Source: Myxococcota bacterium (GTDB lineage Bacteria > Myxococcota_A > Bradymonadia > UBA7976 > UBA1532). From it: 64,000 nucleotides of DNA. The stretch lies in contig CAUJDF010000071.1 in assembly GCA_963169045.1 (NCBI GenBank), forward strand, positions 1 to 64,000, written 5' to 3'. The position numbers and the translations under genes were made by a program. Of this stretch, positions 1 to 64,000 are shown in pieces; within the stretch, counting starts at the first letter, position 1; every line of letters starts with the position of its first letter. The notes below the pieces were generated by a model. It saw nothing but the letters and a program-made list of their open reading frames with translations. It ran no database searches and was not told the DNA's origin.

Positions 1-282
1 CTTCTCCCTCGTCACGAACGTGGCGAGCGTCTTACCTGGTGCGATAGTCTCGGAGCGGGCCATGGTCCTGTTCTCATCGTTGGTGGTACTTCGAGAAGAT
101 CAGGATTCCTGGCCCATTTCAACACTTTACGTCGCCATCAAGCCGCTATCCGAACACGGATGAATGACCTTGCCGTCGTCTGCGCGAATTGCCACGCGAT
201 GATTCACCGAGGCCGCGAATCTCGACCGCTCGTTGGGTTGATTCCGAGCAGCCACGCCAAGAAAGCGGAGGAAGCGTCGTGA
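1..282 (+). pseudogene. HNH endonuclease remnant, frameshifted, cut by left edge
   Basis: From nt 154 to the stop at 280-282 one frame reads TRMNDLAVVCANCHAMIH and then a basic tail. This matches the second half of an HNH (McrA-like) nuclease domain, with the CxxCH pair and the final His. The segment that normally precedes it, IKPLSEHG, lies in the next frame at 137-160 and runs into TGA at 161. The simplest reading is a frameshift near 150-157. The His pair expected before IKPLS is Val-Ala here, so the first catalytic His also seems lost. The stretch is visibly less GC-rich than the rest of the window, which suggests acquired and decaying DNA. An intact gene reaching further left in the second frame cannot be excluded, but the two frames would still have to be joined. 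Confidence 0.6.
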
Positions 283-388
283 CCTCCTTCAGCTTGCCCG
301 CTGGTGACGGAACAGCCGTCGAACTGCCGGTTGCAACTGACGAGGTCGCTCCGGCTTTGCCTCCGCGTCCTCGCAGCTGAACGCCAAC

Positions 389-1111
389 GTGAGCGGGAAG
401 GTTCTTCTCCGCCCTGAACGGACGTGGCGCTCGCCGGGCGGGTCGTGTCATCGTGCGCCCGAGCGCGCTGCTGCGAGTTCCGTCGCGCGCCGCTGGCGCG
501 TTCATCTGGCAGTCCTGCTGATCGCGTCGCTCGGCGGCGCCGCGCTCGTGGCCGGTTCGGGGCGGTTCCAGGCGCTCGCCGCGTGGTGGACGGGCACCGT
601 GCTGCTGGCCTACGCGGCGGTCACCACGGTCGCGATGGCGCTGCTCGCCCGCCGCGCCTGGGCGCCCCTGCTCGTCCACGGAGGCACCGCCGCGCTCTGT
701 GCCGGCGTCTGGCTGGCGACGCGGACGCCCGACCCGGAGGCGGTTCGCCGCAGCCTGCGCGTCGAGCGCGTCGCGGTCGGATCACGGGGCCGCGGCGCCG
801 TCACGCTGGCGAACGATGGCGGCTTCCCGCTCACCATCGGGCGCGTCGTCGCCCGGGGCGCCGGCGGGGGCGATGCCATGCGGCGCCCGCGGGGAGCGCC
901 CGACGTGCGCCTCGAGCCGGGCGCGCGCGTCGATGTCGCGCTCGAGCGCGACGGTGACGAGGCGCCGCCGCCCGACTGGACGTGGACCGTCGAGTGCACC
1001 GTGCTCGCGCCGCAGGTCCTATCGCTCCGGACCTGCGCGCCCGGGGAGCAGGGCGACTGCCTCGCGATGCCCGCGCCCTCGGTCGCGCCCGGGGCCCCGC
1101 GGACGCGCTGA
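389..1111 (+). CDS. hypothetical membrane protein, three N-terminal TM segments
   Basis: I do not recognise the family. A GTG at 389 gives 240 residues. After a basic N-terminus of about 45 residues come three hydrophobic segments (roughly residues 46-65, 69-90 and 92-110). A soluble C-terminal half follows, with a beta-rich look (GAVTLANDGGFPLTIGRV), as in small exposed domains that resemble Ig or archaellum/pilus accessory folds, but that is only an impression. Two Cys near the C-terminus (in LRTCAPGEQGDCLAM) could form a disulphide on the outside. No clear Shine-Dalgarno supports the GTG, and the true start could lie nearer the first TM segment. The gene stands alone between the HNH remnant and a secreted protease. 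Confidence 0.55.
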   Translation: MSGKVLLRPERTWRSPGGSCHRAPERAAASSVARRWRVHLAVLLIASLGGAALVAGSGRFQALAAWWTGTVLLAYAAVTTVAMALLARRAWAPLLVHGGTAALCAGVWLATRTPDPEAVRRSLRVERVAVGSRGRGAVTLANDGGFPLTIGRVVARGAGGGDAMRRPRGAPDVRLEPGARVDVALERDGDEAPPPDWTWTVECTVLAPQVLSLRTCAPGEQGDCLAMPAPSVAPGAPRTR

Positions 1112-1253
1112 GGCGGACCGCTCGTGCAGGCGCGCACCGCGACGAACGCTCCTGTGTCACGACCGAGCGAAACGATCCGGAGGCGCGTGACGCTTGACTT
1201 GGCGCGGCGAGCGCCCGCACGTTGCCCGTCCGACGTGACAGGAGCTTCAAGAG

Positions 1254-2618
1254 ATGTCGAGGCTGCGTGCGGTGGGGGCGGCGTGCGCGATGTTGGTCGT
1301 GGCGCTGGCCAGCGGCTGTGAGCCGCTCGAGGACGAACGGCTGGACGGCGGCGCCGGCCGCGGAGACACGGACGGCGGGGCCGGCGGCGAGGGCGGCGCC
1401 GGCGGTCAGGGTGGCGCCGGCGGGGCCGGTGGCGCTGGTGGCGCCGGCGGTCAGGGTGGCGCCGGCGGCGCTGGTGGCGCCGGTGGGGCCGGCGGGGCCG
1501 GCGGGGCCGGTGGCGGTCCCTCTTGCCCGGTCGAGCACCGGCCGCTCGGCACGCGCCCGGTGGGGTTCGACGGCACCGTGGAGTTCGACGTGCCTGAGAT
1601 GACTCGCTCGGTGACCGTGGTCGTCACCCCGGCCGACGACGCCGCGGTGTTCCCGCAGCGCCTCGAGGCTGGTGACGGCAGCGTGTGGTTCGACGCCGAC
1701 AACCCCGGAGAGGGCCTGCGCACCCAGGGGTCCGGCGTGCATGGCAACCCGTACACCCTGATGGTGCCGGACGGCTCGGGCCGCGCCCTGGTGCCCGGCA
1801 CCTGGCGGATGGGCCTCGCCACCAACCCCGCGGGCGACGTGACCGTCGACGTCTACCTCAAGTCCGCGTGCGCCCGGCCGCGCGCCCGCCTGCCCCTGGT
1901 GTTCTGGTTCGCTGGCGTGAGCGTGCCGGCGACGCCGCTCGACGCGGCCACGGCCCCGACCGAGCCGGCGTTCCGCAACGCGCTGGCCATCGTGCGCCAG
2001 GTATACGGCGACGCGGGCATCGACATCGCCGACGCCGACGTGTCGTACCGCGATCTCACCGACGTGATGGACCCGGCGACCAGCGCCGCGCTGGCGGTCG
2101 TCGACTCCACCGACGAGCGCGACCGGCTGGTGGCCGCGGTGGGCGGCGTGGACGCGCCGGGCGTGCACGTCATCCTCATCGACGAGTTCGCCATCCCCGG
2201 CCAGCCGCAGGTGGGATACTCCGAGGGCCTGCCCGGCCCGGTCGCGGGCGCCGGCGGACGTCACACCGCGGTCGTCGCCGGCATCAAGAGCCTCTACGAC
2301 GCGGGCGGCACCGGCGAGTCGCTCGGCGTCACCCTGGCGCACGAGATCGGGCACCACCTCGGCCTCTTCCACACCAGCGAGGCCTCGGGCGAGGGTCCGC
2401 TGAGCCATGATCCCATCCCCGACACGCCGATGTGTACCGATCTCGACGCCGACGGCCTGCGTGGCATCGAGGTGTGCCAGGAGGAGGACGGCCCCAACGT
2501 GATGTTCTGGGCGCCACAGGCGTTCACGCCGTTCTCGCAGGAAGTGCCGTTCTCCGGCGCGCTGACGCCGGGCCAGATCGCGGTCCTCCGCTCGCATCCC
2601 AACGTCATCGAGGAATAG
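1254..2618 (+). CDS. secreted metzincin-type zinc metalloprotease lipoprotein
   Basis: Likely an extracytoplasmic protease of the pappalysin/cytophagalysin (M43-like) kind. The zinc site HEIGHHLGLFH (residues 363-373) fits HExxHxxGxxH, with Glu364 as catalytic base, and NVMFW at 415-419 is a plausible Met-turn, as metzincins require. The N-terminus is a lipoprotein signal ending at Cys22 (LASGC). It is followed by about 50 residues of almost pure Gly-Ala that act as a flexible tether, a habit of Myxococcota exoproteins. Length is 454 residues. AGGAG lies about 8 bases before the ATG at 1254, a good ribosome site. The middle region (residues ~90-300) has no motif I recognise. Substrate unknown. 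Confidence 0.85.
   Translation: MSRLRAVGAACAMLVVALASGCEPLEDERLDGGAGRGDTDGGAGGEGGAGGQGGAGGAGGAGGAGGQGGAGGAGGAGGAGGAGGAGGGPSCPVEHRPLGTRPVGFDGTVEFDVPEMTRSVTVVVTPADDAAVFPQRLEAGDGSVWFDADNPGEGLRTQGSGVHGNPYTLMVPDGSGRALVPGTWRMGLATNPAGDVTVDVYLKSACARPRARLPLVFWFAGVSVPATPLDAATAPTEPAFRNALAIVRQVYGDAGIDIADADVSYRDLTDVMDPATSAALAVVDSTDERDRLVAAVGGVDAPGVHVILIDEFAIPGQPQVGYSEGLPGPVAGAGGRHTAVVAGIKSLYDAGGTGESLGVTLAHEIGHHLGLFHTSEASGEGPLSHDPIPDTPMCTDLDADGLRGIEVCQEEDGPNVMFWAPQAFTPFSQEVPFSGALTPGQIAVLRSHPNVIEE
1375..1515 (+). repeat. Gly-Ala codon repeat (GGC/GCC-rich) in protease tether
   Basis: Imperfect repetition of a 9-12 base unit (ggcgccggc and variants with cag or gag) coding GGAGG and GGQGG blocks. It encodes the flexible linker between the lipid anchor and the protease domain. 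Such simple repeats vary in length between strains by slippage, and they are hard to assemble. Confidence 0.8.
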
Positions 2619-2653
2619 GAGCGCGTCGACGGTCATCGTCGTCGGAGTCGACC

Positions 2654-3199
2654 ATGTCGGCAGAAGTGATCGGGTCCCTGATCGTCGGCGCGGTGCTCCT
2701 GTTCCTCTTCGTCGGTGCGTTCCGCGCGGGCCGCGGCCGGCGCGCCCCGCCGCCGCCGCCGCCAGCCGGCCCCGCAGCGCCAGCGCCTGCCCCGCGGGAA
2801 TTCGCGGCGCCCAGGGTCGTCCTGGGCGACGGCCCCGAGGCCGCGAACGACTGCCCGCGCCACCGGCGGCGCGAGGTCCGGCTCCCCGACGGTCCCGTCG
2901 CCGACATCGAGGCCGACGACCCCGGAGGCGTGGAGGCGTTTCTCGACGCCTGGCCGCGGATGCGCGACGCGATCGGTGCCGCGGCCCTCGAGCTGCAATC
3001 GAACAACAGCGACGGCGACGTCCCCGCCGGCGCGACGACGACGACCGCCCTCGCGGCCATGGAGGACGTCTCGGTGGACTGCGTCGCGCACGACACCTAC
3101 GTCATGTCGGCGCGGTTCGAGTGGCAGCTCCCGGACGATGCGCACGTCGTCTCGTTCTGGTTCGAGGCCGGGCAAGTCACCGTCTCGATCGATGGCTGA
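2654..3199 (+). CDS. hypothetical single-pass membrane protein
   Basis: 181 residues from ATG 2654. A hydrophobic helix occupies residues ~5-22, then a run of Pro (PPPPPPAGPAAPAPAP) as a spacer, then a soluble domain of about 120 residues. That domain contains VEAFLDAWPRMRDAIGAAALE and ends in alternating beta-like strands (EWQLPDDAHVVSFWFEAGQVTVSIDG). The WP..RDAI..A..E pattern recalls small DUFs found in immunity or tail-assembly neighbourhoods, but I would not assign one. It lies 35 bases after the protease gene on the same strand and may be co-transcribed. No good Shine-Dalgarno is seen before the ATG. Confidence 0.6.
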   Translation: MSAEVIGSLIVGAVLLFLFVGAFRAGRGRRAPPPPPPAGPAAPAPAPREFAAPRVVLGDGPEAANDCPRHRRREVRLPDGPVADIEADDPGGVEAFLDAWPRMRDAIGAAALELQSNNSDGDVPAGATTTTALAAMEDVSVDCVAHDTYVMSARFEWQLPDDAHVVSFWFEAGQVTVSIDG

Positions 3200-3228
3200 C
3201 AGTCCCGGCGCGCGTCGGGCCCTGATTC

Positions 3229-4032
3229 CTAATAGTGGTTGAGGGAGCCGAGCCGGCGTGCCGTGCGGTCCGCGGCGCGCAGCGCGATCACGGCGACGAT
3301 GGCACCCGACACGGCGAGGCATGCCAGCCAGGCGAGGCTGCCGGCGATCTCGGCGAGGGACGCGCCGCCGAGGAAGGCGCCGCGCAGCGCGCGCAGGGCG
3401 TGGGTCGGGGCGAGGAGCGTGCCGGCGGCCTCGAGCCAGCCGGGCAGCACGGACGTGGGATAGACGACGCCGCCGGCGAGCAGCGTCAGGCCGTGGACGA
3501 GGCGGCCGACGGGATCGGCGCGCTTCAGGAGCAGCGTCACGGCGCCGCCGAGCAGGCCGATGGGCAGCAGCGCCGCGCCGGTGAGGGCAACGGCGAGCGC
3601 GGCGGCGAGCGGATCGGCGACGCGGAACGGCACGTCGAGCAGCACGGTGGCCCCGAGCAGGTAGAGCGCGGCGCGCAGCAGGGCGCTCGTCGACGCGCCG
3701 AGCGCCTCCACGAGGACGAGGCCCGACAGGCCGAGGCGCCCGGCGGCGACGGCCTCGAGCGTGCCCGCGAGCTGCGCCTGCCGCAGGCGCGCCGACGGGC
3801 CGGTCATCAGCGCCCAGCCGGCGTCGGTGAGGATCATTCCGAACAGCAGGAAGCCGAAGTATCCGCCGTACGCCGCGACCTCGGGCGGCTCGCGGCCGGC
3901 GAACGTGCGGGCGGTGAACCAGGCCATGTAGAGGAACGCCACGCCGCCCGCGAGGCGCGCGAGGACGTTGCCCTTGTAGGTCAGCGCCTCGAGGAGGTCG
4001 CGACGCGCGAAGGCGGCGAGCACCCTAAGCAC
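3229..4032 (-). CDS. ABC-2 type exporter permease
   Basis: 267 residues with about six hydrophobic segments, typical of the ABC-2 membrane component: a cytoplasmic start (ARRDLLEALTYKGN), a first TM pair, then GLVLVEALGASTSALLRAALYLLGAT and a late conserved VYPTSVLPGWL...APTHALRALRGAFLGG. That last block is the ABC-2 signature region of the NodJ/CcmA-partner type. Its start overlaps the end of the ATPase gene by 8 bases, so the two are translationally coupled and form one exporter. Substrate unknown; lipid-linked glycans or drugs are the usual cargo of this class. Confidence 0.85.
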   Translation of the reverse strand: MLRVLAAFARRDLLEALTYKGNVLARLAGGVAFLYMAWFTARTFAGREPPEVAAYGGYFGFLLFGMILTDAGWALMTGPSARLRQAQLAGTLEAVAAGRLGLSGLVLVEALGASTSALLRAALYLLGATVLLDVPFRVADPLAAALAVALTGAALLPIGLLGGAVTLLLKRADPVGRLVHGLTLLAGGVVYPTSVLPGWLEAAGTLLAPTHALRALRGAFLGGASLAEIAGSLAWLACLAVSGAIVAVIALRAADRTARRLGSLNHY

Positions 4033-4702
4033 GCCGCGTCACCTCGGCGAAGGGACCGGCGTCGACGAGGCGGCCGGCGTCGAGGCGGATGGCGCGGGTG
4101 AAGGGGTCGGCGCCGAGCTCGTGGGTGGCGACGAGGGCCGCGCGTCCGGCGGCGCCCCAGGCGGCGAGGCGGGCGCGCAGGTCCGCGCGGCCGGCGGCGT
4201 CGAGGCCGCGCTCCACCTCGTCGAGCACGAGCAGCGGCGGGTCGCCGAGCAGCGCGCGCGCGAGCGCCAGGCGCGTGCGCATGCCCGTCGAGCACGCGCG
4301 GACGGGCAGGTCCGGGTCCGCGCCGAGCCCGACCTCTTCGAGCAGGCGGTCGGCGCGCGCGGCGGGCGCGCCCTCCAGGGCCGCGAAGAAGCGCAGGTTT
4401 TCGCGCAGCGACAGGCGCCAGTAGAAGCTGCGCTCCTCGGCGAGGCCGAGCCCGGGGCGGGCGGCGCGCTCGACGGTGCCGGCGCGCGGCGTCACGAGGC
4501 CGGCGGCGACGCGCAGGAGCGTGGACTTGCCGGCGCCGTTGGCCCCGAGCACCGCCACCACCTCGCCCGGGCGCACCTCGAGGTCGACGCCGTCGAGGAC
4601 GACGCGCGGCGGGCCGAAGAACCGGCCCCGCAGCCAGCCGGTGGGCGTCGCCGGCGCGCGAAAGACGACGCGCACGCCCCGCATGCGCAGCAGTGGAGTC
4701 AC
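4025..4702 (-). CDS. ABC exporter ATP-binding protein
   Basis: The nucleotide-binding partner of the downstream permease. Walker A is GANGAGKST, the signature is STGMR (the variant usual in ABC-2 exporters instead of LSGGQ), Walker B is LLVLDEVERGLD and the H-loop is ATHEL, so all ATPase elements are present. An N-terminal stretch with WLRGRFFGPP before the first beta strand resembles the ATPases of polysaccharide exporters. I chose GTG 4702 (VTPLLRMRGVRVVF), which gives the usual N-terminus; ATG 4684 is the alternative. It is divergent from apbE, with about 110 bases between. Confidence 0.88.
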   Translation of the reverse strand: MTPLLRMRGVRVVFRAPATPTGWLRGRFFGPPRVVLDGVDLEVRPGEVVAVLGANGAGKSTLLRVAAGLVTPRAGTVERAARPGLGLAEERSFYWRLSLRENLRFFAALEGAPAARADRLLEEVGLGADPDLPVRACSTGMRTRLALARALLGDPPLLVLDEVERGLDAAGRADLRARLAAWGAAGRAALVATHELGADPFTRAIRLDAGRLVDAGPFAEVTRRA

Positions 4703-4800
4703 GGGGCGCGAGCCTAGCAGAGGGTCGCGCGCGATGGGTCGCCGTCGCGCGGCGCCGGCGCCGTCCGATCGGCTTGCGTGACTGCCGGGGCGACCCCGTC

Positions 4801-4806
4801 TAGGAT
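4801..4806 (+). promoter_or_regulatory. possible -10 element (TAGGAT) of apbE, near-leaderless
   Basis: TAGGAT sits 8 bases before the apbE ATG and there is no Shine-Dalgarno in the gap. No convincing -35 is seen. The same arrangement recurs upstream of at least five other genes in this window. Confidence 0.4.
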
Positions 4807-4814
4807 TCGGCGGA

Positions 4815-5876
4815 ATGCGCCCACTCTTCGCGCTCGCCGCCGCCGCCGTGCTCCTCGCCTGCCAGCGCGACGAGAAGGCGGCGCCGCCGGCTCCCGCTTC
4901 GACCAGCGCCGCCGCCCCGGCCACGGTGGCCGACCGCCCGCTGTTCCGGCTCGAGGCCCAGCTGATGGGCACGAAGTTCGCCGTGACGCTGTCGGGCGGG
5001 CCGCAGGAGCGCGCCGAGGGCGTCATCCAGGCGGCGTTCGCCGAGGTGGACCGCGTCGACAAGCTGATGAGCGAGTGGCGCGAGGACTCGGACGTCTCCG
5101 CCGTGAATCGCAAGGCCGGCGCCGAGCCCGTCGCGGTGTCGACGGAGACATTCGAGGTCGTGCGCCGCGCGGTGGACCTGAGCGCGCGCTCCCGCGGCGC
5201 GTTCGACGTCACCTGGGCCGCCCTGCGCGGGCTGTGGGACTTCAAGGCGCAGCCGCCGCGCCTCCCCGACGGCGCCGCGGTGAAGGCCGCGCTCGCGCGC
5301 ACCGGCTGGCAGAAGGTCAAGCTCGACACCGTCGGGCGCACTGTGCAGTTGGCGGAGCCGGGCATGGCGCTGGGGCTCGGCGGCATCGCCAAGGGCTACG
5401 CCATCGACCGCGCCGTCAGCGTGCTGCGCGAGAACGGCTTTACCGACTTCATCGTCGACGGCGGCGGCGACCTCTTCGTGGCCGGCGAGAAACAGCCCGG
5501 CGTGCCGTGGCGCATCGGCGTCCAGCACCCGCGCGAGCGCGAGCGGCTGCTCGTGTCCATGCCGATGCGCGACGCCGCCGTCGTCACGAGCGGAGATTAC
5601 GAGCGCTACTTCGACCTCGACGGGCGCCGGTACCACCACATCCTCGACCTCGCGACCGGCATGCCCGCCGACAAGAGCGTCGCCGTCACGGTGCGCGCCA
5701 GCGACGCCACGCTCGCCGACGCCGTCGCCACCGCCATCTTCGTGCTCGGCCCCGAGGACGGCATGGCGCTCGCCAACGGCATGCCGGGCGTCGACGCCGC
5801 CATCCTCACCCCCGACGGCCGCACGCTGACGACCACCGGCCTCGCCGGCCACTTCCCCGCCCGCTGGCGCGACTGA
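4815..5876 (+). CDS. apbE: FAD:protein FMN transferase lipoprotein
   Basis: ApbE attaches FMN covalently to a Ser or Thr of exported redox proteins, using FAD and a divalent metal. The protein (353 residues) has a lipobox ending at Cys16 (AVLLAC), then an Ala/Pro linker. The family landmarks follow in order: LMGTKFAVTL, MSEWREDSDVSAVNR, GLGGIAKGYAIDRAV, DFIVDGGGDLF, SGDYERYF, YHHILDLATGMPAD and ATAIFVLG. It is therefore anchored outside the cytoplasmic membrane. Lipoprotein ApbE proteins often serve RNF, NQR or flavin-based extracellular electron transfer, which fits the cytochrome operon elsewhere in the window, though the two are about 46 kb apart. I saw no obvious target flavoprotein nearby. 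Confidence 0.93.
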   Translation: MRPLFALAAAAVLLACQRDEKAAPPAPASTSAAAPATVADRPLFRLEAQLMGTKFAVTLSGGPQERAEGVIQAAFAEVDRVDKLMSEWREDSDVSAVNRKAGAEPVAVSTETFEVVRRAVDLSARSRGAFDVTWAALRGLWDFKAQPPRLPDGAAVKAALARTGWQKVKLDTVGRTVQLAEPGMALGLGGIAKGYAIDRAVSVLRENGFTDFIVDGGGDLFVAGEKQPGVPWRIGVQHPRERERLLVSMPMRDAAVVTSGDYERYFDLDGRRYHHILDLATGMPADKSVAVTVRASDATLADAVATAIFVLGPEDGMALANGMPGVDAAILTPDGRTLTTTGLAGHFPARWRD

Positions 5877-6054
5877 CAGCGCCGGCCGTCCGAGTGGGCA
5901 ACGCCTCGCTTGTCCGTCGGGGCGATGGCGGCGGGGCGTGGGCGGTGGCCAAGGCGCGCTGACGGTCTGCAGGTTGCCGCTGGCCGCCGGCGAGGAGGAC
6001 GGCGGCGTCGGGCACCGGGAGCGGTTCATGGTGGGGGTCGGGCAGGTCGCCGGA

Positions 6055-8583
6055 TCAGGGGCAGGACGGGAGGGACGCGATCCAGCGGCGGACGAGATCG
6101 GCGCCGGCCTCGTCGACGCGCAGGGTGGCGAGCGGGGGCATCTGGCCTTCGCCGCGACGGGTCATGCGGGCGTGCAGGACGCTGCGTTCCGGATCGCCCG
6201 GGGTGACGATGCGGGCGCCGGCGAGGCCGAGGTCGCCCTGGCCCGGCGCGTCGCACAGGCCCGTTTCGGCGAGCGGCGTGGCGGCGCGCAGATCGAGGCG
6301 GGCGTTGGCCGGGCCGCCGGGGGCGTGGCACATGGCGCAGTTGGCCTCGAGCAGCGCGCGGGCGCGGTCGGCGAGCGGCGCGGCGTCGTCGTCGGGCCGC
6401 GGGTGGGCGACGAGCGGGCCGTCGGGCACGCCGTCGACGTAGCCGGCGGCGGCGAGCGCGGCGACCTGGTCGTAGTCGACGCCGTCGAGGGACGAGGCGC
6501 GGGCGAGCTGGGACGTGCGCCAGCCGAGCGTGAAGCCGGCCGCCGGCGTGTGGCAGCGGTCGCACTCGGCGGGCGACGGGAAGTGCCAGTCGTCGGCGTC
6601 CAGCGCGCCGTCGAGCAGCTCGGCGTCGGTCTGCTCCGCGTTCCAGCGCCAGGTGTAGCCGTGCCAGCCGCTGGCGCCGCGCGTGATCAGGCGCGTCTCG
6701 AGGCGGCGCCCGTCGCGGATGAACGTCTTGAGGAGCACCGTGCCCACGGGCAGCTCCCAGGCGCCGTCGGCGCGGAACGTCGCGCGCGTGCCCGGCGGGA
6801 GCGCGATGAAGCGGGCCTTGTCGGCGCCGTCGCTCCACAGGGGCACGTTGACGTCGAACGGGACGACGCCGGGTGCGACGCGGTGCGCGGCCGTGTCGGC
6901 GAAGCACCCGGTCTCACTCAGCAATTGGGGCAGCGGCGGCGCCTCGGCGGGCTCGCGGCGGCGCAGCGTGAGCAGGCTGCGGCGCGCGCCGAAGCTCGTG
7001 AGGAGCACGCGGCCGGCGGCGTCCTCGCCGAAGCTCGTGATCTGGGCGCCCTGGGTCAGCAGCCGCACGTCGGGCGGGGCGTCGGGCCGTTCGCGCAGCG
7101 CCCAGACGCGCCCCGAGCCGTAGTCCGCGAACAGATAGGCGCCCCAGAGCTCCGGGAGGTCCGCGCCTCGATAGACGAGGCCGCCCGTGATCGACTGGCC
7201 CTGATCGTGGCCGTACGACCAGACCGGGTCGATCAGGCCCTCGCGCGCGCACTCCTGCGCCCGGTAGCAGCGCATGCCCTCGCGCACGTTCCAGCCGAAG
7301 TTGCCGGGGGCGGTGATCTTGTCGACCTCCTCCTCGCGGTCCTGGCCGACGTCGCCGACCCAGAGCGCGCCCGTCACCGCGTCGAAGCGCATGCGCCACG
7401 GGTTGCGCAGGCCCCACGCGTAGACCTCGGGACGGCCCTCGAGGCCGTCGGCGAACGGATTGCCGGGCGGGATGGCGTAGCGCGGCGGGCCCGCGTCGGG
7501 GTTGGGGCGCGGACCGCAGTCGGCGCAGTCGGTGCCGTAGAGGCAGACGTCGAACTGCGCGTCCTGCGCGCCGTCGTCGCACTCGCCGTCGGCCATGGAG
7601 CGGCACGAGTCGTCGCAGCGCTCGGCGGGCGGCTCGGCAGGGCGGGCGGGGGCGGCATCGACGTCGATGCGCAGGATCTTGCCCAGCGTCGAGAACGTGT
7701 CCTGGCCCTGGCGCAGCGGATCGCCGCCGCTGCCGCCGTCGCCCGAGGCGATGTAGAGGTGGCCGTCCGGGCCGAACTGCAGGTCGCCGCCGTTGTGGTT
7801 GCTGTACGGCTGCGGGAAGACGAGCAGGCGGCGCTCCTCGGGCTCGCCGCGGCGGCGCTCGGCGACGACGGAGCAGCGGCCGGCGCCGCCGGGGCACGTG
7901 TCGCGCGTGCCGGTGTAGTAGACGAAGAGGCGGCCGTTCTCGGCGTAGCGCGGGTGGAAGGCGAGGCCGAGCAGGCCCTCCTCGTTGCCGGCGCGGTTCA
8001 CGGCGAGGCGCAGAAACTCGTGGCGTTCGGCGACGTCGTCGCGCGCGTCGAAGGACCAGACGCGGCCGCCCTGCTCGGCGACGTAGAGCGTGCCGGGCTC
8101 GCCGGGGGCGGCGCCGACCCAGAGGGGGCGGTCGAAGTCGAGCGCCGGGAAGACCTCGGCGAGCTCGAGGTCGCCGAGCGGGACGTCGGGCAGGCGGCAG
8201 CCGAGGTTGGGCTGGCGCGGCGAGAGCGGGTTGCCGGGGAGCGCGACGCCCTGGTCCCAGGCGGCGGCGGCGTCCGGGGCGCCGGAATCTGGCGTGATTT
8301 CACCCATGTCGGACGCGGCGTCGGCCTCGGCGCGGGCGTCGGTCTCGACGCGGGCGTCGGCCTCGGCGCGGGCGTCAGACTCGGCGCGGGCGTCGGCCTC
8401 GACGCGGGCGTCGGCTTCGGCGCGGGCGTCGGGCGCCCCGTCGGCACCGACGCGCGCATCTGGGGCCTCGGCGTCCGGCGTCCGCGCGTCCGCCGCGGCC
8501 GCGTCCGGGTCCCCGTCGGCGCGCGGCGCGTCGTCGCACGCCGCGATCCCCACCACCAGGAGAGCGACCACCGTCTTGCGCAT
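6055..8583 (-). CDS. PQQ-type sugar dehydrogenase-like lipoprotein fused to dihaem domain
   Basis: 842 residues from ATG 8583, whose lipobox (VVGIAAC) follows at once. After an Asp-Ala repeat linker comes a six-blade propeller like soluble glucose/sorbosone dehydrogenase: GLLGLAFHPRYAENGRLFVYY, YSNHNGGDLQFGPDGHLYIASGDGG, GNPF, VYAWGLRNPWRMRFD and VGQDREEEVD. A Cys-rich insert near residues 322-352 (CDDSCRSMADGECDDGA...CLYGTDCADCG) resembles a Notch-type LNR calcium module. The C-terminal third has two haem sites, CDRCH (~675) and CAMCH (~748), as in dihaem cytochromes of the type that take electrons from such dehydrogenases. Inference: an outer-surface or periplasmic sugar or alcohol oxidase with built-in electron exit. 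Substrate unknown. Confidence 0.85.
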   Translation of the reverse strand: MRKTVVALLVVGIAACDDAPRADGDPDAAAADARTPDAEAPDARVGADGAPDARAEADARVEADARAESDARAEADARVETDARAEADAASDMGEITPDSGAPDAAAAWDQGVALPGNPLSPRQPNLGCRLPDVPLGDLELAEVFPALDFDRPLWVGAAPGEPGTLYVAEQGGRVWSFDARDDVAERHEFLRLAVNRAGNEEGLLGLAFHPRYAENGRLFVYYTGTRDTCPGGAGRCSVVAERRRGEPEERRLLVFPQPYSNHNGGDLQFGPDGHLYIASGDGGSGGDPLRQGQDTFSTLGKILRIDVDAAPARPAEPPAERCDDSCRSMADGECDDGAQDAQFDVCLYGTDCADCGPRPNPDAGPPRYAIPPGNPFADGLEGRPEVYAWGLRNPWRMRFDAVTGALWVGDVGQDREEEVDKITAPGNFGWNVREGMRCYRAQECAREGLIDPVWSYGHDQGQSITGGLVYRGADLPELWGAYLFADYGSGRVWALRERPDAPPDVRLLTQGAQITSFGEDAAGRVLLTSFGARRSLLTLRRREPAEAPPLPQLLSETGCFADTAAHRVAPGVVPFDVNVPLWSDGADKARFIALPPGTRATFRADGAWELPVGTVLLKTFIRDGRRLETRLITRGASGWHGYTWRWNAEQTDAELLDGALDADDWHFPSPAECDRCHTPAAGFTLGWRTSQLARASSLDGVDYDQVAALAAAGYVDGVPDGPLVAHPRPDDDAAPLADRARALLEANCAMCHAPGGPANARLDLRAATPLAETGLCDAPGQGDLGLAGARIVTPGDPERSVLHARMTRRGEGQMPPLATLRVDEAGADLVRRWIASLPSCP
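8314..8431 (-). repeat. 18-bp tandem repeat coding Glu-Ala-Asp-Ala-Arg linker
   Basis: About six imperfect copies of gcgtcggcctcggcgcgg (plus-strand reading). On the minus strand they code a repeated ADAR(A/V)E peptide. This is the charged tether between lipid anchor and propeller of the dehydrogenase fusion. Confidence 0.85.
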
Positions 8584-8590
8584 GGCGCCC

Positions 8591-8596
8591 ATCCTG
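8591..8596 (-). promoter_or_regulatory. possible -10 element (CAGGAT) of the dehydrogenase gene
   Basis: On the minus strand CAGGAT is followed by 7 bases and then the ATG, with no ribosome site between. It is the same near-leaderless layout as TAGGAT before apbE. Weak on its own. Confidence 0.3.
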
Positions 8597-8710
8597 CCGC
8601 GTCGAGGCCCACCCGCGCCATCGGGTCGCGGCGGCGCGGGCACCTCGCGCTCCCCGTCGGGTCGCGGCAGCCGTGACGCCGGCGCCGGGCGCTCGCGCGC
8701 CGCCGGCGGG

Positions 8711-10210
8711 TCAGCGCAGGCCGAACGCGGACATCTTGCGCTTCAGGGTGTTGCGGTCGACGGCGAGGGCGCGCGCGGCGGCCGAGAGGTTGCCGCGGTG
8801 TACGGCGAGAGCGTCGGCGACGGCGGCGCGCTCGGCGGCGGCGACGACCTCGGCGAGCGGCGCCACGCTGCCGGCGGACGGCGCCACGCTGCCGGCGAGG
8901 GACGCGCCGGCGGACGGCGTCGCGCTGCCGGCGAGGGGCGCGCCGGCGGACGGCAACCCGGCGGCGGGCGGCACCGCCGGCGCGCCGGCCGCGATCGCCG
9001 GCGACAGGTCGGCCAGGTCGACGACGTCGTCGCAGAACACCGTCCAGCGGCGGACCTCGGCGCCGAGCTCGCGCACGGTCCCCGGCCACGCGTAGGCCTG
9101 CAGCGCCTGCCACGCGCGCCGCGTGGGCTGCAGCCGGCGGCCCTCCGACGCGAGGAAGTGGGCCACGAGCAGCTCGAGGTCGCCCGCGCGTTCGCGCAGC
9201 GGCGGTACGCGCAGCGTCGCCCCCTCGAGCCGGTAGTAGAGGTCCTCGCGAAACTCGCCGCGTGCGACGAGCGCCGGCAGGTCGCGGTGGGTGGCGGCGA
9301 CGACGCGCACGTCGACCCGGACCGGCTGCTCGCCGCCGACGCGCCGCAGCACGCCCTCCTGCAGCACGCGCAGCAGCTGCACCTGCACGCGCGGCGGCAG
9401 CTCGCCCACCTCGTCGAGGAAGAGCGTCCCGCCGTGCGCCTGCTCGAACAGGCCGCGGTGCCGCCCCGTCGCGCCGGAGAACGCGCCCGCCTCGTGCCCG
9501 AACAGCTCGCTCTGCAGCACGCCCTCGGCGAACGCGCCGCAGTTCTCGGCCACGAACGGCCCCTCGGCGCGGTCGCTCGCCGCGTGGACCGCCCGCGCCA
9601 CGAGCTCCTTGCCCGTCCCCGTCTCGCCGAGCACCAGCACCGGCACCCGCGCCGCCCCCACGCGCGCCACGCGCTCCCGCAGCCGCCGCATCGCCGCGCT
9701 CTCGCCGACGAGCGTCCCCGCCAGCGCCGTCACGCGGGCCCGCAGCTGCACCACCTCGGCCCGCAGCGCCCGGATCTCGGGGAAGCCGTCGATGTCGAGC
9801 CGCACGGCCCGCACCGGCTCGGGGTGCGGGTGCGGCACGAAGCGCGGCGGGATCACCTGCAGCATGCGCGCGCGCAGCAGTCCGGCCTGCACGAGGATCA
9901 CCCAGATCGTCTGCGCCTGGGGCGTGCCGGCCGAGAGCAGCACGTCCACCTCGGCGTCGGGCGGCAGCGCCTCGACGACGGGGCCGACCGCCTTGAAGAG
10001 CGCGGCGTGGTCCGACGGATCGGGCACGTCGAGCACCTGCACCGAGCCGAAGCCCATCGCGCCGACGAGGGCGCGCGCGCCGGCACGGTCGCCGCGGTTG
10101 GTGAGCACGCGGGCGTCGTCGTAGCGCACGCCGCCGACGGCGAGCAGGCGCATGACCGGCCCCGGATCGCCCTGCTGGCCGGCGTGGGTCCACGTGAGGA
10201 GGAGGCGCAT
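8711..10210 (-). CDS. rtcR: RtcR-type sigma-54 activator with CARF-like sensor
   Basis: 499 residues in three parts. Residues 1-~185 are a Rossmann/CARF-like sensor ([12 protein letters not shown]..., then [18 protein letters not shown]), as in E. coli RtcR, which senses damaged-RNA ends. The AAA+ domain has [20 protein letters not shown] and a sigma-54 contact loop written GAFSGA, where the usual form is GAFTGA. An Ala/Pro/Ser-rich linker follows, then a Fis-type helix-turn-helix ending [11 protein letters not shown]. The gene is divergent from rtcB, as in the classical rtc locus, and its start codon lies at the edge of the 39-bp dyad, so it may regulate itself. Start: ATG 10210, where the sensor strand begins. 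A GATACAC run about 9 bases upstream of it may be its own -10. Confidence 0.92.
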
Positions 10211-10248
10211 GGTGCGTCGTGTATCACCATCTGATGCGCGACGCACCA
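10210..10248 (+). promoter_or_regulatory. 39-bp symmetric dyad, probable RtcR enhancer site
   Basis: TGGTGCGTCG at 10210-10219 is perfectly inverted as CGACGCACCA at 10239-10248. Inside them ATCA (10223-10226) and TGAT (10232-10235) are also inverted, with 3-base gaps on both sides, so 14 of 17 half-site positions are symmetric around 10229. The centre is about 89 bases upstream of the predicted rtcB start point, the normal distance for a sigma-54 activator site. The left end overlaps the rtcR start codon, so binding could also repress rtcR. The link to RtcR is inferred from position. Confidence 0.75.
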
Positions 10249-10291
10249 GCGCCGCGCACCGCCGACCCGCCTCGAGGCCCGAGACACCGTG

Positions 10292-10307
10292 TGGCACGCC
10301 TTTCGCT
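10292..10307 (+). promoter_or_regulatory. sigma-54 promoter of the rtcB operon
   Basis: TGGCACGCCTTTCGCT matches TGGCACG-N4-TTGCW with one mismatch, and GG-N10-GC spacing is exact (GG 10293-10294, GC 10305-10306). The predicted transcription start is near 10318, only 3 bases before the ATG at 10321. This rules out the upstream in-frame ATG at 10219 as the rtcB start for this promoter. Confidence 0.8.
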
Positions 10308-10320
10308 GTTGGGCCGCCGC

Positions 10321-11526
10321 ATGGAAATGCCCCGCAACACACGCCTCGTGGCCGATCCCGACGTCTGGATGGAGACGGCCGCCCTCGAGCAGCTGGCCCG
10401 CGTGGCCTGCCTGCCCGGCTGCCGCTGCGCCGTCGGCATGCCCGACCTGCACCCGGGCCGCGGCATCCCGATCGGCGCCGCGTTCGCATTCGCGGGCGTC
10501 GTCCACCCCGCGCTCGTCGGCGGCGACGCCGGTTGCGGCGCGCGTGTGTTCGGCGTCGCGAAGGCGAAGCACGACGGCGACGCGCTGCTGCGCCGCGTCG
10601 ACGAGGCGACCGCCGGCCCCGCGCTGCCGGACGTCGACCCTGGCGCGCTCCTCGCCGCCGTCTGGCGCGAGGGACCGCGCGCGCTCGCCACGCTCGACGG
10701 CGTGCCGGACTCGCTCGCCGAGCTCGCCGCCGCCGAGCCCGCCGACGACCAGGTCGCGAGCGGCCCGCCCCCCGGCGCAGGCGCCGGCGTCGCGAGCGGC
10801 CCGCCCCCCGACGATCCGCACCTCGGCGCGCAGATCGGCACCGTCGGCGGCGGCAACCACTTCGCCGAGATCTCGAGGGTGCGCGGCCGCGGCTTCGGGA
10901 CGGTGGCGGTCGTGGTGCACACCGGATCGCGCGGCGCGGGCGGCCTGATCGCGGCGAAGTGGCACGCGCCGCTCACCGACCCCGCCGCGTACCTCGCCGA
11001 TCTCGCCGGCGCCGTCCGCTTCGCGCGCGCCAACCGGCTCGTCGTCGCGTGGCGCCTCCTGCGAGCGCTCGGCGCGGCGCGGCCGTCCTCGATCGTCGCC
11101 ACGTTCGACGTGACCCACAACCACGTCGTCCCGGCGACGCTCGACGGCGAGGCCGTGTGGCTGCACCGCAAGGGCTGCGCGCCCGCGGATTCCGGGCAGA
11201 CGACGATCGTCCTCGGCAGCCGCGGCACGGAGAGCTGGATCCTGCGCGGCGAGGGGCGCGCGGACCTGCTCTGGTCCGTCGCCCACGGCGCCGGCCGCCG
11301 CATGGGCCGCAGCGAGGCGCTCGCGAAGCTCAAGGACCGCTACCCGCGCGCCTCGCTCGCCCGGACGGCCGCCGGCGGCCGCGTCGTCTGCGACGATCCC
11401 GCGCTGCTCTACGAGGAGCACCCCGACGCGTACAAGCCGGTGGAGCCGGTCGTCCGCAGCCTCGAGGCCGCGGGCGCCGCCACCCGGCTGGCCGCCCTCA
11501 CCCCCCTCGTCACGGTGAAGCGCTGA
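10321..11526 (+). CDS. rtcB: RNA ligase RtcB (RtcB2-like)
   Basis: GTP/Mn2+-dependent ligase that joins RNA 3'-phosphate or 2',3'-cyclic phosphate ends to 5'-OH ends. All catalytic positions are present: Cys72 in GGDAGCG, Asn179-His180 in GGGNHF, His200 in VHTGSRG, His266 in THNHV, and the guanylylated His322 in AHGAGR. The protein has 401 residues from ATG 10321, close to E. coli RtcB; ATG 10327 is equally possible. The start is set by the sigma-54 promoter just upstream and by [17 protein letters not shown] near the N-terminus. Its stop overlaps the next start (TGATG). Linkage to prfH marks it as the RtcB2 type that repairs cleaved ribosomal RNA. A Pro/Gly-rich insert (residues ~142-165) looks lineage-specific. 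Confidence 0.93.
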
Positions 11527-12215
11527 TGCGAACCGACATGGCCAAGGTGGTGGTCGAGCGCCCGCGGTGGGCCCACTCGGCGCGCAACGCGGACGTGCGG
11601 CGGATGCGCGGGCTCGTCCGTCGGGCGGACGCCGACGAGCTGCCCTCGCGCGCCGGCATGGCGCCGCGCCACGGCACGCTCAAGCAATTCAGCGACTTCC
11701 TCGCGCCGCTCCGCCGCTTCCTGCGCAGCCGCCTCGGTCGCCGCTGGGACGCGGTGTACGCCGAGATCCGCGCGCGCATCACGCCGGCGTCGACGGTGCA
11801 GATCCATGTGATGGAGCACCTCTGGCACTTCGTGAGCCGGCACGTGGACGTGCGGGACGGGCATGTGTTCGAGCGCGATGGCTTCGAGCTCTTCCGGACG
11901 GGCCGGACGTTCTACGTGCACCCGTCGACCGGGCTGCTCTGCGAGCCCTCGCACCGGCGGCCGTCGCGGCGCGCGCCCGCGTCCCCCGACCGCCTCGATC
12001 GCGGCGGCGGCCTGCTCTATCTGCGCCTCGCCGGGCAGTGGTACGCCGTCGAGACGCTGCCGGCGCGCGACGGCGCGCGGGACGCCGTCCTGTGCACGAC
12101 GGTCGACGCGTCCAACGCGAACGATCGCGAGGCGCTGTACGGCCGCCGCGGGCGGTACGCCGCCTCGAAGCGGCAGCTCGACCGCAAGCGCCTGCGCGAC
12201 GCGGGGCTGCGATGA
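11526..12215 (+). CDS. conserved unknown protein between rtcB and prfH (MRTDM family)
   Basis: 229 residues; function unknown. The start [14 protein letters not shown], then LAPLRRFLRSRLGRRWDAVYAEI and STVQIHVMEHLWHFV, match from memory a widespread family of small conserved hypothetical proteins in Myxococcota and related phyla. The N-terminal half is basic and helical. The C-terminal half has a strand-rich GTFYVHP-like core (RTFYVHPSTGLLCEPSHRR) and a basic tail, features compatible with RNA or ribosome binding. The ATG overlaps the rtcB stop (TGATG), so it is co-translated with rtcB and under the same sigma-54 promoter. Position alone suggests a role in ribosome repair, for example as a damage adaptor, but nothing in the sequence proves it. 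Confidence 0.8.
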   Translation: MRTDMAKVVVERPRWAHSARNADVRRMRGLVRRADADELPSRAGMAPRHGTLKQFSDFLAPLRRFLRSRLGRRWDAVYAEIRARITPASTVQIHVMEHLWHFVSRHVDVRDGHVFERDGFELFRTGRTFYVHPSTGLLCEPSHRRPSRRAPASPDRLDRGGGLLYLRLAGQWYAVETLPARDGARDAVLCTTVDASNANDREALYGRRGRYAASKRQLDRKRLRDAGLR

Positions 12216-12316
12216 GCGCCCGACGACGGCCCGACCGGCGACGTGGAACGGCGTTCGGCGCGCGGCGACGCTTCGGGCCGGAGCGACGGCGCGTGCGCGT
12301 CGCGGGTCGGCGATGA
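12212..12316 (+). other. possible 34-codon coupling ORF between the unknown gene and prfH
   Basis: An ATG inside the stop of the preceding gene (ATGA at 12212-12215) opens a 34-codon frame. It ends in a TGA that overlaps the prfH ATG (ATGA at 12313-12316). About half the residues are Arg, which reads more like GC-rich filler than a protein. It could serve purely to carry ribosomes into prfH. Both boundaries share the string cgatgagcgc, possibly the trace of a small duplication. Confidence 0.25.
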
Positions 12317-12906
12317 GCGCGTGGCATCTGCAGATCAGCGCCGGCGTGGGTCCGGTCGAGGTGCGGCGCTTCGTGGCGCGGCTCGCGCGCGACCTCGCGG
12401 ACGAGCTGCGCGCGCGTGGACTCGCCGTGGCTGCGGTGGCGTGGCGCGGCGACGAGGACGCCCCGCGCTCCGCCGTGCTGGTCGTCGAGCACGACGGCCC
12501 GCCCCCGGTCGGCGACCTCGTCGGCACGCACGCCTGCGTCTCGCCGGACCGCGGCCGCCGCGCCCGCAAGCGCTGGTTCGCCGGCGTGACGCTCCATGCC
12601 ACGCCCGCCGACGCCGCGCCCCTCGACGAGGACGACGTCGAGGTGACGGCGTGCCGTGCCGGCGGCCCCGGCGGACAGAACGTCAACAAGCGATCGACGG
12701 CGGTCCTGGCGAGACATCGCCCATCGGGGCTGGCGGTGCGCGCGGAGGGCGAGCGCTCCCAGCACCAGAACCGCAGCGCCGCCCTCGCCCGCCTCCGGGC
12801 GCTCCTCGCCGCGCAGTCCGACGAGGCGCGCGCCGCCGCGACCGCCGGCGAGCGCCTCGCCCACCACCGCCTCGTCCGCGGCGCGCCCGTCCGCCTCTGG
12901 CGCTGA
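12313..12906 (+). CDS. prfH: peptide chain release factor homolog PrfH
   Basis: PrfH is a codon-independent release factor relative that frees peptides from ribosomes cut in the decoding centre, so that RtcB2 can reseal the rRNA. The protein has 197 residues, the usual short size without the codon-recognition domain. AGGPGGQNVNKRSTAV holds the catalytic GGQ (residues 120-122), followed by HxPSGLAVRAEGERSQHQNR, the standard class I release-factor core. The N-terminus LQISAGVGPVEVRRFV is typical of PrfH and fixes the ATG at 12313. It is the last gene of the rtcB operon. Confidence 0.93.
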   Translation: MSAWHLQISAGVGPVEVRRFVARLARDLADELRARGLAVAAVAWRGDEDAPRSAVLVVEHDGPPPVGDLVGTHACVSPDRGRRARKRWFAGVTLHATPADAAPLDEDDVEVTACRAGGPGGQNVNKRSTAVLARHRPSGLAVRAEGERSQHQNRSAALARLRALLAAQSDEARAAATAGERLAHHRLVRGAPVRLWR

Positions 12907-12920
12907 CCCGCGGCGCCCCC

Positions 12921-12926
12921 TACCCT
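12921..12926 (+). promoter_or_regulatory. possible -10 element (TACCCT), near-leaderless
   Basis: TACCCT lies 7 bases before the ATG at 12934 with no Shine-Dalgarno between. It belongs to the group of TAnnnT hexamers placed just ahead of start codons in this window. Confidence 0.35.
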
Positions 12927-12933
12927 GCCGCGC

Positions 12934-13416
12934 ATGAGACACGCACTCTGGCTCCTGGCGCTCTGCGCATGCGAGGCCGAGGTCGTCGCGCCCGACCTGC
13001 AGGGCCGATGGCAGGTCGACGAAGCCTTCGTCACGCTGCCGTCGGGCGAGGTGCTCTCCGCCCGCGGCGACGACCGCAGCTGCCGGCTCGGCGCGTCTGG
13101 ATCCATGCGGCGCATGGACATCCGCGGGAGCGACGTCACCGTCGAGTATCGGAGCGACACCTGCGCCACGAGGGAGGCGACGATCGAGGACGGCGGCGTC
13201 CTCGACAGCCGGCGGCCGCCGCTCCTCGGCGCCCGGCTCGCGTTCGACGACGACGGCCGGCTGCGCCTCGAACAGACGACCTGGATCCAGGTCGTCGACG
13301 CGCCGCATTGCTTCGGCGACGTGGAGCCGACGCTGGTCGAGGACGCCACCCTCGTCACACGCTTCGTCCGCGGGGCCGCCGACGTGCCGCTCTGTTTCTA
13401 CCCGGGCGACGAGTAG
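12934..13416 (+). CDS. hypothetical lipoprotein
   Basis: 160 residues, family not recognised. A short signal (MRHALWLLALCAC) puts the lipidated Cys at residue 11 or 13. The mature part begins DLQGRWQVDEAFVTLPSGEVL, a pattern like the first strand of lipocalin-type or META-like beta-barrels (GxW at the first strand), and continues as alternating strands with four more Cys that could pair. It is 27 bases after prfH but appears to have its own -10, so a link to ribosome repair is not implied. Confidence 0.6.
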   Translation: MRHALWLLALCACEAEVVAPDLQGRWQVDEAFVTLPSGEVLSARGDDRSCRLGASGSMRRMDIRGSDVTVEYRSDTCATREATIEDGGVLDSRRPPLLGARLAFDDDGRLRLEQTTWIQVVDAPHCFGDVEPTLVEDATLVTRFVRGAADVPLCFYPGDE

Positions 13417-13472
13417 CGCCACGCGGCTGCCCGAGTAGCCAGCGCACACGCGAGCTTGCGGGCGCCGTCTCG

Positions 13473-13488
13473 TGGCGCGATTCTTGCC
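13473..13488 (+). promoter_or_regulatory. sigma-54-like promoter of the PLD gene
   Basis: TGGCGCGATTCTTGCC fits TGGCACG-N4-TTGC with one change in the -24 box (A to G) and exact GG-N10-GC spacing (13474-13475 and 13486-13487). The predicted start near 13499 leaves a leader of only about 6 bases before the ATG at 13505. The same TGGCGCG variant occurs before the hemerythrin gene. Confidence 0.6.
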
Positions 13489-13504
13489 GAGACGGGGGCC
13501 CGCC

Positions 13505-15646
13505 ATGCGCAATCCACATCTGCTGTTCGCCATCCTGTTCGCCGCCTGCTCGCCCGAAGCCACGGACGTCGGAGGCGACGACGGACCGCCCGAGATGGGC
13601 GAGGTCCAGTTCGAGTCGTACAAGGCCGACGCGCCGCCCTCGCCGACGCGCGTGATCGCGACGCCGCTCGGCGCGAGCGATGGCGACGGCGCCGTCCTCG
13701 AGCTCGTGATCACCGACGTCTGGGGCCGCCTGCCCACGGCGAAGAGCCAGGTGACCATCGTGCACGAGAGCGGCCGCGGCGTGCGCCTCGTCGGCTACCT
13801 GCAGCCGGCGCTCGTCCGGCTCGACCGGCCCGGCCGCTACACGCTCAAGGCCGACATCCCCGAGCACCTGCCCGAGACGATGACCATCGTGGTCGACGGC
13901 GACGGCGAGATCCCGGTGCCCGCCGACACGGTGCTGCACTGGAGCTTCAGCGCCGGCGACCGCAAGCTCGAGGCGACGGGCACCGAGCGTGTCCACAGCC
14001 TGTACATGGGCCTCGAGCACAAGGTGTTCGCCGCCAGCGGCCCGACGCCGTCACGCGGCAACCGCATCGAGCTCTTCGACAACGGGCGCGACGCGTTCGC
14101 GTCGATGGCCGACGACCTCGACGTCGTCCGCAAGCGCGCCCACCTCTCCTACTGGCTGCTGCGCGCCGCGTTCGAGCTGCGCCGCGACGAGCAGTACCAC
14201 GGCGTGAGCGAGGTGGAGCGCCGTGGCGAGACGATCCTCCAGCGGCTGCGCAGCCTGCCGGGCGTCCGCCGCCTGCTGCTGAACCAGTTCTGGGGCCGTG
14301 CCGACCTGCTCAACGAGTACGCCGTCCTCGACGACGAGATGGTCGAGCACGGCGAGCAGCGCGGGGATGGCATCGAGGTCGTCGTGCAGGCCAACGAGAC
14401 CGAGGTGCCCTACTACGACCGCATCGAGGTCAACGACGGCGAGTGGTCCTACCGCGAGCGCCTGCTCGAGAAGTACCCGGAGTGGGCGGGCCGCGACTTC
14501 CTCAACGAGGAGGTCGTCCGGCCGGGCGCCTACGACCGCGAGGTGAAGTGGAGCGATGTGCAGGCCGCGTCGTGGCACCAGAAGTTCGCGGTGTTCGACG
14601 GCAAGGTGGCCTACCTCGGCGGCATGAACATGAACTGGGCCGACTGGGACCGCCCGGAGATGCTCGTCTACGACCCGCTGCGCATGCCCATCGACGCCAC
14701 GCCCGACGAGCGCGACGAGGTGGCCGCCGGCGCGGAGGACCCCGCCACCGGCCCGCGCCGCGATTACATGGCGCGCGTCGACGGCCCGATCGTGCGCGAC
14801 ATCGACCATCTGTTCCAGCAGCGCTGGGACATCGCCAAGATGCAGAACGCGCGCTACGTCGAGAACGCCTCGCCGTTCACGCTCGAGCCCGCGCCGCTCG
14901 CCTTCAGCGACGGCGTCGAGGCGCAGCTCACCACCACGATGCCCATGCCCTTCTGGGAACACTCCATCCTCGAGAGCTGGCGGCGTGCCATCGACGAGGC
15001 GCAGGACTTCATCTTCATCGAGGACCAGTACTTCCGCATGCCCATCGTGGACGATCTCATCGTCCAGCGGATGCGCGAGGCGCCGGACCTGAAGCTGATC
15101 GTCATCACCAAGCCCGTCGCGTACATGGATCCGGGCCGCAAGTGGACGGCCATCGAGCACCAGCGCTACCAGCGCGAGTTCCCGAACCGCTACCTGCTGC
15201 TCACCATGAAGTCGAGCGACTTCCGTCGGGACGGGAGTGACATGGTGGCGAAGTTCGCCGACGTGGACATCCACTCGAAGATGTTCATCGTCGACGACCG
15301 CATCATGTCGGTCGGCAGCTGCAACAAGAACAACCGCGGCGTCATCTACGAGGGCGAGGCCAACCTGCTCATCCGCGACGAAGCCTTCGTGAGCGAGCAT
15401 CGCAAGCAGATCTTCCGCCGGCTCACCGGGCCCGGCTTCGACGCGCAGCTCGAGGATCCGCACGCCGCGTTCGAGCTCTTCGACGCGCTCGCCGAGCGCA
15501 ACCAGCGTGTGTTCGACCTGTGGGAGGACCTCGACGGGGAGCTGCCTTCGCGTCAGTTCAACGACGGGCTGCGGCCGCAAGGCATCCTCTTCCCGCTCGA
15601 GGTGCCGAACAAGTGGTGGTTCGACGTCGGGCCCGACTTCTCCTGA
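13505..15646 (+). CDS. phospholipase D-like lipoprotein
   Basis: 713 residues with two full HKD motifs, the paired catalytic sites of the PLD superfamily: HQKFAVFD (His358, Lys360, Asp365) and HSKMFIVD (His590, Lys592, Asp597), each followed by the usual GG/GSxN. A lipobox (AILFAAC) is followed by an acidic linker and a beta-sandwich-like N-terminal domain (residues ~60-150). The large spacing between motifs is like eukaryotic-type and secreted bacterial PLDs that hydrolyse phosphatidylcholine or related lipids. It is therefore probably an outer-surface phosphodiesterase. Its own sigma-54-like promoter suggests induced expression. It could instead act on nucleic acid or as a transphosphatidylase. 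Confidence 0.88.
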   Translation: MRNPHLLFAILFAACSPEATDVGGDDGPPEMGEVQFESYKADAPPSPTRVIATPLGASDGDGAVLELVITDVWGRLPTAKSQVTIVHESGRGVRLVGYLQPALVRLDRPGRYTLKADIPEHLPETMTIVVDGDGEIPVPADTVLHWSFSAGDRKLEATGTERVHSLYMGLEHKVFAASGPTPSRGNRIELFDNGRDAFASMADDLDVVRKRAHLSYWLLRAAFELRRDEQYHGVSEVERRGETILQRLRSLPGVRRLLLNQFWGRADLLNEYAVLDDEMVEHGEQRGDGIEVVVQANETEVPYYDRIEVNDGEWSYRERLLEKYPEWAGRDFLNEEVVRPGAYDREVKWSDVQAASWHQKFAVFDGKVAYLGGMNMNWADWDRPEMLVYDPLRMPIDATPDERDEVAAGAEDPATGPRRDYMARVDGPIVRDIDHLFQQRWDIAKMQNARYVENASPFTLEPAPLAFSDGVEAQLTTTMPMPFWEHSILESWRRAIDEAQDFIFIEDQYFRMPIVDDLIVQRMREAPDLKLIVITKPVAYMDPGRKWTAIEHQRYQREFPNRYLLLTMKSSDFRRDGSDMVAKFADVDIHSKMFIVDDRIMSVGSCNKNNRGVIYEGEANLLIRDEAFVSEHRKQIFRRLTGPGFDAQLEDPHAAFELFDALAERNQRVFDLWEDLDGELPSRQFNDGLRPQGILFPLEVPNKWWFDVGPDFS

Positions 15647-15720
15647 CCCCCGGCGTGGCCCCCTCGCCCCGGGAGCGCGTCCCCTCCCGACCCCCGCTCG
15701 CCCCCCTCGCCCCCCCTCGC

Positions 15721-15735
15721 CCCGGCGATGCCGGG
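15721..15735 (+). terminator. hairpin after the PLD gene, no U-tract
   Basis: CCCGGC-gat-GCCGGG, a perfect 6-bp stem with a 3-base loop, about 75 bases after the PLD stop and following a C-rich tract (15647-15720). There is no T-run, so it may only stabilise the mRNA end. Confidence 0.3.
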
Positions 15736-15841
15736 ACGCGTGACCGGTGAGCGGGCACGCGCGGGAGACAGGGGGGAGACCCGGCACTCAGGCAGCTGAA
15801 CAACGCCGAGATGCTGCTGTTGACGCTGATGGCGCTCGCGC

Positions 15842-16036
15842 GCCTGCCTTTTCCCGGGCGGGCTGCCGATGGTCTCGCGGACCTGCGCCGAGGAGGCGGC
15901 CCACACGCGCCTCGCCACGGACCGCCTCGGCGGCGCCACACAGCCCGAGATCCTGCGCGCCTACCCACACCTTCAGCCGGACGCGCTCGAAGCCGCGATC
16001 CGCTTCGCCGCCCGCTCGCTCCAAGACGGGACCTGA
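15842..16036 (+). pseudogene. DUF433 antitoxin-like remnant
   Basis: The frame ending at 16034-16036 reads DRLGGATQPEILRAYPHLQP and continues DALEAAIRFAARSLQDGT, which matches the C-terminal half of DUF433. These are small DNA-binding proteins, usually the antitoxin partner of a PIN-type toxin. The expected N-terminal half (GxPxIxGTRxPV) is missing, and upstream stops break the frame near 15797 and 15825. No toxin gene is adjacent. The rest of the 15647-16055 interval is a C-rich tract with a hairpin and otherwise empty. Confidence 0.55.
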
Positions 16037-16055
16037 CGTTTTCGGGGCGCGGCGG

Positions 16056-19000
16056 TCAGGGGCCGGCGCGCAGCTGCACGCGCTCGGCGGCGTCCACGCG
16101 GCGCGCCCAGTCGGCGAAGCGCAGGTAGGCCTCGGGGTCGATGGCGCCGCCGGCGATCTGCAGGTGTGACGTGAAGCGGACGCGGTCCTCGCCGGGCTCG
16201 ACGGCGAGCACGTAGCGGTGGCGGGCTTCGGCGTAGCGGCCGGGGCGCGGCGTCACGTGGAGCGGGCGCTCGCTCGTGACGGTGACGGTGACGCGGGTGT
16301 CTGTCGGCAGCTCGATGAGCAGCGGGGTCTGTCGCTCGGGCAGCGCGGCCCAGGTGCGGCCGGGCGAGGCCGGGAACAGACCGAGGTCGAGGCGGTCGCC
16401 GGCCCTGGCTTCGAAGCGATAGCGCAGCGTGAGCGGACCGTCGGGGTCCTGCTGGCCGACCGGGTCGTCGAAGGACGTGACCTTCGCCGCGCCCACGACC
16501 GGCACCAACAGACGCTCCATGAGGCTGGCGCGCAGATTGGGATCCAGGCGAGACAGATAGGTGCCGATGACGATGGCTTCCTGGCCCTCGATGTGATCGA
16601 CGACGGTGCCTTCGATCACGCCGTCGGCGCGCCAGCGCAAGTCGAGCTCGACGGCGCGGGCGTCCGCGACGGCGCGGGTCGTGGGCAGCGGCTCGACGTC
16701 GCCGGCGGGCGGCCAGAGGGGGACGGCGTCGCCGCCGAGCATCGACGCGCCGAGGAAGCCGGGCGGGGCGCGGTCCGGGCCGGGGTCGAGCCACCAGGCG
16801 TCGGCGCCCGCGCCGAAGCGGATCAGCGGGTACGGGTAGTCGGCCACCTGCGCGAAGGGGCCCTCCGGGTCGTGGACGGCGGGGCGCGCGAGCAGCAGCG
16901 TGTGCTCGATCTCGGCGGTCTCGAGCGCGGCGGAGAGGACGAGCGCGCGGTTGCCGTGGCCGCTCTCGAGCATGGCCGGGGCGTCGTCCTCGACGAGGCC
17001 CACCTGGTCGTCGACGCGCTCCCGGACGGCGCGGGCGAGGCGCAGGGCGCGCGTGCGGTCGTCGCCTTCGCCGGCGGTGGCGTGCACCCACGACTCGAAG
17101 CGCGCCGTCCGGCGGCGACGGAAGAGCGTGCGGTCGCGCACATAGTCGAGGTCGTCGGCGAGCGTCGTGCCGCGGCCGGCGCGCACCGACGGCAGCCAGT
17201 GCGTCGCCGGGGCGGGGTCCGGCTCGCGGGCGAACAGCGCGACCTGGCGGACGTCGAAGCGCAGGCCCGCGCGGCCGGCGAGCGTGATCGCCGACGGGGC
17301 GGGCGCGCCGGCGAGCGTCTGCACGACCGGCGGCTTGTCGTCGGGCGAGAACACCTCGAAGCGCTGCCGGAAGATGGGCAGCTCGGTGCTGCGGAACCAG
17401 ATGCGCGGCGTCAGGAAGCCGCGGTCGTAGAGGTAGCCGTTGTCGCCGCCCTTCAGGTAGACGGCGACGACGTAGTCGCCGGCGGCGAGGTCCGGCATCG
17501 AGACGGTCTCCTTCTCGGGCGACTCCTCGGCGTAGAGCAGGCGGCCGTCGGCCTTGCGCGTGTAGAGCGCGACGGTGCGGACGCCGTCGGGCAGGCCGAT
17601 CTCGCCGAACGTCTCCGCGGCCTCGCGCGAGCGGATCGCCAGGATCTCGTGCACCCGGCGCAGGCTGCGGCCATCGGCGTAGTACAGGATCGCGGTGTGC
17701 TCGAGCACGCGGACGGCGGGGCCAGGGAGCGGCGGCTCGCTCTCGAACGCGGCGATCACCTGCTCGGTGTCGAGCGCGAGCGTCGCGAACGGGGACCACT
17801 CCGGCCAGGCCGCGACGAGCTCGATGCCTTCGCGCGAGGTGGGATGGCGACCGACGAGGCCGCGCAGGGCGTCGGCGAGCTTCGCGGGGTCGCGGGCGCC
17901 GGCGAGGTCGGCGGCGCGGAGCTGCCAGTGCGTGTCCGCGTCCTTCTCGAGCGCGGCGAGCGCCTCGTCCGTGCGGCCGAGCGCGAGCAGTGCGCGGGCG
18001 CGGGCGCGGCGGGCGCGGCGCTCGTCCCAGTGCGCGCCGCATGCCGGGGCGGCGGCCGCGCCGACGCTCGTCGCCGCGGGGCCCGGTGCCGCGCCGGGCC
18101 CGTCGCCGGCGGGCGCCGCGTCGGCGCTGCAGGCGTCGAGGCGCTGCAGCGCGTCGCCGGCGCGGCCGAGGTCGAGCAGCAGCTCGACCGCGTCGATCGG
18201 CTTGTCGCAGCCGACGTACACGTCGACCAGGCTGGCGCGGCCGCGCGCGTCTTCGCGGGCCTGCAGCCACGCGTCCTGCTCGTCGAGGAGGCGGCACGGA
18301 TCCGGCGCGGTGCGCAGGGCGGCGGCGAGCGCGTCGCCGGCGTCGTCGCGCCACCCCGAGTCCAGATCGAGGCGGAAGCGCTCCTGGTGCGCCACGTGGG
18401 CGTCGGGCGCGAGCGCGGCGAGCGCGTCGAGGTGGGCGCGGGCGGCGGCGACGTCGCCGGCGGCGCGGTCGATGCGCGCGAGCTCGAGATGCGCGAGGGC
18501 CGGGGCGAGCGGGCGCGCCGCGTTCCAGCCGGCGCGGGCGAGGTCGCGTGCGGCGCCGGCGGGCAGCCCCGTGTCGGCGGCGGCGAGCCGCGCGCGCATC
18601 GATGCGTAGCCCGGGGTGTCCGGCGCGCCGTCGATCAGCGCGTGCGCCGTCTCGGTGTCGCCGTCGAGCAGCGCCGCCTCGGCGCGAATGGCGGCGGCGA
18701 CGCGATCCCCCGGGTCGACGCCGCCGGGCGTGGGCGTCGTCCAGCGCCAGAGGCGCGGCAGCTCCGGCGCCGCCCAGACCGTGACCAGCGGCCCCCGGCC
18801 GGGCGCGTCGAAGCGCAGGGTCCCGGGCGCGACGCGGTCCAGCGCGGTGGCGAGGACGACGCGTTCGCCGCGCCAGGCGATCATCGGGCCGCCGACGCGG
18901 GCCTCCAGCGACGCCGGCCCATCGGGCAGCGGCCAGACGGTGAGCACGAGGCCGTCGCGGTCCGGCGCCGGCGGCGTCGCCGCAAGCGGCCTCAGCTCGC

Positions 19001-19769
19001 CGAGGACGCGGACGTTTTCGCCTTCGATCACGGGACCTTTGCCGAGCAGCCGCCGCAGGTCGAGGTACGGCAGGAACGAGACGCGGACCGTGTACGCTTG
19101 CGCCTGCACGGGGACCCGCGTCTCGGTCCCGAGGACGCGGGCGAGGCGCGCCGCGCCCTCGGGGAGCTCGTCGGCGGCCTCCTGGGCCCAGAGCCGGGCG
19201 ACGACGCCGGTCCACGCGGGGGCGGCGGCGGACGACGCGCCGGAGGCGTCCGCGTCGAGCCGCGCCCGGTCCCGACCGGACGCGACGGCGCGCGCGGCGG
19301 CGGTCAGCGCGCCGGAGGCGTCGAGCGCGTCACGGGCGAGGCGCGCGGCGCCGAGCGCGGCGAGCGGGTCCCCCGGGACGCGTTCGAAGCTGGCGCGGGC
19401 GGCGGCGGCGTCGCCGGCGAGGTACGCGAGCCACCCGTGGCGGGCGTGGGCGCCGGCCTCGCGCGCGGCGGCGAGATCGTCCTCGAGCGTGCGCGGGGCC
19501 GTGGCGCAGCCGGCCGCGAGCAGGACCGCCGCCAGCAGCGCCCCCCGGCGGAGCGGCCGACGACGGCTCGGCCCGAGCGTCGCGACACGCGGTCCCGAGC
19601 CCGGGCGGGCGCCGCCAGTCGACGCCGGCGCGGCACCAGCCGGCGCCAGCGTCGCCCTGGTCGGCCCACGCGCCGCCCCGGCGGACCCACGCGCGCCCCC
19701 GGCCGGCCCGAAGGCCGCACCTCCGGCAGCGCGCGCACACCGCACGGCGCTCGGGAGCGGGCGGGTCAC
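16056..19769 (-). CDS. giant exported protein with degenerate transglutaminase-like domain
   Basis: 1237 residues from GTG 19769, which overlaps the upstream stop (GTGA). A hydrophobic LLAAVLLAAGC follows a long basic, Gly/Ala-rich lead of about 55 residues, so either the lead is translated or the real start is internal. The middle is a TPR-like array of helices (residues ~250-480). The C-terminal third resembles the DUF3857/transglutaminase region of the neighbour. At the nucleophile position the neighbour has GYGDCKD; here the line reads GHGNRALVLSAALETA, so Cys is absent, and the His strand is changed too, while the LDPG Asp remains. Probably a structural paralogue, not an enzyme. Co-transcribed with the upstream gene. 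Confidence 0.75.
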   Translation of the reverse strand: MTRPLPSAVRCARAAGGAAFGPAGGARGSAGAARGPTRATLAPAGAAPASTGGARPGSGPRVATLGPSRRRPLRRGALLAAVLLAAGCATAPRTLEDDLAAAREAGAHARHGWLAYLAGDAAAARASFERVPGDPLAALGAARLARDALDASGALTAAARAVASGRDRARLDADASGASSAAAPAWTGVVARLWAQEAADELPEGAARLARVLGTETRVPVQAQAYTVRVSFLPYLDLRRLLGKGPVIEGENVRVLGELRPLAATPPAPDRDGLVLTVWPLPDGPASLEARVGGPMIAWRGERVVLATALDRVAPGTLRFDAPGRGPLVTVWAAPELPRLWRWTTPTPGGVDPGDRVAAAIRAEAALLDGDTETAHALIDGAPDTPGYASMRARLAAADTGLPAGAARDLARAGWNAARPLAPALAHLELARIDRAAGDVAAARAHLDALAALAPDAHVAHQERFRLDLDSGWRDDAGDALAAALRTAPDPCRLLDEQDAWLQAREDARGRASLVDVYVGCDKPIDAVELLLDLGRAGDALQRLDACSADAAPAGDGPGAAPGPAATSVGAAAAPACGAHWDERRARRARARALLALGRTDEALAALEKDADTHWQLRAADLAGARDPAKLADALRGLVGRHPTSREGIELVAAWPEWSPFATLALDTEQVIAAFESEPPLPGPAVRVLEHTAILYYADGRSLRRVHEILAIRSREAAETFGEIGLPDGVRTVALYTRKADGRLLYAEESPEKETVSMPDLAAGDYVVAVYLKGGDNGYLYDRGFLTPRIWFRSTELPIFRQRFEVFSPDDKPPVVQTLAGAPAPSAITLAGRAGLRFDVRQVALFAREPDPAPATHWLPSVRAGRGTTLADDLDYVRDRTLFRRRRTARFESWVHATAGEGDDRTRALRLARAVRERVDDQVGLVEDDAPAMLESGHGNRALVLSAALETAEIEHTLLLARPAVHDPEGPFAQVADYPYPLIRFGAGADAWWLDPGPDRAPPGFLGASMLGGDAVPLWPPAGDVEPLPTTRAVADARAVELDLRWRADGVIEGTVVDHIEGQEAIVIGTYLSRLDPNLRASLMERLLVPVVGAAKVTSFDDPVGQQDPDGPLTLRYRFEARAGDRLDLGLFPASPGRTWAALPERQTPLLIELPTDTRVTVTVTSERPLHVTPRPGRYAEARHRYVLAVEPGEDRVRFTSHLQIAGGAIDPEAYLRFADWARRVDAAERVQLRAGP

Positions 19770-22700
19770 GGCCGCACCTCCACGGGGCTCGAGAGGGCGC
19801 GGTCGACGTCGGCGAGCCACGCGCGGAAGGCGGGATAGTCGGCGACGGACACTTCGGAGACCTCGATGTTCACGGACGAGTCCAGCGTCAGGGCGCCGTC
19901 CTGCCGCGCGACCACGAGGCGCGCGCGGCCGAACTTCGAGTCGAGGTGGCGGTCGGCCTCCGCCGGCCCCGCCACGCCGGCGGGGAGGCGCAGCCGCCGC
20001 GACTCCTGGCGCCGAAAGTCGATGCGCAACGGGACGTTGCGGACCGCAGACTGGGCGAAGCGCTCGACGAGGCGCCACGGCGCCACGCCCACGGGGATCG
20101 CAAAACCGCCGCCGCTCCGCGGGAACGCGGGCAGCGTCACGTCGAGGCGCGCGCTCACCGGGTCGAGCGCGGGGGTCAGGCCCGAGAGCGCCGGCGCCGC
20201 CGCGCGCACGCCGGGGAAGCCGTCGGCGAGCAGGCGCTCGAGATACTCGCGGCGCGTGCCCTCCGCCTCGAGGTTGCGGCGGGCGACGGTGGCGAAGTGG
20301 CCGGACGTCTCCCACGTGGCCGTGCCCCGCGCCGTGCCGTCCGGGGCGAGCCGCACGTCGAGCGTCCAGGCGCTCCGGTTGTGCTGGGCGGGCTGCGCCG
20401 GCACCCGCCGCGGGGCCTCGTCGACGCCGACGACGAGGGCCACCGCCTCCTGGTCGGGCGGCGGCAGCGTCCACGGGTCGTTGCGGTCGACGGTCGGGTC
20501 GACGAAGCGCTGCAGCGTCGGCAGGTACACGATGGCGTGGTCGAACACGGCGAAGCTCGCCGGCGCCGGCCCGATCTCGCCCTGGGAGCGCGTGCGCACG
20601 AGCGTCAGGTGCGCCTCGAGGCCGAGCGCGCGCGCCAGCGCGATGAGCAGCGTCGCCTTGTCCTTGCAGTCGCCGTAGCCGCGGGCGAGCACGAGCGACG
20701 GCTGCTCCGGCTTGAAGCTGTGCAGGCCGAGCTCGAGGCCCACGTAGCGGATGCGGTGCGCGACCTCGACGTACAGGCGCTCGATCATCTCCTCGGGCGT
20801 CCGCGCGTCGCCGGCCCAGCGCTTCGCCAGCTCCGTGAGGGCGCGGTCGGGGCGGTCGCGGCCGTCCATCAGCGCGGCGTAGCGGCGGCTGACCTCGGCC
20901 CAGTCGGCCACGGTGCTGACGTGCAGGTGCGCGCGGACGGACGAGGCGCCGGGGCCGTCGCCCTCGAGCGGCGCGGCGGGGACGTCGCGCGCCTCGAAGC
21001 GCAGCCCCTCTTGCGCGACCGCGAGGCCGTTGGCCGTGAGCCGCACGCGCAGCGCCTCCGGGCGCGCGGCGGCCACCTCGACGACGCTGTGGGCGCGCGG
21101 GGCCGCCTCCTGCAGGAACGCGATCTCGCCGTAGTAGCCGGGGAACGCGGGGTCCGCGGCGACGTCGGTCAGGCGCCAGACGACCTCGATCACGTCGCCC
21201 GCCCGCGGCCGCGGGAAGGTGAGCACCTCGGCGAGCAGGTCGTAGTAGAGGCGGTACTGCGGCTCGGACAAGTCGCGGTCGCTGCGTCGCGGCGAGGCCG
21301 GCGGCTCGCCCTGCCGGACGAGGCGCGCCGTCTCGACCTCGAGCCGCTGGCGGCCGGGGACGTACGGCAGCTCCCACTCGCCGTAGCGCCGCGCGCCCTC
21401 CTCGGTGAGCAGGCGGACGACGCGGCGCACGCGGCGCGCGGCGAGGCCGCTCGCGCCGACCTCCGTGCGCGCGTGGTGGTACAGGACGTGGGCCGGCGAT
21501 CCGGCAGGCGAGGCGATCGCGAGCAGCTCTTCGAGCGGCGGTCCGGGCGCCGCCTCCGTCCGCGCGCCGGTGAGCGAGGCGAGGTAGCGCGCGAGGTCGT
21601 CGCGGCCCGGCTCCGCGGCGACGGCCCGGCGCAGCAGCTCCGCCGCCTCCGCGCGATCGCCCTCGTCGGCGGCGAGGCGAGCGAGCGGCTCGAGCACCTG
21701 CGCCTCGTCGGACGCGAGCGCGCGCAACGCCTCGAGCCGCGCGCGGGCGTCCGCGTGGTCACCGGCGCGCATCCGCACCTCGGCCGCCTCGAGCGCGTAC
21801 GCCCAGAGCTCGGGACGCGCGGCCACGACGCGGTCGAGCAGCGCCAGCGCGGCGTCGGTGTCGCCCGCGTCCCGCCGCATCAGCGCGAGCTGGTACAGGT
21901 CGTCGGGCCCGGCCAGCCCCTCGGCGACGAGCGCCTCGAGCTCGGCGCGCTGCTCCGCCCGGCGCTCGCCCGCCCGCAGCGCGCCGAGCAGCGCCCGGCG
22001 CAGCATCGTGACCCGCGGGTGCGCGCGCCGCGCATTTCCCAAGAGATTCGCGGAGGTATGCGGGAGGCCGACGTCCTCGTGCACGATCGCCAGCAGGTAC
22101 GTGGCCGGCAGGAAGTCGGGCGCCTCGGCGAGCAGGCGCTCGAGGATCTCGCGCGCGGCATGCGGGCGGCGCGCGTAGTAGTGCACCCAGGCGGCGTCGA
22201 CGCGCAGGAAGGCGTCGGCGACGACGTCGGCGAGCAGGACCGGCCGCGCCGGAACGTGGGCGGCGCGCACCGCGGCGCGCTGGTCTTCGGGCAGCAGATC
22301 GAGCCACGCCTTCAGCGTGCGCGGGCCCGGATCGACCTCCCAGGCGTTCATCAGGGCCACGCGCGGCCGCGCCTGGTCCGCGTCGGGCAGGCCCGTCCGG
22401 TGGGCGTACGTCGCGAGGTCGCGCAGGCGCTCCGGGTGGGGCGGCTCCTCGTCGGCGGCGGCGATGAACGCCGTCCACAGCGACGCCGGCGGATCGGCGG
22501 CGGGCGGCGGCGGCGCGGGGTCGGGGCACGGCCCCCACGGATCGGGGTGGGCCTCGACGCCGGCGAGCGGGCGTCCCTCGGCGTCGGTGAAGCGCGCGCT
22601 GAACCGCCACGCGCCGCGGCGCTGGCGCACCTCGACCACGAGGCGGTTGTCGCCGGGCCGGAGCGCGACGGGGATGGCCTCCTGGTCGAGCCACGCCGGG

Positions 22701-23302
22701 TGCTCCGCCGGCGCCTTGAACACCTCGTCGCCGTTGAGCCAGACGGTCGCCGCGTCGTCGAAGCCGATCCGCAGCACCGCCGGGCCGCCGGGCGCCGTGA
22801 CGCGCGCGGCGAGCGTGGCCTGCGTCTCGCGCGCGGGGCGCAGGAACGCGTCGAGCCACACCTCCCCCGTCCCGGCGTCGGTCGGATACGGACGCCAGCC
22901 CCCGGGCGCGAGCGTCTCGGTGGGCGCCGGCGCCGGCCCGGTCCGCATCGCGAAGGCGGTGAGCATCCCGAGCGGCCGGACGGCGGCCCGCGCCGTCTCC
23001 GCGTCGAGCCGTTCGAGCGCCAGGCCGCGCAGCAGCCACGCGGCCACCGCGCGGCCGAGCGGCGCGCGCTGCGGATCGGCGGCGGCCGCCTGCAGGCGCC
23101 CCTCGACGAGCCCCGCCGGCAGCCACGGCGAGAGCGCCTCGAGGCGCATGAGCGCCGCGGCGCCGCCGGGCTCGGCACGCCGCGCCGTCGCCTCGTTCGT
23201 GAGGCGGTCCGCCTCCGCCGCGAGCAGATCGGCGCGCGCCGTCCCGCAGAGGAGCAGCGCGAGCAGGAGCGCGGCAGCTTGCGTCGGCCGTGCCCCTGAC
23301 AT
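19766..23302 (-). CDS. exported DUF3857/transglutaminase-like protein with TPRs
   Basis: 1178 residues. The Sec signal (AAALLLALLLCGTARA) is followed by a helical region and a jelly-roll-like domain (residues ~160-250, DDAATVWLNGDEVFKAP). TPR-like repeats fill ~330-590. A DUF3857-type domain (~600-760) comes next, then a transglutaminase core with a complete triad: Cys879 in GYGDCKDKATLL, His922 in FDHAIVYLP and Asp935 in FVDPT. This family is periplasmic and is thought to cleave or cross-link peptide bonds, but physiological substrates are mostly unknown. It heads a two-gene operon with its inactive-looking paralogue. Its ATG at 23302 is only 17 bases from that of the divergent kinase. Confidence 0.82.
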   Translation of the reverse strand: MSGARPTQAAALLLALLLCGTARADLLAAEADRLTNEATARRAEPGGAAALMRLEALSPWLPAGLVEGRLQAAAADPQRAPLGRAVAAWLLRGLALERLDAETARAAVRPLGMLTAFAMRTGPAPAPTETLAPGGWRPYPTDAGTGEVWLDAFLRPARETQATLAARVTAPGGPAVLRIGFDDAATVWLNGDEVFKAPAEHPAWLDQEAIPVALRPGDNRLVVEVRQRRGAWRFSARFTDAEGRPLAGVEAHPDPWGPCPDPAPPPPAADPPASLWTAFIAAADEEPPHPERLRDLATYAHRTGLPDADQARPRVALMNAWEVDPGPRTLKAWLDLLPEDQRAAVRAAHVPARPVLLADVVADAFLRVDAAWVHYYARRPHAAREILERLLAEAPDFLPATYLLAIVHEDVGLPHTSANLLGNARRAHPRVTMLRRALLGALRAGERRAEQRAELEALVAEGLAGPDDLYQLALMRRDAGDTDAALALLDRVVAARPELWAYALEAAEVRMRAGDHADARARLEALRALASDEAQVLEPLARLAADEGDRAEAAELLRRAVAAEPGRDDLARYLASLTGARTEAAPGPPLEELLAIASPAGSPAHVLYHHARTEVGASGLAARRVRRVVRLLTEEGARRYGEWELPYVPGRQRLEVETARLVRQGEPPASPRRSDRDLSEPQYRLYYDLLAEVLTFPRPRAGDVIEVVWRLTDVAADPAFPGYYGEIAFLQEAAPRAHSVVEVAAARPEALRVRLTANGLAVAQEGLRFEARDVPAAPLEGDGPGASSVRAHLHVSTVADWAEVSRRYAALMDGRDRPDRALTELAKRWAGDARTPEEMIERLYVEVAHRIRYVGLELGLHSFKPEQPSLVLARGYGDCKDKATLLIALARALGLEAHLTLVRTRSQGEIGPAPASFAVFDHAIVYLPTLQRFVDPTVDRNDPWTLPPPDQEAVALVVGVDEAPRRVPAQPAQHNRSAWTLDVRLAPDGTARGTATWETSGHFATVARRNLEAEGTRREYLERLLADGFPGVRAAAPALSGLTPALDPVSARLDVTLPAFPRSGGGFAIPVGVAPWRLVERFAQSAVRNVPLRIDFRRQESRRLRLPAGVAGPAEADRHLDSKFGRARLVVARQDGALTLDSSVNIEVSEVSVADYPAFRAWLADVDRALSSPVEVRP

Positions 23303-23319
23303 ACGGTCGCTCTGCCCGC

Positions 23320-24891
23320 ATGGCTCAATGTCCCTCGTGCCGCGCCCGCGTTCCCGACCACGCCGTCCACTGCGTGGAGTGCGGCAAGCCCATGCACCTG
23401 CAGACGCAGCCGGACGTAGGCGGCCCCGCGGCGCGGGCGCGCGCGATGGCCGAGGCGCGGCGGGCGAACGTGACGACGCTGGTGGGCAGCCCTGCGGTGG
23501 CGCCGCCGGTGCCGCGCCCGTCGGAGCCGACGCTGCCGGTGGTCGTGCCGGTGGCGGCGGGGTTCCCGGCCGAGGACACGAAGCCCGAGGCGCCCGACCC
23601 GTCACCGGACCTGCCTCCCGCCGAGCGCAGCATCGACCCCGAGGAGGCCGAGGCCACGCGGCAGGACATGCCGCGGCTGCGCATCGTGCCGGGGGTGGTG
23701 CCGCGGCGGCCCGACGCGCTGCCCCAGGTCGGCGACCGCATCGAGGGCTACGAGGTGCTCGAGGAGGTCGGGCGCGGCGGCATGGGCCGTGTGTACCGCG
23801 CCCGCCACGAGCTCACCGGCCAGGAGGTGGCGCTCAAGATGCTGCTGCCGCGCCTGGCGCCGGACCAGCTGCACCGGGCGCGGTTCGTCAACGAAGCGAA
23901 GGTCCTCGCGAAGCTCGACCACCCCAACCTCGTGCCTCTGCTGGGTTTTCTGGAATCGCACGGCCGCACGTTCATCGTGATGCCCTTCGTGCGCGGCATC
24001 ACGCTCGACCAGATGGTGCGGCGTCAGGGCCGCCTCCCGCAGGACGTCGCCATCGAGCTGTTCGACCAGGTCGGCGCCGGCCTGGGGCACGTGCACTCGC
24101 ACCGCATCGTCCACCGCGATCTGAAGCCGGCGAACGTGATCGTGCGCGGCGACGGCCGGGCGATGCTGACCGACTTCGGCATCGCGCGCGCCATCGGCGC
24201 CGACAAGTTGACGGCGACGGGCATGGTCGTCGGCACCGCCGAGTACCTGGCGCCGGAGCAGGCCGCCGGCGAGTCCCGCGACGATCTGCGCAGCGACGTC
24301 TACGCGCTGGGGGTGCTGCTGTACGAGATGCTCACCGGCCAGGTGCCCTTCCGTCATCCCAACCCGGCCGAGGTGCTGCGCCATCACGTCTCCACTCCGC
24401 CGCCCCCGCCGCGGCTCATCGTGCCCGAAATGCCGCCGGCCCTGGAAGCGGCGCTCCTCAAGGCGCTCGAGAAGGACCCGGACGCGCGCTTCCGGTCGGT
24501 CGCCGAGTTCCGCGACGCGGTGCGCGGCGGCGTCAAGCTGATCAAGGTGCCGGCGCCCGGACCGCCGGCGGACGTCGGTCCCGCGGCGCGGGGGCGCGCG
24601 GCGGCGAGGGCGTCGGCGGAGCCCGTCGTGCCGGTGGCGACGCCGGTGCCGGTCCCCGCGGCACGTCCGGCGCCCGCCGCGCAGCCCACCCCCACCCCCC
24701 GCCCGGCGCCGCGCGCGCAGCCCGAGCCGCGCGCCCCCCGGCCGGCGCCGGTCCCCACGGTGATCACGCACGCGCCGCCGACCACCAAGGAGCTGCTGCG
24801 GCCCGACGACTGGACGACGCGCCTCGCCGGGCTGCTGGCCGTCTGCGCGGGCGTCTGCGGCCTCGCGTGGTGGCTGCTGCGGGTCATCTGA
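23320..24891 (+). CDS. membrane-anchored Ser/Thr protein kinase with zinc ribbon
   Basis: 523 residues. The N-terminus is a four-Cys zinc ribbon (CPSC at 4-7, CVEC at 18-21). After a Pro-rich linker the Hanks-type kinase domain (residues ~142-410) has all key residues: GRGGMG loop (151-156), Lys173, Glu192, HRDLKPAN (265-272), DFG (285-287) and APE (311-313), so it should be active. A long Pro/Ala linker leads to a C-terminal TM helix (TRLAGLLAVCAGVCGLAWWLL), so the kinase faces the cytoplasm with a very short outside tail. ATG 23320 was chosen because it starts the zinc ribbon. Divergence from the transglutaminase operon by 17 bases means the promoters must overlap coding sequence. Confidence 0.92.
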   Translation: MAQCPSCRARVPDHAVHCVECGKPMHLQTQPDVGGPAARARAMAEARRANVTTLVGSPAVAPPVPRPSEPTLPVVVPVAAGFPAEDTKPEAPDPSPDLPPAERSIDPEEAEATRQDMPRLRIVPGVVPRRPDALPQVGDRIEGYEVLEEVGRGGMGRVYRARHELTGQEVALKMLLPRLAPDQLHRARFVNEAKVLAKLDHPNLVPLLGFLESHGRTFIVMPFVRGITLDQMVRRQGRLPQDVAIELFDQVGAGLGHVHSHRIVHRDLKPANVIVRGDGRAMLTDFGIARAIGADKLTATGMVVGTAEYLAPEQAAGESRDDLRSDVYALGVLLYEMLTGQVPFRHPNPAEVLRHHVSTPPPPPRLIVPEMPPALEAALLKALEKDPDARFRSVAEFRDAVRGGVKLIKVPAPGPPADVGPAARGRAAARASAEPVVPVATPVPVPAARPAPAAQPTPTPRPAPRAQPEPRAPRPAPVPTVITHAPPTTKELLRPDDWTTRLAGLLAVCAGVCGLAWWLLRVI

Positions 24892-24912
24892 CGCCTCGAC
24901 CTCGCCGACCCC

Positions 24913-24945
24913 GTCCAGGTTCTGGACACCGTTCCGATTCTGGAC
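24913..24945 (+). promoter_or_regulatory. dyad and extra half-site upstream of radA, probable activator site
   Basis: GTCCAG-gtt-CTGGAC (24913-24927) is a perfect dyad, and a second CTGGAC lies at 24940-24945, inside the direct repeat TTCTGGAC (18-base period). The dyad centre is about 97 bases before the predicted radA transcript start, where a sigma-54 activator would bind. The sequence does not match the rtcR-rtcB dyad, so a different activator is implied. Confidence 0.6.
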
Positions 24946-24990
24946 GCCCGGCACTCGCGCTCGATCCAATCGCGGCGGGTCTCCGCGTGG

Positions 24991-25005
24991 TGGCACGCGC
25001 GTTGC
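24991..25005 (+). promoter_or_regulatory. sigma-54 promoter of radA
   Basis: TGGCACGCGCGTTGC is a perfect match to TGGCACG-N4-TTGC, with GG at 24992-24993 and GC at 25004-25005. The predicted start is near 25017, giving a 29-base leader that contains the GGAGG before the GTG at 25046. Confidence 0.8.
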
Positions 25006-25045
25006 GCAGATGCTACGCACCCCGCGGAGCGCACCGGAGGCCGAA

Positions 25046-26419
25046 GTGGCGAAGCCGAAGACGACGTTCACCTGCCAGTCCTGCGGCAACCGCACACCCA
25101 AGTGGATGGGCCGCTGCGGCGCGTGCAACGAGTGGGGCACCATCGTCGAAGAAGTGGCCGTCTCCGCCACCGCCGCGGGCGGCCGCGCGGCGTTCGGCGC
25201 CCTGCAGGCGGGGCGCCCGCAACGCCTGCACGAGGTCGACGGCGGCGCGGTGGCGCGCGCCTCGACGGGCATCCTCGAGCTCGACCGCGTGCTCGGCGGC
25301 GGGCTCGTCCCGGGCTCGCTCGTGCTCGTCGGCGGCGATCCGGGCATCGGCAAGTCGACGCTGCTGCTGCAGGCGAGCGACCGGCTCGCGCGGCCGAAGG
25401 GCCGCAGCGTCCTCTACGTCACCGGCGAGGAGTCCCCGCAGCAGACGCGCATGCGCTTCGACCGCGTCGGCGCGAAGTCCGAGGGGCTGTGGCTCGTCGC
25501 CGAGACGTGCCTCGAGCGCATCGACGCCTTCGTCCGCGAGCTGAAGCCGTCGGTCCTCGTCGTCGATTCGGTGCAGACGCTCTACACCGAGGCGGTCGAG
25601 TCGGCGCCGGGCAGCGTGACACAGCTGCGCGAGGTGACCGCGCGCCTCATGCAGCTCGCCAAGGGGCACAACATCGCGACGTTCCTCGTCGGCCACGTCA
25701 CGAAGGACGGCGCCATCGCCGGCCCGCGCGTGCTCGAGCACATGGTCGACACGGTGCTGTACTTCGAGGGCCAGCGCGGCCACGCGTTCCGGTTGCTGCG
25801 CGCGGTGAAGAACCGCTTCGGATCCACCAATGAAATCGGGGCCTTCGAGATGCGCGGCGACGGCCTGGCCGAGGTGCACAACCCGTCGGCGCTGTTCCTC
25901 GCCGAGCGCGCGACGAACACCGCCGGCTCGGTGGTGACCGCCAGCTTCGAGGGCACGCGACCGCTGCTCGTCGAGGTGCAGGCGCTCGTCGCGCCGACGC
26001 GCTACGGCACCGCGCGCCGTACGGCCATCGGCGCCGATGCCGGGCGCGTGGCGCTGCTGCTGGCGGTGCTCGAGAAGAAGGCCGGCCTCGACCTCGCCGG
26101 GGCCGACGTCTACGTGAACATCGCCGGTGGCCTGCGCATGGACGAGCCCGCCGCCGACCTGGCCCTCGTCGCCTCGCTCGCCTCGAGCCACGTCGACCGC
26201 ACCATCGACGCCCACACGGTGCTGTTCGGCGAGGTGGGCCTCGGCGGCGAGGTGCGCGCCGTCGTGGCGGCCGAGGCGCGCATCGCCGAGGCCCGCCAAC
26301 TCGGCTTCACGCGCGTCTTCCTCCCGGCGGGCAACCGCGACGCGACGGCCAACCCCCCGCCGGGCCTCGAGCTCATCCCCGTCGCCACCACCTCAGAATT
26401 GCTCGACAAACTGCTCTGA
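25046..26419 (+). CDS. radA: DNA repair protein RadA
   Basis: RadA (Sms) is a RecA-related hexameric helicase that drives branch migration in homologous recombination. It has 457 residues, the normal length. The N-terminal C4 zinc finger is CQSCGNRTPKWMGRCGAC, Walker A is GGDPGIGKST (about residues 96-105), the RadA-specific motif is VKNRFGSTNEIG, and the C-terminal half is the Lon-like (LonC) domain with the GADVYVNIAGG and GEVGLGGEVRAV blocks. GTG 25046 is preceded at 5 bases by GGAGG, which decides the start. Expression from a sigma-54 promoter would be unusual for radA. An FMN reductase gene follows after 11 bases. Confidence 0.96.
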   Translation: MAKPKTTFTCQSCGNRTPKWMGRCGACNEWGTIVEEVAVSATAAGGRAAFGALQAGRPQRLHEVDGGAVARASTGILELDRVLGGGLVPGSLVLVGGDPGIGKSTLLLQASDRLARPKGRSVLYVTGEESPQQTRMRFDRVGAKSEGLWLVAETCLERIDAFVRELKPSVLVVDSVQTLYTEAVESAPGSVTQLREVTARLMQLAKGHNIATFLVGHVTKDGAIAGPRVLEHMVDTVLYFEGQRGHAFRLLRAVKNRFGSTNEIGAFEMRGDGLAEVHNPSALFLAERATNTAGSVVTASFEGTRPLLVEVQALVAPTRYGTARRTAIGADAGRVALLLAVLEKKAGLDLAGADVYVNIAGGLRMDEPAADLALVASLASSHVDRTIDAHTVLFGEVGLGGEVRAVVAAEARIAEARQLGFTRVFLPAGNRDATANPPPGLELIPVATTSELLDKLL

Positions 26420-26430
26420 AGGGGGGCGCC

Positions 26431-26991
26431 ATGCGCATCACGCTCATCGACGGCAGCCTCGGCGGCGCCGGCGGCAACACGGCGGCGGTGATCGCGCCGC
26501 TGCTCGAGGCCCTACGCGCGCGGGCCGCGGTCGAGACGCTCCACCTCGCCGCCGACGCGCGGCCGCTCGCGGCCCTCGAGCCGCTGCTCGCCGCGAGCGA
26601 CGGCTTCGTCTTCGCCACCGGCACCTACTGGGACTCGTGGGGCAGCCCGCTGCAGGCCTTCCTCGAGCGGGCCACCGGCCTCGAGGCAAGCCCGGTGTGG
26701 CTCGGGAAGCCGGCCGCGGTCGTCGTCACCATGCACTCGGTCGGCGGCAAGGCCGTGCTGTCACGGCTGCAGGGCGTGCTCTCGACGCTCGGCCTGCTGC
26801 TGCCGCCGATGTCCGGCCTCGCCTACTCGTACGCGGGCCACCTCGCCCTCGAGCGCGCCGCCCACGCCGACTTCTGGCAGCGCGATGACCTGGCCGTCGT
26901 CGCCCACAACCTGCTCGAAGCGGCGCGCGGCGGCCGCGACTGGCGCGCGTGGCCCGTCGACGGCGGCGACCCCCATCGACGCTGGCTCTGA
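26431..26991 (+). CDS. flavodoxin-fold NAD(P)H-dependent FMN reductase
   Basis: 186 residues of flavodoxin-like alternating alpha/beta pattern. The phosphate loop is DGSLGGAGGNT near the N-terminus, ATGTYWDSWGSPLQAFLER holds the flavin-contact turn, and WLGKPAAVVVTMHSVGG is the central strand of the SsuE/WrbA-type reductases. Probable role: reduction of free or bound flavin with NAD(P)H, or quinone/azo reduction. AAGGGGGG ends 4 bases before the ATG. It follows radA by 11 bases and probably shares its transcript, which hints at a stress-related regulon. Confidence 0.8.
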   Translation: MRITLIDGSLGGAGGNTAAVIAPLLEALRARAAVETLHLAADARPLAALEPLLAASDGFVFATGTYWDSWGSPLQAFLERATGLEASPVWLGKPAAVVVTMHSVGGKAVLSRLQGVLSTLGLLLPPMSGLAYSYAGHLALERAAHADFWQRDDLAVVAHNLLEAARGGRDWRAWPVDGGDPHRRWL

Positions 26992-27026
26992 CCCGAGAAG
27001 AAACGACACTTACCTACACGAAGTTT

Positions 27027-27056
27027 TTGCAGTGGGCTGTAAAGGGGCAGTACGCT
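27027..27056 (+). promoter_or_regulatory. sigma-70-like promoter of the lytic transglycosylase
   Basis: TTGCAG (27027-27032) and TACGCT (27051-27056) with an 18-base spacer, in an unusually AT-rich patch (aagtttttgc). The GTG follows 6 bases after the -10, again leaving almost no leader. Confidence 0.5.
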
Positions 27057-27062
27057 CGGCGC

Positions 27063-29399
27063 GTGCGCCGCCTTTCACGATTCATCGCCCTCGCCCTCGT
27101 CTGCCGCATCGCGCCGGCCGCCGCCGGGAACCAGCCGCACTGGCGCAGCGACGCCGACGACGCCGCGCCCGCGGGCGAGGTCGCCGTCCAGGTCGACGTC
27201 CCGGTGTTCGCCTCGTCGGCCGTCGCGAGACAGGCCGTCGCCGAGTTCCAGGCCGGCCGACACGGCGTCGCGGCCCAGATGCTCGAGAAGGCCCGCGCCG
27301 ACCTCGAGCCGCGCCTGCAGCCGTACGTCGACTACCTGGTCGCGCGCAGCGACGTCGCCCGCGGACGCTTCGCCGAGGCCGAGGCCGGCTTCGCCAAGGT
27401 CGAGGCCTCGCTGCCCCTGCTCGCCGAGCACGCCCGCTCGCAGCGCGCCCGCATCCTGGTCCGAACGAAGCGCGAGGCCGAGGCCGATCCGATCATCCTC
27501 TCGCTCTCGACGAACGACCCGGCCTTCCCCGACCTCGCCTTCGGCCTCGTCCGCCGCTGGATGGCCGCCGGCCGCGCCGCCGAGGTCGGCCCGGTGCTCG
27601 ACCGCCTCGAGTCCGGCGTCGACGACTCGTGGGAGAAGGCCCGGGTCGCCCGCCTGCGCGCCGACGCGCGCCTCGCCGTGGACGGCGACCGCAAGGCGTG
27701 GCTCGGCCGCCTCGCGGACCTCTGGCGCACCTGGCCGCGCAGCAACGCCGCCCGCGAGTCCGAGGGGCCGCTGCTCGCCGCCTTCGCCGATCCGAAGGGC
27801 GACGCGCCGCTCGGCATCGAAGAGGTCCTCGACGCCGCCGTCGATCGCGCGCGTTCCGGCGGCGCCGAGACCTACGCCAGCGCCATCGGCCGCCGCCTCG
27901 GCGGACAGGCGCGCGGCCTCGACGTCCTGCTGCGCACCGAGCGCACTTTCCCCAAGAATCTCGGTGGGTTGCTGAAGGACCTCGACAAGGCGCTCGCCGC
28001 GACGCCGATGCCGGCGATCGAGGAGCGCATGCTCGACCTCAAGGCGCGTGTCCTGCGCAGGCTCGACCGCGGCTCCGAGGCGCTCGCGCTCTACAAGCGG
28101 CTCGGCACCGACGCGCGCGTGCCCGCCCACGGCGCCGACGCGCTGCTCGAGGGCGGCGCGCTCGCCCGCCGGATGTACGACGTGTCCGGCGCGCGCTGGT
28201 TCTTCCAGGAGTACCTGGCCCACTACGCCGACACCCACGGCGACGCCGGCCGGCGGCCGCTCGCCCTGTGGAACCTCGGCTGGATCGCCTGGCGGCAGGG
28301 CGAGTTCGAGGAGGCCGACCACTTCTTCGGCCGCCTGATCGACGAGCACCCGACGGCGCTCGACGACTCGCGCCGCACCTACTATGAGCGCGCGCTCTAC
28401 TGGCGGGCGCGCTGCCAGCAGAAGCTGGGGCGCATGTCGGCGGCGCGCGCGACGTGGCGCTTCCTCGTCGAGCGCTTCCCGCTGTCGTACTACGCCAACC
28501 TCGCCCAGGGCTGGATGTGGCGCACCGGCGAGGGCGACGCGCCGATGCCGGAGCGCACCGCCGTGGTGGCGCCGGGCGAGTCGCAGCCCCTGCCGGACCT
28601 CGACCGCATCGAGACCGAGGCCGGCGCCGCCGCGGCGCTCTATCGCCTCGGCCTCGAGGACGACGCCCGCGCGATGCTGCGCCACCTCTTCGACCTGCGC
28701 CGCCTCGGGCCGCGCGGCTCGATGCTCCTGTCGTCGCTCTACCGCCAGGGTGGCGACGACTGGCGCGCCCACTGGATCGCCTGGTCCGCCGGCCCGCTCG
28801 ACGCCCCGCCCGAGGGCCCGCACCGCGACCGCTGGGTGGCCTCCTTCCCGCGGCCCTTCGACCACGAGGTCGAGGCCGAGGCCGAGGAGCACGCCGTCGC
28901 CGCCTCGCTCATCTGGGCGGTCATGCGGCAGGAGAGCGCCTTTCGCGCCCAGGCCCGCAGCCACGCCAAGGCCCACGGCCTGATGCAGGTGCTCCACCCC
29001 ACGGCGAAGCTGGTCGCCAAGAAGCTGCTCGGCGAGAAGAAGGCGCCCTCGCTCAAGCAGGTCTACTCGGTGCGCGGCAACATCCACTATGGCACCGGCT
29101 ATCTGAAGTACCTGATGGACAAGTTCGACGGACACCTCGCCTGCGTGACCGCCGGATATAACGCCGGCCCGGGCGCCGTCGACCGCTGGCTGAAGCGCGT
29201 CGGCAAGCTCGACGCCGACGAGTTCGTCGAAGAGATCCCCTACGACGAGACGCGGGGTTACGTGCGCCGCGTCCTGCACAACCTCGCCGCCTACCGGCAT
29301 CTGTACGGAGACAAGGACGCGCCCGATCCGCGCCGCATGCCGATGATCCTGCCCGGAAACGGCGGCGACGAGCCGGTGGGCTTCCTCTTCGGCGATTGA
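27063..29399 (+). CDS. soluble lytic transglycosylase (Slt70-like)
   Basis: Periplasmic muramidase-like enzyme that cleaves peptidoglycan glycan strands to 1,6-anhydro products. 778 residues: an N-terminal signal (RRLSRFIALALVCRIAPAAA), a long helical, TPR-like superhelix (residues ~60-570) as in Slt70, and a C-terminal SLT domain. Catalytic Glu624 lies in RQESAF, followed by SHAKAHGLMQVLHPTA, YGTGYLKYLMDKFDG and AGYNAGPGAVDRWL, all family signatures. GTG 27063 gives the signal peptide directly. An AT-rich promoter lies immediately upstream, so it need not depend on the radA transcript. Confidence 0.93.
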   Translation: MRRLSRFIALALVCRIAPAAAGNQPHWRSDADDAAPAGEVAVQVDVPVFASSAVARQAVAEFQAGRHGVAAQMLEKARADLEPRLQPYVDYLVARSDVARGRFAEAEAGFAKVEASLPLLAEHARSQRARILVRTKREAEADPIILSLSTNDPAFPDLAFGLVRRWMAAGRAAEVGPVLDRLESGVDDSWEKARVARLRADARLAVDGDRKAWLGRLADLWRTWPRSNAARESEGPLLAAFADPKGDAPLGIEEVLDAAVDRARSGGAETYASAIGRRLGGQARGLDVLLRTERTFPKNLGGLLKDLDKALAATPMPAIEERMLDLKARVLRRLDRGSEALALYKRLGTDARVPAHGADALLEGGALARRMYDVSGARWFFQEYLAHYADTHGDAGRRPLALWNLGWIAWRQGEFEEADHFFGRLIDEHPTALDDSRRTYYERALYWRARCQQKLGRMSAARATWRFLVERFPLSYYANLAQGWMWRTGEGDAPMPERTAVVAPGESQPLPDLDRIETEAGAAAALYRLGLEDDARAMLRHLFDLRRLGPRGSMLLSSLYRQGGDDWRAHWIAWSAGPLDAPPEGPHRDRWVASFPRPFDHEVEAEAEEHAVAASLIWAVMRQESAFRAQARSHAKAHGLMQVLHPTAKLVAKKLLGEKKAPSLKQVYSVRGNIHYGTGYLKYLMDKFDGHLACVTAGYNAGPGAVDRWLKRVGKLDADEFVEEIPYDETRGYVRRVLHNLAAYRHLYGDKDAPDPRRMPMILPGNGGDEPVGFLFGD

Positions 29400-29452
29400 C
29401 GCCGCCCCGCCGGTGACCATCTCTCCGGGGCGACACTCGGAGGTGATGACCC

Positions 29453-30148
29453 ATGTTCTTCGATCCGCTCTACCTGGCCGTGATGGGCATCGGGCTGTTG
29501 CTCAGCCTGGGCGCGCAGGCCTGGGTGATGGGCGCGGTCAAGCGCTGGAAGCACGTGGCCATCGGTCATGGCATGACCGGCGTCGACATCGCCCGCCTCA
29601 TCCTACAGACGGAAGGCATCCGCGACGTCCGCATCGAAGAGACGCCGGGGGCGTTGAGCGACCACTACGACCCGCGCGGCAAGGTGCTGCGCCTGTCGCC
29701 CGACAACTACCGCGGCGCGTCGGTGGCGGCCGCGGGCATCGCCGCGCACGAGGTCGGGCATGCCATTCAGGACAAGGTCGGTTACGGCGCGATGCGGCTG
29801 CGCCAGGTCATGGTGCCGGTGGCGAACATCGGCACCAACCTCGGGATCATCATGGTGATGATCGGCCTCGGCATCGGCGCGTTCGGGCTGGCGAAGATCG
29901 GCGTGTTGCTCTTCGCCGGCTTCGTCTTCTTCACCCTGGTGACGCTGCCCGTCGAGATCGACGCCTCGCGCCGCGCCTATGCCGCCCTGTCGAACAGCGG
30001 CGTGCTGACACGCGAGGAGCTCGGCGGCGTGAAGCACGTGCTCTCCGCCGCCGCCGCCACCTACGTGGCCGCGGCGCTCACGGCCATTCTGCAGCTGCTC
30101 TACTTCGCGTACCGCGCCGGTCTGCTCGGCAACCGGCGCGAGGAGTAG
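29453..30148 (+). CDS. YugP-type membrane zinc metallopeptidase
   Basis: 231 residues. The order is an N-terminal TM helix, a soluble loop with the zinc motif HEVGHAIQ (about residues 99-106, HExxH), then two further TM helices, a cytoplasmic loop and a last helix. This is the neutral zinc peptidase (PF04298, YugP) layout, whose members are membrane-embedded proteases of unknown substrate. The motif PVEIDASRRAYAAL after the middle helices is also diagnostic and supplies the third zinc ligand. GGAGGTGA 8 bases before the ATG is the strongest ribosome site in the window. Confidence 0.93.
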   Translation: MFFDPLYLAVMGIGLLLSLGAQAWVMGAVKRWKHVAIGHGMTGVDIARLILQTEGIRDVRIEETPGALSDHYDPRGKVLRLSPDNYRGASVAAAGIAAHEVGHAIQDKVGYGAMRLRQVMVPVANIGTNLGIIMVMIGLGIGAFGLAKIGVLLFAGFVFFTLVTLPVEIDASRRAYAALSNSGVLTREELGGVKHVLSAAAATYVAAALTAILQLLYFAYRAGLLGNRREE

Positions 30149-30164
30149 GCCGGGCGGCCTCCCG

Positions 30165-30734
30165 TCAGATCACCATCCGCTCTTCGCGGCGAATCTCGGC
30201 CGACATCGTGCGCTGCCGCTCCTCGCCGAGGACGGAGCGCATCTTCGGGAACTCCTCTTCCTCTTCGTGGCGCATGTGGCGCGCGAGGACCTCGTGCAGG
30301 CTGCGGACGTGACGCCGCCACTGCGGATCCTCGTTGAGCAGCGCGTGCTCGACCTCGGCCATGTGGATCTTGATCTCGGCGTGCTCCTCATACAGCGACT
30401 TGCTGCCCTTCTGGTCGCGCACCTCGTCGTGCAGCGCCGGGTAGACGATGTCCTCCTCGGCGAGCGAGTGTTTGGTCATGGCGCGCTTGAAGCGCATGAA
30501 CAGCGCGATCCGCCAGGCGTTCGGCGCGTCGATCCCGTCCGTGAGCCGCTGGAGCATGGCATCGACCTGCCGGTGCTCCTGGATCAGGCGCTCGAACGGA
30601 TCGGTCGCCACCATGCCGCGCACCGCCGCCGCGGTGTCGGCGACGAGGGGGGGCAGGATGCGACGGGCGAAGCCCATCGTGCGCTCGCCGAAAGCGACGG
30701 CCGACTCCCACAGGGACATGGTCTGCGTTGCCAT
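30165..30734 (-). CDS. hemerythrin HHE domain protein
   Basis: 189 residues. A four-helix hemerythrin fold is shown by the spaced His/Glu ligands: LIQEHRQVD, MTKHSLAEEDIVYPAL, YEEHAEIKIHMAEVEH and LARHMRHEEEEEFPKM. Such proteins hold a di-iron centre and bind O2, NO or peroxide, serving as sensors, stores or scavengers. A 40-residue helical N-terminal extension precedes the domain. AAGGAG lies 7 bases before the ATG. A sigma-54-like promoter upstream would fit nitric-oxide or redox control as known for hemerythrin-like genes elsewhere, but the inducer is not visible here. Convergent with the YugP gene, 16 bases apart. Confidence 0.92.
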   Translation of the reverse strand: MATQTMSLWESAVAFGERTMGFARRILPPLVADTAAAVRGMVATDPFERLIQEHRQVDAMLQRLTDGIDAPNAWRIALFMRFKRAMTKHSLAEEDIVYPALHDEVRDQKGSKSLYEEHAEIKIHMAEVEHALLNEDPQWRRHVRSLHEVLARHMRHEEEEEFPKMRSVLGEERQRTMSAEIRREERMVI

Positions 30735-30770
30735 CGGTGACTCCTTCGAGGTGTCCGTCCTCGCCTGATG

Positions 30771-30786
30771 AGCAAGGAGCGCGCCA
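30771..30786 (-). promoter_or_regulatory. sigma-54-like promoter of the hemerythrin gene
   Basis: On the minus strand TGGCGCGCTCCTTGCT fits TGGCACG-N4-TTGCW with one change and exact GG-N10-GC spacing. The predicted start near 30760 leaves a 26-base leader with the AAGGAG site. No clear dyad was found upstream, where the divergent lipoprotein gene begins. Confidence 0.65.
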
Positions 30787-30838
30787 GCCGGTTGACGTGG
30801 CCGCCGCCGGCGAGGGATGGTCGGCCGGGGGGTGACCC

Positions 30839-32656
30839 ATGAGGCTCTGGCCCGTCATCATCGGCACCGCGCTCGGGAGCCTCGCGCTCGCGGCGTGCGG
30901 CGCGCGCGACTTTCCCGGCACGGACGGCGACGACCTCGACGCCGCGCGCCCCACCCGCCCGCGGGACGCGGGGCCCTCCTCGCCGGCGGACGCGGCGCCG
31001 CGCCCCGGCGACGGCGGCGAGGACACGCCCCTGCTCTTCGTCGACCTGCTGCACCCGCCCGACGGCGCCACGCTCGGCGAGGACTTCGACGTCTTCGCGC
31101 GCCCGAACCGCACCGACGGGGTGGTCGTCCGCTTCTGGCTCGACGACGTCATGCTCGGCCTGGCCGACGCCCCGCCCTACTCGATACGGGTCGTGGTCGC
31201 CGACCACGCCGAAGGCCCGCACACCCTGCGGGTCGTGGCCCGCGACGAGGCGGGGACCCGCGTCGAGGACGCCGTCCGGGTGACCTTCGGGCGCGAGATC
31301 GGCCCGCCATCGGTGCGCTTCGTGACGCCGCAGAACGGCGAGGTCGTCACGGGGCCCATCGACGTGCTCGTCGCGACGAGCGGTGGTGTCGGTGGCGTGC
31401 GCTTCGAGGTGGACGGCCTCGATCTCGGCCGCTTCCGCGACGGCCGCTTCGCGTGGACGCCGGAGTACCTCCACGCCCCGCGCGTCCTGCGCGCGGTCGC
31501 CGACGGCGCCGAAGACGCCATCCGCGTCGAGGTCGACCACCCGCTACAGCTCGAGCTGACGCGCTGCGTCTTCGGCGCCTGCGGGCCGCCCGCCGACGGC
31601 GAGTCGATCAGCGGCGACCTGGAGCTGTCGCTCGCCGTCGTGGACGACGAGCCGCACGACGTGTTCCGCGGCGCGCTCTACCTCGACGAGGCGTTCGTCG
31701 ACGAGCTGGGCTTCCTGCCGAGCGCCTGGATCTGGGACACGGACACCCTCGGCCCGGGCGAGCACCACGTCCGCATCGAGCTGTTCACCCGCGACGGGCG
31801 GGCGCACGAGGCGCACTGGCGGTTCCGCGTCCCGGGCGAGGGCGAGGACGAGCTCGCGCCGGCAGCGTACGTCAGCTGGGTCGACATCCCGCCCGATGCG
31901 GCGGCCGCGGTGCAGCGGGGCTGCACCGTCTTCGGCCACAACCGCGGCAGCGGCCTCGGCTCGCTCGTGGGCCTCGTCGGCAGGGGCTACGCCGAGGCGG
32001 TCCAGCCGGGCGCGGACGGCCTCATCCCCCACGTCATCCTCGGCCACATCGCCGGCTGGCCGCCCGGGACGCCCGGTGATCGCCTCCGCCGCATCGACCT
32101 GCGCCTGCTGCGCGGCGTGCACGAGGCGAGCGGGTTCCTGATCGACCGCGCGTCCTTCCCCGACCGGGATCCGCGCCGCCCGCCGCGCGTCCGCTACGCC
32201 GACACGCCGGTCGACCGCGGCGTCTTCCGCACGGAGCGCATCGCGCTCGGCATCGGCCTGCCGCCCGTCGTGGGCTGGCGCCCCATCTACCTCACCGGGG
32301 CCACGGTGCGCGGAGAGCTGTACGACGGCATGGACGGCTTCGGCATCGGCGGCGGCCTGTTCGAGGGCTTCTGGACCGAGGGCGAGGTGCTCACGACCCT
32401 CGCGGCGCTTCAGGCCGACTGCGCCGAAGCAGGCGCCCCCTCCGAGTGCGATCTGTGGTCCGGCATCCTCCCGCCGAACGGCGATCCGCTCGACGCGCTG
32501 CCGCTCCTGCTCGGCCTCATCGGCGGCTACGACATCCGTTGGGAGAACGGCGGCGCCCGGGAGTGCGACCCCGCCCGCCAGGGCGACTGCAACGCCGTCA
32601 GCGTCTGCGTACCCTTCGAGGCGAGCGAGGCCCGCATCGCAGGCATCGCGCCGTAG
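30839..32656 (+). CDS. hypothetical lipoprotein with Ig-like domains
   Basis: 605 residues. The lipobox SLALAAC is followed by an Asp/Ala/Pro linker (residues ~20-60). Two tandem beta-sandwich domains come next: LHPPDGATLGEDFDVFARP... and VTPQNGEVVTGPIDVLVATS..., both with the P..G..V.....V pattern of bacterial Ig-like (Big_17-type) modules. A third may follow to residue ~340. The remaining 260 residues (GCTVFGHNRGSGLGSLVGLVG and beyond) have no match I know, but contain paired Cys, which fits an exported protein. GGGGGGTGA just before the ATG acts as ribosome site. Role unknown; a surface-exposed protein is likely. Confidence 0.7.
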   Translation: MRLWPVIIGTALGSLALAACGARDFPGTDGDDLDAARPTRPRDAGPSSPADAAPRPGDGGEDTPLLFVDLLHPPDGATLGEDFDVFARPNRTDGVVVRFWLDDVMLGLADAPPYSIRVVVADHAEGPHTLRVVARDEAGTRVEDAVRVTFGREIGPPSVRFVTPQNGEVVTGPIDVLVATSGGVGGVRFEVDGLDLGRFRDGRFAWTPEYLHAPRVLRAVADGAEDAIRVEVDHPLQLELTRCVFGACGPPADGESISGDLELSLAVVDDEPHDVFRGALYLDEAFVDELGFLPSAWIWDTDTLGPGEHHVRIELFTRDGRAHEAHWRFRVPGEGEDELAPAAYVSWVDIPPDAAAAVQRGCTVFGHNRGSGLGSLVGLVGRGYAEAVQPGADGLIPHVILGHIAGWPPGTPGDRLRRIDLRLLRGVHEASGFLIDRASFPDRDPRRPPRVRYADTPVDRGVFRTERIALGIGLPPVVGWRPIYLTGATVRGELYDGMDGFGIGGGLFEGFWTEGEVLTTLAALQADCAEAGAPSECDLWSGILPPNGDPLDALPLLLGLIGGYDIRWENGGARECDPARQGDCNAVSVCVPFEASEARIAGIAP

Positions 32657-32780
32657 CACCTGGGAGCGTGTGGCGCGCATCCGCCTGCTGCGACTTCCGC
32701 AGACTCGCTCCCGCAAGTCGGTCGCTTCGCTGCGCCGTCGGCTGCGCTGGACTCGGCGAAATCGGCTCGACATCGCTCAG

Positions 32781-33911
32781 CTACGCCTGGTGGGGTGCCC
32801 CCTCGAGCAGGCGTGTGGCGGTCTGTTCGACGCGCGCCGACCAGAGCGCGGCCCACTCCGTGTCCGGCAGGCGGCCGTGGCGACGCAGGGCCGCGGCGTC
32901 GGCCCGCGCGACGAGGTCCGCCTTCTCGGCGGAGGCGGCGGTCGGACGGGCGACCCCGGCCAGCTCGCCGGCGGCCCGCTCGACGGCGCGGCGCACCGGC
33001 GCGCCGCCGCGCTCGACGCAGAAGGCCACGATTTTCCACGACAACTCGGCGTGGGCGCGCTCCTCGCGCGCGATACGCTCGAGCACGTCGCGCGTCACCG
33101 GCTCGAGGCACGCGGCGGCGCAGGCCGCAGCGACGTCGGCGTTGAAGTCCTCGAGCAGGCAGCCGTCCTTCAGGCTCTCCACGGCGATGGCCTCGAGCGG
33201 GCGGCCGGGGAGGTCGAGCGCGCCGCCGAGCAGCAGGTCGGGCATCGGCTCGGCGGAGTGCGAGCGGCCGCCGTAGCCCGCCGCGAGCGCGAAGCAACGC
33301 CGCGTGTGGTCGATCTCCTCGAGCGCGGCGACGTGGACGGCCTCGACGAGGTTCGCGGGGGCGCCGACGGCGATCAGCTGCCAGCTCAGGCGCGAGAAGG
33401 CCGGCACGCTGGCGTGCTCCTTCTGGGCGTCGTGCAGCCACAGCGCCTCGAGCGCGCGTCGCGTCGCCTCGTCGAGGCCCGCCGTCGACGGCCGGTCGCC
33501 GCGCGTCCAGTCGCTGCCGGCGCGAAGCTCCGGGTGCACGATCCGTCCGCGCAGGCGCAGCGGCCGGCCCCACGCGCCGCCCAGCGCCCCGCCGACGCCG
33601 AGGCCGCCGCTGCCCATGAAGAACGCCGCGAGCGCCGCCCCCGTCGGGCCGCCGAGCGCCACCAGCCCGCAGAACAGCAGGAGCCCCACGCCGCTCAGCT
33701 TCGCGAAGCGCGCGTACCGCCACGCCGCCCGCGCGCCGATGGCGCCGCACACGAGCTGGACCCCCGCCAGCATGAAGAAGACCGGCGTGAGGAACGACAC
33801 CTCGGAGGCCCAGAAGAACACCACGAAGTTGAGCGGCACGATGATCGCCGCGGCGCCGCCGAACCACAGGGTGCGGAAGAGCAGTCGCTGCGACTCGTCG
33901 GGCTTCTTCAC
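32781..33911 (-). CDS. membrane-anchored ferritin-like di-iron protein
   Basis: 376 residues from GTG 33911. The N-terminal third has four hydrophobic helices (about 12-35, 39-62, 73-90 and 91-112). Residues ~150-320 form a ferritin-like bundle with the expected ligands: Glu165-His166 in DAQKEHAS, Glu199 and His202 in LEEIDH, Glu254 in LLEDF, and Glu284-His287 in REERAHAEL. This suggests a di-iron oxidase or peroxidase at the membrane. I know no named family with this exact layout. It follows the pilin-like lipoprotein gene by 13 bases on the same strand. Confidence 0.72.
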   Translation of the reverse strand: MKKPDESQRLLFRTLWFGGAAAIIVPLNFVVFFWASEVSFLTPVFFMLAGVQLVCGAIGARAAWRYARFAKLSGVGLLLFCGLVALGGPTGAALAAFFMGSGGLGVGGALGGAWGRPLRLRGRIVHPELRAGSDWTRGDRPSTAGLDEATRRALEALWLHDAQKEHASVPAFSRLSWQLIAVGAPANLVEAVHVAALEEIDHTRRCFALAAGYGGRSHSAEPMPDLLLGGALDLPGRPLEAIAVESLKDGCLLEDFNADVAAACAAACLEPVTRDVLERIAREERAHAELSWKIVAFCVERGGAPVRRAVERAAGELAGVARPTAASAEKADLVARADAAALRRHGRLPDTEWAALWSARVEQTATRLLEGAPHQA

Positions 33912-33924
33912 GGTTCGTCGCGCC

Positions 33925-34671
33925 TCACTCGAGCTCGTTCGCCATGAAGAGGCCGGCGCCGCCGGTCACATTGCCCTGCTCGTCGACGCGGCCGACGCGC
34001 TCGAACGTGGCCAGCACGCCATCGCAGTTGAGGTCGCCGATGGCGCGCGCGGTGAACTGCGCGCCCGGGCCGGAGCCCTCGGAGACGAACTCGTAGCGGT
34101 AGTAGTGCGGGTCGTCGACGCTGAAGTTCAGCTCCTGCCAGCCGGGGGCCGTCCAGGCGTCCGGGTTCGGCGGCATCTTCGTCGACTCGCCGCCCTGGCA
34201 CGCGGGCTGCCCGGGCGAGAGCGGCGTCGTCTGCGGGAAGCGCTGGTGCTCGGCGTAGAAGGCCACCGCGCCGTCGAACATCTTGCGGACGTTCATGGTG
34301 GCCTCCGCCGTCTTGCTGCGGCGGATGTACTTCATGAACGCGGGGACGGCGACGGCGGCCATCACGCCGGTGGCGACCACCCACTCGCCCGCGCCGCCGA
34401 TGCGGCGCCGCGCCGCGCGGCCGTGCGGCGTGTCGGGGTAGCGGGCGGCGAGCTCGAGCAGGCCGTCCTTCCAGGCGACCTCGTCGCCGGCGAGGTGCCG
34501 GCGCACCGACTCGTCGAAGAGCGCGCGCGCCGCCTCGGCGTCGTCGGTGGCCGCCACCGCGGACACGGGCGCCCCGGCCTGCGTGCCGGGGGCGGGCGCC
34601 ATCGGTTTCGCGGGATCGTCGCAGGCGACCGCCGTCAGCGCGACGAGGAGCCATCGAGCGGTGTGTCGCAT
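33925..34671 (-). CDS. lipoprotein with internal type IV pilin-like segment
   Basis: 248 residues. The N-terminus is a lipoprotein signal (LTAVAC, Cys17). Residues ~42-90 are helical and TPR-like. Residues 96-146 (GEWVVATGVMAAVAVPAFMK and then YIRRSKTAEATMNVRKMFDG) look like the N-terminal helix of a type IV pilin or minor pseudopilin, including the Pro after AVAV and the following amphipathic stretch. The leader-peptidase site GFTLIE is missing and the helix is internal. The C-terminal part keeps the pilin-like beta region. So it seems to be a pilin rebuilt as a lipid-anchored protein. Its ATG overlaps the stop of the upstream gene (TGATG). Confidence 0.72.
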   Translation of the reverse strand: MRHTARWLLVALTAVACDDPAKPMAPAPGTQAGAPVSAVAATDDAEAARALFDESVRRHLAGDEVAWKDGLLELAARYPDTPHGRAARRRIGGAGEWVVATGVMAAVAVPAFMKYIRRSKTAEATMNVRKMFDGAVAFYAEHQRFPQTTPLSPGQPACQGGESTKMPPNPDAWTAPGWQELNFSVDDPHYYRYEFVSEGSGPGAQFTARAIGDLNCDGVLATFERVGRVDEQGNVTGGAGLFMANELE

Positions 34672-36074
34672 CACAGCAGCCTCCACCAGAGCTCGGCCCG
34701 CACCTCGTCGCCCTCGACGCGCGCCGCTGCGCCCAGCTCGTCGACCCGGTGCGCGAAGACCGACAGCAGCGTCAGCGCCGGCTGCACGAGCGGGTGCACC
34801 TGCGGCGAGTCCACTTCGAGCACGTCGTGCGGCAGGCCGCTCGTGAACACCGAGAGCACGTCCCAGATGACGAAGCCGTGGCTGCCCTTGCGCGCCAGCG
34901 CCTCCGGCACCGCCGCCATGCGCGCGCCCGCCTCGCGGCACCGCATGACGTCGGCGGGGGAGAGCGCGAAGACCAACGCGTCGTCGCACACGCCGTAACG
35001 CACGTTGAGCCGCATCGCTTCGCCCGGCGCGAGGTCGTCCTCGAACGCCAGCGTGCCGACGCCGTCCACCGGCGGCGTCACCTTCACGCGGCCGCCGAGG
35101 GCCTGCACGCTCGCCGCGAGCGCGTCGACGATGGCCGTCCCCGCCTCGGGCCCCGTCACGCCGAACGCGAAGACCGGGTGCAGGAAGCTGCCGGCCATCG
35201 AGGCGACGAGATCGCCCGTCCAGCCGGCCTTCAGGGCCGCGACCAGCCCGGCCACCGGCGGCGGCGCTCCGCCCGTCACGCCCTCGGCCATGCCGATCAG
35301 CTTCGGGCCGTCGAACGACAGCTTGAAGAGCGCCGGGGTGCGCGCGTCGACCGTGCGCAGGCCGGCGGCGGTGCCCCCGGTCGTCGTCAGCGCCGCCGCC
35401 TGCGCCGCGACCTCGGGCACGACGCGCCACGCCGCGGCGAGCCGCACCGTGTCCCCCGCGCGCTCGAGCGCGAACCACGCCGACTTCAGCGGGACGTCCT
35501 CCTTCGACAGGAGGCGCTCGTCGGCGTAGGCGAGCAGCAGCGCGTCGGTCGCGAACGGCGCCGCCTTCAGCCACGGGGGCGGCCCCGGCGCCTTCTCGGG
35601 CACGGCCTGCGTGTCGCACACCAGGAACTGCCCGCCCGGCCCGCAGCTCAGCGTGAGTTCGCCGAGCCGCACCTGGCCCGTCGGCAGCGCCTCGACGTCG
35701 GCGCCGAGCCCGCCGAGCACCTCGAGCAGCCGCTTCTTCGCGCGCTCGGCGTCGTCGGCGCCGACGACGATGCGCACCTGCTTCGGCGCCGGGATGTAGA
35801 GGGCGACGCCGCGGTCGAGCGCCAGCCCGTCGCCCCACTGCCGCGCGCCGAGGCCGAGCCCGCCCGGCGCCCAGGCGCGCAGCGCGGCGACGGCCTTCGC
35901 CACCGACGGCTCGGCGCCGAACCGCTTCTCGGTCGTGTCCAGCGCGTCGGCCAACGCGCCGAAGCCGCGCACCACGAGCGCGCCGCCGACCTCGGCCGGC
36001 GCCCAGTCCGTCACGTCCTCGGCGCTGGCCGCCCCGCCGAACAGCAGGACGAGCGCCGCCGCGAGCCTCCCCAT
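34671..36074 (-). CDS. hypothetical exported protein
   Basis: 467 residues with a clear Sec signal (AAALVLLFGGAASA). The body is a repeated alpha/beta pattern, for example VGGALVVRGFGALADALDTTEKRFG and later LKSAWFALERAGDTVRLAAAWRVVPE, reminiscent of DUF3352-like exported proteins, which often bracket two related halves. Two Cys pairs (LSCGPGGQFLVCDTQ; GVCDDA...MRCREAG) may be disulphides. No catalytic motif seen. It is translationally coupled to the pilin-like lipoprotein and probably co-transcribed with the ferritin-like gene. Confidence 0.7.
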   Translation of the reverse strand: MGRLAAALVLLFGGAASAEDVTDWAPAEVGGALVVRGFGALADALDTTEKRFGAEPSVAKAVAALRAWAPGGLGLGARQWGDGLALDRGVALYIPAPKQVRIVVGADDAERAKKRLLEVLGGLGADVEALPTGQVRLGELTLSCGPGGQFLVCDTQAVPEKAPGPPPWLKAAPFATDALLLAYADERLLSKEDVPLKSAWFALERAGDTVRLAAAWRVVPEVAAQAAALTTTGGTAAGLRTVDARTPALFKLSFDGPKLIGMAEGVTGGAPPPVAGLVAALKAGWTGDLVASMAGSFLHPVFAFGVTGPEAGTAIVDALAASVQALGGRVKVTPPVDGVGTLAFEDDLAPGEAMRLNVRYGVCDDALVFALSPADVMRCREAGARMAAVPEALARKGSHGFVIWDVLSVFTSGLPHDVLEVDSPQVHPLVQPALTLLSVFAHRVDELGAAARVEGDEVRAELWWRLL

Positions 36075-36084
36075 CGACCCCTCC

Positions 36085-37560
36085 TCAGGCCCGCCGGACC
36101 GCGTCCCGCCAGCCGGCGATGCGCGCGCCCACGTCCTGTTCGTCCATCGTGCGGTAGAAGCGGCGCTCCTCGCGCCACGCGCGGCGCACCGCCTGCTCGT
36201 CGGACCACACGCCGACGGCGAGGCCGGCGAGGAAGGCCGCGCCGAGCGCCGTCGTCTCGAGCATCGCCGGCCGCACGATCTCGACGCCGAGCAGGTCCGC
36301 CTGGAACTGCATCAGCAGGTCGTTCGCCGCCGCGCCGCCGTCGACCTTGAGCGCGGTCATCGGCCGCGACAGGTCGCGCTGCATGGCCTCGAGCACGTCG
36401 TAGTTCTGGAAGGCGATGCCCTCGAGCGTCGCCCGCGCGAGGTGCGCGCGCGTCGTGCCGCGCGTCAGGCCGCAGACGACGCCGCGCGCGTCGGGCCGCC
36501 AGTAGGGCGCGCCCAGGCCGGTGAGCGCCGGCACGAAGTACACGCCGCCGGCGTCGGGCACCTCGGCCGCGAGCGCCTCCACCTCGGACGCGGTGCCGAT
36601 GAGGCCGAGCCCGTCGCGCAGCCACTGCACCGCCGCCCCGGCGATGAACGCGCTGCCCTCGAGCGCGTAGATCGCGGGCGCGTCGCCGATGCGCCACGCC
36701 ACCGTCGTCAGCAGGCCGTTGTCGCTGGCGACCGGCGCCTCGCCGGTGTTCATCAGCAGGAAGGCGCCCGTGCCGAACGTGCACTTCGCCTCGCCGACGT
36801 CGAAGCACGTCTGCCCGAACAGGGCCGCCTGCTGGTCGCCGGCCATGCCCGCCACCGGGATGCCGTCGGGCAGCCCGGGGAAGCCCTGCGTCTCGCCATA
36901 GACCTCGCTGCACGCCCGCACGTCGGGCAGGAGCGCCCGCGGCACGCCGAGGATGCCGAGCAGCTCGTCGTCCCACGCCAGCGTCCGCAGGTTCATCAGC
37001 AGCGTGCGGCTCGCATTCGACACGTCGGTCACGTGGACGCGCCCGCCCGTCAGCCGCCAGACCAGGAACGAGTCGATCGTCCCGAACGCCAGCTCGCCGC
37101 GTTCGGCCCGGGGACGCAGACCGGGCACGTGGTCGAGCAGCCACGCGACCTTGGTGCCGGAGAAGTACGGGTCGAGCACGAGGCCCGTGCGCTCGCGGAA
37201 GAGCGGCTCGAGGTGCTTCAGCTCGCGGCAGCGCTCCGCCGTGCGGCGGTCCTGCCAGACGATGGCGTTGTGGACGCCGCGCCCCGTCGCGCGGTCCCAG
37301 AGCACCGTCGTCTCGCGTTGGTTCGTGATGCCGATGCCGGCGATCTGCCGCGCGTCGATCCGCGCCTGGCCGATCGCCCCGCGGACGGCGGCCTCGACCG
37401 AGGCCATGATCGCCTCGGGATCGTGCTCCACCCAGCCCGGCTGCGGAAAAATCTGAGGAAAGTCCTGCGTGTGGCGACCGCGGACCGACAGCTCCGCGTC
37501 GAGCACGAGCACCGTCGTGCCGGTGGTGCCCTGGTCGATGGCGAGGACGAACTGGTTCAT
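36085..37560 (-). CDS. glpK: glycerol kinase
   Basis: Phosphorylates glycerol to sn-glycerol 3-phosphate with ATP. 491 residues, the normal length, with the FGGY-kinase landmarks: [15 protein letters not shown] at the N-terminus, [65 protein letters not shown] and [18 protein letters not shown]. It starts inside the stop of an esterase/lipase gene (ATGA), so the two are coupled. I infer that the pair frees and then captures glycerol from glycerides. No glpF or glpD is in view. Confidence 0.97.
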
Positions 37561-38357
37561 CGGCGCACCTCGGTGAAGGCGACGGGATCGGCGACGAAGC
37601 TCGTCACGTCGCGCACCACGGCCTCGTGGTCGACGTCGAGCGGCAGGATGTGCCAGCTCCCGGGGTAGACGATCAGGCGCTTGCGCGGGCTGCCGAGCGC
37701 GTCGAACAGGCGGCGCGCGTTGGCGGCGGGGGCGACGTGGTCGTGGCGGCCGTGCAGCACGAGCGCCGGGCAGGCGAGCCGGGCCGCCCGGTCGAGGGCG
37801 TCGTGCTGCCCCTCGAGCATGCTCGCGGCGGCCACCAGCGGGATGCGGTCGTAGCCGGGCATCGAGGCGGCGACCGCCGGATCGGACACGTCGGGCCCGC
37901 CGCGCTTCGGATAGAACGGCAGCATCTCGCCGCCCGGCAGCCGGTCGACGAGCTCGAGCGCGATCTGCTCGTTCCAGCGGAAGCGCAGCGGCGTCGCCAT
38001 CGCCACCACCCCGCCGACGCGCGCGCCGCGCTCGTGCGCCAGGACGAGCGACAGCAGCGCGCCCATCGACAGCCCGACGACGAACACGCGCTCGTGCTCG
38101 GCGGCGAGGCGGTCGAAGGCGCGCCGCGCCACCGCGATCCAGTCGGCCCAGCGCGTGTGGGCGAGCACCTCGGGCGTACGGCCGTGGCCGACGATGCGCG
38201 GCGCGTACACCGCGTGCCCCGCGCGTGCGAGCGCCTCGGCGATCGGGCGCAACTCGTACGGCGTGCTCGTCAGGCCGTGCAGGCAGAGCACCGCGTCGGG
38301 GCCGCCCGGGGCTTCGAAGGGAGCGCCGCGATCGATCGAGCTCGGGTCCGTCTGCAT
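37557..38357 (-). CDS. alpha/beta hydrolase, carboxylesterase or monoglyceride lipase type
   Basis: 266 residues. The oxyanion loop is [20 protein letters not shown]. The nucleophile elbow is GLSMG, the acid is in HGRHDHVAP and the catalytic His in GSWHILPLD, so the triad is complete. The layout is that of Est30-like carboxylesterases and monoacylglycerol lipases, which are cytoplasmic. TACGCA 7 bases before the ATG (minus strand) may be a -10. Coupling with glpK favours short-chain or mono-glycerides as substrate. Confidence 0.9.
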
Positions 38358-38436
38358 GCTCGGCTGCGTAGCACAGCCGCGCGCGGCGAGAGAAGCCACA
38401 ACCCGCCGTCGGGCCTCCCGAGCCCGTGAAGCCGCG

Positions 38437-38508
38437 AGCATCGGGGATCGCGCCGCGCGAATCATTCCTGTGAAGCATCGGGCCGGTGCAGCATCGGGGA
38501 GCATCGCC
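38437..38508 (+). repeat. four short direct repeats (AGCATCGSS) before the GCS2-like gene
   Basis: AGCATCG followed by gg or cc occurs at 38437, 38474, 38490 and 38500, the last just ahead of the ATG at 38511. They lie between the divergent esterase and ligase genes and could be operator half-sites. The spacing (37, 16 and 10) is irregular, so this is tentative. Confidence 0.3.
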
Positions 38509-38510
38509 GC

Positions 38511-39959
38511 ATGGGTCTGCACATCGATCGCGATCAGTTCGAGGAGGCCGAGTTCGCCCGCTTCGAGGCGCGCCTGCGCGACTGTCTCGACGCGCTGGCC
38601 CACGTCCTCGCGCGGCCCGGCTTCGGTGAGGGCGAGACGACCATCGGCGCCGAGCTCGAGATCAACCTCGTCGACGCCGCGGGGCGGCCGGCCCCCGTCA
38701 ACCGCCAGGTGCTCGGCGCGACCGTCGACCCGCGCATCACCCTCGAGCTCGACCGCTTCAACCTCGAGGTCAACACGCGGCCGTGGCGGCTCGCCGGCGC
38801 GCCGTTCAGCGCCATGGCCGCGTCGCTCGACGACGCGCTCGCCGAGGTGCGCCGCGCCGCCGCCACCCACGGCGCGCGGCCGGTCTGCATCGGCATCCTG
38901 CCCACGCTGACCGAGGGCGACCTCGGCCCGTCCGCGCTCACCGAGGCGTGCCGCTATCGCGCGCTCGCCGCCGGCATCCGGCGCCTGCGCCGCGAGCCCA
39001 TCCCCGTGCGCATCGAGGGCCAGGACGTCCTCGACATCCAGCGCGCGGAGGTGGCGTTCGAGGGCGCGAGCACCTCGTTCCAGGTGCACCTGCGCGTCTC
39101 GCCGCCGGGCTTCGCGGCCGCCTACAACGCCGCGCAGGCGGCCACCGCGCCCGTGCTCGCCGCCGGCTGCAACTCCCCGATCTTCCTCGGCCGGCGGCTG
39201 TGGCACGAGACGCGGGTGGCGCTCTTCCAGCAGGCCACCGACGACCGCCCCGGCGGCGAGGGCTGGCGGCCGCCGCGCGTCTCCTTCGGCCACGGCTGGG
39301 CGCGGCGTGGCGCCCACGAGCTCTTCGCCGAGAGCGTGGCGCTCCACGAGCCGCTCCTGCCCGTGCTCGGCCCCGAGGATCCCGTGGCGGTCGCGCGCGC
39401 CGGCGGGCTGCCGCGCCTCGCCGAGCTGCGCCTGCACCACGGCACCACCTGGCGCTGGAACCGCGCCGTCTACGACGCCCAGGCCGGCGGGCACCTGCGC
39501 GTCGAGCTGCGCGCCTTCCCCGCCGGCCCGTCGGTGGCCGACATGGTCGCCAACGGGGCGTTCGCGCTCGGCCTCACGCTGGCGCTCGCGCCGGACGCCG
39601 AGGCGCTCGTCACGGGCATGACCTTCCAGCACGCGGCGCGCAACTTCTACGCCGCCGCCCGGCGCGGCCTCGACGCGGAGCTGCTGTGGCCCGACGCCCG
39701 GAGCGGCCGCGTGCGCAGCGTGCCCGCCGCCGGGCTCGTGCCGCGCCTCCTCCCCGTCGCCGCCGACGCCCTGCGCGCCCACGGCGTCGAGGCGGCCGAG
39801 GTCGACCGCTGGCTCGGCATCATCGACGCGCGGGTCGCCCGCCGCGCGAGCGGTGCCGCGTGGCTCCTGCGCGGCTTCGAGCGCATGGGCCCCCACGCGC
39901 TGCTCGAGCGCTACCTCGACGCCAGCGAATCCGGACGCCCCGTCCACGACTGGTCGTAG
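38511..39959 (+). CDS. glutamate-cysteine ligase-like carboxylate-amine ligase (GCS2 family)
   Basis: 482 residues of the GCS2 superfamily, whose members make gamma-glutamyl amides with [24 protein letters not shown] gives the first metal/ATP site (GxExE), [13 protein letters not shown] the second strand, and [31 protein letters not shown] the distal active-site block (RxELR). Family members include glutamate-cysteine ligases and YbdK/EgtA-type ligases, so glutathione, ergothioneine or another gamma-glutamyl product are all possible. No glutathione synthetase is nearby. Confidence 0.82.
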
Positions 39960-39980
39960 ATCCGCTTCACACGCCGGGCG

Positions 39981-39986
39981 TAGATA
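39981..39986 (+). promoter_or_regulatory. possible -10 element (TAGATA), near-leaderless
   Basis: TAGATA lies 5 bases before the ATG at 39992 with no ribosome site between. Same layout as before apbE and four other genes. Confidence 0.3.
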
Positions 39987-39991
39987 GGCCC

Positions 39992-40693
39992 ATGAAGCGA
40001 CTCACCCTGCTCCTGCTGCTCGTCCCCGCCGCCGTGTGCGCGAAGACCCGGCGCGACTGCCCCGACCTCGACCCCGGTCGCGCCTACGCCGGCTTCGTCC
40101 TCGGCGAGAAGACGGACCGCGCCGTCCAGCCCGACGCGATGCCCGGCTGGTACCTCGCCAAGGAGGCCGCCGTGCGCCTGCGCCTGGACGCCGACGGCAA
40201 GGTGGCCGAGATCGAGGCGCCGCTGCCCGCGTGCGTGGTGGCCCGGCGGCGCACCCTCGAGTCCCGCGACGCGCGTCACCTCGCGGCGCTCCTGGGGGCG
40301 TGCGGCCCGGTGCAGGTCGCCGAGGGCGGCAGCACCATCGAGTGCGACGGGCTTCTGCTGGGATGGGGCGGCTTCGGCGGCCGCCAGCCGCCGACGCTGC
40401 GGGTCGTGAAGCGGCCCGCGCCGTCCGTCGCCTGCGCGGCCTACCTCGATCGCGGCGAGTACGCCGACGCCAAGGGCGTGCAGCCGGCCGCGGGCCGCGA
40501 GATCGTCGTCGCCATTCAGGGACCGGTGTGTACGATGCGCGCCGCGCTCACCCCGGCCACGACCCCCGGCGAGGTGCGCCGCGAGCCGTGCGCCGAGGAC
40601 GCGCGGCGCGGCGGCGTCCACGTCGTGTGTCCGGAGGCGGTCTACTCGTTCGCGGGGCCGAAACAGACGTTGTCGCGCATCACCGCCCGCTGA
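39992..40693 (+). CDS. hypothetical exported protein
   Basis: 233 residues; family not recognised. A Sec signal (KRLTLLLLLVPAAVCA) is followed by a mature protein with eight Cys, likely paired. The sequence shows two similar beta-strand patterns (AAVRLRLDADGKVAEIEAPLP; GREIVVAIQGPVCTM). It lies 32 bases after the GCS2-like gene and convergent to the CapA gene. Confidence 0.6.
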   Translation: MKRLTLLLLLVPAAVCAKTRRDCPDLDPGRAYAGFVLGEKTDRAVQPDAMPGWYLAKEAAVRLRLDADGKVAEIEAPLPACVVARRRTLESRDARHLAALLGACGPVQVAEGGSTIECDGLLLGWGGFGGRQPPTLRVVKRPAPSVACAAYLDRGEYADAKGVQPAAGREIVVAIQGPVCTMRAALTPATTPGEVRREPCAEDARRGGVHVVCPEAVYSFAGPKQTLSRITAR

Positions 40694-40726
40694 AGGGTCG
40701 CGGAGCGCGCTGCATCCGACCGCGGT

Positions 40727-42289
40727 TCAGCGCGTCGGGACGCAGGCCTTGCGGATGTATTCGGCATCGCTCGGGCGCGCGACCTCGCGGCAGGCATAGC
40801 CCTCGCGGCACTCCGCGTCGGCCGTGCAGCGCGCGACACAGACGCCGCCGTTCTCGAAGCCGAGGTCCGCGCAGAACGTGGTCGCGCGGCCGGCGCGGTC
40901 CGGGCACGTGCGCTCGCACCACTCCGTGCACAGCCCCCCCGGCAGGTTGTCGAGGCACTCTGCGCCGCCGCAGGCATCGGACGCCTCGCAGGCGCCGCCG
41001 ATCCAGCCATCGTGCCCGTGCGGCGCCGCCGGCGGCGTCCAGCTCGGATCGCACTCCGGGTTCGTCACCAGGCCCGAGGCCGGCGGCTGCACGTTCCACT
41101 CGCCGAACATGCCCACGGTGAGCGCGCGGCTGTCGGCGGGCACGCTCGTCGCCTCGAGCGTCAGCCGCCCGTCCCGCGTCTCGCTCATGTGGAGCGGGAC
41201 GTAGCGCGCCCCGTTGATCACCGTCCGCCCGTCGGCCGTGCGCGTCAGCCCGAGGTACACGAGCATCGACGAGCGGCGCGGCAGGTGCCGCTGCCCGCTG
41301 ACGAAGTTCCCGAGCGAATAGATGATGAACGTCTCGCGCCCGTCGGCGGTGACATGCTTCTGCCAGGGCTGCAGCACGTGCGGATGGCTGCCGATCACCG
41401 CCAGCGCCCCCGCCTCGAGCAGCCGCTTGCCGAGCGCCACCTGCTGAGCGTTCGGCCGCGCGTGGTACTCGTCGCCCCAGTGCGGCGTCACGATGACCGC
41501 GTCGACGCGCGTCGACAGCTCGCGCACCAGCGCCTCGATCTCGGCCGCGTCCCGGAAACAGAGCAGCACCTGGTCCTCGGGATCGGGGATGCCATTCGTG
41601 CCATACGTGCACGCCAGCCACGCCAGCCGGAAGCCGTTCTTCTCGGTGATCGTGTACCACTCGCGGTCCTCGCCGGCGCGCCGCGTGCCGGTGAACGGCA
41701 GCCCGCGCGCCTCGAGGGCGTCGATGGTGCGGTCGGCGCCGAGGCTGCGCCGGTCGAGCGAGTGGTTGTTCGCCGTCGACACCACGTCGACGCCGCTGGC
41801 CATCAGATCGTCCAGCAGCGTCGGGTGGTAGTTGAACATCGGGTAGCTGGTGTAGACCCGGTTGTCGAAGGTGCGGCCCGGATCGGTGACCGACCTGCCG
41901 CGCGCGTCGACGCCCGCCGCCGTCGGGCCCTCGAGGTTGGCGTAGGTCACGTCCGCCTGCGCGAGCAGGGCCTGCGCGTCGCGCCACAGGCTCACGTAGC
42001 CGTCGGACTCGCGGAACGACTGCTGCTGCAGGCGCCCGTGGAGCAGCACGTCGCCGACGGCGGCGATCGTGAGACGGTCGCCCTCGGCGCAGGCGCCCGC
42101 GAACTTCAGCGGCGCCGGCGGCCCGGCGAAGTTGTCGGCCTTGCCGTCGACCGGACCCGGGACGTACTCCGTCCCCAGCTCGTCGGGCGCGGTGGCTTCT
42201 CCGGGCGCCACCCCGTCCTCGATTGGGGCATCGGCGCAGCCGAAGAGCAGCGCGGGCATCAGCAGCGTGCGGAGCGTGCGTGCGATCAT
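40727..42289 (-). CDS. CapA-family metallophosphatase-like lipoprotein with Cys-rich tail
   Basis: 520 residues. A lipobox (PALLFGC) precedes a CapA domain, the calcineurin-like fold of the poly-gamma-glutamate PgsA/CapA family. Its landmarks are AAVGDVLLHGRL, ANLEGP, STANNHSLDRRS, VIVTPHWGDEYHARP, IGSHPHVLQP and IIYSLGNFVSG, so all metal ligands are there. Residues ~425-520 add a cysteine-rich module (CEASDACGGAECLDNLPGG...CTADAECREGYAC) like the EB/WAP-type spacers of Myxococcota surface proteins. No other capsule genes are adjacent, so a role in polyglutamate synthesis is doubtful; surface hydrolase is a safer description. Confidence 0.85.
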   Translation of the reverse strand: MIARTLRTLLMPALLFGCADAPIEDGVAPGEATAPDELGTEYVPGPVDGKADNFAGPPAPLKFAGACAEGDRLTIAAVGDVLLHGRLQQQSFRESDGYVSLWRDAQALLAQADVTYANLEGPTAAGVDARGRSVTDPGRTFDNRVYTSYPMFNYHPTLLDDLMASGVDVVSTANNHSLDRRSLGADRTIDALEARGLPFTGTRRAGEDREWYTITEKNGFRLAWLACTYGTNGIPDPEDQVLLCFRDAAEIEALVRELSTRVDAVIVTPHWGDEYHARPNAQQVALGKRLLEAGALAVIGSHPHVLQPWQKHVTADGRETFIIYSLGNFVSGQRHLPRRSSMLVYLGLTRTADGRTVINGARYVPLHMSETRDGRLTLEATSVPADSRALTVGMFGEWNVQPPASGLVTNPECDPSWTPPAAPHGHDGWIGGACEASDACGGAECLDNLPGGLCTEWCERTCPDRAGRATTFCADLGFENGGVCVARCTADAECREGYACREVARPSDAEYIRKACVPTR

Positions 42290-42467
42290 GGGGCGCGCGA
42301 ATAGCACGAAGCGTGCCTCCGACGCGCGCCCGGCTGCGCGTTCGCGGGTGGCGAGTCGAAGCACCAGTCAGGCCGGCGACCTCGACGCCGAGGGTGCCCA
42401 CCGCCGCCGGCCGTCAGCGGGACAGACCCCCGGGGCGGTCCGGCGCTGCGAGCGGGGCAGGAGCGAG

Positions 42468-42473
42468 TAACAT
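42468..42473 (+). promoter_or_regulatory. possible -10 element (TAACAT), near-leaderless
   Basis: TAACAT is followed by 6 bases and the ATG at 42480, the spacing expected if transcription starts on the initiation codon. No -35 was recognised. Confidence 0.45.
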
Positions 42474-42479
42474 GGGCGC

Positions 42480-43226
42480 ATGTCGTTCAAGGACCACTTC
42501 TCGCAGCGCCCCGCCGAATACGCGCGGCACCGGCCGGCCTATCCCGACGCGCTCTTCGAATGGCTGGCCGCGCGCGCGCCCGGCCGTCGGTGCGCCTGGG
42601 ACTGCGCCACGGGCAACGGGCAGGCCGCCGTCGCGCTGGCCGACCGCTTCGACGCCGTCGTCGCCACCGATGCCAGCGCGGCGCAGCTCGAGCGCGCCTT
42701 CGCCCACCCCAGGGTGACCTACCGCGTGGCGCCCGCCGAGGCCTCGGGCCTCGACGACGCCTCGGTCGACCTGCTCACCGTCGCGCAGGCGCTCCACTGG
42801 TTCGACCTCGACGCGTTCTGGCGCGAGGCGCTGCGCGTGCTGCGCCCCGGCGGCCTCGTCGCGGTCTGGTCCTACGCGCTGCACACGATCACGCCCGCCG
42901 TCGATGCGGCCACCGACCGGCTGACGCACGATGCGCTCGGGCCGTATTGGCCGGCGGAGAACCGCCTCGTCTTCGAGGGTTACGCGGCGCTGCCCGCGCC
43001 GTTCGCGGCGGAGGAGGCGCCGACGTTCGCCATCGAGGCGGACTGGCCGCTCGAGGCGGTGCTCGACTACGTGCGGACGTGGTCGGCGGCGCAGCGCGGC
43101 CTCGCGGCCACCGGACGCGACCTCGTCGGCGAGATGGCGCCCCGCTTCGCCGCTGCCTGGGGCGACGCCGCGCGGCGTCGCGTGCGCTGGCCGCTGCACC
43201 TGCGCGTGGGGCGCGCGCCCGCCTGA
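42480..43226 (+). CDS. class I SAM-dependent methyltransferase
   Basis: 248 residues. Motif I is AWDCATGNGQAAVALA, motif II is VVATDASAAQLERA, motif III/IV is VDLLTVAQALHWFDLDAFW and the post-motif is LRVLRPGGLVAVWSY. The N-terminal KDHFSQRPAEYARHRPAYP is typical of the Methyltransf_11 group that contains trans-aconitate and related small-molecule methyltransferases. Cytoplasmic; substrate unknown. Transcribed alone, divergent from the CapA gene. Confidence 0.92.
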   Translation: MSFKDHFSQRPAEYARHRPAYPDALFEWLAARAPGRRCAWDCATGNGQAAVALADRFDAVVATDASAAQLERAFAHPRVTYRVAPAEASGLDDASVDLLTVAQALHWFDLDAFWREALRVLRPGGLVAVWSYALHTITPAVDAATDRLTHDALGPYWPAENRLVFEGYAALPAPFAAEEAPTFAIEADWPLEAVLDYVRTWSAAQRGLAATGRDLVGEMAPRFAAAWGDAARRRVRWPLHLRVGRAPA

Positions 43227-43232
43227 TCGACC

Positions 43233-43248
43233 CCCCCTGTTCCGGGGG
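43233..43248 (+). terminator. C5/G5 hairpin after the methyltransferase gene
   Basis: CCCCC-tgttcc-GGGGG, five pairs with a 6-base loop, 7 bases after the stop codon; a second weak stem (GCGCC/GGCGC) follows. No T-tract. Confidence 0.3.
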
Positions 43249-43311
43249 AGCGCCGCCCCACAAAGGCGCCCCCTTCGCCGACGTCCCTCCGACATCACGG
43301 AGGAACCGAAC

Positions 43312-44694
43312 ATGGCGCTGCGCACGAACATCCTGATCGGCCTCGCCGCCGCCACCGCCCCCGCCCTCGCCGCCGAGACGTCGCGCTCCCGGGAGGCGCC
43401 CACGGCCGCCGAGTCCACGGCGGCGCCCTTCGCGCTGCGCGTCGAGGGCCTGGAGCCGGCGTTCCGGGCCGACCGCGTCGAGTACCGCGTCGCCCCGAAC
43501 GAGCGGGGGCTCGTCCCGATCACCGCCGCCGTCGAGGACCGCGCCCTGCAGCTGCTCGTGGACGGCCGCCGCCTCGAGCCGGGCCGCACGACGCACGTCG
43601 AGGCGCGCCCCGGCGCCCGCCTGCGCGTCGACGTCCTGCGCGACGGCCGGCCGCTCACCTTCTACATGATCGACATCCTCGACCTGCAGCCGACCAGCGA
43701 CGGCGCGCTCTACGTCACCGGCGGCAAGGGCGTCATGCGCGTCGACCTCGACGACGGATCGGTGACCGAGATCGCGATCCCGGGCAGCGGCGAGACGTCC
43801 CAGCTCGCGCGCAGCGGCGACCATCAGCGCCTGTACGTCACGAGCTCCGAGGACCACCTGCTCACCGCGATCGACCTCGCGACGCGGACCGTCGCCGACC
43901 AGCTCTTCGGCGGCGAGGACTGGATCCCCGGCGCCGTCGCCGTCATGCCCGGCGACCTGCGCGTGCACACCGCCGACGTGATCTCGCCCGTGCTCACCAC
44001 GTTCGACACGGCCGACCTGGGCCTGCCGCCCGCGGTGGACTTCATCCCCTTCGTCGCGATGCCCCAGTACATGATGTACCGGCCCGGCTTCCTCGACCTG
44101 TACATCTCGGACTTCTGGGCGGGTCCGGAGCAGGTCGCCGTCCGCCGACCGTGGATCGACTGGGTGAAGGGCACCTTCGGCTTCGGCTGGGCCGCGTACG
44201 ACATGCCGCCGTCGCAGACGAACGACGACGGTGACGCTGCCTCCGGGATGGGCTTCCTGCCGGCGCAGGGCTTCTTCGTGGCCGCGAACACCCGCGGGGA
44301 CGAGATGGTCGTGTTCGACGAGGCCACCCGGAAGCCGCTGGCGACCGCGCCGGTGGCCGCGATGCCCATGTCCGTGACCGTCGACCCCGACTCGGACGCG
44401 AACGAAGGCCGCTTCTTCGTCACCAGCTACCAGGGCTGGACGTTGAGCGTCTTCCGCGTGACCTCGGACGGCGCCGGCGGCGCGAAGATCGCGCTCGAGC
44501 AGGCGTGGGATCCCTGCGAGAACCGCGGCGACCCGGTGAAGGCGGTGTTCGGCGACGATCCCGATCGACTGCACCTGCTCTGCGACCGCAGCGTGGTGGT
44601 GACGCTCGACGCCGACACCCTCGAGGTCGAGGACTTCATCCTCACCGGCGACGACGCCACCGAGCGGCGCGACATGGTCTGGGCGAAGCAGTAG
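43312..44694 (+). CDS. exported beta-propeller-like protein
   Basis: 460 residues with a Sec signal (LIGLAAATAPALAAE). Residues ~40-120 form a small domain (PFALRVEGLEPAFRADRVEYRV) that looks like a cadherin-like or PEGA-type module. After it come repeated blade-like stretches (DGALYVTGGKGVMRVDLDDG, HQRLYVTSSEDHLLTAIDLATR, MSVTVDPDSDANEGRFFVTSY, DRSVVVTLDADTLEVEDF) as in YVTN/NHL propellers. No catalytic residues can be assigned. GGAGG at 9 bases before the ATG is a fair ribosome site. Role unknown. Confidence 0.68.
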   Translation: MALRTNILIGLAAATAPALAAETSRSREAPTAAESTAAPFALRVEGLEPAFRADRVEYRVAPNERGLVPITAAVEDRALQLLVDGRRLEPGRTTHVEARPGARLRVDVLRDGRPLTFYMIDILDLQPTSDGALYVTGGKGVMRVDLDDGSVTEIAIPGSGETSQLARSGDHQRLYVTSSEDHLLTAIDLATRTVADQLFGGEDWIPGAVAVMPGDLRVHTADVISPVLTTFDTADLGLPPAVDFIPFVAMPQYMMYRPGFLDLYISDFWAGPEQVAVRRPWIDWVKGTFGFGWAAYDMPPSQTNDDGDAASGMGFLPAQGFFVAANTRGDEMVVFDEATRKPLATAPVAAMPMSVTVDPDSDANEGRFFVTSYQGWTLSVFRVTSDGAGGAKIALEQAWDPCENRGDPVKAVFGDDPDRLHLLCDRSVVVTLDADTLEVEDFILTGDDATERRDMVWAKQ

Positions 44695-44735
44695 TGGTCG
44701 ATCGACGCCGCCACGATGCGGTTGACGGCGCGAGT

Positions 44736-44757
44736 CCCCAGCAACTACCACCTGGGG
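44736..44757 (+). promoter_or_regulatory. hairpin directly before the PfkB start codon
   Basis: CCCCAG (44736-44741) and CTGGGG (44752-44757) form a 6-bp stem with a 10-base loop, ending 2 bases before the ATG. It could occlude initiation. No regulator is implied. Confidence 0.3.
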
Positions 44758-44759
44758 CC

Positions 44760-45620
44760 ATGTCCGAAGACCGGCCGCCGCTCGAGATGCTCGCCGTGGG
44801 GCACGTCACCCACGACCGCCACGGCGAGACGCTCGTCGCCGGCGGCAGCGCCTGGTACGCGGCGCGCGTGTGGCACGCGCTCGGCGACCGCGCCCGGCTC
44901 GTCACGAGCGTCGGCGCCGAGTTCGTGCGCGACGACGCGCTCGTCGGCCTCGAGGTCGAGGTCGAGCGCCGCGGCCGCACCACCGTCTTCACCAACCTCT
45001 ACCCCGAGGGCGGCCCGCGCCGTCAGTACGTCGAGACGCAGGCGCCGCCCGTCTCGCCGTCGCTGCTGCCCGCCGGCTGGGCCGCGCCGGACGTGCTCTT
45101 CCTCGCGCCGGTGCTCGGCGAGGTCGACGTCGCCGCGTGGCTCGGCGCGACGCGCGCGCGCCTCGTCGGCGCCGGCCTGCAGGGCTGGCTCAAGCGCGCC
45201 CTCGACGCCGAGGCCCCGCGCCGCGTCGGCCAGCGCCCCGCCGACGTGAATCCGGAGCAGTTCCGCGGAGTTGCCGCCGCCTTCCTCAGCACCGAGGACC
45301 TCGACGGCGACCACGCCTGGATCGACCGCCTCGCCGCGGTCGTCCCCCTCGTCTTCCTCACGCGCGGCGCCGGCGGCTGCGACGTCATCACCGCCGAAGG
45401 CCGCCGCCGCGTCGGCGTCTTCCCCACGACCGAGGTCGACCCCACCGGCGCCGGCGACACCTTCGCCGCCGGCGCGCTCGACGCGCTCGCCCGCGGCGCC
45501 TCGCCCGTCGAGGCCGCGCGCTTCGGCGCCGCCGCCGCCTCGGTCATCGTCGAGGGCCGCGGCGCCGACACCGCCCACCGCCTCTCGCAGTCGTTCGCCC
45601 GCGTCGCCGCCGTCCCCTGA
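44760..45620 (+). CDS. PfkB-family carbohydrate kinase
   Basis: 286 residues of the ribokinase superfamily. VAGGSAWYAARVWHALG is the sugar-binding start and VDPTGAGDTFAAGALDALARG is the ATP/anion-hole signature with catalytic Asp in GAGD. The middle LVGAGLQGWLKR is short and lacks the usual lid insert. Substrate cannot be told from sequence; adenosine-, fructose- or other sugar kinases share this fold. Followed closely by a membrane hydrolase gene. Confidence 0.87.
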   Translation: MSEDRPPLEMLAVGHVTHDRHGETLVAGGSAWYAARVWHALGDRARLVTSVGAEFVRDDALVGLEVEVERRGRTTVFTNLYPEGGPRRQYVETQAPPVSPSLLPAGWAAPDVLFLAPVLGEVDVAAWLGATRARLVGAGLQGWLKRALDAEAPRRVGQRPADVNPEQFRGVAAAFLSTEDLDGDHAWIDRLAAVVPLVFLTRGAGGCDVITAEGRRRVGVFPTTEVDPTGAGDTFAAGALDALARGASPVEAARFGAAAASVIVEGRGADTAHRLSQSFARVAAVP

Positions 45621-45635
45621 AGCGTCACTGAGAGG

Positions 45636-46202
45636 GTGTCGCTCCCTGTCGGCCACGCCCTCGTCGGCTCGCTCGTCTACGCCGCCCTCGACCGCCGCGT
45701 GCGCTTCTGCTCGCGCCGCACCGCCTGGCTGCTCACGCTCGTCCTGCCGTCGGTGCCCGACTTCGACTTCGGCTTCGTCTGGATCCTCGGCTTCCCGGAA
45801 CACTGGCACCGCCACTTCACGCACTCGCTCTTCTTCGCCGCGGGGCTCGGCGCGCTCGCAGCCCTCTGGGTGCGCACGCGCGGCCGCGAGGGACCGGGCT
45901 GGGCCTTCCTCTTCGTGACGCTGCTCGTGGCGTCCCACGACCTCGTCGACATGGTGGGCTACGGACCGGACGACGGCCCGGGCGGCGGGGTGCCGCTGCT
46001 GTGGCCGGGCTCGGACCGCTTCTACGAGCTGCCGTGGCAGTTCCTCCCGCCCGGGACGGGCGAGAGCTTCTTCTGGTACCTGCGCACGGCCTGGATGGAG
46101 CTCTTCTTCCTCGGACCGCCGGTGGCGATCGTCTGGGCGATCAAACGCTGGCGCGCCGACGCCGCCGCAGGCCGGCGAGGACGAGCAGGCCCAGGGGCGT
46201 GA
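45636..46202 (+). CDS. YdjM-like membrane-bound metal-dependent hydrolase (DUF457)
   Basis: 188 residues from GTG 45636. HALVGSLVYAAL near the start, PSVPDFDFGF, HWHRHFTHSLFFAAGLG and SHDLVDMVG carry the conserved His/Asp ligands of the YdjM/DUF457 family, between four to five TM helices. Family members are predicted inner-membrane hydrolases linked to DNA-damage control in E. coli. The last 20 codons overlap, antisense, the C-terminus of the convergent DUF2330 gene by 62 bases, and there the reading becomes Arg/Gly-rich, so the real protein may have a frayed, non-conserved tail. Confidence 0.83.
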   Translation: MSLPVGHALVGSLVYAALDRRVRFCSRRTAWLLTLVLPSVPDFDFGFVWILGFPEHWHRHFTHSLFFAAGLGALAALWVRTRGREGPGWAFLFVTLLVASHDLVDMVGYGPDDGPGGGVPLLWPGSDRFYELPWQFLPPGTGESFFWYLRTAWMELFFLGPPVAIVWAIKRWRADAAAGRRGRAGPGA

Positions 46203-47750
46203 GCGAGGCACCGCCGGCCACGTCGCACCCGTCGTCGGCCGCCTTCGTGCCGCCCGGCTCGTCCTCTTCGATCTCCGGGCGCCGGTCCTCTTCGATCTCG
46301 GGCTGTCCGGCCGTGAGCAGCTGCTCGATCACCGCCGCCGCGGGCACGCCCATGCCGCGCACCGTCTGCCCCTCGCTGCGCCGGATGACGCGCGGGTTGC
46401 TGCCGTCGTCGCCGATGCGCACGCTGCCGCCGGCATCGGCCGCGAGCACCTGGCCCACCGTGTCGCCGCCGTCGTCGCACGTGACATACAGCGTCGCCGT
46501 GTGCACGTTGCTCACGTCGGGCAGGTCGCCGTTGAAGTCGAAGGACGGGTCGGCGTTCATCTCGGCGGGGCTCATCGTCGAGTAGAGGCGCGTCACGTAG
46601 GGCTGCGCGGCGAGCAGCGCGCGCAGGGTCTCGCGCGGCGCGTCGATCTCCGCCTCGACCTTGGCGGCGATGGCGTCGCCGTCCGCCGGCGCGGTCATGT
46701 CGGCGCCGACGCACTCCGGGCACTGCAGCCAGAACGCCGCGTTCTGCCCCTCGGGCAGCGCGATCTCGCCGTCGAGGATGCGCGCGAGGTCCGCGTCGCC
46801 GGCGAAGTTGAAGCCGGAGCCGACGATGACGCTGTGCACCTCGCCGCTCGTGTCGGCCTCGCGCAGCGCCACGACCAGCCCGTCGGGCGTGCCCGGCAGC
46901 GCGTCCTGCAGCGCGTTGTGGGGCCCGGCGTAGTCGGTGGCGAACGCCTGGCCGCCCGCCTCGTCGACGGCCTGGCTCACCACGTCCGGGTAGTTCTGCC
47001 CGCCGCCGAGCCAGTCGATCGCGCTCTCGTTGATGCGCACGTGACGGTAATTCACCGGCACCGCCCGCGAATCTCCGAGGATGTGCACGATGATGCCCAT
47101 GTCGGGGTTGGCGGCGACGGACGTCGGCACGATGGGGATCGCCGGCCGGTTGCCCGGGAACCGCAGCCGCACCGGCTGGATGTCGCCCTCGTCGGCGCCC
47201 GGCAGCAGCTTGAGCGCGACGAACACCGCACCCGCCTCGAGGTACGGCTGCAGCTTCGCGTCGATGCCCTCCGGGACCTGGAACTCGTTCTCGTCGAGCC
47301 ACGCGCGCAGGTCGGCGATGCTGCGCGCCTCGAGGACGGCCTGGTCGTAGGGGCCCACCGCCTCGCGCGAGAGCACCTCGACGCCGCGGCCACCGCCGCC
47401 GCCGTCCTCGGCGTTGGGCGCGCCGGCGGCGAAGTCGGGCACCGCGCAGTTCTCGCCGAAGTCGCGGTTGAGCTGGAACACGGGGGCGAACCGCTGGTCG
47501 AGCAGCGTGAAGAGCTGCTCGCTCGACAGGTCCGTCCTGACGCCGCGCGGCACCGGCAGCAGCCAGCCGAAGTCGGTCGGCGGACCCTGGTAGGTGATGC
47601 GCACGTGCATGTCGACGTGGCCGTCGTCCACCGCGAAGAGGATGCGCTCCGCCGCCTGGTTCACCGGCGTCGTCGTGTTGCAGAACAGGCCGCCGCAGGC
47701 GAGCGCCGCCGACGGCGCGGCCGCGAGCGCGGCGGTGATGACGAGCTTCT

Positions 47751-47754
<4 letters not shown>
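46141..47754 (-). CDS. DUF2330 exported protein with MYXO-CTERM-like tail
   Basis: 537 residues. The Sec signal ends ...SAALACGG, and CGGLFCNTTTPVNQAAERILFAVDD is the DUF2330 start, with two Cys at once after cleavage. The DUF2330 body (~20-330) includes GWLLPVP and the YVTRLYSTMSPAEM block near its end. The C-terminus GCDVAGGASLTPLGLLVLAGLRRRRR is a MYXO-CTERM sorting signal (small Cys motif, TM helix, Arg cluster), processed by a myxosortase in Myxococcota. Function of DUF2330 is unknown. Coupled to fumC by an ATGA overlap, an odd partner. Confidence 0.88.
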
Positions 47755-49133
<1,379 letters not shown>

Positions 49134-49199
49134 GTCCGCCTCCTGCTCGAGACTTGTTCGATACCCCACGGCGCGGCGTAGACTTGCCGGAATTCCGTG

Positions 49200-49214
49200 T
49201 TCGAGCGTCTCGAA
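49200..49214 (+). promoter_or_regulatory. dyad TTCGAG-cgt-CTCGAA between fumC and a DUF2330 gene
   Basis: A perfect 6-bp inverted repeat with a 3-base centre, followed by AAA, in the 185-base divergent region. It could be an operator shared by fumC and the DUF2330 gene. No promoter core was convincing there. Confidence 0.3.
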
Positions 49215-49318
49215 AAACCGTCATCGCCGCGCGCGCGCGCCGGCCGGACCGCCGTGGCACGCGCCGTGCTCCGCGCGGCCGAGGGGCCCCCGCCGGGGGG
49301 ATACACAGGGGAGCTGAC

Positions 49319-50995
49319 ATGAAACGACAGACACTCGCCGCGCTGGCGCTGCTCGCCGCGCCGGCGCCCGCCCTCGCCTGCGGCGGCTTCTTCTGCAGCT
49401 CGGCGCCCGTCGACCAGAGCGCGGAGCGCATCCTCTTCGTGCAGGAGGACCCGCAGACCGTCTCCGCCTACGTCGAGATCAAGTTCGCCGGCGATCCCGA
49501 GACGTTCTCGTGGATCGTGCCCGTCCCCGCCAAGCCCGACATGGACGTGTGGCACGGCGCGGCCTTCGACGCGCTCGACCAGGCGACGCAGCCGGTCTTC
49601 AACACGCCGTGGCAGTGCTTCGCGCCCGAGGCCGCGGCGGGCGGCGGCCTCGACGACGACGCCGATCCGGCGCCGGTGAACGTGCTCGCCCGCGAGCAGA
49701 TCGGCGACTACGACACGGCGGTGATCGAGTCGTCCGATCCGCGCGCGCTCGTCGAGTGGCTGCGCACCAACGGCTACCGCATCACCCCGGAGATGGAACC
49801 CTTCGTCGCGCTCTACACCGCCGAGGGCATGAAGTTCACCGCGATCAAGCTCGTGGCCGGCAAGGGCATCGACTCGATCAAGCCGCTCAAGATGACCTAC
49901 CCGAGCGGCGGGCCGACGGTGCCGCTGCGCCTGACGTCGATCGCCGCCCAGCTCGAGATGGGCGTGAAGGTCTGGATCGTCGGCGACCAGCGCTTCGGGC
50001 CGATCGAAGGCGTCGAGAACCTCGAGCTCGACGACGCCGAGCTCGTCTTCGATCCCAACACGTTCCAGACGAACTACCTCCCGCTCGTGGCGCGCAAGGT
50101 GGACGCCGCCGGTGGGCGCGCCTTCTTCACCGAGTACGCGCAGCCCAGCGGGCCGCTCGCCGACCAGATCGAGGGGGGCGGCGTGCCGGACTGGGCCGAC
50201 GAGGACGCCCACGCCGCGTTCGACGGCCTCCTGCAGGTCCTCCGCAGCAAGACCTACGTCACGCGCCTGTACACGCGGCTGTCGCCCGAAGAGATGACGT
50301 ACGACCCGATCTTCGTCCCGATCGAGGGCGGCGATGTGTCGAACGCGCACACCGTCCCCGTGCCGCCGGGCGTCGACCCGAACAGCTGCGGCGGCATCGA
50401 CGAGACGGCGCTCCCCGATCCGTGCGAGTTCGTCGCGTGCGGCGCCGGCGGCCAGTGCTTCGTCGCGCAGGACGGCGCGACCGGCGCGGTCGAGACGGGC
50501 TGCGCCTGCGCCGAGGGCGCCGTGGCGCGGCCCCAGGGCGACGTCGCGCCGGGCGGCGCGGTGCGGCCGACCGTCGCGTGCGGCGACGCGCGCCTCAACT
50601 TCACCGCGCCGGACCTCGTGATCGACCGGCCCGACCTCACCTTCTCGTTCGACCCGTGCCGCAGCGATCCGTGCGGCGACGGCGGCGAGTGCGTGGCGAT
50701 GAACGGCTCGCAGTCCTGCCGCTGCGAGCGCGGCTTCGTCGCCGTGGGGCGCGTCGACCCCGAGGGCAAGCCGTTCGCCACCTGCGTCGAGCCGCGCGAC
50801 CGCGTCCCCGACGAGTTCTACGAGCGCGAGCTGCCCGAGCCGGACCTGCCGTTCCCCGGCCGCCGGGCGAAGAGCCGCGGCGCCGCCGTCGCGGACGACG
50901 GCTGCAGCGCCGTCGGATCGAGCGCGCCCGCCGGCCTCGCGCTGCTCGCCCTTGTCTTCGCGCCGCTCGCCCGCCGCCCGCGCCGCCCGCGCTGA
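49319..50995 (+). CDS. DUF2330 exported protein with EGF-like module and MYXO-CTERM tail
   Basis: 558 residues, paralogue of the DUF2330 gene on the other side of fumC. Signal and mature start ALACGGFFCSSAPVDQSAERI, then the DUF2330 body to about residue 345. Residues ~365-490 are cysteine-rich: CEFVACGAGGQCFVAQDGAT and CRSDPCGDGGECVAMNGSQS are EGF-like repeats. The C-terminus GCSAVGSSAPAGLALLALVF plus an Arg cluster is a MYXO-CTERM sorting signal. GGGAG about 8 bases before the ATG. Convergent with the PilZ gene, 4 bases apart. Confidence 0.88.
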   Translation: MKRQTLAALALLAAPAPALACGGFFCSSAPVDQSAERILFVQEDPQTVSAYVEIKFAGDPETFSWIVPVPAKPDMDVWHGAAFDALDQATQPVFNTPWQCFAPEAAAGGGLDDDADPAPVNVLAREQIGDYDTAVIESSDPRALVEWLRTNGYRITPEMEPFVALYTAEGMKFTAIKLVAGKGIDSIKPLKMTYPSGGPTVPLRLTSIAAQLEMGVKVWIVGDQRFGPIEGVENLELDDAELVFDPNTFQTNYLPLVARKVDAAGGRAFFTEYAQPSGPLADQIEGGGVPDWADEDAHAAFDGLLQVLRSKTYVTRLYTRLSPEEMTYDPIFVPIEGGDVSNAHTVPVPPGVDPNSCGGIDETALPDPCEFVACGAGGQCFVAQDGATGAVETGCACAEGAVARPQGDVAPGGAVRPTVACGDARLNFTAPDLVIDRPDLTFSFDPCRSDPCGDGGECVAMNGSQSCRCERGFVAVGRVDPEGKPFATCVEPRDRVPDEFYERELPEPDLPFPGRRAKSRGAAVADDGCSAVGSSAPAGLALLALVFAPLARRPRRPR

Positions 50996-50999
50996 GCCC

Positions 51000-51830
51000 C
51001 TACGCGAGCCGCGCCGCCGGCGAGAGCGCGAGCGGCGGCGGCAGCACCGGCACGTCGTCTTCGAGCGAGCGCAGCCCCATCTTCTGGACGTAACGCGCGA
51101 TGCCGAGCGACGCGAGCCGCGGCGCCTCGAGGAACTGCAGGCCGTAGCGCACGCGACCCGGGCCGTGGGGGCGCGCGTGGCGACAGGCGGCCTTCAGCGT
51201 CAGCGGGTGGTCCGCACGGAGCAGGCGCAGCGCCAGCGTCGTGACCGCGCCCAGCGCGAGCTCGACGTCCGCCGGCAGCACGATCGACAGACCGCCGATC
51301 GAGATGTCGAGCACCTCGCGGCACTCGAGCCACGTCCGGTCCACGAGCGGGACGAGCACCGTCGGCGGCTCGTCGTCGCGGATGGCGTAGCGCGGGGACG
51401 CGCGACGCGAGTAGCGGACGATCGCCGCCGGGCTCTCGAGCAGCAGCCGCTCGCCGCCGAAGCCGACCACCGTCGTCTTGAAGCCGTGGATGCCCGTCGG
51501 CTGCGGGAACCAGGCGGCCACCTGCAGACCCCGCTGCCAGGCGAACGCCGCGAACTCGGGATCGGCGGCGCTCGCCGCGACCGGCGCCTCCATCGCGCGG
51601 GCGGGCGGCGGCAGCCGGTCGAGCACGACCTCGAAGGGTTGCTCGCGGCCGGGCACGCTGAGGTGGGCGGCGCGACCGACGAGCATGGTCCGCAGCAGGT
51701 CGCGCACGCGCCCGGGGTGCGTCACGGCGCGCACCCTCGACCGCTCGTTCGTCTTGGTGCCGCTCTCGGTGGGCGGTGCCTGGCTCGTCACCAGCACTGC
51801 CCGCCGACCCGTGAGGCTCGGTCTGACCAT
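51000..51830 (-). CDS. PilZ-domain c-di-GMP receptor (YcgR-like)
   Basis: 276 residues. The C-terminal PilZ domain begins with the c-di-GMP-binding RRASPRY motif (RxxxR), followed by VLDISIGGLSIVLP (DxSxxG), both needed for ligand binding. The N-terminal half is a beta-barrel-like YcgR-N-type region ending in VRYSRRAS. Such proteins control motility, exopolysaccharide or secretion. It sits divergently upstream of the cytochrome operon, 116 bases between start codons, but the sequence alone does not show a functional link. Confidence 0.85.
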   Translation of the reverse strand: MVRPSLTGRRAVLVTSQAPPTESGTKTNERSRVRAVTHPGRVRDLLRTMLVGRAAHLSVPGREQPFEVVLDRLPPPARAMEAPVAASAADPEFAAFAWQRGLQVAAWFPQPTGIHGFKTTVVGFGGERLLLESPAAIVRYSRRASPRYAIRDDEPPTVLVPLVDRTWLECREVLDISIGGLSIVLPADVELALGAVTTLALRLLRADHPLTLKAACRHARPHGPGRVRYGLQFLEAPRLASLGIARYVQKMGLRSLEDDVPVLPPPLALSPAARLA

Positions 51831-51904
51831 GACGTGGACCTTCGACTCGGACCGATGGATTTGGTAGCCTCGGGTCCCGTTTGACCCGTCCCTACCGCGT
51901 CACC

Positions 51905-51931
51905 CCTCCGTAACCCCTCGGGAAACGGAGG
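51905..51931 (+). promoter_or_regulatory. leader hairpin that buries a GGAGG upstream of the cytochrome operon
   Basis: CCTCCGT (51905-51911) pairs with ACGGAGG (51925-51931), 7 bp with a 13-base loop. GGAGG is the only strong ribosome-site-like string before the GTG at 51947, yet it is 15 bases away. It could be a translation switch or simply a stable leader stem. Confidence 0.35.
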
Positions 51932-51946
51932 ATCCCGAGAGCACTC

Positions 51947-53785
51947 GTGCCACACGGTGGCGCGCGGCTCCACGCGACGGAACGGCCGTTGCTCTTGCCG
52001 GGGAAGGTGGGGAGAAATCTCGTCATCGCCGTTGCGTCGGTGCTCGCGGTCGCCTGCGGCGAAGTCGCGACGACCGACGTGCGCCCGGGCGGCGTCCATC
52101 CCGCCGGGTGGGCCGACGCGCACGGCGCCGCGCTGCGGGCCGGCGGTCACGACCTCGACCCGTGTTATGCCTGCCATCGCGAGGGCGAAGAATCCTTCGT
52201 ATGCAATGAATGCCATACGAAGGGGCCCGAGTCCTGCGACACGTGCCACGCGACGCCGCCGCCGCCGCACGCCGCCCACGGCGACTACCCGTGCGGGACG
52301 TGCCACGTCGTGCCCGGCGGGCTGCGGGCGCCCGGCCACCTGCAGGACCGCGGCCCCGGCGACGTGCGCTTCGCGGGGGGGCTCGCGGGCAGCGCCGCCG
52401 CCTTCAACGGCGAGACGTGTAGCGATACGCGCTGCCACGCCGGCCCCGGGGCGGCCCTGCCCACCCCCGCCTGGGCGCCGCGCGAGATCGCCTGCGGCGA
52501 CTGCCACTCGTCGCCGCCGCCCGAGCACCCGCAGGACCGCTGCGATCGCTGCCACACCGGCGGCGGCGGCGACGGTCACGTCGACGGGCGCGTCGCGGTG
52601 AACGACGCGCGCCGCGACGGCTGCGACGCCTGCCACGGCGCCGCCGGCGATCCCGCCCCCCCGCCGGGCCTCTCCGGATCGAGCGACCCCGCCGATCCCG
52701 GCGTCGGCGCGCACCTCGCGCACCTGCGGCCCGCGCAGTCGGCCCCCGTCGCCTGCGAGACGTGCCACGTGGTCCCGCGCCGCCCCACCGATCCCGGACA
52801 CCTCGACGGGGTCACCCAGGTCCTCGTCGGACGGTACGCCGCCGGCACCTGCGCCGACACCGGCTGCCACGGGTCGGACCGGCCCACGTGGACGGGCGAG
52901 GCGCCGTGCGGCTCGTGCCACGGGACGCCGCCCGCGGGGCACCCGGCCGGCGACTGCGCCCGCTGCCACCTGACGGCGGCCCCCGGCGGCGGCATCGCCC
53001 TGCCGGCGGCCCACGTCGACGGCCGCGTCGACGCCGGCGGCGAAGACTGCGCCGCGTGCCACGGCGACGGCGGGCGCGTGCCGCCCGGCGGCAGTCACGC
53101 CGCCCACGCCCGCTACGCGTGCGCGACCTGCCACCCGGCGGGCACGCACCTCGACGGCGCGGCGCAGGTCGCGATCGCCGCGGGCGGCACGTTCGAGCGC
53201 GGGCGCTGCGCCGACGCCGCGTGCCACGGCCCGAACCGCCCCGTCTGGGGCCGCGCCGAGACGGTCGAGGGCTGCGGGTCGTGCCACGGCGCCCCGCCCG
53301 CGGACCACCCCGAAGGCGCGTGCGCGACGTGCCACCCGGCCGAGCGCCACGCCGACGGGCGCCTCGACGTCGCGCTGCCCGAGGACTGCGGCGCGTGCCA
53401 CCTCGCCGAACCCGTGAGCGGCGCCCACGCCGCCCACCGCGCCGGGACGCGCGCCGCGGTCGTGCCCTGCGGCACCTGCCACCGCGTCCCCGAGCGCCCC
53501 GACGCGCCCGGTCACCTCGACGCCGCGCCGGTCGAGGTCGTGCTCGCCACCGGCGTCGTGCGCGACGGCACGTGCGCCGACACCGCGTGTCACGCCCAGC
53601 CCGGCGCGGGCCGCCCCGCACCGGCGTGGACCGACGGTCCGCAGGCGTGCGACGCCTGCCACGGCCTGCCGCCGCCCGCCCACTGGACGTTCCCCTGCGC
53701 GACGTGCCACTCGGCCGTCGTCGACGCCGACAACCGCATCATCGCCCCGGCGCGCCACGCCGACGGCCGGGTGGATCTGCGATGA
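51947..53785 (+). CDS. multihaem c-type cytochrome lipoprotein (CxxxxCH/CxxCH type)
   Basis: 612 residues with 18 CxxCH and 4 CX4CH motifs (CSDTRCH, CADTGCH, CADAACH, CADTACH), the mix seen in Geobacter-type CxxxxCH/CxxCH cytochromes. Motifs repeat in blocks, each with a C(A/S)DxxCH followed by GSCHGxPPxxHP. Lipobox ASVLAVAC follows a long N-region when read from GTG 51947; GTG 52007 (VGRNLVIAVASVLAVAC) would give a standard signal, so the start is uncertain. Expected outside the inner membrane, probably at the outer membrane. It is the first gene of the operon and its stop overlaps the porin gene start (ATGA). Confidence 0.9.
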   Translation: MPHGGARLHATERPLLLPGKVGRNLVIAVASVLAVACGEVATTDVRPGGVHPAGWADAHGAALRAGGHDLDPCYACHREGEESFVCNECHTKGPESCDTCHATPPPPHAAHGDYPCGTCHVVPGGLRAPGHLQDRGPGDVRFAGGLAGSAAAFNGETCSDTRCHAGPGAALPTPAWAPREIACGDCHSSPPPEHPQDRCDRCHTGGGGDGHVDGRVAVNDARRDGCDACHGAAGDPAPPPGLSGSSDPADPGVGAHLAHLRPAQSAPVACETCHVVPRRPTDPGHLDGVTQVLVGRYAAGTCADTGCHGSDRPTWTGEAPCGSCHGTPPAGHPAGDCARCHLTAAPGGGIALPAAHVDGRVDAGGEDCAACHGDGGRVPPGGSHAAHARYACATCHPAGTHLDGAAQVAIAAGGTFERGRCADAACHGPNRPVWGRAETVEGCGSCHGAPPADHPEGACATCHPAERHADGRLDVALPEDCGACHLAEPVSGAHAAHRAGTRAAVVPCGTCHRVPERPDAPGHLDAAPVEVVLATGVVRDGTCADTACHAQPGAGRPAPAWTDGPQACDACHGLPPPAHWTFPCATCHSAVVDADNRIIAPARHADGRVDLR

Positions 53786-54972
53786 AGGCCCCCCTCACCC
53801 TCGGAGCGCTCTGCGCGGCGATCGCGTCGGGCGGGCTCGCCGCCGCGGAGCCCGCGGCCGCGCCCGCCGGCGAGGTCGTCGCGCGCACGAGGCTCTGGCT
53901 GCGCCTCGATCCGCGCGCCGACGACGCGATCGGCAGCGTGTCGGTGGCGGCGCGCGGCGACGTCGACGCCGAGGCGAGCGCGTGGATCGCGGGGTGGCCG
54001 CGCGACGAGGGCGATCCGGTCACCGGCGACGTGCGGACGCTCTTCGTGCGCGACACGTTCGGGCCGGCCTGGGTGGCGATCGGCCGGCAGTGGACGGCGA
54101 TCGGCGGGCTGCGGCTCGAGACGTTCGACGGCGCGACGGCCGGCATCGGCTGGGATCCCGTGGCCGTGCGCGCCCGCGCGGGCCTCGCGCGCCCCGACGA
54201 GGGGCCCGGTTTCGGCGACGCGCTGCTCGCCGCGGCCGAGGCGGCGGTGACCGCCGGCGACGTGTCGGCCACCGTCGGCGCGAGCCTCGAGCGCGCCACC
54301 GACGTGGCGCCCCGCGGCCGCTGGACGCTCGCCGCCGACTGGGTGCCCTCCGCCGACTTCACCGCCCGCGCCGGCGCCACCGCCGACGCCGCCGCGCGCG
54401 CGCTCGTCGAGGCGCGGATCGAGGTCGGCGCCCGTCCGCTGGATTACGTGTGGATCCGCGGCTTTGCGCGACGCACGCACCTCGACCGCCTGCTCGGCGC
54501 CGACGAGATCCTCAGCGCGTTCGCCGTCGCCGAAGCCGAGAACGAGGCGGGCGGCGTCGCCGAGTGGCGCGTGGTCGAGGCGGTCTCGGTCCGCGGCGAG
54601 GGCGCGGCGCTGGGCCCGGCCGAGAGCCGCTGGCGCACGGGCGTCGACGTGCGCCCCGCGGCCGGCGCGTGGGTCGGCGGCGAGGGCACGCTCCTGCTCG
54701 ACCACGACGGCCGCACCGCCATCGCCCGCGCCGGCACCCGCTGGCCGCTCGTCGCGACGCTCTTCGGCACCGCCGATCTCGTGGTCGCCGAGGGCGACGA
54801 CGCGTGGACGCGCACCGGCCGCCTCGGCCTCGGCCTGACGCCCTGGGAGGACTGGACGCTGTTCGGCGCCTTCGAAGCGGAGCGATCCATCGCGTGGCGC
54901 GAGCGCTACGCCGGCCTGGTGCTGCTCGAGTACGCGCTCGGCGCGCCCACCCGCTTCGGAGGCATCCCGTGA
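53782..54972 (+). CDS. outer-membrane beta-barrel, porin of the cytochrome conduit
   Basis: 396 residues with a Sec signal (TLGALCAAIASGGLAAAE). The rest is alternating strands with aromatic ends and short turns (WVAIGRQWTAIGGLRLETFDG; WTLAADWVPSADFTARAGATAD; WVGGEGTLLLDHDGRTAIARAGTRW) and ends in a short tail after ALGAPTRFG. No haem motif. It is embedded between two multihaem genes with ATGA and GTGA overlaps. That order is what porin-cytochrome complexes (MtrB or OmbB type) show: the porin houses a cytochrome that crosses the outer membrane. It is shorter than MtrB (~700), so fewer strands are expected; I count room for about 16-20. Confidence 0.75.
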   Translation: MKAPLTLGALCAAIASGGLAAAEPAAAPAGEVVARTRLWLRLDPRADDAIGSVSVAARGDVDAEASAWIAGWPRDEGDPVTGDVRTLFVRDTFGPAWVAIGRQWTAIGGLRLETFDGATAGIGWDPVAVRARAGLARPDEGPGFGDALLAAAEAAVTAGDVSATVGASLERATDVAPRGRWTLAADWVPSADFTARAGATADAAARALVEARIEVGARPLDYVWIRGFARRTHLDRLLGADEILSAFAVAEAENEAGGVAEWRVVEAVSVRGEGAALGPAESRWRTGVDVRPAAGAWVGGEGTLLLDHDGRTAIARAGTRWPLVATLFGTADLVVAEGDDAWTRTGRLGLGLTPWEDWTLFGAFEAERSIAWRERYAGLVLLEYALGAPTRFGGIP

Positions 54973-55979
54973 AGCGCCTCCTGCCGCTGCTGCTGCTCGC
55001 CGCGTGCGCCTCCGAGACGCGCGCCCCGCGCGAGGCGGGCGTGGGGCACGTGGCGCACGCGCGCGCCGGCGTGCACTGCACCCGCTGCCACGGCGACCTG
55101 GCCGTCGGTCCGGCGCCGCACCTGCCCGACGACGCCACCTGCGCCGGCTGCCACGCCGAGGCGCACCCCGGCCAGGAGAACCGCGCCTGTACGGCGTGCC
55201 ACGTCGACGCCGACGCCCGCGCCACGCTCGTCACCGCGGCGGCGGCGATGCGCTTCGACCACGCGCGCCACCTGCCCGAGGTGCGCGGCGACTGCGTCGG
55301 GTGCCACCGCGGCGCCGTGCGGCCCGACGTCGAGCACCCGAGCGGACTGCCGGCGATGAACGACTGCCGCCCCTGCCACGACGACCTGCTCGACCGCGGG
55401 ACGTGCGACGCGTGCCACGTCTCGCTCGCGCAGTACCCGGTGCGCCCGGCCACCGGCATGGCCCACGCCGCCGACTTCCTGCGCCGGCACGCGCTCGAGG
55501 CGCGCGTCGCCCAGGACCGCTGCGCGTCGTGCCACACGCAGTCGTCGTGCGCCGACTGCCACGACCAGCGCGCGCCGCTCGCGCCCGACGTGGCGTTCGC
55601 GGACCGCCCGGACCGCGCCTTCGTGCACCGGCCCGGCTACGTCGGCTGGCACGCCGGCGAGGCCCGTCTCGACGGCGCCGCCTGCCTGGGCTGCCACGGC
55701 GAGTCGTCGTGCGCCGCGTGCCACGCGCAGCGGCTGCCCGCCGGCTCGCCGCACCCCGCCGACTGGGCCTCGCCCGGTCCCGGTCCGAACCTGCACGCCG
55801 CCGCCGCCCGCCGCGATCTGATGGCCTGCGCCGGGTGCCACACGGGATCGGGCGGCGACACGTGCGTCGCGTGCCACGCGTCGGGGCGCCCCGGCGGCTC
55901 CCCGCACGGCGGCGCCCGGCCCGCCGGCGATCCGACGCGCGACCGGCCGTGCCGCGCCTGCCACGGAGGTGCGCCGTGA
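54969..55979 (+). CDS. 13-haem c-type cytochrome lipoprotein
   Basis: 336 residues from GTG 54969, whose GTGA overlaps the porin stop. Lipobox LLLLLAACAS puts the lipid at Cys13. There are 13 CxxCH motifs, some paired closely (CASCHTQSSCADCH; CLGCHGESSCAACH), as in compact haem wires. The mature part has almost no other domain. Placed after the porin gene, it is a candidate for the cytochrome inserted in or docked to the porin, on the periplasmic side. Confidence 0.92.
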   Translation: MKRLLPLLLLAACASETRAPREAGVGHVAHARAGVHCTRCHGDLAVGPAPHLPDDATCAGCHAEAHPGQENRACTACHVDADARATLVTAAAAMRFDHARHLPEVRGDCVGCHRGAVRPDVEHPSGLPAMNDCRPCHDDLLDRGTCDACHVSLAQYPVRPATGMAHAADFLRRHALEARVAQDRCASCHTQSSCADCHDQRAPLAPDVAFADRPDRAFVHRPGYVGWHAGEARLDGAACLGCHGESSCAACHAQRLPAGSPHPADWASPGPGPNLHAAAARRDLMACAGCHTGSGGDTCVACHASGRPGGSPHGGARPAGDPTRDRPCRACHGGAP

Positions 55980-57988
55980 TCCGCCGGCTGCTGCGGCGCT
56001 ACCGCAAGTTCCTGCTCATCGCCGGCGCGGCGAGCGTGATCATCGGCGCGCCCATCGCCTACAAGGCGCACGACTACATCCAGAACGACCCGAACTTCTG
56101 CACGTCGTGCCACATCATGGACGACGCCTTCAGCCGCTGGTCCGAGAGCGGCCACAAGGACGTCAACTGCCACACGTGCCACCCCGGCGATCTCGCCAGC
56201 AACCTGCACCAGGTCTGGGTGACGTTCACCTCCGACCAGAGCACGGTGAAGAAGCACGCCCACGTGCCCGCGGAGATCTGCGGGCAGTGCCACCTGTCGA
56301 ACGACCCGAAGTGGAAGCAGATCGCGGAGACCGCCGGCCACAAGCTGCACTTCGGGCAGCTCGGCGTGCAGTGCGTGACGTGCCACGCCGCCGAGATCCA
56401 TCAGTTCCGGCCGACCGACGAGATGTGCAAGGGGTGCCACTACACGCAGACCGTCGGGCTGACGGCCATGCAGCGCAACCACTGCACGTCGTGCCACGAC
56501 TTCCTCGGGCCGGTGGCCGCGGGGCTGCGGCCGGACAACGCGAAGTGCGGCGAGTGCCATGCCCAGGGCATCGACGGCGCGCCGGCGCTCGCCACGGGCT
56601 GGCACGACGGCGTCGCGTGCGGTGACTGCCACCCCGTGCACGACCCGGCGATGAACTCCGACGAGGCGCCGACGCGCGACGGCGCCGCGCGTCCCTGCGC
56701 CGAGTGCCACGCCGACGTCCCCGATCCCACGTTCGTGTTCGGCGGGGAGGACGCGTCGCGGTCGCGGACGGCGAAGGCGGCCGGCGGACGGGCGGGCGCC
56801 GCCCGGGGCCGCGGCGCGCGCAGCGGCCTGCCGGGCGAGGGCCACGACCGCTGCGCCTCGTGCCACGTGCCGCACTCCGCGGTGTCGCCGGTGGAGCGGT
56901 GCCGCGACTGCCACGTCGACGCCGCGGCGCGCCTGCCCGTCGACGGGCCGCACGTCTGCACCGACTGCCACGTGGCGCACGAGCCGGACGTCGACCCGCG
57001 CGACCGCTGCGACGACTGCCACCGTCCGGCGCAGGCGCTCGCCGCCGCCACGCCGGTCGCCGAGCACCGCGACTGCGTCAACTGCCACGAGGCGCATGCG
57101 CCGGGCCCGCCCGACGCGCCCGCGTGCGCCAACTGCCACGCGGACGAGGCCCGGCTCGCGCGCGCCGGCGGCCCCGCCGCCCACCAGCAGTGCGCGGGCT
57201 GCCACAAGGTCCACGCGCCGGAGTCGCCGCGCCGCTGCGCCAGCTGCCACGGCGAGCCCACCGCGGCCGACGCGCCCCCCGCGCACCGCGACTGCGACAA
57301 CTGCCACCGTCCGCACGGATCGCCGCTCGCCGGCGAGGCGAAGTGCGCGGAATGTCACGCAAATCCGGTGCAGCAGGCCGCGCTCGGCCCGCGGGAGCAC
57401 GGCCGCTGCGGCGACTGCCACACGGCCCACGATCCGACGCCGGTGCCCGGCGACACCTGCGCCGGCTGCCACACGGTCCGGACCGACGCGCCGCACGCGG
57501 ACTGCACCTCGTGCCACCCGCGCCACGACCGCCGTCCGCCGGCGGCCCTGTGCGCCGGCTGCCACGCCGAGAAGGTCCAGCGCGGCATCCCGGCGGGCCA
57601 CGCCGACTGCACCGGCTGCCACGCGCCGCACCGCGTCTCCCCCGAGGGCGCGTGCGCCGCCTGCCACGCCGGCCCGGCGGCGGGCGCCCGCACCGCGGCC
57701 CGGCCCGAGCACCGCGAGTGCGCGAGCTGCCACGGCGACGCGCACGGCCGGGCCGCGCCGTCCTGCAAGGACTGCCACGCCGACGCCACGAGCACCGGAT
57801 TGCACGCCGTGGAGGCGCACCGCGACTGCGCGGGCTGCCACGGCGACCACCCGCCCCGGCCGGCGCCGGCGCGGATCTGCCTCGATTGCCACGACATGGA
57901 TCGCATCGCGCGCCATCCCCCGGAGGCGCGCGGGGTCACGACGTGTTCGGGTTGCCACAACTTCCGGGGGAAGGGAGAGGGACGATGA
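55976..57988 (+). CDS. 30-haem NapC/NirT-anchored cytochrome
   Basis: 670 residues from GTG 55976 (GTGA overlap with the stop before it; GGAGG 6 bases upstream). The N-terminus is a single TM helix (YRKFLLIAGAASVIIGAPIAY), followed by NDPNFCTSCHIMDDAF, the NapC/NirT signature of quinol-oxidising anchors. The first nine CxxCH (residues ~41-245) form the NapC/NrfH-like and spacer part. After a low-complexity linker (~255-285) come about 21 further CxxCH motifs in an array of about 17-23-residue repeats (C..CHxxHxP). In total 30 haems. It would take electrons from menaquinol and hand them across the periplasm. I know no named family combining both parts. Confidence 0.9.
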   Translation: MIRRLLRRYRKFLLIAGAASVIIGAPIAYKAHDYIQNDPNFCTSCHIMDDAFSRWSESGHKDVNCHTCHPGDLASNLHQVWVTFTSDQSTVKKHAHVPAEICGQCHLSNDPKWKQIAETAGHKLHFGQLGVQCVTCHAAEIHQFRPTDEMCKGCHYTQTVGLTAMQRNHCTSCHDFLGPVAAGLRPDNAKCGECHAQGIDGAPALATGWHDGVACGDCHPVHDPAMNSDEAPTRDGAARPCAECHADVPDPTFVFGGEDASRSRTAKAAGGRAGAARGRGARSGLPGEGHDRCASCHVPHSAVSPVERCRDCHVDAAARLPVDGPHVCTDCHVAHEPDVDPRDRCDDCHRPAQALAAATPVAEHRDCVNCHEAHAPGPPDAPACANCHADEARLARAGGPAAHQQCAGCHKVHAPESPRRCASCHGEPTAADAPPAHRDCDNCHRPHGSPLAGEAKCAECHANPVQQAALGPREHGRCGDCHTAHDPTPVPGDTCAGCHTVRTDAPHADCTSCHPRHDRRPPAALCAGCHAEKVQRGIPAGHADCTGCHAPHRVSPEGACAACHAGPAAGARTAARPEHRECASCHGDAHGRAAPSCKDCHADATSTGLHAVEAHRDCAGCHGDHPPRPAPARICLDCHDMDRIARHPPEARGVTTCSGCHNFRGKGEGR

Positions 57989-60126
57989 AACGCTGGTTGA
58001 CCGCGAGCGTCGCGCTGCTCGCGCTCGCCTGCGAAGGTCCGACGGGATCGCGCGGACCGCAGGGCGAGCAGGGCGAGCCCGGGGCCGAAGGTGAGCCCGG
58101 CCAGCAGGGCCCGCAAGGTCCGCAAGGGGACGAAGGCGACCCCGGCGGCGCGGGCGGACGCGGCGAGCAGGGCGAGGACGGGCCGCAGGGCCCCGCGGGC
58201 GAGGACGGCGAGCCCGGCGCGCCGGGCGAGCAGGGCGAGCAGGGCGAGCAGGGTCCGGAGGGGCCGCAGGGTCCCGGCGGCGAGGACGGCGACGACGGCG
58301 CCGACGGCCGCAGCGCGCTCTTCACCGACGAAGAGGTGATCGTGGTCGTCGACTCGGTCGACGTCGACGAAGCCGGCCGCCCGATCGTGATGTTCCGCCT
58401 GACCGACGGCGACGACAAGCCGCTCGACCGCACCGGCACCTACACCGAGGGCGTCGTCGACCTCGCGTACACGCTGGCCGTCTACAACGCCGACGACACG
58501 TGGACGAGCTACATCACCCGCGAGGCCCGCGCCGGTCAGGTCGTCACGCAGCAGGCGACGAGCGAGAACAACGGCGCGCTCGAGCCCCTCGAGTTCGGCC
58601 AGTACATGTACACCTTCGCGACCGCGCTGCCCGCCGAGGCGGATCGCGAACGGCCGCACCGCATCGTCATCGGCGCGCGGCGCACGCTGCAGGACGGCGC
58701 CCGCACCGGCTCCTCGACCGCCGTCGACTTCGTCCCGTCGAGCGACGAGGTGCCGGTCGTGCCGCCGAACGTGGACGTCGACAACTGCAACGCGTGCCAC
58801 CGCGGCCTCGAGGGCCACGGCGGCCGCTGGACGGACACGACCGCCTGCGTGACGTGCCACACGGCGCAGACGATCGACCCGGACACCAACAACTCGGTGC
58901 GCTTCGACATCATGGTCCACCGCATCCACGCCGGCGCGAACCTGCCGAGCGTCCAGGGCGGCGAGCCCTACCAGATCATCGCCCGCGGCACGGTCCACGA
59001 CTTCTCGAACGTCGTGTTCCCGCGGCGCCTGGCCGACTGCAACGCCTGCCACGTCGAGGGCAAGCCGGGCGGCGCCGAGGTCACCTCGTGCACGTCGTGC
59101 CACGACCGCACCGCGTTCGGCCAGCAGGTCCCCGACGGCTGGACGCGCCACCTCGCCGGCCCGCAGCCCGAGGACCGCTGCGCCGCCTGCCACCCCGCCG
59201 ACGCGCCGTCGCCGGGCGTGTGGGACGCGCACCGCGCGCCGCTGCTCGACCCCGCGCTCGAGCTTGCGGGCCTGCGCACGGAGATCCTCGGGGTCGACGG
59301 CGCGGCGGCCGGCGCGGCGCCGACCGTGCGCTTCCGCCTGCTCGACGGCGCCGGCCAGCCCGTCGATCCGGCGCGCCTCGACAGCCTCGAGGTCACGGTC
59401 GCCGGCCCGGTGCCGGACTTCTCGTGGACGGTGACCAACGGCGGCGTGCAGGCGCGCGTGGTGGCCGACGGCGACGCGCTCGCGGTGCCGCTGGCGAATC
59501 CGATCCCGGCGGACGCCACGGGCACCGTCGCCGTGGGCATGGTCGCGTACCGCTACGTGCCCTACGGCTCGGGGCGCAACGACTCGATCGGCCGCGAGAC
59601 GGGCGGCAATCCGGTCGCCTACGTCGCGCTCGGCGAGGGCGCCGCCGCACGGCCGCGCAACGAGGTCGAGCTGGCGAAGTGCAACGCCTGCCACGGCGAG
59701 CTGGCGCTGCACGGCGGCTCCCGCAAGGAGATCGCGTACTGCCAGGAGTGCCACCACCAGAATGCGACCGACGTCGCGCGCCGTCCCGCGGATCAGGGCC
59801 CCCCGGCGAGCATCGAGCTCGGGCCGATGGTGCACGGCATCCACGCCGGCCACATGCGCGAGAACGGGCTCGTGATTTACGGCTTCGGCAACTCGCGGCA
59901 CGACTTCGGGCACGTCGCGTTCCCCGGCGCGCTGAATGACTGCGGCGCCTGCCACACCGGCAGCGGCTGGACGGATCCGTCGACGAAGATGTGCACGAGC
60001 TGCCACGACAGCAGCGACGCGAAGGCCCACGCCGCGCTCGAGACGGCGCCCGACGGCACCGAGGCCTGCGGCGTCTGCCACGGCCCGGGCCGCGAGTTCG
60101 CCGTCGACGTGCTTCACGCCCGCTGA
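57985..60126 (+). CDS. decaheme OmcA/MtrC-like surface cytochrome on a collagen-like stalk
   Basis: 713 residues from ATG 57985 (ATGA overlap). Lipobox ALLALAC puts the lipid at Cys16. Residues 18-110 are 31 uninterrupted Gly-X-Y triplets (GPQGEQGEP-like), a collagen-like stalk rich in Pro, Glu and Gln. The rest is an OmcA/MtrC-family decaheme cytochrome: a split beta domain (LFTDEEVIVVVDSVDVDEAG...), then CNACHRGLEGHGGRW with five haems (CxxCH at CNACH, CVTCH, CNACH, CTSCH, CAACH), a second beta domain, and five more (CNACH, CQECHH, CGACH, CTSCH, CGVCH), ten in total. MVHRIHAGANLP and MVHGIHAGH mark the two pentahaem halves. Terminal surface electron donor by analogy with MtrC/OmcA. Confidence 0.93.
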   Translation: MKRWLTASVALLALACEGPTGSRGPQGEQGEPGAEGEPGQQGPQGPQGDEGDPGGAGGRGEQGEDGPQGPAGEDGEPGAPGEQGEQGEQGPEGPQGPGGEDGDDGADGRSALFTDEEVIVVVDSVDVDEAGRPIVMFRLTDGDDKPLDRTGTYTEGVVDLAYTLAVYNADDTWTSYITREARAGQVVTQQATSENNGALEPLEFGQYMYTFATALPAEADRERPHRIVIGARRTLQDGARTGSSTAVDFVPSSDEVPVVPPNVDVDNCNACHRGLEGHGGRWTDTTACVTCHTAQTIDPDTNNSVRFDIMVHRIHAGANLPSVQGGEPYQIIARGTVHDFSNVVFPRRLADCNACHVEGKPGGAEVTSCTSCHDRTAFGQQVPDGWTRHLAGPQPEDRCAACHPADAPSPGVWDAHRAPLLDPALELAGLRTEILGVDGAAAGAAPTVRFRLLDGAGQPVDPARLDSLEVTVAGPVPDFSWTVTNGGVQARVVADGDALAVPLANPIPADATGTVAVGMVAYRYVPYGSGRNDSIGRETGGNPVAYVALGEGAAARPRNEVELAKCNACHGELALHGGSRKEIAYCQECHHQNATDVARRPADQGPPASIELGPMVHGIHAGHMRENGLVIYGFGNSRHDFGHVAFPGALNDCGACHTGSGWTDPSTKMCTSCHDSSDAKAHAALETAPDGTEACGVCHGPGREFAVDVLHAR
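58036..58314 (+). repeat. collagen-like Gly-X-Y repeat of the surface cytochrome
   Basis: A 9-base-period coding repeat (ggcgagcag, ggcccgcag and variants), 31 triplets without interruption. It should form a trimeric triple helix or at least an extended stalk. Confidence 0.9.
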
Positions 60127-60137
60127 CGCCCGCGCGA

Positions 60138-60143
60138 TACACT
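60138..60143 (+). promoter_or_regulatory. possible -10 element (TACACT), near-leaderless
   Basis: GATACACT ends 6 bases before the GTG at 60150. The run GATACAC is also found just before rtcR on the other strand. No Shine-Dalgarno in the gap. Confidence 0.45.
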
Positions 60144-60149
60144 CGCGCG

Positions 60150-61133
60150 GTGCGCCGCCTCGCCACCGCCTGCCTCCTGCTCCTCGCCCTCGCCGCCGAC
60201 GCGCTCGGCGCCCCCCGGCACTTCGTCTTCTTCGGGAGCGACCGGGAGCGCATCCGCGAGCGCAGCTTCCTCGACGCCCCCCACGTCGCCGGCGCGCAGC
60301 TCAGGTACAGCTGGCGCGAGCTCGAGCCCGAGCGCGGCCGCTACGCGCTCGGGCCGCTCCTCGAAGACCTCGCGTTCCTCGAGCGCCACGGCAAGCGGCT
60401 CTGGGTGCAGATCCAGGACGTGTCCTTCTCGGCGCGCGTGCTGGTCCCCGAGTACCTCGTGAAGGATCCGGCCTTCGGCGGGGGCGTGGCGCCGCAGTTC
60501 TCGGAGGGCGCGCCGCCGCGCTTCGCCGGCTGGGTGGCGCGGCGCTGGGATCCGGCGGTGCGCGCCCGCTTCGTCGCGCTGCTCGAGGCGGTCGGCGCCG
60601 CCGTCGACGGTCGCGTCGAGGGGGTGAACCTGGCCGAGACCTCCATCGAGCTCGCCGATCCCGGCCCGGCCGGGTTCACCCCCGCCGGTTACGCCGCGGC
60701 GATTCGGGAGATCATGACCGCCGCGCGCAAGGCGTTCTCGCGCTCGCGGGTGATCGTCTACGCCAACTTCATGCCGGGCGAGTGGCTCCCCCACGACGAT
60801 CGCGGGCACCTGCGCGCGATCTACGCGCACGCCGGGCGCATCGGCGTCGGCGTCGGCGGACCCGACCTCCTGCCGCACCGCAAGGGTCAGCGGAACCACA
60901 GCCTGCCGCTCATCGCCGCGCGCGGTCCCGACGTGGTCGCCGGTGTCGCCGTCCAGGACGGCAACCTCGCCGACAAGGACGCGGCCACGGGCCGGCCCGT
61001 GACCGTGGCCGCGCTGTACCGCTTCGCCCGTGACTCGCTGCGGCTCGACTACCTCTTCTGGGGGACCGAGGAGCCTTACTACTCGCGGGACGTGCTGCCG
61101 TTCCTGCGCGCGCTCGCCGCCGGCGCCGAGTAG
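60150..61133 (+). CDS. exported glycoside hydrolase-like TIM-barrel protein
   Basis: 327 residues from GTG 60150, signal RLATACLLLLALAADALGA. The body reads as a (beta/alpha)8 barrel: AQLRYSWRELEPERGRYALG (Trp/Glu-containing first strand), ERHGKRLWVQIQDVSF, EGVNLAETSIEL and SRVIVYANFMPGEWLP. This is like family-A glycosidases (GH42/GH5-like), with Glu in NLAE and possibly in WGTEE as acid/base and nucleophile. Substrate unknown. It lies 23 bases after the cytochrome operon but has its own promoter-like element. Confidence 0.72.
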   Translation: MRRLATACLLLLALAADALGAPRHFVFFGSDRERIRERSFLDAPHVAGAQLRYSWRELEPERGRYALGPLLEDLAFLERHGKRLWVQIQDVSFSARVLVPEYLVKDPAFGGGVAPQFSEGAPPRFAGWVARRWDPAVRARFVALLEAVGAAVDGRVEGVNLAETSIELADPGPAGFTPAGYAAAIREIMTAARKAFSRSRVIVYANFMPGEWLPHDDRGHLRAIYAHAGRIGVGVGGPDLLPHRKGQRNHSLPLIAARGPDVVAGVAVQDGNLADKDAATGRPVTVAALYRFARDSLRLDYLFWGTEEPYYSRDVLPFLRALAAGAE

Positions 61134-61143
61134 ACGCCCCCGG

Positions 61144-61185
61144 CCGAGGGCGTTCCGCGGTCCCCCGTCTTCGCCCTCGGAACGC
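61144..61185 (+). terminator. two mutually exclusive stem-loops after the glycosidase gene
   Basis: CCGAGGGCG (61144-61152) pairs with CGCCCTCGG (61172-61180). Alternatively GCGTTCCG (61150-61157) pairs with CGGAACGC (61178-61185). The arms overlap, so only one stem can form. It may be a terminator without T-run, or an edge of the repeat array that follows. Confidence 0.4.
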
Positions 61186-61402
61186 ACTCGAAGCCGCTTC
61201 CCAAGGGCGCGCCTCAGGCCGCACGCGCTCGAGATGCCCGTCTTCTAAGGACGCCCCTCAGGACGCACTCCTAAGGGCGCCCCTCAGGACGCACCCGCTC
61301 GAGGTCCCCGCTTCCTAAGGGCGCCCCTCAGGACGCACCCGCTCGAGGTCCCCGCTCCCTGAGGGCGCCCCTTGGCCCGCACGCGCTCGACGTGCCCGCG
61401 GT
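61146..61402 (+). repeat. degenerate ~44-bp tandem repeat array
   Basis: Two nearly identical full units lie at 61271-61314 and 61315-61358 (one difference), a diverged full unit at 61359-61402, another at 61200-61244, a truncated one at 61245-61270, and weaker traces back to 61146. Each unit has the palindrome GGGCGCCC (or close), then CAGGACGC and CTCGAG. No coding frame fits. With the flanking sequence it fills the 439-base gap between the glycosidase and TetR genes. Confidence 0.75.
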
Positions 61403-61516
61403 CACGCGCGCCCGACGAGATCGCGGCGGTCCGCCGGGCCGCGCCGCGTCCCCGGCGCCGGACGCGCGCTCGCCGCTGCGGCCGCGGGCGCTTCTGCCGT
61501 CGCGACAGCGCCGGCC

Positions 61517-61545
61517 TTGACGCGGCGCCGCGTCGTCGATAGCTA
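61517..61545 (+). promoter_or_regulatory. sigma-70-like promoter of the tetR-cupin pair
   Basis: TTGACG (61517-61522) and TAGCTA (61540-61545) with a 17-base spacer. The -10 lies inside the dyad below, as expected for a repressor-controlled promoter. Confidence 0.5.
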
Positions 61546-61558
61546 GTAAGCACTAGCT
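61541..61558 (+). promoter_or_regulatory. TetR operator: AGCTAGT-aagc-ACTAGCT
   Basis: A perfect 7-bp inverted repeat with a 4-base centre, 15 bases before the TetR start codon and overlapping the predicted -10. Its AT content is high for this genome. Very likely the autoregulatory site of the following gene. Confidence 0.75.
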
Positions 61559-61572
61559 TTGGGGGACGAGAC

Positions 61573-62178
61573 GTGGCGACACGGGTGCGGCGGAGCGCGG
61601 AGGAGCGGCGCGAGCAGATCGCGGACGCAGCGCTGCGGCTGCTCGCCGAGGGCGGCGCGCAGCGATTGACGGCGGTCGAGCTGGGGCGCGCCGTGGGGCT
61701 GCGCGACGCGAGCCTGTTCCGACACTTCGCGAGCAAGGAGGCGATCGTCGAGGCGGCGATCGCGCGGTTCGAGGCGTGGCTCGCCGGCAGCCTCGAGCGC
61801 ACGGAGACCGACCCGCTCGACCGGCTGCGCGCGTTCTTCGTGCACCGGCAGGCGCTGCTGCGGGCACGGCCCGAGATCCTGCGTCTGGCGTTCGACGACC
61901 GCCTCGAGGAGGTGGCCGGTCCCGAGGGCGCCGCCCGCATGCGGCGCGTGATGGCGCGGTCGCGGGGGTTCCTGCGCGGGTGCCTCGAGGCGGCGCAGGA
62001 GGCGGGGCGCGTGCGCACGGACGTGCCGATCGACGTGCTTCAGTGGAGCGTGATGGGCGTCATGCGCGGCGCGGCCCTGTCGGCCGCGGACGGCGCGGAG
62101 ACCACCGACATCGAGGCGGTGTGGGCCGGCGTCGAACGCCTGGTCGCCGCTCCGCCGGAACGAGGAGAGAGAGCATGA
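61573..62178 (+). CDS. TetR-family transcriptional repressor
   Basis: 201 residues from GTG 61573. The N-terminal helix-turn-helix is canonical: RREQIADAALRLLAEGGAQR, then LTAVELGRAVGLRDASLFRHF and KEAIVEAAI. The C-terminal ligand-binding helices (residues ~75-190) are AcrR-like, with no motif that names the ligand. GGGGGA upstream is a fair ribosome site. It precedes and overlaps (ATGA) a secreted cupin and is divergent in function from its neighbours, so the two probably form a small regulated operon. Confidence 0.93.
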   Translation: MATRVRRSAEERREQIADAALRLLAEGGAQRLTAVELGRAVGLRDASLFRHFASKEAIVEAAIARFEAWLAGSLERTETDPLDRLRAFFVHRQALLRARPEILRLAFDDRLEEVAGPEGAARMRRVMARSRGFLRGCLEAAQEAGRVRTDVPIDVLQWSVMGVMRGAALSAADGAETTDIEAVWAGVERLVAAPPERGERA

Positions 62179-62597
62179 AGCGGATGTTGTTCAGCGTGGC
62201 GGTGTTGCTTGCGAGCGCGGGTGTGGCCTCGGCGTGTCCGACGCACGCGGCGCCGCTGCCGGCGAAGGCCGACGGGGCGAGCAAGCAGCCCAAGGTGGTG
62301 CTCGACACGCCGTTCGTGAAGGCGCTGTCGTTCAGCCTGAAGGCCGGCGAGTCGCTGGCGAAGCACAAGGTGCCGCAGGCGGTGACCATCCAGGCGCTGC
62401 AGGGGCGCGGCCGGGTGCAGACCGGCGACGTGAAGGATCCGCTGTCGCCGACGGACCTCGTGCTCGTCGGCCCGGGCGCGGAGCACGACGTCGTCGCCGA
62501 GACGGACATGCTGGTGCTCGTGCAGATCATCATGCCGGGCGGCAAGCACGAGCACGCGGACGGGGCGGGCGCGGGGCACGAGCACCACGCCCACTGA
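62175..62597 (+). CDS. small exported cupin protein with His-rich tail
   Basis: 140 residues. A Sec signal (FSVAVLLASAGVASACP) precedes a cupin-like barrel: VKALSFSLKAGESLAKHKVP, TIQALQGRGRVQTGD and LVLVGPGAEHDVVAETDMLVLVQI. The metal-binding positions are weakly kept (HK, EHD). The C-terminal tail KHEHADGAGAGHEHHAH is His-rich and should bind metal, perhaps Ni, Cu or Zn. GAGGAGAGAGAGC just before the ATG is a good ribosome site. Under the control of the upstream TetR protein. Confidence 0.8.
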   Translation: MKRMLFSVAVLLASAGVASACPTHAAPLPAKADGASKQPKVVLDTPFVKALSFSLKAGESLAKHKVPQAVTIQALQGRGRVQTGDVKDPLSPTDLVLVGPGAEHDVVAETDMLVLVQIIMPGGKHEHADGAGAGHEHHAH

Positions 62598-62599
62598 GC

Positions 62600-63613
62600 T
62601 CAGGGCGCTGCGGCGGCCTTGCAGCGGCAGGTGTTCATCTTCTCGGCCCGCGCCTTCGCCCAGGCCCGCAGCGCGTCGACCTGCGCGGGATCCTCGGCGG
62701 TGAACGTCACGCGTGCGCCGCCCTCGACGTCCTCGACCTGACGCTTCGCCGCGGGGGCGGCGGCGTGGCCGCGGCCGTGCTTGCACGCGCAGGCGCCGTC
62801 GGCCTTGCCGGCGCAGTGCGGGCAGGCGCACGCCTCGCCCGCGCCCTGCTTGCACGCGCAGGCGCCGGCGGCCTTGCCGGCGCAGTGCGGGCAGGGACCG
62901 CCCGCGGCGGCCTTGCCGGCGCAGTGCGGGCAGGGCGCAGCCGCGCCGTCCTGACCGGCGACATGCGCGCCGTGGGCCCCGTCCTTGCCTGCGCCGTGCG
63001 GGCAGGGCGCAGCTGCGCCCGCGCCGTGCTTGCACGCGCACGCCGCGCCGTCGGCCTTGCCCGCGCAGTGCGGACACGCGCACGCCTCGCCCGCCGCGTG
63101 CTTGCAGGCGCAGCCGCCGGCAGCCTCCGACGCGCCCTGCTTGCAGGTGCAGCCGCCCGCGCCCTTGCCGGTGCACGGACCGCAGGCGCAGGCCTCACCC
63201 TCGCCGTGCTTGCAGGCGCACGCCGCGGGCGCGCCGCCCTCGGCGCCGTGGCCGTGGTGCGCGCCGCCGGCCGCCTTGCCGGCGCAGTGCGGGCACCCGC
63301 CGGCGCCGTGGTGCGCGCCGCCTCCGGCGAACATCGGCATCTCGACGACGGCCCGGACGCGGCGGCGCAGCTCGTCGACCTGCGCCGCTTCGGTCGTGGT
63401 GAAGGTGATCGTCGCGCCCCCCTCGGCGTCGGCGGCGGCGACCGCGACCGCAGGCAACGACATCGGGCAGATCGCGCACATCGGCCCGTGGCCGGGCTGC
63501 GTCGCGGCGGACTGCTGCGTCGCGGGCTGGCTCGCCGGTGCCTCGGCGCTCTTCGGGGCGCCGCCGCACGCGGCGAGCAGCAGGGCGATCGAAAGGAAGG
63601 CCAGACGACTCAT
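62600..63613 (-). CDS. Cys/His-rich metallothionein-like lipoprotein
   Basis: 337 residues from ATG 63613 (GAGGAGAG about 8 bases upstream); lipobox ALLLAAC, Cys16. Near the N-terminus ADAEGGATITFTTTEAAQVD and near the C-terminus DVEGGARVTFTAEDPAQVDA are two copies of one ~40-residue motif. The ~200 residues between them are tandem Cys/His repeats (CPHCAGKA, CACKHGAGEACACPHC), with some 30 Cys in total plus His and Lys. No CxxCH haem motif dominates; CPHC is the standard metal-chelating form. Likely a periplasmic or surface sponge for copper, zinc or similar ions. Convergent with the TetR-cupin operon, 2 bases apart. Confidence 0.82.
   Translation of the reverse strand: MSRLAFLSIALLLAACGGAPKSAEAPASQPATQQSAATQPGHGPMCAICPMSLPAVAVAAADAEGGATITFTTTEAAQVDELRRRVRAVVEMPMFAGGGAHHGAGGCPHCAGKAAGGAHHGHGAEGGAPAACACKHGEGEACACGPCTGKGAGGCTCKQGASEAAGGCACKHAAGEACACPHCAGKADGAACACKHGAGAAAPCPHGAGKDGAHGAHVAGQDGAAAPCPHCAGKAAAGGPCPHCAGKAAGACACKQGAGEACACPHCAGKADGACACKHGRGHAAAPAAKRQVEDVEGGARVTFTAEDPAQVDALRAWAKARAEKMNTCRCKAAAAP
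62760..63315 (-). repeat. Cys/His-coding repeat in the metallothionein-like gene
   Basis: About six imperfect copies of a segment coding CPHCAGKA, interleaved with CxCKHGxG coding units. The nucleotide repeat gccttgccggcgcagtgcgg (plus-strand reading, 20 bases) recurs several times, so copy number may vary between strains. Confidence 0.8.
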
Positions 63614-63642
63614 CGGGTTCTCTCCTCGACTCACGACGTTTC

Positions 63643-64000
63643 TCAGAACTCTTCCGTCCAGGTGCCGACGGGACCGACCCGCGCGGCCCCCTTCGAGGCC
63701 GCGCCCGGACGCCGTTCGCCCTCGGGCACCTCGCGGTGCGGCGGCAGGCCGGCGTGCGGCCGCACGAGGACGCGCGGGTGCGCCCCGAGCTCGGTCTCGA
63801 AGCGCCGCAGCAGCGACGGGGCGGGGTCGGCGTACAGCGCGCCGCGCAGCTCGAGCCAGAAGTGCGCGGAAAGACTACCGAAAGGGAGTGATTCGGGCAC
63901 GTCGCCGAAGTGCAGGACGCCCTCGAGGAAAGCCGGCGACGGCGGCGCCGCCCCCTTGATGAAGGCCGCGTGCGCCAGCGCGCCGGGCTGCAGGTAGACC
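63643..64000 (-). CDS. hypothetical protein, C-terminal 119 residues, cut by right edge
   Basis: The frame is open from the right edge to TGA at 63643-63645, so a GTG at 63900 is not necessarily the start. Visible motifs: GALAHAAFIKGAAPPSPAFLE, VLHFGDVPESLPFGSLSA and HFWLELRGALYADPAPSLLRR, then a basic, Pro-rich tail ending GTWTEEF. The alternating aromatic/hydrophobic pattern and HFGDVP look like an enzyme core, but I cannot name it. It is upstream of and on the same strand as the metallothionein-like gene, 29 bases away, so they may be co-transcribed. Confidence 0.5.
   Translation of the reverse strand, partial: VYLQPGALAHAAFIKGAAPPSPAFLEGVLHFGDVPESLPFGSLSAHFWLELRGALYADPAPSLLRRFETELGAHPRVLVRPHAGLPPHREVPEGERRPGAASKGAARVGPVGTWTEEF

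What the first reader, a model, noticed from the sequence alone, without database searches (positions are those of the whole stretch)
51947..60126. Five-gene operon for a complete inner-membrane-to-surface electron conduit with 75 haem motifs
Seen: five genes joined by ATGA/GTGA overlaps carry 22, 0, 13, 30 and 10 Cx2-4CH motifs in this order: lipoprotein cytochrome, beta-barrel, lipoprotein cytochrome, NapC/NirT-anchored cytochrome, OmcA/MtrC-type surface cytochrome. Known: a porin with flanking multihaem lipoproteins is the pattern of porin-cytochrome complexes, and NapC/NirT anchors oxidise menaquinol. Inference: the operon contains every step from quinol to cell surface, in a lineage (Myxococcota) where such conduits are little described.
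Basis: partly seen in the sequence, partly recalled or inferred. Interest (0 to 1): 0.9.

Follow-up and report, generated by a model that had tools for sequence, protein, structure and literature searches.

The report
Myxobacterial envelope-spanning electron conduit operon
Five adjacent genes of an uncultured myxobacterium encode what looks like a complete haem wire from the inner membrane to the cell surface, built on a known type of outer-membrane conduit but with two unusual parts: a 30-haem wire fused to a quinol-oxidising head, and a surface cytochrome on a collagen-like stalk.

Summary
Five genes joined by 4-base overlaps (51947-60126, +) carry 22, 0, 13, 30 and 10 haem motifs. Seven other genomes of the same family hold the core; the counts 22/13/30/10 recur in every complete copy but one (21). 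The haem-free protein models as a 22-strand outer-membrane barrel. It belongs to a barrel family that sits beside a 10-14-haem cytochrome in 52 of 53 fetched loci. That core matches porin-cytochrome (Pcc) clusters reported in 2014, including from Anaeromyxobacter, a myxobacterium, so the conduit type is not new to the lineage. It is not MtrAB by profile. Most likely mechanism: quinol to g4, across the periplasm to g3 in the barrel, then to surface cytochromes g1 and g5. Order, direction and substrate are inferred. New variant of a known kind.

The parts
51947..53785 (+). g1: 22-haem lipoprotein cytochrome (18 CX2CH + 4 CX4CH), probable outer-membrane/surface cytochrome of the trio; start possibly 52007
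   Evidence: NCBIfam TIGR01904 CxxxxCH/CxxCH domain E 6.5e-20; 22 haems in 6 of 7 relatives, 21 in one
52055..52057 (+). g1 lipobox cysteine (Cys37 of the 51947 start), the only cysteine outside haem motifs
53782..54972 (+). g2: 396-aa haem-free outer-membrane beta-barrel (22 predicted strands)
   Evidence: AlphaFold2 mean pLDDT 77.8, 22 strands; top Foldseek hits in PDB are outer-membrane barrels, E down to 1.5e-7, TM below 0.5; profile-related to barrels in other phyla
54969..55979 (+). g3: 13-haem cytochrome predicted to act inside or under the barrel
   Evidence: homologs with 10-14 haems next to the barrel; lipobox Cys13 not conserved in L023/L024
55976..57988 (+). g4: inner-membrane-anchored 30-haem cytochrome (NrfH/NapC-like head plus long haem chain)
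   Evidence: 30 haems in all six f1 copies read; 60 of 60 cysteines in haem motifs
56012..56182 (+). g4 NapC/NirT-like segment: single N-terminal helix, CTSCHIM (Met48 invariant) and haem 2
   Evidence: PF03264 24.5 bits, cut-off 24.1; aligned to NrfH 2j7a_C; invariant columns
57985..60126 (+). g5: collagen-stalked OmcA/MtrC-family decahaem surface cytochrome
   Evidence: TIGR03507 332 bits, cut-off 209; PF22113 E 1.3e-40; OmcA 4lmh E 1.9e-19
58036..58314 (+). g5 collagen-like tract: 31 uninterrupted Gly-X-Y triplets directly after the lipobox
   Evidence: 31-42 triplets in four of four copies examined, this one included

Best explanation
This operon encodes an extracellular-electron-transfer conduit spanning the cell envelope. 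g4 sits in the inner membrane by one helix; its NrfH/NapC-like head exchanges electrons with menaquinol and its long haem chain carries them across the periplasm. There it meets g3, the 13-haem cytochrome held in or under the g2 barrel, which brings electrons through the outer membrane. g1 (22 haems) and g5 (decahaem head on a collagen-like stalk) are lipid-anchored outer-membrane cytochromes that pass electrons to or from an extracellular partner, probably Fe(III)/Mn(IV) minerals, humics or another cell. Shown by sequence: the parts, their anchors, family assignments and conserved linkage. Inferred: contact order, outward direction, surface exposure, substrate, and trimerisation of g5.
For: Haem counts are far above shuffles and cysteines fall cleanly into haem motifs plus lipoboxes. 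g5 is OmcA/MtrC family above cut-off. g2 models as a 22-strand barrel, its top structural matches are outer-membrane barrels, and its strands alternate in hydropathy (2.32 against null 1.38, sd 0.21). g4 carries an NrfH/NapC-like head with an invariant CxxCHxM. Synteny in seven relatives. In three genomes of a second family the NapC-type tetrahaem protein (above Pfam's cut-off) and the 25-27-haem chain are separate genes in the same cluster, as expected if the fused parts act together. The barrel has a 10-14-haem neighbour in 52 of 53 fetched loci; all 20 further Myxococcota loci carry g1-like + barrel + g3-like. The genome has cytochrome c assembly genes.
Against: No expression, localisation or activity data. 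The barrel model used 8 sequences, has TM below 0.5 to solved barrels, and its closure was not measured. g3 models poorly (pLDDT 68, pTM 0.47) and matches no solved fold, so its place inside the barrel is untested. The NapC/NirT match of g4 is marginal in this genome. A rigid stalk of 93 residues would be about 26 nm long, far from the barrel unless flexible or bridged by g1. L021 lacks g4 and g5 at the expected place, so the full set is not obligatory.
Confidence: 0.75

Rival explanations
1. The same machine running inward: electrons from an extracellular donor (Fe(II), a cathode, a syntrophic partner) enter through g1/g5 and g2-g3 and reduce quinone through g4.
For: Sequence does not fix direction. 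CbcL/MtoC/MtrH-type quinone-linked cytochromes occur in both metal reducers and metal oxidisers (PMC6295460).
Against: OmcA/MtrC-family heads such as g5 are known mainly from mineral reducers, and a CymA/NrfH-type head usually oxidises menaquinol (established knowledge). Shi et al. 2014 noted no pcc cluster in known Fe(II) oxidisers (PMC4245776).
Confidence: 0.15
2. A reductase for a specific soluble or polymeric compound outside the cell, or a haem capacitor buffering electrons during short oxygen shortage, rather than a mineral-respiration wire.
For: 75 haems is a large store. Some Pcc carriers do not reduce solid Fe/Mn oxides (PMC4245776). No dedicated catalytic subunit is present.
Against: An outer-membrane barrel with its dedicated cytochrome and an OmcA/MtrC head implies transfer to the outside; no terminal reductase lies in the operon.
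Confidence: 0.12
3. g2-g3 (with g1) is the only true conduit. g4 serves other periplasmic acceptors, g5 is mainly a collagen-like adhesin or matrix protein, and linkage is loose cytochrome clustering.
For: The g1-g2-g3 trio is far commoner than the full set. L021 lacks g4 and g5. Collagen-like tracts resemble the Scl adhesins.
Against: Four-base overlaps join all five genes. g4 is linked in six of eight family copies, with a contig end accounting for one of the other two. g4-like genes recur beside the trio in five loci of another family. g5 keeps all ten haem motifs.
Confidence: 0.15

Closest known systems
Porin-cytochrome (Pcc) clusters of Anaeromyxobacter and Ignavibacterium album (Shi et al. 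2014, PMC4245776)
   Same: Barrel plus periplasmic cytochrome of 338-344 aa with 12-14 haems (Anaeromyxobacter) or 400 aa with 14 haems (I. album); here 336 aa with 13. A locus titled Anaeromyxobacter (L059) and a Melioribacteraceae locus (L069) carry homologs of both genes.
   Different: Anaeromyxobacter clusters lack outer-membrane cytochromes; here g1 and g5 are present, plus an inner-membrane 30-haem cytochrome.
OmbB-OmaB-OmcB (Pcc) and ExtABCD/EFG of Geobacter sulfurreducens
   Same: Barrel, periplasmic cytochrome and lipoprotein cytochrome(s) in one cluster. Related barrels occur in 39 of 58 genomes sampled from the order of a Desulfuromonas locus.
   Different: OmaB has 8 haems and ExtA 12; no NapC-type gene or OmcA/MtrC cytochrome is part of those complexes. 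Direct homology to OmbB or ExtB was not tested.
MtrCAB + CymA of Shewanella and the R. ferrireducens cluster with two cymA and mtrABC
   Same: Same logic: NapC/NirT quinol oxidase, periplasmic cytochrome in a barrel, OmcA/MtrC decahaem surface cytochrome (g5 is a family member).
   Different: g2 and g3 match no MtrB or MtrA/DmsE model. CymA is a tetrahaem protein; here the head is fused to a ~26-haem chain. MtrC/OmcA have no collagen stalk (own knowledge).
OetABI conduit of ANME-partner sulfate reducers (PMC10553843)
   Same: Porin with periplasmic and lipoprotein extracellular cytochromes.
   Different: Accompanied by OmcS/OmcX filament cytochromes; no NapC-fused wire or collagen-stalked OmcA/MtrC protein described. 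Sequence relation not tested.

Membership tests
Porin-cytochrome (Pcc-type) complex, broad sense | Haem-free outer-membrane barrel encoded beside a periplasmic multihaem cytochrome | tested here: met
   (barrel); g3 adjacent; 52 of 53 barrel loci have a 10-14-haem neighbour
Porin-cytochrome (Pcc-type) complex, broad sense | Sequence homology to OmbB/OmaB of Geobacter | not tested
   No named Geobacter sequences at hand; homologs in loci titled Anaeromyxobacter and Melioribacteraceae match the published Pcc sizes and haem numbers
Porin-cytochrome (Pcc-type) complex, broad sense | Electron transfer across a membrane by the purified complex | not testable with these tools
   needs proteoliposome assay
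MtrAB/PioAB family | Barrel matches MtrB/PioB models | tested here: not met
   g2 has no Pfam or NCBIfam hit at E 0.1; MtrB is not among the 50 best fold matches
MtrAB/PioAB family | Periplasmic partner is a DmsE/MtrA-type decahaem cytochrome (TIGR03508) | tested here: not met
   g3 has 13 haems and no TIGR03508 hit; no fold match to MtrA (low-confidence model)
OmcA/MtrC decahaem family (g5) | TIGR03507 above curated cut-off and ten haem motifs | tested here: met
   332 bits against 209.3; ten CX2CH
OmcA/MtrC decahaem family (g5) | Lipoprotein exposed at the cell surface | tested here: inconclusive
   lipobox Cys16 present; exposure not testable
NapC/NirT (NrfH/CymA) quinol dehydrogenase (head of g4) | N-terminal helix plus NapC-type haem motifs, PF03264 cut-off | tested here: inconclusive
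   PF03264 24.5 bits against 24.1 by locus but not listed in the whole-protein scan; NrfH 4.8e-10 below equivalog cut-off; NrfH structure 9e-8
NapC/NirT (NrfH/CymA) quinol dehydrogenase (head of g4) | Quinol oxidation | not testable with these tools
   needs assay; the CxxCHxM Met of haem 1 is invariant

The most novel reading that the evidence does not exclude
Two departures from known conduits: one polypeptide (g4) runs from the quinol pool to the outer-membrane complex as a covalent 30-haem wire, making diffusible periplasmic cytochromes unnecessary; and the terminal OmcA/MtrC cytochrome is a collagen-triple-helix trimer held up to tens of nanometres from the membrane, giving about 30 surface haems per assembly.
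Probability: 0.35. Interest if true: 0.75.

Novelty: new variant of a known kind. Interest (0 to 1): 0.55.

Why it matters
How electrons cross the periplasm in extracellular respiration is disputed (diffusing small cytochromes against fixed bridges). A cluster in which a quinol-dehydrogenase head is covalently fused to a chain of about 26 haems, in one apparent operon with the outer-membrane conduit, makes the fixed-bridge idea directly testable with one protein. The collagen stalk suggests a new way to place a terminal cytochrome away from the membrane. The same barrel family in about a third of sampled Myxococcota genomes implies that extracellular electron transfer is more widespread in this phylum, best known for predation and social behaviour, than its few described examples suggest.

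Tried and rejected
MtrAB/PioAB membership of g2-g3: rejected (no MtrB/PioB or DmsE hit). Chance motifs or a frame artefact: rejected. The downstream gene at 60150 (327 aa, 24 bases after g5) as a sixth member: rejected, no counterpart in relatives. g3 as an obligate lipoprotein: rejected. Placing g3 by structure: alignment of 30 homologs gave pLDDT 68 and no solved fold, no use. Promoter and terminator scan: nothing above background. Paper searches for a collagen-stalked OmcA/MtrC cytochrome or a NapC-multihaem fusion in a conduit found none; the open-access library is incomplete, so this is weak evidence of novelty.
Full report
What is there. Five plus-strand genes at 51947-60126 overlap by four bases at each junction. 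They carry 22 (18 CX2CH + 4 CX4CH), 0, 13, 30 and 10 haem motifs, 75 in all. Shuffled proteins give at most 0.5 CX2CH motifs on average. All 60 cysteines of g4 sit in haem motifs; g1, g3 and g5 each have exactly one extra cysteine, at the lipobox. Non-motif histidines are enough for bis-His ligation in g1, g3, g4 and g5. No other haem-rich ORF lies in the window.

Families. g5 is a member of the OmcA/MtrC decahaem family (TIGR03507 332 bits, cut-off 209; PF22113 E 1.3e-40; solved OmcA 4lmh). Between lipobox and head it has 31 uninterrupted Gly-X-Y triplets (Pfam Collagen E 1.4e-12); the three relatives examined have 32-42. g1 has the CxxxxCH/CxxCH domain (TIGR01904). g2 has no family hit. g3 has only general cytochrome c7/c3 hits and no MtrA/DmsE hit. 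g4 begins with one hydrophobic helix and a NrfH-like stretch: NrfH E 4.8e-10, solved NrfH 2j7a E 9e-8 with the CTSCHIM motif aligned, and PF03264 just over its cut-off in the whole-genome search. Met48 of the CxxCHxM motif is invariant in the six copies aligned.

The barrel. With eight family sequences g2 modelled as 22 strands (mean pLDDT 77.8). The best PDB matches are outer-membrane barrels (best E 1.5e-7, TM below 0.5). The strands alternate in hydropathy more than shuffles (2.32 against 1.38, sd 0.21). Closure of the barrel could not be measured. The f1 barrel profile matches barrels of other Myxococcota and Deltaproteobacteria at 96-98% probability, and the Deltaproteobacteria profile in turn matches barrels of Bacteroidota/Ignavibacteria, Geothrix and Desulfuromonas at 98-99%.

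Linkage. g2 homologs occur in 8 of 13 family genomes, counting this one. In all eight the barrel is followed at once by the 13-haem gene, and a g1 homolog is in the cluster. g1 has 22 haems in six relatives and 21 in one; g4 has 30 in all six copies read and g5 has 10 in all four. g4 is linked in six of eight: the contig of L022 ends there, and L021 really lacks g4 and g5 at that place. In two relatives g1, or g1 and g5, lie on the opposite strand of the same cluster. Five relatives also carry an octahaem protein beside the cluster, missing here. Titles of the same contigs in genome contigs name uncultured Myxococcales and Myxococcota MAGs.

Wider family. In three genomes of a second family of the class, the cluster has the OmcA/MtrC gene, the octahaem gene, a g1-like gene, a tetrahaem gene, the barrel, g3 and a 25-27-haem gene. 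There the tetrahaem protein is NapC/NirT above cut-off and the long chain lacks the NapC head. The window's g4 therefore looks like a fusion of two parts that other genomes encode separately in the same cluster. A profile of 16 barrels found matches in 132 of 379 Myxococcota genomes and in 39 of 58 genomes from the order of a Desulfuromonas locus. A 10-14-haem ORF adjoins the barrel in 52 of 53 fetched loci, the exception being a short fragment. All 20 further Myxococcota clusters examined carry g1-like + barrel + g3-like genes; five also have a 27-33-haem g4-like gene, and several have collagen-tract cytochromes. These loci were chosen as top barrel hits, so the fractions describe that set.

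Comparison with the literature. Shi et al. 2014 (PMC4245776) reported Pcc clusters in Anaeromyxobacter with periplasmic cytochromes of 338-344 aa and 12-14 haems (a range that also covers Kuenenia) but no outer-membrane cytochrome, and in I. album with a 400-aa, 14-haem cytochrome. These match the g3 family here, and loci titled Anaeromyxobacter and Melioribacteraceae carry homologs. The trans-outer-membrane core is therefore a known kind, known also from one myxobacterial genus. A cluster joining cymA to mtrABC is known from R. ferrireducens (PMC6295460). I found no report of a NapC head fused to a chain of about 26 haems, nor of a collagen-stalked OmcA/MtrC cytochrome, in an incomplete library.

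How it probably works (inference from the above). Menaquinol is oxidised at the g4 head. Electrons run along its chain; 30 haems at MtrA-like spacing could span most of a periplasm. They pass to g3 in the g2 barrel and leave through g1 and g5. A triple helix of 93 residues would be about 26 nm (0.286 nm per residue, own knowledge), so g5 is either a flexible long-reach terminal or is fed through g1. The genome has cytochrome c assembly genes. Direction and substrate cannot be read from sequence.

Verdict. Observation confirmed. Interpretation largely right on parts and logic, corrected on lineage novelty and on what is proven. New variant of a known kind.

Noticed in passing
L153:7390-10649 (own genome, contig C93): A second, stripped conduit in the same genome: a related barrel followed by a 12-haem g3 homolog, with no other haem-rich gene nearby, like the outer-cytochrome-free Anaeromyxobacter type.
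   Followed up: partly
L090:9035-11314 (own genome, contig C94): A 759-aa ORF with 30 CX2CH motifs; no other ORF with more than two motifs lies in the 19 kb around it.
   Followed up: no
L018:1922-3850, L020:376-2388, L022:4412-6067, L023:2806-4665, L024:6199-8142: Octahaem surface-type cytochrome beside the conduit in five relatives, some with a carboxypeptidase-regulatory-like domain (L018) or a collagen-like tract (L020, L024); absent from the window's cluster.
   Followed up: partly
L172, L175, L178: g4-like 33-haem proteins whose first N-terminal motif is CX3CH (FCGGSCH, FCTASCH, FCTQGCH) instead of CX2CH.
   Followed up: no
L043:8296-14606 and L045:8368-15856: In another family a two-gene barrel + 13-haem conduit lies next to genes starting with pilin-like GFTLVEL motifs and a large ORF, in two genomes.
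   Followed up: no
window 46141-47754 and 49319-50995: Two related exported proteins (ACGGLFC, ACGGFFC near the signal peptide) close to the operon; homologs also lie near the L023 cluster (14010-17583).
   Followed up: no
L159, L167, L168: Long Gly-X-Y tracts (17-34 triplets) in other OmcA/MtrC-type cytochromes near Myxococcota conduits, so collagen stalks on surface cytochromes may be general in the phylum.
   Followed up: partly

Follow-up and report, generated by a model that had tools for sequence, protein, structure and literature searches.

In extracellular respiration, electrons have to cross a periplasm of ~20 nm, either by shuttles or along a fixed wire, and a gene for a 30-haem cytochrome in the 64,000-nucleotide stretch of Myxococcota DNA analysed here (the window) bears on this choice. 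With anchor and candidate wire on one chain, the family of this cytochrome makes a clean test object, which within a single phylum comes fused (30 haems), as separate genes (3 + 27) and in a longer form (34). We regard the 30-haem fusion as a conserved family whose proposed function is plausible and testable. The gene is the fourth of a five-gene operon and overlaps its neighbour on each side by a few bases; the operon has the layout of a porin-cytochrome system, with a barrel gene beside genes for multihaem cytochromes:

51947-53785, + strand: cytochrome with 18 CxxCH motifs, of the GSu CxxxxCH/CxxCH type (TIGR01904, 6.5e-20), a probable outer-membrane or surface lipoprotein; the start may be at 51989
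53782-54972, + strand: outer-membrane beta-barrel of 396 aa with 22 predicted strands (AlphaFold2 pLDDT 79, pTM 0.72)
54969-55979, + strand: 13-haem cytochrome with LLLLAACAS in a lipoprotein-like N-terminus; stop overlapping with the 30-haem start
55976-57988, + strand: 30-haem fused cytochrome (TM helix, NapC/NrfH-like head, 27-haem array) of 670 aa, with a GTG start and a TGA stop
57985-60126, + strand: OmcA/MtrC-family decahaem surface cytochrome with a collagen-like N-terminus (TIGR03507, 332 bits against a cut-off of 209; Pfam Collagen, 1.4e-12)

The product of 53782-54972 has no Pfam match; its Foldseek matches are outer-membrane barrels. Besides its 18 CxxCH motifs, the product of 51947-53785 carries four CxxxxCH motifs (CSDTRCH, CADTGCH, CADAACH, CADTACH), possibly four more haems. 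The collagen-like Gly-X-Y repeat at the N-terminus of the 57985-60126 product extends over ~90 residues and is perhaps a stalk, and some relatives have an additional 8-haem collagen-like cytochrome upstream.

The translation of 55976-57985 contains exactly 30 CxxCH motifs in 670 residues, compared with a mean of 0.5 and a maximum of 4 in residue-shuffled copies. The initial annotation had described a single 670-residue chain with an N-terminal TM helix, 30 haem motifs and a His between most of them, and this description was confirmed by translation, by motif count and by the AlphaFold2 model: a single N-terminal TM helix, predicted with high confidence, is followed by the first haem at residue 42, which is the NapC/NirT-type layout, all cysteines lie within CxxCH motifs, and a non-motif His follows nearly every motif. 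Haems 1-9 are found at residues 42-245, an Arg/Gly/Ala-rich stretch at ~250-288 and the other 21 motifs at 293-661. The parts of the protein are encoded as follows:

56003-56086, + strand: N-terminal membrane helix, residues 10-37 (AlphaFold2 pLDDT mostly >85; within the NrfH and PF03264 alignments)
56096-56293, + strand: NapC/NrfH-like head, haems 1-3, residues 41-106 (haem 1 CTSCHIM, with the invariant Met48; NrfH sequence homology covers haems 1-2)
56372-57958, + strand: continuous array, haems 4-30 (27 haems, ~20 residues per haem), with motif columns that match all 27 of the separate 27-haem lipoproteins
56726-56839, + strand: Arg/Gly/Ala-rich stretch between haems 9 and 10 (pLDDT <50), an insertion specific to this protein
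57944-57967, + strand: C-terminal last haem with a CxGCHxF(R) ending, conserved in both fused and separate arrays

An assembly artefact, or a frame-shift that joined two adjacent cytochrome genes, has to be considered for such a gene, since the region is repeat-rich, has 75% GC and contains an Arg/Gly stretch confined to this genome; the chance that this is the explanation is, however, practically negligible. The initial annotation had proposed a search for the same fusion elsewhere, and among 57 genomes of the class the same single-frame 30-haem protein was found in five others, all of the same family of Myxococcota and 38-49% identical to the protein of the window. Because all 30 motifs are present in these five orthologues, and fall in the same columns in all six proteins, the fusion is not an artefact of assembly; the DNA repeats within the gene are short and diverged, and there is no long near-identical repeat among them. 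A collapsed repeat or a stop between the two parts of the gene, the faults that the initial annotation had itself envisaged, is excluded: the orthologues, which are independent, have 30 haems as well. They are neighboured by the same genes, and the operon order is largely kept in relatives. A scan of a genome collection with the single 30-haem sequence gave no match, whereas a scan with the alignment did find relatives; a search of a plasmid collection with the 30-haem protein gave no match.

All six proteins share without change the 30 CxxCH motifs, the Met48 that follows haem 1 and a further 29 His. Of these His, 21 are spread over haems 10-30, one to each haem; one haem has no obvious invariant distal ligand in this comparison. 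Conservation is highest over haems 1-3, where identity is 56-72%. When motifs and His are removed, identity among the orthologues falls to 15-30% in the array and stands at 39-54% in the head, a difference that would follow if selection acted on the array chiefly as a carrier of haems.

Among the matches to the N-terminus, NrfH ranked first (2j7a, 3.6e-7 with the single sequence); a profile of 16 relatives matched NrfH at 6.7e-14 over the TM helix and haems 1-2. PF03264 scored 22.8 bits on the protein and 24.5 in the genome search (cut-off 24.1), with a match limited to residues 13-69, and 15 of the 16 head relatives matched it at E <= 0.01. NrfH also ranked first, weakly, when the model was compared with known structures (Z 3.8, rmsd 5.5, 122 aligned). 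The NapC/NirT resemblance named in the initial annotation covers the TM helix and haems 1-2, including a haem 1 of the CxxCHxM form, and stops there. The protein is not NrfH proper: TIGR03153 gave at most 47.7 bits against a cut-off of 134.2, no nrfA-like gene lies in the operon, and a distinct NrfH-like gene, next to one for a 5-haem protein, is present in the genome as well.

Whether the head meets quinol bears on the function of the whole protein. The segment between haems 2 and 3 holds, in D. vulgaris NrfH, Lys82 and Asp89, which contact quinol; in the 30-haem head this segment is ~9 residues shorter than in the NrfH of the same genome and could not be aligned to it, and the NrfH quinol-site segment was not recognisable in this comparison. 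The anchor could accordingly do no more than tether the array, with electrons supplied by a cytochrome b or a separate NapC protein, an arrangement with which paralogues of the 30-haem layout that lack the haem-1 Met, and a gene for a cytochrome b561-multihaem protein beside an array in another genome (G050), would also agree. Conservation that peaks at haems 1-3 argues against a mere tether, as does the operon, in none of whose five genes was another quinone enzyme recognised, and we consider this arrangement unlikely. The paralogues in question (L034 12533-14518, L035 1974-3935 and L036 3530-5554) read CTSCHGD at haem 1 and have no adjacent porin.

Where the head ends and the array begins is answered by relatives in which the two are encoded apart. 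A division into nine NapC-type haems, a low-complexity linker and a 21-haem array had been proposed for the chain; the division is wrong because NapC/NrfH homology ends after haem 2. Nor does the linker mark a boundary: the spacing between haems 9 and 10 is 52 residues in this protein and 15-21 in the five orthologues, so that the low-complexity stretch is an insertion specific to this genome and a nine-haem NapC domain split at it from a 21-haem array is ruled out. In a phylum-wide search, the array also occurred as a separate protein of 24-27 haems, mostly with a lipoprotein-like N-terminus, at seven loci (L033, L032, L080, L082, L073, L070 and L069). In a joint alignment the separate arrays fall on haem columns 4-30 of the fusion, four of them on 27 of 27, the best of four registers tested by spacing and His pattern, an alignment of repeats that does not prove one-to-one descent. 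Six of the seven loci also have a gene for a separate 3-haem protein whose N-terminus is hydrophobic, and the five 3-haem proteins scored on PF03264 reached 36.6-54 bits, all above the cut-off. The separate 3-haem and 27-haem genes elsewhere therefore correspond to the one 30-haem gene here (3 + 27 = 30), and these alignments place the natural fusion border between haems 3 and 4, with an array that is unbroken from haem 4 to haem 30.

Other partners and lengths occur more widely. An 18-haem array in G050 lies near the cytochrome b561-multihaem gene, which takes the place of a NapC/NirT gene, and further families comprise TM-anchored versions with 34 haems, in which the first haem of four of the five examined has the atypical form CX3CH, shared with ImcH. 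In a tree of the arrays (long branches, midpoint root) the fused, paralogous, TM-anchored 34-haem and separate forms each make one group. The fused NapC, separate NapC and cytochrome b561 versions suggest that the module on the quinone side of such wires can be swapped, which speaks for electron exchange between the array and quinol. More distant NapC-headed proteins carry 10-12 haems in Nitrospirota and Tectomicrobia and 17-18 in Gemmatimonadota. The statement in the initial annotation that NapC/CymA proteins typically have 4-5 haems holds for CymA homologues, but larger numbers occur in the distant NapC-headed proteins found here and are known from ImcH homologues, which have 5-9 CxxCH motifs (PMC6295460). 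At the Gemmatimonadota loci (L088, L090 and L091) the NapC-headed 17-18-haem proteins stand beside 8/9-haem and 16-haem cytochromes, and at L088 a possible barrel gene adjoins the NapC-headed protein; this set is apparently a parallel, shorter solution.

In the AlphaFold2 model of the full protein the mean pLDDT is 61, with values mostly <60 over the array. The solved structures that rank highest against a profile of the array are 2e84, 1gws and 3ov0, of the multi-domain c7 and Hmc kind. Crossing a periplasm of ~200 Å has been estimated to need ~27 haems (PMC7096707); the array has 27, and this agreement is an argument for a spanning wire, though no proof of one. One polypeptide may then lead electrons over fixed, uninterrupted haems all the way between quinone pool and conduit, its haem number set by the width of the periplasm and no diffusing carrier needed, a proposal to which we give somewhat less than even weight; if it is true, this would be extracellular respiration without a diffusing periplasmic carrier. 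The array could instead be mainly an electron store or a flexible, tethered periplasmic hub that does not reach the outer membrane, the gap being bridged by shuttles or by the 13-haem lipoprotein. Poor conservation of the array beyond motifs and His, the low confidence of its model and the retention in the genome of at least one small secreted 3-haem cytochrome are all compatible with such a role; a mere store, however, would not need 30 haems fixed in six orthologues and 27 in four separate arrays, and the overlap of the 30-haem gene with genes of an outer-membrane conduit also speaks against it, so that we judge it improbable.

Parts of this arrangement are known from other systems. Multi-domain c7 and Hmc cytochromes share with the array repeated c7/c3-like bis-His haem motifs; they are soluble, carry 12-16 haems and, to our knowledge, have no NapC-type anchor. 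The MtrCAB and OmbB-OmaB-OmcB conduits resemble the operon in combining a barrel, multihaem cytochromes on both sides and an OmcA/MtrC-family decahaem, but the 13-haem and 18-haem partners found here are unlike MtrA or OmaB, and a fused, membrane-anchored array stands in place of CymA and shuttle proteins. The N-terminal TM helix, the CxxCHxM haem 1 and the dihaem segment are shared with NapC/NirT proteins (NrfH, CymA) and ImcH, which have 4-9 haems in contrast to the 30 on one chain here; the number is 4-5 in CymA homologues, while ImcH, which is similar to NapC in part, carries seven haem motifs (PMC6295460). No mtrAB or mtoAB was found adjacent to imcH, whereas the 30-haem gene lies inside a porin-cytochrome operon. 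Another near parallel is PCC3 of Sideroxydans and others. It combines a porin and an extracellular cytochrome with a periplasmic cytochrome that packs 21-27 haems at few residues each and is proposed to span the periplasm, and its inner-membrane partner is a separate 5-TM b-type protein (PMC5566968, PMC10734462); a wire across the periplasm has therefore been proposed in print before. The likeness, a periplasmic cytochrome of at least 21 haems with a porin and an extracellular cytochrome, is one of operon content and inferred locations, compared by description. The difference lies in the membrane anchor, which is NapC-like and fused to the array here and a separate 5-TM protein in PCC3; a separate 5-TM protein with HX13H motifs is absent among the five overlapping operon genes, all of which are accounted for. 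In the open-access literature searched, we found no description of the NapC-like anchor fusion, the fixed 30-haem length or the split counterparts.

The content of the operon suggests that the other end of the array meets the outer-membrane conduit. The most probable reading, in which we have rather better than even confidence, is that the 30-haem protein is an inner-membrane-anchored conduit that links the menaquinone pool and the outer-membrane conduit on one chain. The head would exchange electrons with the menaquinone pool; electrons would pass along one covalent chain of ~30 mostly bis-His haems through the periplasm; and the conserved C-terminal haem would hand them to the conduit formed by the 13-haem lipoprotein, the barrel, the 18-haem cytochrome and the OmcA/MtrC decahaem, most likely for the reduction of an extracellular acceptor, e.g., a metal oxide. 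In this reading, quinol oxidation, the direction of flow, the extended shape and a C-terminus that docks on the outer-membrane complex are inferred. The quinol dehydrogenase with a built-in wire that was first proposed for this gene thus keeps its NapC/NrfH-type anchor, fused to a very long array, conserved in orthologues and set in a conduit operon, with the border moved to haems 3/4. The same architecture could also run inward, with the head as a quinone reductase and electrons taken from outside (e.g., from Fe(II) or another cell), and this we consider quite improbable: the operon includes an OmcA/MtrC decahaem, and such decahaems are most often tied to the reduction of external acceptors. 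In its favor, PCC3 and Mto systems with similar parts have been proposed to serve electron uptake (PMC5566968, PMC10734462), and CymA can both oxidise quinol and reduce quinone (PMC6295460).

Several other genes were noted in the window and elsewhere in the genome. Upstream of the operon, two similar proteins (46141-47754, − strand, and 49319-50995, + strand) have an ACGGxFC N-terminus, and the second is a DUF2330 protein (Pfam). Downstream, 62600-63634 (− strand) encodes a lipoprotein-like product with many CPHCAGKA and CACKH repeats, which are Cys/His-rich, are not haem motifs and perhaps bind metal. On another contig of the same genome (C94, L040), 9095-12618 holds the gene of a 739-aa secreted protein with 30 CxxCH motifs and no NapC head and, after it, a 435-aa gene that has no match in Pfam and may encode a further barrel, which could make this a second conduit.

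Follow-up and report, generated by a model that had tools for sequence, protein, structure and literature searches.

Collagen-like stalks of variable length on OmcA/MtrC-family decaheme cytochromes of Myxococcota

What does an uninterrupted collagen-like tract do between the putative lipid anchor and the redox head of a multiheme cytochrome? The question is raised by a gene located in a 64,000-nucleotide stretch of Myxococcota DNA (contig CAUJDF010000071.1 of assembly GCA_963169045.1), hereafter called the window. The gene and the parts of its product are listed below by window coordinates.

57985..60126, forward strand: decaheme cytochrome gene of the OmcA/MtrC family, 713 residues (open reading frame; TIGR03507 332.3 bits, cut-off 209.3).
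57985..58032, forward strand: lipoprotein signal peptide predicted by motif reading, lipobox ALA-C, Cys16 codon at 58030-58032.
58036..58314, forward strand: collagen-like stalk, 31 uninterrupted Gly-X-Y triplets, net charge -19 (tract count; Pfam Collagen 47.6 bits).
58315..60123, forward strand: decaheme head, MtrC/OmcA four-domain fold, 10 CXXCH (motif count; AlphaFold head pLDDT mostly >90; OmcA Z 24.7 over 543 residues).

The reading frame opens with an ATG that overlaps the stop of the upstream gene by 4 bases (ATGA). A hydrophobic signal (...LLALA-C) ends at Cys16, residues 18-110 form the stalk, and the remaining 603 residues carry the ten CXXCH motifs. The protein passes the curated NCBIfam cut-off of TIGR03507, which assigns it to the OmcA/MtrC family, and PF22113 (MtrC/MtrF domain II/IV) matches two stretches of the head. 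The stalk scores well above the cut-off of PF01391 (27.2 bits), and thus has the uninterrupted Gly-X-Y pattern, detected by Pfam Collagen, by which bacterial collagen-like proteins are recognised. A sequence-only reading of this DNA had given the same coordinates, triplet count and Cys position, all of which are correct, and its succession of lipid-anchor motif, collagen-like stalk and OmcA/MtrC head is backed by the lipobox and by the PF01391 and TIGR03507 scores. Family, operon and lipobox motif suggest that the protein is anchored in the outer membrane and exposed at the surface; family and operon likewise point to a redox role. Chance low complexity is ruled out as the source of the tract: when its residues were shuffled 20,000 times, the longest Gly-X-Y run reached a maximum of 12 triplets (mean 4.0). 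Runs in the two alternative forward frames do not exceed 1 and 6 triplets. Short tandem DNA repeats are found within the stalk-coding tract.

A single-chain AlphaFold2 model, built with 48 relatives, contains 365 head residues at pLDDT >=90. The domains follow each other in the order beta, heme, beta, heme, and reproduce the alternation of beta and multiheme domains of the MtrC fold. The best PDB match is OmcA (Foldseek E 9e-29; Z 24.7, 543 residues, 4.5 A), followed by UndA (Z 21.8) and MtrC (Z 18-19); MtrF is also matched. Residues 1-111, corresponding to signal and stalk, have no confident structure in this single-chain model, and no trimerisation domain is seen between stalk and head. The alignment to MtrC begins at model residue 113-114, just past the stalk, which corresponds to MtrC residue 44-45. 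Since the MtrC chains 8qc9 and 4lm8 span positions 45..670 with 626 residues, everything before residue 45, including a short Gly-X-Y stub, is unresolved in those crystals.

The decaheme gene is preceded by four genes of the same operon.

51947..53785, forward strand: CxxxxCH/CxxCH multiheme lipoprotein, 18 CXXCH and 4 CX4CH, no Gly-X-Y tract (TIGR01904 70.7 bits, cut-off 27).
53782..54972, forward strand: probable outer-membrane porin, 396 residues, signal peptide, no heme motif; function suggested by its place between cytochrome genes.
54969..55979, forward strand: 13-CXXCH lipoprotein cytochrome, no Gly-X-Y tract (sequence).
55976..57988, forward strand: 30-CXXCH cytochrome, N-terminal membrane segment (weak NrfH-like start, 39.6 bits, under the cut-off of 134.2).

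The operon order is thus 22-heme lipoprotein, probable porin, 13-heme lipoprotein, 30-heme membrane-anchored cytochrome and, last, the decaheme protein; no Gly-X-Y run longer than 3 triplets occurs in the remaining cytochrome frames. As to MtrA/MtrB-type partners, a porin-sized gene, the product of which matched no Pfam family, and multiheme genes adjoin the decaheme gene. The 30-CXXCH cytochrome is likely the quinol-side entry. It has 670 residues, and the same heme count is found in genomes G008 and G011; it may be of sufficient length to span the periplasm. Between genes downstream of the operon, at 61199-61399, the window contains tandem repeats, the units of which measure 70 and 44 bases. 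A lipoprotein-like 344-residue reading frame (62600-63634, reverse strand) contains numerous repeats rich in Cys and His, such as CACKHG and CPHCAGKA; it is possibly metal-binding, and no Pfam match over cut-off was found in it.

All five genes are present in three other genomes. In G008 and G011 they are arranged in identical order and are 41-59% identical; in G009 they are split, with the 22-heme and decaheme genes sharing a strand and the remaining three on the opposite one. Stalks consist of 32 triplets in G008, 36 in G011 and 42 in G009, while heads are 51-54% identical. The sequence-only reading had allowed for an assembly artefact and for absence of the stalk from close homologues with the same operon. 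The former is ruled out, as the stalks of this gene differ between independent genomes that share the operon; the latter is not what is observed, the stalk being present in 3/3 genomes with all five genes.

The same reading knew of no characterised OmcA/MtrC protein with such a stalk, a claim that holds for length only. In the PDB sequences, a short Gly-X-Y stub follows the lipid Cys in Shewanella OmcA (GGSDGKDGEDGKPG), in UndA, where the letters are the same (GGSDGKDGEDGKPG), and in MtrC (CGGSDGNNGNDGSDGG); a short stub is also found in S. baltica MtrC (6r2q, GCGGSDGNDGNPGEPGG). All four stubs consist of 4-5 triplets and begin no more than two or three residues past the lipid Cys. OmcA, UndA and MtrC share with the decaheme protein of the window both Gly-X-Y after the lipid Cys and the four-domain multiheme fold, but here the tract has 31 triplets, passes the Pfam Collagen cut-off and belongs to a different operon. 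As the stalk sits where MtrC and OmcA carry their 4-5 triplet tether, it is best read as the expansion of an old short tether and not as an invention.

Other known systems resemble the decaheme protein in part. Streptococcal Scl1/Scl2 and Legionella Lcl share the collagen tract, although their NCBIfam models score weakly on the stalk (49.5, 50.9 and 44.4 bits against cut-offs of 325-500); they are adhesins, and their anchors and heads differ. These adhesins are charge-balanced and have trimerising head domains. According to the available excerpts of PMC7682875, Bucl8 of Burkholderia is likewise an outer-membrane lipoprotein of a Gram-negative bacterium, and the repeat number of its surface collagen region varies; in contrast to the decaheme protein, it is a TolC-like trimer in which an uncharged (GAS)n collagen region lies past the channel domains, and it has no heme. 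Geobacter PgcA is also an extracellular cytochrome, and its proline-rich structure was examined by CD; it differs in being a small triheme protein of another family, for which no lipid-anchored Gly-X-Y stalk is reported in the excerpts available (PMC5732950). In the literature library searched, no paper joining decaheme cytochromes with collagen was found; in their accessible parts, papers containing both words leave them unlinked.

Stalks turned out to be common in Myxococcota, with short forms in Shewanella and Geomonas, and the decaheme protein of the window is thus not unique in this respect. An OmcA/MtrC match over the cut-off is present in 74/377 genomes of the phylum. The survey covered, among the matches listed, 104 reading frames from 75 Myxococcota genomes, 102 of them over the TIGR03507 cut-off and 2 (L216 and L217) under it; 13 touch the locus edge at the 5' end. 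Among the matches listed, 91 reading frames have a complete 5' side, and 78 of these (57/65 genomes) carry a run of at least 6 triplets before the head; runs reach at least 10 triplets in 57, at least 20 in 27 and at least 30 in 15. If the Cys is preceded by a Gly, the count exceeds the true run by one triplet. A lipobox, called by a motif rule and not by SignalP, was recognised in 82 reading frames (again among the matches listed), and 76 of these have at least 3 triplets adjoining the Cys. Cys-to-head runs of at least 6 triplets are present in 72/82, of at least 10 in 54 and of at least 20 in 24. The first Gly lies two residues past the Cys in 75/95 cases with a run of at least 3. No run of 6 or more was found inside the surveyed heads (67,691 residues).

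Modules of two kinds, CFSR (collagen-flanked surface repeat, PF19079) and DUF7151, occur in some homologue stalks. For instance, in L205, L177 and other homologues, N-termini alternate short collagen runs with two-Cys repeats (CFSR) or DUF7151; such stalks are possibly disulphide-bearing rods.

Outside the phylum, 75 reading frames from named genomes were counted, 5/80 loci having been dropped as duplicates. A lipobox is present in 32/75, 18 of which have at least 4 triplets next to the Cys and none more than 10; the 43 without a recognised lipobox, mostly from Acidobacteriota, include none with at least 4. Tracts of 5-10 triplets occur, for example, in named genomes of Geomonas oryzae, Cognaticolwellia, Shewanella abyssi, Thioalkalivibrio, Ramlibacter and Geothrix, while other members of these lineages have none. 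The association of lipobox with Gly-X-Y is strong in raw counts, with both present in 90 proteins, both absent in 42 and mixed cases numbering 16 and 6, but loses significance when relatedness is taken into account (median p 0.25). A scan of viral contigs with the whole protein as query returned 80 loci, which match mainly the N-terminal collagen part and are uninformative on cytochromes. A tblastn search of plasmids gave no match to the decaheme protein.

The tracts vary in length and keep their period. Against 2,211 tract triplets stand only 5 triplets that lack Gly without loss of phase and 6 shifts of phase; 3 of the former and 1 of the latter are situated at the head border. Gly is almost never lost, which indicates that the three-residue periodicity is selected. 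Third bases of Gly codons have an entropy of 1.47 bits in the stalk of the window and a mean of 1.35 bits over 31 tracts; since they vary, the Gly is ancient and has been retained. Zero entropy at the first two bases of Gly codons follows from the way in which runs are defined, and the loss count is the fairer test. When the label "run of 15 or more" was placed on a FastTree phylogeny of 166 heads, in which one doubtful long-branch join is flagged, 19 changes were required, at least 14 of which are forced by well-supported branches. The tree left out 13 named loci (5 duplicates and 8 incomplete or oddly read), rows with fewer than 9 CXXCH and heads shorter than 450 residues. The 19 changes, together with the kept Gly, show that stalk length shifts often while the three-residue period stays.

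A lipid Cys followed by collagen is also found in an unrelated family of octaheme lipoproteins, with 12-32 triplets in 6/6 genomes with a complete N-terminus. Octaheme genes adjoin or lie near decaheme genes in G011, G009, G055, G056 and G263, and are present in G005 as well. The stalked octaheme loci, several of which are beside decaheme genes, are L300:1574-3847, L299 (about 6674-9139), L304, L303/L221, L158 and L312. The G011 copy bears carboxypeptidase-regulatory-like domains; the G006 copy has no tract, its reading frame opening past that part. Matches at E <=1e-40 in 3/377 genomes, obtained with one query protein and three candidates per genome, do not constitute a frequency estimate. 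The display of cytochromes on stalks seems to be a recurrent trait of these bacteria and not the accident of one gene.

Whether the stalk may be triple-helical depends in part on its charge. It contains 22 Asp/Glu and 3 Arg/Lys residues, and proline occurs in 0.45 of its triplets, a fraction that is near zero in some homologues. Charge pairing of the kind that stabilises Hyp-free helices (KGE/KGD/RGE), which is typical of bacterial collagens without strictly defining them, is lacking, as only one [KR]G[DE] pair is found in the 31 triplets. The 31 long cytochrome tracts (928 triplets) have a summed net charge of -454, 29/31 being at -5 or lower, and contain 39 [DE]G[DE], 24 [KR]G[DE] and 27 [DE]G[KR] neighbours. 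In contrast, ten other collagen reading frames of the same genome (279 triplets) have a summed net charge of -12; they contain 22 [KR]G[DE] neighbours, and [DE]G[DE] is absent from them. This contrast makes the cytochrome stalks a chemically distinct class. Collagen matches in the genome number 29, and nine lacking a locus were left out; in L045, a collagen-matching reading frame, no tract was found by the script. L049 (G000:C4:78452-78598), a probable lipoprotein, differs from the other collagen proteins in that its mature part consists of 35 triplets of a Gly-Gly-X-like kind (GAGGAGGQGG...).

What argues most strongly against a simple triple helix here is a like-charge rule given in the available excerpts of PMC7824840, by which peptides of 30 residues do not assemble into homotrimers if they carry at least five like charges; the same excerpts report that KGE/KGD pairs stabilise collagen helices. 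Opposed to the charge argument are the strict Gly spacing, the length, and two precedents: hydroxyproline-free bacterial collagens of 75-237 residues, which melt at 23.5-35.6 C (PMC7824840, excerpts), and Bucl8, the proline-free (GAS)n region of which is triple-helical by CD in the portions of PMC7682875 available. A triple helix in the decaheme stalk is putative and possible, with the chances about evenly divided; in the 4-9 triplet stubs of other phyla it is unlikely. As 19 Bucl8 triplets measure 163 A (PMC7682875, excerpts), 31 triplets would extend over ~26.6 nm, so that the ~25 nm proposed from the sequence is right if the stalk is triple-helical.

Such a length bears on the electron path. 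A head held rigidly 26 nm off could not receive electrons by tunnelling, and a swinging tether, a tilted stalk or a relay of neighbouring cytochromes would therefore be needed; a rigid 25-nm trimer would struggle to receive electrons. In MtrCAB, MtrC contacts the conduit directly.

The explanation that we favour, with a probability of about 0.7 for the whole and for its stalk/tether function, is that the decaheme protein would act at the cell surface as the terminal cytochrome of an electron conduit through the outer membrane. The stalk would be a length-tunable polyanionic spacer by which the head extends through lipopolysaccharide or another surface layer and may swing back and forth from the exit of the conduit to acceptors outside. 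Where stalks are long, three chains would, at about even odds, wind into a collagen triple helix; the trimer may be aided by lipid co-anchoring or by divalent cations, and could form a three-headed unit up to ~26 nm tall.

A serious contender, rated below even chances, is that the stalk is a single-chain polyanionic tether, i.e., an extended polyproline-II-like linker that never trimerises and leaves the head mobile to dock on the porin conduit, as MtrC does. The stalk is unstructured in the AlphaFold model, the MtrC stub is unresolved in crystals, [DE]G[DE] neighbours abound in cytochrome tracts (39 in 928 triplets versus 0 in 279 of the other collagens), like charges bar homotrimers of 30-mers in the excerpts of PMC7824840, and a mobile head would resolve the electron-path problem. 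However, a plain linker needs no Gly at every third place, whereas Gly is almost never lost in the 2,211 triplets while its third base varies.

The proposal that the acidic stalk is an arm binding positively charged oxides, cations or basic cytochromes is improbable, and compatible with the favoured spacer rather than exclusive of it. Polyacidity is kept in 29/31 long tracts and absent from the ten other tracts of the genome, and bacterial collagens bind ligands, as Bucl8 binds fibrinogen (PMC7682875, excerpts). The charge pattern could nonetheless serve solubility alone.

It is quite improbable that the tract is a generic outer-membrane lipoprotein linker, grown by repeat slippage and devoid of functions beyond sorting. 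The short tandem DNA repeats and the frequent length changes on the tree would suit such a linker, and lipoprotein sorting is said to require flexible linkers. Yet the tract is missing from two further lipoproteins encoded in the operon, Gly is conserved, and a lipobox precedes the tract in only 1/12 other collagen reading frames inspected in the genome, namely the headless Gly-Gly-X protein L049. That the stalk is a type II secretion export signal is very unlikely: Shewanella outer-membrane cytochromes exit by this route (PMC6929479, excerpts) and the genome encodes GspD (534 bits), but MtrF lacking residues 22-182 is still secreted, the C-terminus mattering most (PMC6929479, excerpts), and a length range of ~4 to 48 triplets is unlike a signal.

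A wider extension of the favoured spacer model is doubtful. In Myxococcota, at least two unrelated surface multiheme families might stand in threes on tunable polyanionic triple helices that assemble only with divalent cations or at a mineral surface, jointly forming a flexible redox brush ~10-40 nm deep that would carry electrons past the outer membrane without nanowires.

The stalk also corrects the picture of MtrC and OmcA, the short Gly-X-Y stub of which seems to mark the lower end of this series of lengths. Stalk length can be altered within one gene with the redox head left unchanged. A length-variable stalk on a well-studied head makes it testable how terminal cytochromes pass lipopolysaccharide and other surface layers.
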